Below are positions 1 through 20,164 of a DNA stretch of 20,164 nucleotides, in pieces. The stretch is from positions 1 to 20,164 of the IMG/VR virus record IMGVR_UViG_3300030102_003909; one strand, 5' to 3'. Numbering within the stretch: position 1 is the stretch's first letter; each line of letters opens with the position of its first letter. The stretch comes from a virus. Below the pieces are notes generated by a model. It had not been told where the DNA came from and did no database searches. It saw only the letters and a program-made list of their open reading frames with translations. The position numbers were made by a program, and so were the translations under genes.

Positions 1-2712
1 AGTATAAGTAATTTGTGTATCAGACAATCTCTCAGCAAAGATCGCTCTTGCACCAGAAGATTGTCCTATCATTGTTTCGCCAACAATCAGATCTGCAGTT
101 TTACCTGTTACACCATTCAAACCGGATAAAGTGGCTTGAGGGGCAGAGGCAGCAGATGTATCATTGGACTCATAAATTCCAAGAATTGAAATAATATCTG
201 GTTTATTCAAAGAAATTCTTTCATCTTGAACTCTAGTTCCAAATGGATAGTTTCCAAAATCAAGACCATTGTTTAGAGTAGTTGTCCCTGCTCCAGAACC
301 AGCAATTCTAGACTTATCTACAATAATAGTTTCTACCCTATTCTGCTTTTTAACTTTTGCTTTTAGATTTGTTTTTCTCAAAGTTGCAAAAAGAGTTGCC
401 CCAGTGTCATTAGCTCCCAAATTATTAATTTGAAGTTCTTTTCCACCATTAGTGAATTGGAATCTATCTGATGTTAATTCCTCTGTATTACCATTGCTTC
501 TGATTAAAGCGTATCTTTCTTCATCAAATGCTAAGAAAGTTTCATTAGCACCAGAAATAACAGGAGTAGACAGTTTATTAGTTGCAATATTAACTGTAAA
601 TGTTTTTCTAATTACAAGATTAGATGAGGTTAAATCAATATCAGATATAAATTGCTTAGGCATTCTTGTATATAATGCATTAGCATCTAGATCTTCAGAT
701 GCACTAGACACTACATTACCAACAACTTTTAAATCATTAATTGTTCTGTTCGTTGCTGGAAGATTTCCATCTAAAACTCCAGTAACTGTAGTAACACCAG
801 TGACAGTAACATCACCAGCGTTAACACTGATAACTTTTGCACCAATTGGTGTTGCGGAATCACTAGTTGTAAACTTTAAAATACTTCCAACTTTTACTTT
901 TGAGAGGAACTTGGAAGTGGTAGGTGCGGTAATTTTAGGAGTGCCAGCACCAAGTGTTGCTGTAATTGAAGAAACTCCAATATTAGACAGAGTATCTAAT
1001 ACGGTGTCAGCAGTAAATACATTTGAAACACCGATTGCACCTAAGTCTGGTCCGCCATAAACAGACTTCACATCAGATATACCTGATGCTGTTATTGCAG
1101 TAGCGACTCTAGAGTTATCAACTCCATCAAAAATAAGTGGTTCATTGAGTGCAAATTCTCCACTCTTTTCATATACCGTTAACGCCTTTGATGCAGAAAC
1201 ATTACTTCTTAAAAATGCTGTTGCTCCACTAAATTTTCCTTTAACTTGAGTGGGGACGGTAAGGGTTATTGGCTCATTAAGTGTTATGCGAGAGAATGTT
1301 TGAATATCAAATAATTGAAGATCCCATTGATTTGCGGCAGCATTAGTAGAACTGTAAGATCCACTTTCCAAAGAAAAATCATATATTCTTGCTAGACCAA
1401 TTTCTTGCCCTTTCGCTGTGGTATTTACTCCAACTCTATCATTTCTCAAACTTAAAACATAGGTATTACCAATACCAATCGCTGGAGTGCCAGAGGCATT
1501 ATTTACTTTAAATGTCGCTCCAGTATTAAAAATAATTTCCTGGTTTTCTAATTTCTTAGTGGTTCTTGGTTTTGGTGCGTCCAGATATGTTGTGCTAATA
1601 GTTTCAACTTCAAATCCTTTTACGAATGCTTTTCCTGGAGAAATTTCATAAAGAGCAAGATCCTCAGATGCCAATTGTCCACCTTGAGTGAATCTTCCCT
1701 CCTCATATACTCCATTGTTTGAAATACCATCATTCAAAGATTCTCTAACAGAGACATCAAATGGACTAACAGTATAATCACCAGACTCAGCGTATGTTCT
1801 ACGCGCTAACTCCTCTGCAATGATACTATACTGTGTATTTTTTACTTGAGATTCTAAAACACCATCTCTAATAGTTGCTAATTCTACAAAATTAGAGTCA
1901 TTATAATCATCTAATGATTTAATTTGTAGAGAGCAACTAATCTTTAAACGATCCGCACCAGGAGATGCAAAATTATTAAATCCTTTAGAATTATCTGTTA
2001 AATTTTCATCAGTATCAGAATTTACTATTTCTTCTAATACTTTTAGACCAACTCTACCAGATGGAGAGTTGTCATATTGAGATAAAATTAAAGTTTCATC
2101 TTCAACGTTTACAAAATTGCCTCGTATAAAGTAAACACCATTAGATATAGAAAATGCTGATGCAATCGAAGTAGCCTCTGACGGAATGGTAGATGCTACA
2201 GATTCTCCTATCGGTATGAATGGATTATTTAAAGGTCCAGAAATGACATCATTGTCAAGTGCTAAAAGTTCTCCATCTAAGAAAGTTTTTAGTTCTGAAT
2301 CTTGAACGCCAGAAGATAAGTAGGAAATATAAAGTGTTAGATTTCCTTTTTCAGAATTTTCAGACCTTAATATATTTTTTACGTATGCTGTTACACCAGA
2401 AGTTAATCCAATTATTTTTCTTTCTAATAGTTGCTCAACATAAAAATCAACAGGTACTCCTAGGTGAGTATTATTCAACTGAACAGCATGGTATGTTCTG
2501 GAATATGCAGTATTTCCAGGAATAACTTTAGCACCCTCTTTGAAAAAGTGCTGTCCAAATCTTTCAATTTGATTTTGAAGAATAGACTGTAAACCAGTTA
2601 GTTCTCTTGCTTGAACTGGATATCCTGGTTTAAATAAGACTCTATGATAATTGTCACTGGGGTCAAAATCATCAAAATATGGAGAAACATTGAGATTTGT
2701 TTGTTGAGCCAT
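1..2712 (-). CDS. DUF4815-type virion structural protein (C-terminus beyond window)
   Basis: The frame is open from an ATG at 2712 to base 1, giving 904 codons with no stop; the C-terminus lies outside the window. The N-terminus reads MAQQTNLNVSPYFDDFD, followed by NYHRVLFKPGYPVQARELT and LQSILQNQIERFG (residues 1-53). From memory this is the hallmark of the DUF4815 family, common in marine T4-like phages and annotated as a virion structural or tail-fibre-like protein. The visible remainder is beta-rich with few aromatics. It contains two SGATA/SGARA modules (around 1141-1260 and 30-115). A stretch near 170-330 reads VETIIVDKSR, then GNYPFGTRVQDERISLN and GIYESND, which looks like a conserved late core. 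The gene starts 6 bases after the gp8 stop with no clear Shine-Dalgarno, so it is probably cotranscribed and coupled with gp8. The family call is fairly sure; the exact role (baseplate periphery or fibre attachment) is inferred from position downstream of gp8. Confidence 0.85.
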   Translation of the reverse strand, partial: MAQQTNLNVSPYFDDFDPSDNYHRVLFKPGYPVQARELTGLQSILQNQIERFGQHFFKEGAKVIPGNTAYSRTYHAVQLNNTHLGVPVDFYVEQLLERKIIGLTSGVTAYVKNILRSENSEKGNLTLYISYLSSGVQDSELKTFLDGELLALDNDVISGPLNNPFIPIGESVASTIPSEATSIASAFSISNGVYFIRGNFVNVEDETLILSQYDNSPSGRVGLKVLEEIVNSDTDENLTDNSKGFNNFASPGADRLKISCSLQIKSLDDYNDSNFVELATIRDGVLESQVKNTQYSIIAEELARRTYAESGDYTVSPFDVSVRESLNDGISNNGVYEEGRFTQGGQLASEDLALYEISPGKAFVKGFEVETISTTYLDAPKPRTTKKLENQEIIFNTGATFKVNNASGTPAIGIGNTYVLSLRNDRVGVNTTAKGQEIGLARIYDFSLESGSYSSTNAAANQWDLQLFDIQTFSRITLNEPITLTVPTQVKGKFSGATAFLRSNVSASKALTVYEKSGEFALNEPLIFDGVDNSRVATAITASGISDVKSVYGGPDLGAIGVSNVFTADTVLDTLSNIGVSSITATLGAGTPKITAPTTSKFLSKVKVGSILKFTTSDSATPIGAKVISVNAGDVTVTGVTTVTGVLDGNLPATNRTINDLKVVGNVVSSASEDLDANALYTRMPKQFISDIDLTSSNLVIRKTFTVNIATNKLSTPVISGANETFLAFDEERYALIRSNGNTEELTSDRFQFTNGGKELQINNLGANDTGATLFATLRKTNLKAKVKKQNRVETIIVDKSRIAGSGAGTTTLNNGLDFGNYPFGTRVQDERISLNKPDIISILGIYESNDTSAASAPQATLSGLNGVTGKTADLIVGETMIGQSSGARAIFAERLSDTQITYT

Positions 2713-2718
2713 GGTTGA

Positions 2719-4269
2719 TTAGAATTGCAATATGATTTTGATATCTTCCTTCTGATTTGAAGATCTTGTTATAGCCGGTCTATTATCAGTGTAAATTATA
2801 TTTCCAGAGAATTGTTTGACCTCTGGGGTAGATACACCACTTGCAAAAGTTTGACCTAGATAATATGTCCTATTATTTATGACTGTTGATAGACCTGTAA
2901 AGTTTTCATCAATATTTAAATTGATGCTTCCTCCGGTGATTGATAAATTACCACCTGTGCCCGGACTACCTGTAAATCTATTCAGATTGAATCCAAAGGA
3001 GGGATTAGTTATAGCAACTCCAACTGTCGTAAATCCCGCAAAAGTTCTTTCCTGCCATAATTTTAAAACTCCAGTTATCTGGTCATAACTAACGACTTTA
3101 CCTATGGCGGTTACACCAGTTCCAATCGTTTGCTGAACAAGTGCATCTTCGGTAAATGTTGCTGAACTAAAACCAATACCTGTTAATCTGAGAGCATAGA
3201 CTCCACTTGCTTTCTCCAAAGACAGTATTTGATTACTACCAAATGCTAATGGATTCTCAACAACCCCAATTCTAGCAATTTCATTACCGGTGATAAAATC
3301 TGGGTTCTCAACATCATTCTCAATTCTTGAATATAAAAGAACATTTGTTGCACCAAGTTCTCTATTAATATCGGCTCCATGACCACCTTTAGGTGGAATA
3401 ATTACATCCAAAACTGGATATGTTTGAGGTTCTGGAACACCACCAGCAACTAAATCAACATTACCAAAACTATATCCAGATCCTTGATTTGAAACAATGA
3501 CACTTTCAACTCTTGAGTCATTATTAATTGTTACCGTACACTCTGCTCCAGATCCATCACCTTTAATAGGAACTTTTGTATAAGTTCTATTTGCAGTTCC
3601 TATACCAGAACCACGATTTTGAACAACTACTATTTTAAGTCCACCATCAACCGCATTTTCTCTAACAGAAGCATCATCATCACTAGTCTCCCAATTATCG
3701 GGAACAGGCATATAATCTGTGCTATCAAATTTAACAATATCAGATGGTTTAATAGTATAGAGATATTTCCAAACATAACCATCACCACTAGTGCCTGCAG
3801 CTCTGGGTTCTAGATCGGTAAATTTGGGTTCATCTAATGATGGTCTTCCATTGGCGTTTTCTTGATCAGTTCCATTTTGAAGACAGATGTAAACTCTATA
3901 ATCACTATTCAAAACAAAATAATTTGAAGAGTATAAAGAAGTTCCGTTAGAGTTTCTAGGTGTATTGTTTATACTATAGTCATGTCTATAATAATCATAA
4001 GTTCTTCCAGATGCCCAGACATTTTTTCTTACTACTTGATTAGCATCATCAGAAGTAATTTTCTTGAGTGCAATGATAGTATCCCAAGTGACATTCTCAT
4101 TAAAAAAGTTGTCGGTTGGTGCCGGAGGAGAATCATTCCAATTTACATCAACATTTGTTGGATTTGGTAAACCCACAAAACTGTAATATGATTTTGCAGT
4201 AGTGTTAAATCCAGCTACAAAATTCTTTGCATTCAATATTCTTATCTGATCAGTTATAATAGCAGACAT
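2719..4269 (-). CDS. 8: Baseplate wedge subunit gp8 (enlarged)
   Basis: This is a homologue of T4 gp8, a wedge protein that binds to the gp7-containing wedge. Recalled T4 gp8 landmarks appear in the same order. SGDGYVWKYLYTI (residues 161-173) matches T4 GDGYVWEYLFEI. RIGVVENPL (333-341) matches T4 ISIITNPL. The C-terminus, IIYTDNRPAI then NQKEDIKIILQF (491-516), matches T4 MIYMENRPPI then QTEEINILFTF. The protein has 516 residues against 334 in T4. The extra length lies in two places: a segment at about 210-277 with two GSG(Y) beta motifs, and about 140 residues between NPL (341) and the C-terminal block. The second insert has a TGVTAIGKVVSYD module near 384-397. The start ATG at 4269 lies 26 bases after the stop of the giant upstream gene. 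No Shine-Dalgarno is evident, but a late-promoter-like box lies 20 bases before the start. The stop is 6 bases before the DUF4815 gene. Confidence 0.92.
   Translation of the reverse strand: MSAIITDQIRILNAKNFVAGFNTTAKSYYSFVGLPNPTNVDVNWNDSPPAPTDNFFNENVTWDTIIALKKITSDDANQVVRKNVWASGRTYDYYRHDYSINNTPRNSNGTSLYSSNYFVLNSDYRVYICLQNGTDQENANGRPSLDEPKFTDLEPRAAGTSGDGYVWKYLYTIKPSDIVKFDSTDYMPVPDNWETSDDDASVRENAVDGGLKIVVVQNRGSGIGTANRTYTKVPIKGDGSGAECTVTINNDSRVESVIVSNQGSGYSFGNVDLVAGGVPEPQTYPVLDVIIPPKGGHGADINRELGATNVLLYSRIENDVENPDFITGNEIARIGVVENPLAFGSNQILSLEKASGVYALRLTGIGFSSATFTEDALVQQTIGTGVTAIGKVVSYDQITGVLKLWQERTFAGFTTVGVAITNPSFGFNLNRFTGSPGTGGNLSITGGSINLNIDENFTGLSTVINNRTYYLGQTFASGVSTPEVKQFSGNIIYTDNRPAITRSSNQKEDIKIILQF
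3439..3642 (-). repeat. GSGY beta-motif pair inserted in gp8
   Basis: Residues 210-277 of gp8 contain two imperfect copies of a beta motif. The first reads LKIVVVQNRGSGIGTANRTY. It is followed by the linker KGDGSGAECTVTI, and the second copy reads VESVIVSNQGSGYSFGNVDL. The layout is [hydrophobic strand]-x-G-S-G-Y-x-x-P/V-x-V, a G-x-GA-x-C/A linker, then another strand. It matches clusters in the neighbouring giant protein. Recalled T4 gp8 has no such segment, so this looks like an insertion or expansion. Confidence 0.7.
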
Positions 4270-4289
4270 TTTTGTAGTAATTTTTTAGT

Positions 4290-4297
4290 TATTTATC
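4290..4297 (-). promoter_or_regulatory. T4-like late promoter box before gp8
   Basis: On the minus strand this reads GATAAATA, one mismatch from the T4 late consensus TATAAATA. It is followed by ACTAAAAAA, and the gp8 ATG begins 20 bases after the box. It overlaps the stop codon of the giant upstream gene. The box before gp25 (20088-20095) shares the ten bases ATAAATAACT with it. T4 late promoters are read by host RNA polymerase carrying the gp55 sigma factor; use here is inferred. Confidence 0.5.
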
Positions 4298-7200
4298 AGG
4301 TTACAAACCCAATTGACTTGTACGCAGTTTGTCTAATTACATATGGTCCTGTTTTAATACCTACTATGCCATTTGAAGTAATGGCAGAATATGAGTTAAA
4401 ACCAACTCTTTCACTAAATTCAATCTTACCCCAACTATACTTTCCGTAGAAACTACTGATCGCTAGACCAGCAGCAGTGAATCCATTATAATGTTCAATG
4501 CTAACAGTGACTCTGGCAACATTAGTGGTTCCAACTCCTATTGAAGATGTATTTGCGATAGAGACATCGGCAACTCTATAGATGTTGTCAAGGAAAGAAT
4601 TTCCAACACCAATTACATTACCACTTTCATCAAGAGCAGTGACTCCACTTCCAACATTAGATTCATAGACAATGAAATAATCGCCAGTAGATATTCCACT
4701 AGTTGTTGTTTGTGCAGTGACACCAGTGTTATCCCTTAGAGGAGATATTGCTTCAATTGCCAAATCAAATACAATTCCTGTAGAGGCAACACCCACTGAA
4801 GTTGTATTAATTCCAGTGATAATTCCAAAATCACCACTGAAAGATTCTATTGTATTATCCTCAGTTGTTAATGATATTGGAGGACTGATAAGAACAACTG
4901 GTGCTTTAGAGAAAGTATATCCTGTTCCTGGTGAGGTAATAGTTATACTAGTAACAACACCAGCAGTTATAGATGCAGTTGCATTTGCTCTAAGTGTGCT
5001 TCCTAATCCAACAGGATTTTCTATTGTCACATCAGGAACTACAGAATATCCGGACCCACCTGTAGATAGTGTAATAGAAGTTACTGTTCCTGCAGCAGAC
5101 ACAACAGCGGTTCCTGCAGCACCAATCTTGTCATTACTGTAATTAAACAAGGTTACTTTGTTTTGGAATCCTTTATTTGGAAGTTGAGTTTCATTAATTG
5201 GATTAAATCCTGGTCTTACATTATCAACATATACCTCAGTTGAACCAACACCTACAGATTTAATAAGATATGCAGTGGGGAAAATACTTGGTTCATACAA
5301 AGAGCGTGACTTGTCAACAATTTTTCCATTAATTAGTTTATCATCTCTTTGTCTACACCAATTTATAGGTCTTTCTGTAGTTTCATTTTTAGCTAATCCA
5401 GGTCCAGGATATGCATTTGTATTGAGAGAACTTGCTGAAAGTATTGTATTGATTGTTCTCTTATCCTGGTTCTGTTCAATATTTCCACTGGTGAATTGTA
5501 ATGTGTCTCCGGGTTTGACGGTTTCTAAAACATCAACATTTCTTGTATCAATTTCGCCAGTTCCTTTATAAAGTAAGAATTTAATAGTATCACCTGACTT
5601 GGGTGCCTCAGTGAAAACTATATTACTTCCTCCAGAGAACTGATAAGACTCTCCAGGAATTTGCGGAATATCATTAATAAAGATAAACAGATTATCTTGA
5701 ATGTTAATATTTGAACCCTGAGCAGCTACAACGGATAAGAACTCTCCATTCTTTTTGATCGGGAATCTAGTTCTAGATCCAGTAAAGAGTGTGGAGAAAT
5801 CATCTAATGCTTCAAATTCACCAACAGACCATGCGTTGAATTTATCTCCATCAGTTCTTTCAACCTCAATCTCAAAAGGACTAAATGTTTTGGTAGTATC
5901 TGTAGGAATTCCTGTAGTACCACCAAGACCAACAGTCAGTGTCTGACCAACTTGATATCCAAAACCAGTATTTGAAAGATTAAATTCAATTACGCTAGAT
6001 CCTTGTCCAACGACAATATCAACCTTTCCTCCTGTTCCTACACCAATGGAATCTGATGTGTAGATTAGTGGTATATCAACATATGGAAGTGGATCATCAA
6101 TAACTACATCAAGTGCTTGATCAACTTTACCACCTCTCGCATAGAAGTGAGTTCTGGTAGAAATTCCAGTATTGATTTCAAATGTAGTAGCATCTACGAC
6201 TGCAATAACTGGTGTTCCTGCAAACGCGGCATCTTGACCACTTGGCGAATTGTTTTTAGGTCTTGGAGCAATAATCGCAGCTTGTGCTGTGCCACCAGAA
6301 ACATATTGCGTAGCAACAGTGGTAACTCCAATATTAGTGGTGAATATTGTTGAAGTTCCCACATTGGTGACAGGACTTCCTGCATAATATGGATCACCTG
6401 CTCTGGGATATCTGTGCTGCGTTGTGTTGCCATTCTTAGTGCAGGTAAATATTAGAGATTCTTTGGCAAGTTTAATACTTCTATTCGGAAGTAATGTATG
6501 AGCACCAATGGTTAAAACAAGAGCACCTGTTGCTGGATTATAGGTAGCAGCACTGACATCATAAAGAACAGACTTAGATGTTCCTACATTAACCGTAATA
6601 GTATTGGATGTGGTTGCTGTGATTGCAGTATTAATGCCTGCGATAGGATCAGTTGGTCTTGGATATGGATGATCACTACCCTGTTGATCCATATCACACC
6701 TAAAGACGATTGAACTGGTTGCAATTCCAACAACAACGTTCGTGTCTAGTCCATGATTTGGAATTGTTATTACTAAATTACCATTCTTAGGATCATATGT
6801 AGCACCTGTTGGAGTAAATTGTGTTCCAACTCCAGTCGTCACTGCATTATCCAATGCATATTGGAATGTATGTAAGTAATCTCCACCCTGAATTACTGCG
6901 AAAGTGCCGGAAGTGCCAACAAATGTATGAGCATACTGATCTTTAGCACCAGATCTACCGACATCTAGGGTAATAGTAGTCGCAGTTGTAGAACCAACCG
7001 AGATTGCTGTGTCAAAGAATACATCTCTATTTCTGGGATAAATGTGAGGAACTGTAGCACCAAGACCACAAGTGAATGCCAATCCTGTTAATATCACATC
7101 ACTATTTTTACCTGGGGCAACAGAGAGTCCATGAGCACCGTTTGTAGTAACTGTCAATATACCACTAACATGATCATAAGAAGCAGTAACAACACCTACA

Positions 7201-10200
7201 GATGGAATGTAGTCGCATGTGAAGGCAACGCCAGATAAGACAACATCATCTCCAACAGAAAGATTATGTGGGAAAGAAGTACTAACAGTTGTAAGTCCTG
7301 TTATAGAACCATATCCTACATTAATAATATTTCCTGGTTTGTAGAAAATTTTATTGCTAGTAACGGCGATTCCAGTAATGAATCCATCAGTAATTTGTGC
7401 TGTTCCAATTCCAGTTATGTCAACTCCAGTTCTACTTTGCCTTTGAATTGAAACATTTACTGTTGTCTGAACACCAACTCGATATCCAGATCCACTATTT
7501 CCAATAGCAACGTTCGTAACGATTCCCGTCCTGGCAATCACTGCTGTTCCACCAGCAGCAACAAGAGGTTGATAACCGAGACCGGCTGTAGATCCAACGG
7601 ACAGAAGAACTCCGCCAACAGGGATGTTTGCGTTGTTCACATCATAACTTACAGAACTTGCAGTTCCAGTGAAGTTAATTGAAGTGGCACTACCAACTTG
7701 TGATACGGTATAATTTTTATCTGCTCCCTGAGCCTGTAAAATACCGTTAATTAATATAAGGGTAGATGTCTGTATTCCAGTAACATTTTGTTTATCTGCT
7801 GTTAATACAAATTCTTTATTCAGACCATTGAATGATTGAGATATATCATCATAGATATGATTTTTAGTGTAAGTTTCTTGGTTGCTTCCAGGAACTCCAC
7901 TTCTTAAGAAAGATCTACCGAAGAAAGTTGAAGAAGTTGTTATGCCAATATAATCTCTAAATGACGGTGCATCAGTAGCAGACCCAATTGGAGTATTGCC
8001 AAATGGAGCTTCCGCAAAGTTCAATGTATTACCAACAATATTATAATTACCTTCAATTTTGGTAACTATCGTATCCTTAGGATGACTTGCCAAACCAGTT
8101 CCAAGCCAAGCACGCTGAACCTTAACTGCATTTGTTGTACCAATTCCAATGGAAATAATTTTTACAATTTCATCTGTATCATTAGCACCTATTCTTACAT
8201 AATCACCAGCAAAGAATGAAGTGATTCCGGAGAAGAATAAGATATCTCTATCAACTGTCGCTGCAGTTGATAATCCAGTAGTAACAACACCTGCCACAAT
8301 GGGAGACTGAATCATATTATCAATACTTAATACCACTTTAGAATTTGCATCCTTTGCAGTAAAGGCATGATTTGAACCTGCAGCAACTCCCGTAAATGCA
8401 ACAGAAACTGGATTTTTCTTGAGTGCGTTTTCTGCAGTTGTTGCAAGTTTAATTTCATCTTCACCATTTTTGATGCAGAATACACTTGCTGGTAATGTTG
8501 TTGTTGTTCCAACTCCAACAAATCCATCTGTAGAGGCAATTGAAATGAAATCTGTTTTTATTCCCAAAGGACTTGAATATACCAGTTCTTGACCGGTAAC
8601 AAAGAAATGATTAGGTAGGTAAATTGTATTGTCTGTTAGATCGACGATTGTGGAATCTGATGCATTGAAGGTCTTAGTAAAGATCGTGTCATTCTTATGA
8701 GTAAGTGGGAAAGATCTTTTAACACTAACTTCAGTTCCGGTGTAAGTGTCGAAATTGGATTCCATGGCAGCACAATCCAAATCTTTCTGGAATTGAGCAG
8801 TATTCAAATCTTCTGCAGTATTCAACTTATTGATGAATGTTTTAACATGAACATCAATACTTGGATTGGGAGTAAAGTTGATAACTGTTACGTTTCCAGA
8901 TCTAGTAGCACCCAAAGTTCCTAATCCCACAGTGCTCTCGCCACCAGAAGTATCAACTGCAGCATATTCAGTTAAAGATACGGTAGTGTCATCATCAACA
9001 ATGGTGAATTCAGACATCTGATGAATATTGTTTGTTTTATCAGAAACAACAATTATTCCATATGCAGCATCAACCTCAGTATCTGCGGTGGTTCCATATT
9101 GTCCAACAACTGTTGCAGTTGGAGACCCTGCCGATGCTATGTCAACACCTTTGGCTGTTAATTGTGCAAATCTATACTTATCTGTTCCAACTCCGAGATA
9201 TCTCTCAGATGAGAAACCTACAGATAACACATTGACATGCGTAGTGGTTACACCTGCAATGGGTTCAAAATCGATCAGCAAATCGTTATTATTCAAACTT
9301 GCACTAAATGAACCTAATCCAGTTGATCCACTCTGCGAATCAAGAGTTGTATTTGTTAGTTGGTTATATTCTAAAATTTGAACATTTGTTCCATCATGAA
9401 TAACACTAACTTCTTCAAACTCATTTTCATCATTAGAATTTTCAATACTCACAATTAATTTTGTTGCTCTGACTCCCGATGTATCGGTTCCAATTCCACC
9501 AATGGTAAGTAAGTTTGTTGTTGTACCTCCACCGATTATGATATTTGAACTCGCCACCGAAACTAATGCACCAGGGAATCCAGTCGCTGTTGATACTCCA
9601 ATGTTACTTGTATTAAGTCCAACAGTAGTAGTGTTTAAACCTAATCTATCTAAACCAAATGTGAAAATTGACAGAGCATAGTTATTGAATTTAAATTTAG
9701 TTGGGAAGAATTGTAAAACTCCCTCACCACCTTCAAGAGCGTAATCGTAACTTCCTAAGTCATTAACAGTAGCAAGATCACCATATTGACTGATCATAGA
9801 TTGTCCATTGGATGGACTATTCACCACTGTGACGATAGAGATTTGTCTTTCTGCTCCAAACACTGTATCTTTTGCAAGACATATGTATTTGATTGCAAGT
9901 CCATCTTTCAAAGACCTTCTTGCAACAATTTCAAATGGAGTAGTTCTTCTATTGCTATTGAAAAGACCGCTTATGTCATCAATATTCAAAACTCGGTTAC
10001 TGACAGATTCGACATAATCCTGTATAACCCTAGTATTGAAGGTTATTTCATCTGAAAACTCACCAACGCTTTGCTGTAAGTAATTTTCTGTTGCAAGGTC
10101 AAAGTTATTAACACATTCCAAGTCACCAACACTGATCATATCAATTTCAATAGTTGTTGAGTCTATGGGAACAATTGATAGAGACTCTTCTTTATCACCT

Positions 10201-13200
10201 GTTAATTGAGATTCTACCTGAAGATCTGCAAACTTCTTGAATCCTGATGTATGAAGTAAAGAACTTACTACATCATTCCAATCATCAAATGGAATCTTTG
10301 ATTTAATAGAATATGAGAAGTTTTGATAGTAATCGTTGTCGGCTATTTTTTGATCGGATTTATTTAAGAATCCAATACTAGATTTCCAACCATTATCAAC
10401 AATAGAGAAATAATCTAAATTATATTCACTATTAAAATCATAATTTTTAACAATAGTTGCTTTGGACCCAGTTGCTAGTTCTTCAATTTCATTTCCGACT
10501 ACAAATTTGTCAGATCCTTCAACCGTGAGTAATAAGTTTGTCGCATCCCAATTGGCGACAACCCCTTCAAAACCATCAGAAACAACAGTGTTTCCTTTTT
10601 GAAAATCATTTGGAACTAATTTAAAATTAAATACTGGGAAATATCTTTGAGGAGTTATAGTTATGGTAGAATTTGTAGTATCAAGAGAACCAAGACTCTC
10701 CGTATCTTTCAGTTTATCAAATTTATATGTAACAGTTCCATCAACACCACCAAGATTTGGATCTACTTCTAAAACTTCAAAAAGTGCATAATCATATTCT
10801 TCAGAGTTAAATCCATTTGATGTAGTTCCGACCCCAACACTAGCATGTTCTACTAGTATCTTATCTCCAACGACTATAGGGAAGTTTTCACTATATTCAT
10901 CCTTCATAGTCGCAGTCACTGTTTTTGCCGATGCGTCGTATACCAAATTAGAAACTCTAATTCCATTTGGATTATCAACTGGCAAAATAATCGGATCCTC
11001 GTTGCTCAAGGATTGTGAATTTTTCAAAATAACAACATTAGGATCACCTAATTTATATCTTATATCTAAATCTTTGAGTTGCTTACCTGTAGATCCGTCA
11101 ATAACTACTAAAGCAGGTGGTGTGACATATCCTTGACCAAAAGATGTTATACCAATACTTTCAAATTTAGAGAAAGTAGCAATTTCCAACACCTGTGGAA
11201 TTTGTACAGTTGGTGCTAAGGTAGAATCAGAGGGATAATTGAAACCAATATTTTCTAACTCAGTTCTGGTAATCTTTCCAATTTGTGTACTGGACGGTTT
11301 TAAAACAGCACCTCTTCCCAAGGAACTAGTTATTGTGCTAATACCAGGTAATTTGGAATATCCCTTTCTTCTGTCATTTATGTCAATTTCGGCAATTCCA
11401 CCAAATTCAGAAAGAGAATTTGTAGTGTACGATATAGAAGCTGCTTCTGTGCTAGCATATGAAACAGATTCTGGAAACTGATTTAGATTATAGGAGAATG
11501 TATTTGTAGTAACTCCAGTAACAGCATGTTCCCCAGTGAAAAGACTTTCAGAAACAGAAATTTGATTGTGTCCTTGAACGTCCTCACTTATAACAGACTC
11601 TAAATTAGTTTTTAAATTACCAGATACTCTCAGAGGTTCTAATCTATAGTAAAGTATTTTGGGAGTGTTTTTTGTTATGTCTAAATCTACTCTTGCTCCC
11701 GGAGTTCCGATTGTGCCAATTTGGCGAACTGCAAAATCAGAAGTCTTACCCTCAGTAATATATTCATTAGTATAGTTTGAGTCTTTGTATATTTTAAAAG
11801 TAAAAGCAGGCAAGAGAGTAGCATTTACTTCATAAGACAATGTAGAATTACTTAAATCAAATCTGACACTCGTATCTTTATAAAATTTGATGGGAGGATT
11901 TACAGGAAGAAGTGATCCTGAAGAATCTTTTGTAATATCAACAAATTTTGGAATTGGTTGTTTTGTTTGATATTTTGTATCGCATAATTTTACATTATCA
12001 GTATCTACAACATATGCGTAATACTCTTCATTATTCAATAAACCAGTCGCAGGTGTTTCTGCAGTATGAATAACTTTTTGACCGGTAACTAATCCATGGT
12101 CTGTGATATTGAGCGAGGAATCAGATCCAATTCCTGCTAAAGTAAATGACAACTCGCCAATAGTCATCTTTCTATTGTGAGAGTTATATCTTACATCTTG
12201 AATAGTGGATAATACGGGATCAACCTCTACAAAAACTTTATCATTTCTGAGAAGACTATGCGTTCCCGCTACAGAAACGGTAGCTTGAATCTTATCAATT
12301 TTTCCTCTAACAACTCCTTCATGATTAGTTTGAAGACTGTGATTTACCCCTGTGCCAACTCCAACAAAGAATAATAATCCACAATGAGTGGTTGTAGAGG
12401 CGATGCCCACAAAAGTTCCTGTAGTGCCTAATCCGACCCTTACAGAGGACAATCCGATAAAGTCTGAACCTAATCTAGCAACAAATAATTTTGTTCCATC
12501 GGTTATAATACCAACACCTGCAGTAGCCTCTGTTTGAACTCCGATAGGAGATCCACCATTGAGTTGATATGAAACTTCATCTCCAGTAATTAATCCATGA
12601 TTTGGTAATAATAAATGTTGTGCTAGAATAAACTTAGAAGTTACCCCAGAACCTGGATTTGCAAATACTGCAGTTGATCCAGCACCAACTGCAGTGGATG
12701 AACTTATACCAAGAGCCTCTGATGGATTAAAATAATACTCTCTGTTTCTTCTTTGATTATAAGTTGTTCTATACCCAACATTAATAGTAAATCTTCTAGG
12801 ATCATCCACTATCTTTGTGGATATTGTGTGAGATACACCAACTACTCCATTTTGAGATCTAAGAACTCTTAATCTGGATGATTCTTTATCAATGTTTAAA
12901 ACTTTAACAGTTTCAGTTCCAATTTTTAAAATATCATTTTCTTGTATTTGAGGATAGTCAAAACTTTTTGTGGATACATCGATGAAAGTTACTACACCAG
13001 TTGCATTGACTGTTCCAATGAATTTAGAAACAGTGAGTTTATTAGTAGAAACTCCAACCTGATATCTTCCAGCAAGTTTTGATGTAGTGGTTGAAATACC
13101 TGCTAAGTTAATAATATCAGTGTCTTTAAGTTTATGAGAAACACTTGCGATACCTATAAATGAACTGTTTCCAATAGGATAAAACTCAATATTAGAAAAA

Positions 13201-16200
13201 CTAGTTGTGGCGGCACTTATATTAGTTACTTCTCTACCTTTAATCTTAGATATCCTTGCAGCAGAGAAGAAATCTGTATCTATTTCCTTTGTAAAAACAA
13301 TCCTATCATTTACTTTATAATCAGATCCACCAGTTTGAATTCCAATTGCATCAATATAACCTTTTTCTATATTTTTTATAATAGAATCTGATTTTATATA
13401 ATCATATGGTTTTTGCAAATAATCGTATCCACTATTCTTTTTGTTTATAGAATATGGAGATGTGTTTCTTCTCCAATTATGCTTAGTAATGTCATAGGTT
13501 ATTTGATTTGAATTATTATCGGAGTTAAATTTATTTGGTGTAGATCTGAAAGAATCTCCAATTAAATAGGGGAATACTGGTCTCTTAAATCCTTTAAATA
13601 CACCATCTGAAGATGCTGTACCATCAACGGTTGCAAAATAGGCATATACCCCGTTAGGGTAATCTGGAGTTACACAGAATCTTCCATTATTTTTATCTAA
13701 AGTTGATTGACCATTCGATTCAATCCAAGTAAAGTCTTCAATAAAAAACTCTAAAGGGAAAGAGCTTGTAGGTGGTCTATTATCCTTCAAAGATGCAACA
13801 TATCCAGATTTCATTTGAACTATGTTTCCACCATTCTCATTTTCATATGCATATGGTCCATAAATTGGATTACCATCATATGCCCATCCAATTATTCCAG
13901 AGTGATCAGTATTAGTTGATTCTTCACCATTAACTAATTCTAAATCTTTCTTACCATAAAGCAATTTGCCATCAGTATTAATGGAATACAAAACTTTTCT
14001 CAATGCTCTAGGAGCATATGCATGAGACATTTGTAATTGTCCAGTTCCATTGTTTGCTTCGGAAACAAAAACATCATCGGCAATAATATTATTAAGATTT
14101 TTTCTAACCTGGTTAATTGTCCAAGTTTGCAGTTCGCTATTAAACTGAACACCAGATCCGGCTGGAATAATATCAATAGTAGTGGTTGATGAACCATACC
14201 CAACACCAGAATTAATAATTTCAACACCAGTAATGGTGCCATTAGAAAGTCTTGGAGTTAACTTTGCGCCCCTACCAACTCCATTAACAACAAGGGTAGG
14301 AGGGGAATTGTATTCTTGTCCAGATCTATTGACAACCACATCTGCAAATTTTCCATTGATATCAACAACTGCTTCTAATTGTGCCTTTTCTCCTGACCTC
14401 AATGTTACTCTAGGATCTCTCTTAAAGTTGATTGTATCAGATACGCCATATCCAACTCCATTGTTAGTTAAGAAGATATCGGTTACCGACCCTCTAAACA
14501 ATGGTTGAACAACTGCTTTATAGTCACGTCCATCTACGGAGGAAATACCAACCTTACCAACTACTTCAACTTGAATTTGTGGATAATTAAAACTATGAGT
14601 TCCCAGACCAACTGAAGATAGTTCTTGGAACTGATTTGTAACAAAATAATGATCTTTTGAAGTTGATCCTATACCTGCTGTGCTCAGTCTAAACTTATCA
14701 TTGTCTAAGGTCGTAACATAATACTCATCTGTGACAGTAAGACCACCAACTGCAGTACCATCAACAGAATACTTAATAATATCTCCTGTTTTATATCCAT
14801 GACCAGGAATATTAATAAAGTTGAGTGCAGTATTAATTCCAGCAGGTGCACAAGTTCTCTGTTTGTTCTGATATCCTACACCAGGATCAGTGACATTTAT
14901 AGATCCGATTGCGAGTTTATAATTTAAACATCTGAGTTCATGAGTTCCCTCACCAAAACTTTCAAGAGTAACTGTTCCAACACCAGCAACAGCATCACTC
15001 AAATTATTATGCAAAGATATAACATATGGTGACAATACAGATGTAAAGTAAGTAGCGTCTGTTGATATACCTCCGACTGCTTTTTTCCCAAAAGTTTTAT
15101 ATACAACTCTCTCTCCATTTTTAAATCTATGATGGGTAGTGAAACCTATAGTTGATACTGTTGTTCCAATACCTACTTCTCCAATTCCTGTGCTAACTGA
15201 AGAAATACCAGAGGCATTAAAAGAAGCCTGAATGTGTACAGGAATCATGTTTGCTTCAGCCTTAGCACCTACACCGCCGCCACCAGTAATCTTTATTTGA
15301 GGTGTTTCAACATAATCAAATCCGGGATCTATAATTCGTATTTCTTTTAAACCACCACTAACTGCACAAATCCCTGTCGCACCAGATCCAACGGAATCCT
15401 CTATCTTTACAACAGGTGGATTTACAATGTCATAGTCCGAACCACCAGATATTGTATTAACTTTGTTTAAAGTTCCATGATATACAAAATCGGTTGTTTT
15501 GTAATTTAATATCTCAACGCCATTAACCAAAATTCCGGAATATTTTAAATTATTTTTAACAAAACCAGTTCCAGTTACTGGAGGTGCAATTTCTCTGTAT
15601 ATTTTTTGAGGTTCAATTGATTTTCCTTTAAATTTATCTCTTTCAATTTTATTATCGGTAATTACTACAGAATTAACTCCACCAGCAGGAGTCACTGATT
15701 CAAACTTACCAGCGTATAAGTTTGCAGCACTTTTTGCTATCTTAATGGTGCTCTCATCAATTCTCTTGACAAAATATCTACCTTCTGGGAAAATAATACT
15801 TTTAACTGACTCACTACGAATTATACTACCATTAGGTTGAAGAATTTCAGTTACTTCTTTTTCTGGAGTATAGTAAATGATCTCACCTGTAAAGAAATTA
15901 TGATCAATTCCTTGAGTTAAAGTAATTTCTTCTTGACCCAACAGATAAGTTCCATTAATACTAAATGATTGTATTTTTGGATTTACCTTAGTATCCAGAT
16001 ACGATGGTAATGAGTTAGATGATACTAAGACTTTTTCATTATCAACAAAAACATTACTAACATTTGAGTTAAAAGTGGATATATTTGAAAATATATCCGA
16101 TTGAAACTTTGTTATCCTTCTACTTGCTTTAACTATTTTTTGCGGATTTACTACACCAGTTCCTCTCACCAAAAGAATTTTTGAACTAAAAATATCAGTA

Positions 16201-17696
16201 ACAACTAAGTCATTTGGTGCTGGCACACCAGATTCATCCTCCACCATCACAAAGTCTCCCACCTTGAGGATATGATCATCAACGGTGGTCATCTTAAAGA
16301 TATTGTTTTGAGCATCCTCAAGGACTAAACTTTCTACATCATAATACTGAGCACTATTAATAAACCAATTATTAGATTTTAAATCTGTAGCTAGTTTACC
16401 AAGAGATTTAATTTTAATCTTTGTGTCTTTTAATTGATAATATGCATTTGAAGGATCTTTGATACCTTGTATTACAGATCTAATTTTTACCTTAATTCCA
16501 TCATCAATTCTGGAATTGGGATCTATACCGTAAGCAAATGCATCTTGATCAATGACGGTTTTATCTTTAATTTCTCTTACAATATCTTTAGAATCGATAC
16601 CAATAAATTGTGTATTGACTATATCAGAATAAGTTACAATGCCAATTGTTCCATCTTCGTATTTAACTAAAAGTGAACCATTTGGAGGGAATCCTATTGT
16701 AGAATCAACATCAATATAAGTTTGTCCTACGCCAACATTATCGATAACAACTGACTTTGCATGAGGTGTAAATTTACCGTACAGTAATTCGCCAGTGCCA
16801 TCATATGAACTATATGATGAATCAATACTTATTCTATAATATGCGTCGGTAAGAATTCCTACAGAAATTTTTTCAACGTTTGAAATAGGAGCGTATGCTT
16901 TTTCAATAAATGAAGTAGGGTCTTGAAATAAGGTAGCATTTACTAAATCTTCTGGATTTCCTTCAAATGGTTCAACAATTAAATCTCTAGTAAGTTGATA
17001 TCGTGCATCTGATGGATTAATTAAAAAATCTTGAGGTCTTATTAATTCAATATTGTCATTATATAATGCTTTAAATAATATTTTAAAGGATGACTCAGTT
17101 CCCCTTGTAGAATATAAATCCCTGGATTGTCTTATAAATGATGCTTGGTTTAATCCACTAGTTAAATTTTCTGTTTGAAGTCCAGGAAGAATTTGACCTT
17201 TTAACTTCTTTAAAAATTCTTGTAAGAATAAAACACTGAGATTTTTAACTGGGGTTAAAAATGTATGAGTTGCGGCCGCAGAACTTGAAAATTGCGCTTC
17301 TTCTGAATTATTATCTGTTTCATATGAGGTTATGCCAATGAACCCTCTAAGGCAGAATAAAAACCTAGTATCAGTTTTTGCTCGGTATATAATAATTTCA
17401 TCATCAATTTGAAGAATCCCTAAAGACTCTGGAAATCCAGCAGTGCTTTCAACATCGATATAATCTTGAGTTATATCAATATCACTAGTTAATGCTACTT
17501 CATTTATAGTATTGGCATTTTCATTTAATTTAATATAAGAGTCAATATTTTTTATCAGGTCTAATACACCACCCTGAAATTCTAATCCAGCATAATACTG
17601 CGAGAAGAATTCATCAATTAAGGGAAATTCATCTTTTATATAAGATGGTAACTGATTCCCCAGTAAGTGTTGAATTTTTATTCTATTCTTCGGCAT
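4296..17696 (-). CDS. 7: Giant gp7-like baseplate wedge protein, repeat-rich, YHYH-like domain
   Basis: One uninterrupted frame of 4466 codons fills two-thirds of the window in the T4 gene 7 position, between gp6 and gp8. Identification rests on the N-terminus: SRDLYSTRGTESSFKILFKA then LYNDNIELI (residues 191-219) aligns with recalled T4 gp7 RSYDFYSTKGIEASYKFLFK then VLYNEEVEIE. Similarity continues into RDLIVE and EDLVNATLF (237-257), against T4 YDIIVQ and EDLVGQTIY. T4 gp7 has 1032 residues with this block in its C-terminal third; here it is N-terminal with about 4,100 residues after it. Later parts in order: IDVxSTxGFP modules (about 73-125 and 326-368), GSGY clusters, HGL-TGD repeats, a YHYH-like domain (about 1262-1380), a duplicated LTEY module (about 2740-2955), three YPR-DP repeats (about 3500-3790) and more GSGY motifs to the C-terminus. 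It is rich in Gly, Thr, Val and Ser. The only sensible start is ATG 17696, 26 bases after gp6, with a weak ribosome site. Probable role: wedge core plus a large baseplate surface extension (inferred). Confidence 0.88.
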   Translation of the reverse strand: MPKNRIKIQHLLGNQLPSYIKDEFPLIDEFFSQYYAGLEFQGGVLDLIKNIDSYIKLNENANTINEVALTSDIDITQDYIDVESTAGFPESLGILQIDDEIIIYRAKTDTRFLFCLRGFIGITSYETDNNSEEAQFSSSAAATHTFLTPVKNLSVLFLQEFLKKLKGQILPGLQTENLTSGLNQASFIRQSRDLYSTRGTESSFKILFKALYNDNIELIRPQDFLINPSDARYQLTRDLIVEPFEGNPEDLVNATLFQDPTSFIEKAYAPISNVEKISVGILTDAYYRISIDSSYSSYDGTGELLYGKFTPHAKSVVIDNVGVGQTYIDVDSTIGFPPNGSLLVKYEDGTIGIVTYSDIVNTQFIGIDSKDIVREIKDKTVIDQDAFAYGIDPNSRIDDGIKVKIRSVIQGIKDPSNAYYQLKDTKIKIKSLGKLATDLKSNNWFINSAQYYDVESLVLEDAQNNIFKMTTVDDHILKVGDFVMVEDESGVPAPNDLVVTDIFSSKILLVRGTGVVNPQKIVKASRRITKFQSDIFSNISTFNSNVSNVFVDNEKVLVSSNSLPSYLDTKVNPKIQSFSINGTYLLGQEEITLTQGIDHNFFTGEIIYYTPEKEVTEILQPNGSIIRSESVKSIIFPEGRYFVKRIDESTIKIAKSAANLYAGKFESVTPAGGVNSVVITDNKIERDKFKGKSIEPQKIYREIAPPVTGTGFVKNNLKYSGILVNGVEILNYKTTDFVYHGTLNKVNTISGGSDYDIVNPPVVKIEDSVGSGATGICAVSGGLKEIRIIDPGFDYVETPQIKITGGGGVGAKAEANMIPVHIQASFNASGISSVSTGIGEVGIGTTVSTIGFTTHHRFKNGERVVYKTFGKKAVGGISTDATYFTSVLSPYVISLHNNLSDAVAGVGTVTLESFGEGTHELRCLNYKLAIGSINVTDPGVGYQNKQRTCAPAGINTALNFINIPGHGYKTGDIIKYSVDGTAVGGLTVTDEYYVTTLDNDKFRLSTAGIGSTSKDHYFVTNQFQELSSVGLGTHSFNYPQIQVEVVGKVGISSVDGRDYKAVVQPLFRGSVTDIFLTNNGVGYGVSDTINFKRDPRVTLRSGEKAQLEAVVDINGKFADVVVNRSGQEYNSPPTLVVNGVGRGAKLTPRLSNGTITGVEIINSGVGYGSSTTTIDIIPAGSGVQFNSELQTWTINQVRKNLNNIIADDVFVSEANNGTGQLQMSHAYAPRALRKVLYSINTDGKLLYGKKDLELVNGEESTNTDHSGIIGWAYDGNPIYGPYAYENENGGNIVQMKSGYVASLKDNRPPTSSFPLEFFIEDFTWIESNGQSTLDKNNGRFCVTPDYPNGVYAYFATVDGTASSDGVFKGFKRPVFPYLIGDSFRSTPNKFNSDNNSNQITYDITKHNWRRNTSPYSINKKNSGYDYLQKPYDYIKSDSIIKNIEKGYIDAIGIQTGGSDYKVNDRIVFTKEIDTDFFSAARISKIKGREVTNISAATTSFSNIEFYPIGNSSFIGIASVSHKLKDTDIINLAGISTTTSKLAGRYQVGVSTNKLTVSKFIGTVNATGVVTFIDVSTKSFDYPQIQENDILKIGTETVKVLNIDKESSRLRVLRSQNGVVGVSHTISTKIVDDPRRFTINVGYRTTYNQRRNREYYFNPSEALGISSSTAVGAGSTAVFANPGSGVTSKFILAQHLLLPNHGLITGDEVSYQLNGGSPIGVQTEATAGVGIITDGTKLFVARLGSDFIGLSSVRVGLGTTGTFVGIASTTTHCGLLFFVGVGTGVNHSLQTNHEGVVRGKIDKIQATVSVAGTHSLLRNDKVFVEVDPVLSTIQDVRYNSHNRKMTIGELSFTLAGIGSDSSLNITDHGLVTGQKVIHTAETPATGLLNNEEYYAYVVDTDNVKLCDTKYQTKQPIPKFVDITKDSSGSLLPVNPPIKFYKDTSVRFDLSNSTLSYEVNATLLPAFTFKIYKDSNYTNEYITEGKTSDFAVRQIGTIGTPGARVDLDITKNTPKILYYRLEPLRVSGNLKTNLESVISEDVQGHNQISVSESLFTGEHAVTGVTTNTFSYNLNQFPESVSYASTEAASISYTTNSLSEFGGIAEIDINDRRKGYSKLPGISTITSSLGRGAVLKPSSTQIGKITRTELENIGFNYPSDSTLAPTVQIPQVLEIATFSKFESIGITSFGQGYVTPPALVVIDGSTGKQLKDLDIRYKLGDPNVVILKNSQSLSNEDPIILPVDNPNGIRVSNLVYDASAKTVTATMKDEYSENFPIVVGDKILVEHASVGVGTTSNGFNSEEYDYALFEVLEVDPNLGGVDGTVTYKFDKLKDTESLGSLDTTNSTITITPQRYFPVFNFKLVPNDFQKGNTVVSDGFEGVVANWDATNLLLTVEGSDKFVVGNEIEELATGSKATIVKNYDFNSEYNLDYFSIVDNGWKSSIGFLNKSDQKIADNDYYQNFSYSIKSKIPFDDWNDVVSSLLHTSGFKKFADLQVESQLTGDKEESLSIVPIDSTTIEIDMISVGDLECVNNFDLATENYLQQSVGEFSDEITFNTRVIQDYVESVSNRVLNIDDISGLFNSNRRTTPFEIVARRSLKDGLAIKYICLAKDTVFGAERQISIVTVVNSPSNGQSMISQYGDLATVNDLGSYDYALEGGEGVLQFFPTKFKFNNYALSIFTFGLDRLGLNTTTVGLNTSNIGVSTATGFPGALVSVASSNIIIGGGTTTNLLTIGGIGTDTSGVRATKLIVSIENSNDENEFEEVSVIHDGTNVQILEYNQLTNTTLDSQSGSTGLGSFSASLNNNDLLIDFEPIAGVTTTHVNVLSVGFSSERYLGVGTDKYRFAQLTAKGVDIASAGSPTATVVGQYGTTADTEVDAAYGIIVVSDKTNNIHQMSEFTIVDDDTTVSLTEYAAVDTSGGESTVGLGTLGATRSGNVTVINFTPNPSIDVHVKTFINKLNTAEDLNTAQFQKDLDCAAMESNFDTYTGTEVSVKRSFPLTHKNDTIFTKTFNASDSTIVDLTDNTIYLPNHFFVTGQELVYSSPLGIKTDFISIASTDGFVGVGTTTTLPASVFCIKNGEDEIKLATTAENALKKNPVSVAFTGVAAGSNHAFTAKDANSKVVLSIDNMIQSPIVAGVVTTGLSTAATVDRDILFFSGITSFFAGDYVRIGANDTDEIVKIISIGIGTTNAVKVQRAWLGTGLASHPKDTIVTKIEGNYNIVGNTLNFAEAPFGNTPIGSATDAPSFRDYIGITTSSTFFGRSFLRSGVPGSNQETYTKNHIYDDISQSFNGLNKEFVLTADKQNVTGIQTSTLILINGILQAQGADKNYTVSQVGSATSINFTGTASSVSYDVNNANIPVGGVLLSVGSTAGLGYQPLVAAGGTAVIARTGIVTNVAIGNSGSGYRVGVQTTVNVSIQRQSRTGVDITGIGTAQITDGFITGIAVTSNKIFYKPGNIINVGYGSITGLTTVSTSFPHNLSVGDDVVLSGVAFTCDYIPSVGVVTASYDHVSGILTVTTNGAHGLSVAPGKNSDVILTGLAFTCGLGATVPHIYPRNRDVFFDTAISVGSTTATTITLDVGRSGAKDQYAHTFVGTSGTFAVIQGGDYLHTFQYALDNAVTTGVGTQFTPTGATYDPKNGNLVITIPNHGLDTNVVVGIATSSIVFRCDMDQQGSDHPYPRPTDPIAGINTAITATTSNTITVNVGTSKSVLYDVSAATYNPATGALVLTIGAHTLLPNRSIKLAKESLIFTCTKNGNTTQHRYPRAGDPYYAGSPVTNVGTSTIFTTNIGVTTVATQYVSGGTAQAAIIAPRPKNNSPSGQDAAFAGTPVIAVVDATTFEINTGISTRTHFYARGGKVDQALDVVIDDPLPYVDIPLIYTSDSIGVGTGGKVDIVVGQGSSVIEFNLSNTGFGYQVGQTLTVGLGGTTGIPTDTTKTFSPFEIEVERTDGDKFNAWSVGEFEALDDFSTLFTGSRTRFPIKKNGEFLSVVAAQGSNINIQDNLFIFINDIPQIPGESYQFSGGSNIVFTEAPKSGDTIKFLLYKGTGEIDTRNVDVLETVKPGDTLQFTSGNIEQNQDKRTINTILSASSLNTNAYPGPGLAKNETTERPINWCRQRDDKLINGKIVDKSRSLYEPSIFPTAYLIKSVGVGSTEVYVDNVRPGFNPINETQLPNKGFQNKVTLFNYSNDKIGAAGTAVVSAAGTVTSITLSTGGSGYSVVPDVTIENPVGLGSTLRANATASITAGVVTSITITSPGTGYTFSKAPVVLISPPISLTTEDNTIESFSGDFGIITGINTTSVGVASTGIVFDLAIEAISPLRDNTGVTAQTTTSGISTGDYFIVYESNVGSGVTALDESGNVIGVGNSFLDNIYRVADVSIANTSSIGVGTTNVARVTVSIEHYNGFTAAGLAISSFYGKYSWGKIEFSERVGFNSYSAITSNGIVGIKTGPYVIRQTAYKSIGFVT
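4873..5095 (-). repeat. Tandem GSGY beta-motif pair near the giant protein's C-terminus
   Basis: Two adjacent protein-level copies are visible. The first reads VTSITLSTGGSGYSVVPDVT and the second reads VTSITITSPGTGYTFSKAPV. They are separated by a linker with GLGSTLRANATASITAG. The period is about 40 residues: strand, G-S/T-GY turn, P-x-V-x-I strand, Gly/Ala linker, strand. It is the clearest tandem example of the GSGY motif seen elsewhere in this protein and in gp8. Confidence 0.75.
6325..6552 (-). repeat. YPR-DP repeat, copy 3
   Basis: Protein-level repeat within the giant gp7-like protein. It begins AATYNPATGALVLTIGAHTL, contains SLIFTC, then HRYPRAGDPYYAG, and closes with TSTIFTTNIG. It aligns with the two upstream copies at 6580-6815 and 6950-7195 through the order Y-x-P/H-x-(S/T)G-x-L-x-(V/L)T, H-x-L, S-x-x-F-x-C, H-x-YPR-x-x-D and a final (V/I)G. 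Confidence 0.75.
6580..6815 (-). repeat. YPR-DP repeat, copy 2
   Basis: Second copy of the module. It begins GATYDPKNGNLVITIPNHGL, contains SSIVFRCDMD, then HPYPRPTDPI, and ends NTITVNVGTS. It is directly followed by copy 3 with only a few linker residues, which supports a tandem array with a period of about 85-90 residues. Confidence 0.75.
6950..7195 (-). repeat. YPR-DP repeat, copy 1
   Basis: First copy of the module. It begins TASYDHVSGILTVTTNGAHG, contains GLAFTCGLG, then HIYPRNRDVFF, and ends TTITLDVGRSG. A partial further copy (NLSVGDDVVLSGVAFTCD, about 7200-7270) precedes it, so the array may begin earlier with degraded units. The Cys in the FTC/FRC position is kept in all units of an otherwise Cys-poor protein. 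Confidence 0.7.
8830..9072 (-). repeat. LTEY module, copy 2
   Basis: Protein-level duplicate of 9213-9480 in the giant protein. Order of landmarks: AAYGIIVVSDKTNNIHQMSE, FTIVDDDTTVSLTEYAAVDT, STVGLGTLGATRSGNVTVIN, and FTPNPSIDVHVKTFI. Both copies show two strands, a D-(G/D)-T-x-V turn, an (L)TEY/LEY signature, a G-LG-x-(F/L) stretch and a closing strand ending in xVxVxxxx. Confidence 0.65.
9213..9480 (-). repeat. LTEY module, copy 1
   Basis: First copy. Landmarks: RATKLIVSIENSNDENEFEE, VSVIHDGTNVQILEYNQLTN, SGSTGLGSFSASLNNNDLLI, and DFEPIAGVTTTHVNVLSV. It is offset from copy 2 by about 400 bases (about 135 residues). I recall similar HDGT-LTEY modules in other phage tail and fibre proteins, but no function is known to me. 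Confidence 0.65.
11965..12620 (-). repeat. HGL-TGD repeats, cluster 2
   Basis: Two copies of a module lie here in the giant protein. The first has PNHGLITGDEVSYQLNGGSP, later FVARLGSDFIGLSS. The second has ITDHGLVTGQKVIHTAETPA, later EYYAYVVDTDNVKLCD. Pattern: H-G-L-x-T-G-x-x-V-x-(Y/H) followed 25-35 residues later by (Y/F)-x-V/A-x-x-x-x-D-x-(V/I)-x-L. It resembles the pair at 14570-15142. Confidence 0.7.
13556..13910 (-). other. YHYH-like domain within the giant gp7-like protein
   Basis: Around residues 1262-1380 the protein has HSGIIGWAYDGNPIYGPYAY, then LEFFIEDFTW, NNGRFCVTPDYPNGVYAYFA and FPYLIGDSF. I recall GWAYDGxPIYGPYGY as the core of the YHYH protein family (Pfam PF14240), which occurs in secreted bacterial proteins and in virion proteins of T4-like cyanophages. 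The histidine-containing YHYH string that names the family is not present here, where YAYFATVD stands instead. Fold membership is therefore likely, but an intact metal-binding or catalytic site is not shown. Confidence 0.7.
14190..14475 (-). repeat. GSGY beta-motif cluster (three copies)
   Basis: Three consecutive copies in the giant protein read, in protein order: FLTNNGVGYGVSDTINF, VVNRSGQEYNSPPTLVV, and VEIINSGVGYGSSTTTIDI. Linkers are Gly/Ala/Lys-rich (GEKAQLEAVV and VGRGAKLTPRLSNG). Together they define a 35-45 residue unit of strand, G-x-(G/E)-Y turn, strand, and G-x-(G/E)-A-x-L/A linker. Confidence 0.75.
14570..15142 (-). repeat. HGL-TGD repeats, cluster 1
   Basis: Two copies in tandem. 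The first has TTHHRFKNGERVVYKTFGKK and AVGGISTDATYFT, closing GEGTHELRC. The second has IPGHGYKTGDIIKYSVDGTA and VGGLTVTDEYYVTTLD, closing VGLGTHSFNYP. They share the order H-(G/R)-x-x-(T/N)G-x-x-(V/I)-x-Y, then VGG-(I/L)-(S/T), then a Y-(F/Y) strand, then an end with GTH-(E/S)-(L/F). This is the clearest internal duplication of the N-terminal third. Confidence 0.75.
15295..15450 (-). repeat. GSGY-type beta-motif pair (GFDY/GSDY)
   Basis: Two diverged copies read VNTISGGSDYDIVNPPVVKI and IRIIDPGFDYVETPQIKITG. They are joined by a linker with GSGATGICAVSGG and followed by GGGVGAKAEANM. The central Gly-x-Asp-Tyr replaces GSGY, but the strand-turn-P-x-V/I-strand layout and the G-x-GA linker are the same. 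Confidence 0.7.
17040..17126 (-). other. T4 gp7 core signature at N-terminus of the giant protein
   Basis: This stretch encodes residues 191-219, SRDLYSTRGTESSFKILFKA followed by LYNDNIELI. It is the region most alike to T4 gp7 as I recall it (DFYSTKGIEASYKFLFKVLYNEE). It is preceded by EFLKKLKGQILPGL (160-173), which I also recall from gp7-type proteins of marine T4-like phages. In T4 the C-terminal part of gp7 carrying this block joins the gp6 dimer in the wedge core bundle. Confidence 0.8.
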
Positions 17697-17722
17697 TTGT
17701 TTTTCTTACAAAAAAGATAGTA

Positions 17723-19657
17723 TTAATAAGGATTACTGTTGACATCAATGTAACTTGATGAACTCTTATATGTAGAACCAGAGGGATCAGATCCAGAGGA
17801 AATATCATCAACAATCATTTGCACATTAAATGTATCCAACTGCAAATAAAGATCTTGTAAACCGATTACATCATTTGAATGAGGAACAGCAAATATTTCC
17901 ATAATTTGATTACCGTCTCTCTCTTTACCAGATACAACATTAATTGGATTTAATGTAATACGTCCTGACATATAATCAATCTTTCCAACATTTCTCCTTT
18001 TTACTACGGGTGTTGAAGATCCTGGTCCTTGTAGGGAATATAATGATATGACACCAGTTTTAGTGTCATTGGGTTCATCAAAAAGATAAACTTCATCTGT
18101 TATATCTATAACCCTAAAAGGACTGGATTTTATGTTAAATCCACTAAGTGATTGAACATGCATATGATTACCAAAATCAATAGCATATTCTGCAAATTGA
18201 TTAATTGCGAGTCTTAGATCCCTCCTCATTTGTATGGAGGTCAGATTAGACGTGATTGATGGATGGCTTTGATCAACAATGCCTAAAAACTTACTGTATT
18301 TAAATCTAGTACCATATTTATTCAATTCCGTGGAGTCTGCATATTTCTGTATATTGTTCTGAATTGTCGATGAAACTGCAGCAACATCAGTCATTGTTCT
18401 TGTATTATAATAAACTTTGCTGTCAGTAATAATATGAAGATACTTAAGATCCAAAATTTCTGGAACAATTCCAGTGACAGAGTATTTTCTTAATTCTCTT
18501 TTTATATTTTCTTTAATTCCCAAAGAAACAAAGTCGCCGTTTCTTGGTTTAATACTAATAAAAACTTTTCCAAATCTTGGTGGAACTAACTCTTCACCAC
18601 CAAACACAGATATCGATTCTGCCTCTGGGTAAATTTTATTTGGTATCAATATCTCATAATCATTTGCCGTTATAGCACGGTCCTGGGTGCCATATACTTG
18701 AGGTGCATACTTCTTGACTGATGCAACACTTTCAATGGCAGAACCCCCTGAGGAGGGTTCTATGGATGTTATAAGAGACACACCAGCAGTGATTGGTTTC
18801 TCTATGGCATTTTCGAGATAAATCAATCTACCACTAAAATCAAATCCATTGAGTCTATTGGCACTAGATCCAGAACAAACTAAGTATGAGATCTCAACTA
18901 CATTTCCATCCTTAAGTCCTCTTCCAAATATACCATCACCAAAAATAACTTCATATCTTTCATCTTCAACCTCTTGTAAAAAATACACAGTGGAGTCTGA
19001 ATTTAAAACATCATTAATTTTTTGATCAATTAGACTATTACTTAAATCATATTTTACTTTGATAGTAGAGGTTTGAGATGGTTTTACCTGAACTAATATG
19101 GTGTCGGTATCAATTCCTGTATTAGAAAGTATAAACCGTTTATTAGTATCTTGTGCCGAATAGGTAAATGATTGAGTTACCTTTGTTCCCTCAATAACCT
19201 CTAAATCTGAAAAATTTGCTGTATTATTTGCTACTGGTACTGTAGTATCTTCAAGTACATTGAATACAAAGGACTCATTTCCAAACTGCTGTGATGTTGA
19301 AGCAACTGGGCCTGCCTTCAATGTAAGAGATGGTGGTGCAACTGCTAAGGTCGAGGTATCAACTAAAAAGTTAATAGTACATCTAGATGCCTTTCTTGAT
19401 TTTGGCACATATCCAATATTTCTTGCTAGGGCAACGACATTTTCTCTTAATGTTGCACTATCAATAAAAACCTCATTTGCAACCATGTTTGCATTATATG
19501 AGTTAATATAAGTGTTATATGCGAGCAAATCTATGATGCTTGAGAGGTTTGATCCCTCAAAGTCATAGTCCGTAAAGTTGTTATTTGCTCTAAGAATTTC
19601 TTTTAGAGAACTTTTAATCTGGTCAAAGTCCAGACTATTGAAGTTTACGATTGACAT
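17723..19657 (-). CDS. 6: Baseplate wedge subunit gp6 (J-like)
   Basis: This is a homologue of T4 gp6, which dimerises and, with one gp7, forms the baseplate wedge core and inner ring. Its 644 residues are close to the 660 of T4 gp6. The N-terminus LDFDQIKSSLKEILRAN with FTDYDFEGSNLSSIIDLLAY (residues 9-48) and NYxNMVANEVFIDSATLREN-type helix (53-73) is the classic start of gp6 in T4-like phages. A central FGDGIFGRGL (239-248), then GGSAIESVASVKKYAP (304-319) and DRAITANDYE (326-335), are baseplate-J hallmarks (PF04865 type). The C-terminal tail is Ser/Gly-rich, ending SYIDVNSNPY. The ATG at 19657 follows the gp25 TAA with no base between, and an AAGG lies just upstream within the gp25 end, so translational coupling to gp25 is likely. 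The stop at 17723 precedes the giant gp7-like gene by 26 bases. Confidence 0.95.
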   Translation of the reverse strand: MSIVNFNSLDFDQIKSSLKEILRANNNFTDYDFEGSNLSSIIDLLAYNTYINSYNANMVANEVFIDSATLRENVVALARNIGYVPKSRKASRCTINFLVDTSTLAVAPPSLTLKAGPVASTSQQFGNESFVFNVLEDTTVPVANNTANFSDLEVIEGTKVTQSFTYSAQDTNKRFILSNTGIDTDTILVQVKPSQTSTIKVKYDLSNSLIDQKINDVLNSDSTVYFLQEVEDERYEVIFGDGIFGRGLKDGNVVEISYLVCSGSSANRLNGFDFSGRLIYLENAIEKPITAGVSLITSIEPSSGGSAIESVASVKKYAPQVYGTQDRAITANDYEILIPNKIYPEAESISVFGGEELVPPRFGKVFISIKPRNGDFVSLGIKENIKRELRKYSVTGIVPEILDLKYLHIITDSKVYYNTRTMTDVAAVSSTIQNNIQKYADSTELNKYGTRFKYSKFLGIVDQSHPSITSNLTSIQMRRDLRLAINQFAEYAIDFGNHMHVQSLSGFNIKSSPFRVIDITDEVYLFDEPNDTKTGVISLYSLQGPGSSTPVVKRRNVGKIDYMSGRITLNPINVVSGKERDGNQIMEIFAVPHSNDVIGLQDLYLQLDTFNVQMIVDDISSGSDPSGSTYKSSSSYIDVNSNPY

Positions 19658-20059
19658 TTACCTTGTTGGTTGCAAAACGAATTCTAATTGTTGCTCTGGA
19701 ATATCTACACCGATGATTTTGTAAATGATCACAGCATTATATTGATTTGAGTCAAAATCTGGGTTAACTCTAACTCCTGTCAATTGAACTCTTGGCTCAA
19801 AGATCTCAATGGAATTTTTAATTTCATCGCGAATTGATATCGCAGTTATATCGTCCATGTTCTCAAAAAGCATCTGTGATACTCTTGATCCAAAGGTCGG
19901 TTCAAAAAACTTCTCTCCAGGAGTTGTAAAAATGATATTACGAACTGAGCGAGAAATCGCAGTAGTATTTTTTAATGCAACAAGGTCATTATTAAGAGGA
20001 TTAATCTTAAATGACATACTTACATCTTTAAAATTGCGACTAGCTCGCTCTAAAGGCAT
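19658..20059 (-). CDS. 25: Baseplate wedge subunit gp25
   Basis: 133 residues, almost the size of T4 gp25 (132). gp25 is the small wedge protein that contacts gp6 and the first sheath ring; it is the conserved relative of W-type and type VI TssE baseplate proteins. Visible features: a basic N-terminus followed by MSFKINPLNNDLVALKN (15-31), RSVRNIIFTTPGEKFFEPTF (37-56), and the family EPR motif in IFEPRVQLTGVRV (86-98). It closes with a beta strand, AVIIYKIIGVDIPEQ. The ATG at 20059 is the first in the frame; no Shine-Dalgarno is visible in the AT-rich leader. A late-promoter-like box ends 28 bases before the ATG, so this gene probably heads a gp25-gp6-gp7 transcription unit. In T4, gene 25 is not next to gene 6; the direct adjacency here is as I recall for marine T4-like phages. 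Confidence 0.95.
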   Translation of the reverse strand: MPLERASRNFKDVSMSFKINPLNNDLVALKNTTAISRSVRNIIFTTPGEKFFEPTFGSRVSQMLFENMDDITAISIRDEIKNSIEIFEPRVQLTGVRVNPDFDSNQYNAVIIYKIIGVDIPEQQLEFVLQPTR

Positions 20060-20087
20060 GGAAAAATGTTATATTAGAAATATAAGT

Positions 20088-20095
20088 TATTTATG
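20088..20095 (-). promoter_or_regulatory. T4-like late promoter box before gp25
   Basis: On the minus strand this reads CATAAATA followed by ACTTATATT; it differs from the T4 late consensus TATAAATA at the first base. It sits in the only gap of about 50 bases in the window and ends 28 bases before the gp25 ATG. It shares ATAAATAACT with the box before gp8. Position and shared extension make it more credible than single-mismatch matches inside genes. Confidence 0.55.
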
Positions 20096-20107
20096 TCACG
20101 TTTTTAA

Positions 20108-20164
20108 CTAAAATTCATTTAAAGTTGTGGGATCAGTAATGTAAATTTCTTCATTTTTTTCAAA
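20108..20164 (-). CDS. C-terminal end of an upstream gene (partial, unidentified)
   Basis: Reading the minus strand from the window edge in one frame gives 18 codons ending in TAG at 20108: FEKNEEIYITDPTTLNEF. The stop falls just before the late-promoter-like box and the gp25 gene, which is where a preceding gene would be expected to end. The fragment is too short to assign to a family. It could be chance, since an 18-codon open stretch in an AT-rich sequence is weak evidence; the composition looks protein-like. Confidence 0.45.
   Translation of the reverse strand, partial: FEKNEEIYITDPTTLNEF

Follow-up and report, generated by a model that had tools for sequence, protein, structure and literature searches.

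An open reading frame of 4466 residues occupies the slot of the baseplate wedge gene gp7 on a 20164-base IMG/VR virus fragment. The locus raises the questions of whether this is one intact gene, how its size compares with that of its relatives, whether its product is homologous to T4 gp7, and where the additional residues would be placed in a baseplate. According to the available text of PMC3004832, T4 gp7 is a monomer with six copies per virion, which together with gp8 forms the platform for gp6 and is a component of the pins alongside gp10 and gp11. The fragment is the entire source record, is referred to here as the window, and is the part of this genome that the analysis covered.

The locus and its reading frame

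The wedge genes of the window are arranged as follows:

19658 to 20059, minus strand: gp25 wedge protein, 133 aa (PF04965)
17723 to 19657, minus strand: gp6 wedge protein, 644 aa (PF21379, PHROG 219)
4296 to 17696, minus strand: giant gp7-type baseplate wedge protein, 4466 aa, with an ATG start and without an internal stop
2719 to 4269, minus strand: gp8 wedge protein, 516 aa (PF09215, PHROG 438)

A DUF4815 gene that is open at the window edge follows gp8, and its counterpart in S-SM2 is named VrlC. The initial annotation had described a single frame of 4466 residues in the gp7 slot, and this is confirmed, on the minus strand and with gp6 and gp8 on either side. Its observation that the frame shows neither a stop nor a sign of a frameshift is likewise upheld by the coding signal along the ORF and by 34 distinct IMG/VR contigs that carry the complete gene in a single frame. 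Among these 34 giant loci, gp6 is present in all and gp8 additionally in 25. The coding test used 200-codon windows in which 60 or more codons were aligned to L051, L053 and SynMITS9220M01, whose proteins are 73% (L051, 4462 aa), 61% and 61% identical to the window protein, respectively. Third codon positions held 0.42-0.68 of the differences in every testable window, compared to the one third expected under no constraint. For aa 3401-3800 (two windows) the comparison was with L051 only, the block being absent from L053 and SynMITS9220M01.

The heptamer ATAAATA, which is the core of the S-PM2 late promoter in the available text of PMC2984593, is found at 20088-20094 and 4290-4296 (both minus strand), immediately upstream of gp25 and gp8. 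The window contains four copies in total, fewer than the 9.9 expected by chance.

Size compared with relatives

At the DNA level, megablast of the window matched 54 records, the best being SynMITS9220M01 with 43% covered. At the protein level, PHROG 2885 ("baseplate wedge subunit") matched residues 2-4456 with 3314.1 bits, over profile positions 6-4172 of 4179. Lengths of the gene in the gp7 slot were taken from 14 cyanophage records, HTVC008M and T4, and are given below in residues:

Compact proteins: HTVC008M 1016; T4 1032
Shorter cyanophage genes: S-CRM01 1454; S-PM2 3048; S-WAM2 3446
Split genes: Sf-FS3 2995 and a second gene of 2492; S-SSM7 3007 and 3001
Further single genes: S-B05 4024; SynMITS9220M01 4067; Bellamy 4067; S-SM2 4156; ACG-2014f 4225; P-TIM68 4307
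Single genes longer than that of the window: P-SSM2 5195; syn9 6076; P-SSM4 7312 (the annotation figure; 6285 codons were read)

A longer single gene than the window's thus occurs in three of the 14 cyanophage records. Among closed ORFs in IMG/VR the N module was found 56 times, in 34 giants, 18 compact proteins of 996-1032 aa and four others (223, 503, 520 and 1564 aa), which are neither giant nor compact, may be broken or split genes, and were excluded from the length counts. The 34 giants span 3926-4597 aa and four exceed the window protein, although these lengths are biased toward the window's because the loci were drawn from the best 80 per query and are near relatives.

The initial annotation had placed the protein near the upper end for this slot, expecting an exceptional added mass in the baseplate if it is made whole and present once per wedge, and had proposed comparing the lengths of genes between gp6 and gp8. 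That comparison was carried out and does not support the placement near the upper end, and the size is not exceptional. Longer genes occur in both samples (3/14 and 4/34), 4466 aa falls within the ordinary range, PHROG 2885 spans the protein, and GenBank relatives already bear the names gp7 or baseplate wedge initiator. By length and profile match, the window protein is an ordinary-sized new member of PHROG 2885, a known giant gp7-type family of marine cyanobacterial phages. In a set of 50,697 phage records, 467 match its N-terminal 420 residues, and 458 of these are named Synechococcus, Cyanophage or Prochlorococcus; its C-terminal 400 residues match 93 phage records. Relatives of its YHYH region are encoded in at least 596 IMG/VR stretches. 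Among marine T4-like phages, giant gp7 genes are frequent. The computed mass is 479.6 kDa, or 2.88 MDa for six copies, a number extrapolated from T4.

Core motif 1 and homology to T4 gp7

The following parts of the protein were delimited from profile matches and motif positions:

17517 to 17696, minus strand: N-terminal segment, aa 1-60, proposed by way of compact gp7 to be the helix-turn-helix of the core bundle
17001 to 17150, minus strand: core motif 1, aa 183-232, which corresponds by homology to T4 gp7 727-758 and is proposed as the trifurcation segment
10365 to 17000, minus strand: internal insertion between the core motifs, aa 233-2444, about 2213 residues
10197 to 10364, minus strand: core motif 2, aa 2445-2500, YYQNFSYSIKS..P...W...V....H..GF
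4299 to 10196, minus strand: C-terminal extension, aa 2501-4466, about 1969 residues, of which aa 2600-4466 gave no match to T4 or compact pelagiphage gp7

Several searches connect motif 1 to T4 gp7. With hhalign, aa 150-245 aligned against seven T4-type gp7 sequences to T4 726-759 (E 1.9e-11), and a single-sequence PDB search with the window protein returned T4 gp7 727-759 (E 0.022). A profile of aa 1-370 searched against 177,635 PDB sequences found two distinct gp7 sequences (E 3.2e-6 and 2.5e-5), the remaining four rows being short unrelated chains (0.16-0.18). Window aa 187-218 match PHROG 964, to which T4 gp7 belongs, at 726-757 (E 1.4e-5); reciprocally, T4 gp7 matches PHROG 2885 at 196-224 (E 1.3e-4). 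Motif 1 scores 39.6 bits in T4 gp7, a value reached by none of 1000 shuffles. When 98 overlapping 90-residue windows were compared with T4 gp7, motif 1 gave 97.5 and 97.4%, motif 2 gave 14.7% and the rest at most 2.9%, with the T4 matches of the motif 1 and motif 2 windows in collinear order.

The T4 gp7 domain models PF21428 (helical), PF21427 (V) and PF21456 (VI), all matched by T4 gp7 itself, are absent from the window protein at E<=0.1. Since these models are not detected, we file the protein as a gp7 homologue and not as a T4-type (Straboviridae) gp7. A description as T4 gp7 plus extra sequence was considered and rejected, as no match to T4 residues before 726 exceeded 0.7% in the top ten of the window-by-window scan; a long-segment alignment of aa 7-382 was nonetheless drawn from T4 466 onward. 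The gene lies between gp6 and gp8 and carries core motif 1, two of the features that mark gp7-type wedge proteins broadly defined. Gene order and profile matches bear out the assignment to the gp7 slot and the kinship with T4 gp7, and by these matches the homology of the window protein to T4 gp7 is confined to a small core.

Core motif 2 and the compact gp7 proteins

A motif 2 model based on the giants was found in 38 of 39 non-T4 targets, the miss being L266, a 592-aa fragment. The motif 2 piece also matches PHROG 17744 (671-731 of 765), PHROG 26741 (375-480 of 497) and PHROG 3465 (721-780 of 978), so that motif 2 is clear in compact gp7 families at the profile level. In T4-type gp7 it is weak, found in seven of seven sequences at the same place with 5.6-8.9 bits. 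For T4 itself (about 865-888) hhalign gave a weak match (14.7%, E 0.0018), and the score of 8.0 bits was reached by none of 1000 shuffles, the best of which scored 7.2. Homology of motif 2 to T4 gp7 865-888 is likely but not strong. Single-sequence Pfam pieces recovered motif 2 neither in the window protein nor in T4.

Compact pelagiphage gp7 resembles the window protein around both core motifs. The match is strong for aa 1-420 (98.2%), and aa 2000-2700 match pelagiphage gp7 367-988 (98.4%, E 8.8e-15). Segments within aa 400-2100 match compact gp7 partly and in overlapping registers (78.7-92.1%), as expected of shared repeat domains, and three segments covering aa 2600-4466 gave no match to compact pelagiphage gp7 (0.8%, 1.0% and 24.6%) or to T4. 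In the compact protein L272 (981 aa) the chain stops 15 residues past motif 2, and the next gene is gp8 (PHROG 438, PF09215).

The Pfam model PF23786 reflects the same interruption: its positions 230/231 are 520 residues apart in HTVC008M, and positions 221/235 are 2729 apart in syn9. No single stretch exceeded the cut-off of 27 bits in 11 records, and the whole HTVC008M protein scored 48.9 bits. The window protein scored 13.7 bits, under the same cut-off, and a genome search of the window gave no match to this model. An AlphaFold2 model of compact HTVC008M gp7 (L017) built from 32 sequences had a pLDDT of 48.9 and a pTM of 0.35 and was unusable for core packing. Both the HTVC008M gene (NC_020484.1, L015:33435-36485) and its family, PHROG 3465, bear the annotation "head closure Hc2". 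This name looks wrong because the gene lies in the gp7 slot and its product matches PHROG 2885 (E 1.1e-38) as well as PF23786.

The N-terminal segment is reached through the compact proteins. Direct hhalign comparison of aa 1-65 or aa 1-110 with T4 gp7 gave no match; aa 1-223 match the HTVC008M-type PHROG 3465 at 1-206. T4 gp7 646-758 in turn matches the compact PHROG 17744 at 12-121 (E 3.6e-4), and compact L272 7-118 matches the T4-type PHROG 964 at 643-757 (E 0.001). By these two matches the start of the compact proteins lies at the helical domain of T4 gp7, and that of the giants would lie there too. Weak PF23786 matches (7-35/8-41) are also found in S-SM2, Bellamy and HTVC008M (E 0.002-0.008). 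For the first ~640 residues of T4 gp7 no counterpart was detected in giants or compact proteins.

A core in two pieces

The two motifs divide each protein into three intervals. For each protein the list gives the residues ahead of motif 1, then those separating it from motif 2, then those past motif 2:

T4: 726, 106, 144
29 compact proteins: 86-192, 429-786, 15-213 (the 29 of 32 sequences with a stop in the locus for the count after motif 2)
S-CRM01: 181, 1090, 83
S-PM2: 181, 1588, 1178
Window: 182, 2213, 1969
34 IMG/VR giants: 182-204, 2168-2490, 1455-2083
syn9: 690, 2720, 2572

Across the family, length varies at three points, namely ahead of motif 1, between the motifs and past motif 2. Growth before motif 1 is seen in syn9 and, by BLASTP, in P-SSM4. 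In T4 the interval between the motifs contains domain V (PF21427, 766-861). By sequence comparison, the gp7 core is kept in two pieces and the insertion sits at the position of T4 domain V, the T4 match of motif 2 being weak.

Repeats, domains and folds of the additional residues

Much of the protein is repetitive at the level of profiles. When 200-residue profiles of the giants were compared with one another, 33 of 903 pairs reached 95% and 71 reached 80%; in reversed controls none of 903 reached 50%, the best being 7.8%. By this comparison 2500 of the 4466 residues fall in at least one internal repeat. BLASTP self-comparison of the protein found no repeats at E 1e-3, and no simple tandem repeats were found in the window DNA. 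Local features of the two additional regions are:

14922 to 15239, minus strand: FCCH-like beta-barrel (as in ubiquitin E1), aa 820-925, model m40b9dfe3bceb, VIA Z up to 8.5 to Uba1
14583 to 14867, minus strand: endosialidase-like beta-barrel, aa 944-1038, VIA Z 6.2-6.8
13614 to 13919, minus strand: YHYH domain (PF14240), aa 1260-1361, 78.2 bits against a cut-off of 25, profile 88-186 of 193
6108 to 7361, minus strand: extra repeat block, aa 3446-3863, about 417 residues, from the alignment of giants

PF14240 is matched in all 35 members of alignment A7, window included. The YHYH domain of the window contains the stretch VYAYFAT, of which Y-A-Y-F is invariant across the 35 members, and which we take to be the place of the motif that gives the family its name. 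The repeat block is filled in six of 41 aligned giants (L051, L086, L088, L119, L120 and P-SSM2). It has HxL...F(T/R)C and YPR motifs, and several similar stretches are present in P-SSM4. The syn9 giant (L014:1263-16000) carries Laminin_G_3 lectin-type domains and a Phycobilisome match that barely exceeds the required score (22.8 bits against a cut-off of 22.2, E 1e-4).

The structure predicted for aa 600-1500 (pLDDT 75.2, pTM 0.65) is mostly beta. The resemblance of the aa 944-1038 barrel to the phage endosialidase barrel is suggestive only. Models of this kind often give Z values of 7-8, and the FCCH likeness lies near that level. Profiles of the two barrels gave a best E of 1.1 against PDB sequences, which confirms neither likeness. 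PF12195 (endosialidase barrel) was found in three of 35 members, with a best E of 0.066, and was not listed for the window piece. The VIA-align rows for this model concern mostly one barrel, the remaining parts being barely probed. The sole Foldseek PDB match with E <0.001, an RNA polymerase chain, was rejected (TM 0.04), and the lone baseplate chain among the Foldseek PDB rows shown was 8env_K (TM 0.04-0.06). Against predicted viral proteins, Foldseek returned mainly relatives of the protein itself, among them Bellamy gp7 (45% identity, TM 0.70 normalized to the query) along with further proteins of cyanophages.

Elsewhere in the chain, a profile of the C-terminal 607 residues matched one tail tape measure chain in the PDB (E 0.009), a profile of aa 2050-2650 had no match among PDB sequences, and PF22639 (tail sheath domain) was found in four of 35 relatives (best E 0.0011). 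Alignment A6 was built without L247, which contains an unknown residue, and the A8 and A9 profiles comprise 20 of the 34 IMG/VR giants plus the window protein. The initial annotation had called the structure and role undescribed, which holds for the PDB sequences and open-licence papers searched: no structure or structural description was found in them.

Proposed role and alternatives

We consider it probable that this is a gp7-type wedge protein of a T4-like cyanophage, with its nearest named relative in the Kyanoviridae, whose split core pairs with gp6 and whose arms form the baseplate periphery. The core pieces would form the (gp6)2-gp7 wedge heterotrimer and initiate wedge assembly. The insertion and the tail, largely repeated domains together with YHYH, would depart from the core at the site to which peripheral parts are attached in other phages, and would make up the baseplate rim or underside. 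There they may take on the structural and host-contact functions served in T4 by gp10, gp11 and gp7's own domains. Six copies, pairing with gp6, location at the rim and contact with the host are all predicted.

A further step is offered tentatively and is, in our estimate, doubtful: the wedge protein itself may be the baseplate periphery, its arms of repeated domains, some of them resembling the endosialidase barrel, contacting the host surface and standing in for gp10/gp11-type pins, such that host recognition would be built into the wedge and would evolve as the number of domains at set positions of the core changes.

Bearing on the favoured reading, the available text of a review (PMC2984593) states that wac and genes 10, 11, 12, 34, 35 and 37 are missing from cyanomyoviruses. 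Of 10 records searched, gp11 (PF08677) was found in T4 only, and the gp9/10 N domain (PF07880) in T4, syn9 and P-TIM68 only. By these models SynMITS9220M01, Bellamy and S-SM2, the three closest records searched, are therefore without both. As syn9 and P-TIM68 have a giant together with a gp9/10-type gene, giant gp7 is not a simple replacement, and because of these two phages and the split genes in S-SSM7 and Sf-FS3 the arrangement is not rigid.

Those split genes bear on another reading, in which the whole polypeptide is made and then cut, or the tail acts as a separate module, with the gp6-bound part in the virion far shorter than 4466 residues. In S-SSM7 (L009:2562-21656) and Sf-FS3 (L008:2526-20055) the C-terminal part is a gene of its own (3001 and 2492 aa), which comes after a gene of 340-341 aa, and 533 and 525 residues remain past motif 2. 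However, the N, YHYH, motif-2 and C modules share one frame in the 34 complete IMG/VR relatives, and 12 of the 14 cyanophage records have one gp7-type gene only in the slot, so we regard this reading as fairly unlikely. Additional genes lie between the giant and gp8 in S-CRM01 (317 and 504 aa), S-PM2 (175), P-TIM68 (814) and S-B05 (458), and in syn9 a gp10-like gene directly follows the giant.

It is improbable that a fibre-type or adhesin structural protein merely occupies the slot, gp7 having been lost and VrlC serving instead. Most of the chain is without a match to T4 gp7, the T4 gp7 Pfam domains are not detected, and the syn9 record is annotated "putative fiber". A survey of pelagimyophages also states, in its available text, that T4 gp7 is absent from pelagiphages and cyanophages and apparently substituted by VrlC (PMC7029224). 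The core is nevertheless significantly homologous to T4 gp7, and VrlC is a separate gene after gp8 in S-SM2 and HTVC008M, as is the DUF4815 gene of the window. Given the core homology and the separate VrlC, the sequence argues against the absence of gp7 from these phages as worded in that text. That assembly fused two genes, or that the ORF conceals a frameshift, is very unlikely given the 34 contigs and the coding signal along the ORF; this reading was rejected with nothing found in its favour.

The family was already known as PHROG 2885, with relatives annotated gp7 in GenBank, and the window protein is an added member. For the gp7-type wedge protein that we favour, the split core (aa 183-232 and 2445-2500) predicts the exit points of two giant arms from the gp6-gp7 bundle, and through this anatomy the placement of ~4000 extra residues per wedge becomes a direct question.

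Comparison with known systems

The closest named counterpart, the SynMITS9220M01 giant gp7 (4067 aa, "baseplate wedge initiator"), is collinear with the window protein, the identity of 61% extending over 4048 aligned codons, and its genome has the same order of gp25, gp6, gp7, gp8 and structural protein. It differs in being without the ~417-residue repeat block (aa 3446-3863). Compact gp7 of HTVC008M (1016 aa) shares both core motifs and has partial matches to the insertion domains, but its motifs are separated by 525 residues and 205 remain past motif 2, whereas the window protein has ~2213 and ~1969; in addition, the HTVC008M genome is without a YHYH match, a domain that the window protein has. 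The likeness to T4 gp7 (1032 aa) consists of the slot, core motif 1 and a weak motif 2.

As a working model for a small wedge core that carries peripheral parts, we liken the protein to XM1 gp17, from its description in the available text of PMC10457771. That protein is a gp7 ortholog of 242 residues that forms the core with a gp16 dimer, and its regions 80-106 (a loop) and 201-242 (the C-terminal end) bind the tail spike. In XM1 the peripheral spike is a separate protein, whereas in the window the extra mass is on the gp7 chain itself. The insertion of the giants follows motif 1, whereas the spike loop of XM1 (80-106) precedes its residues 107-133, and the equivalence of the two positions is conjectural.
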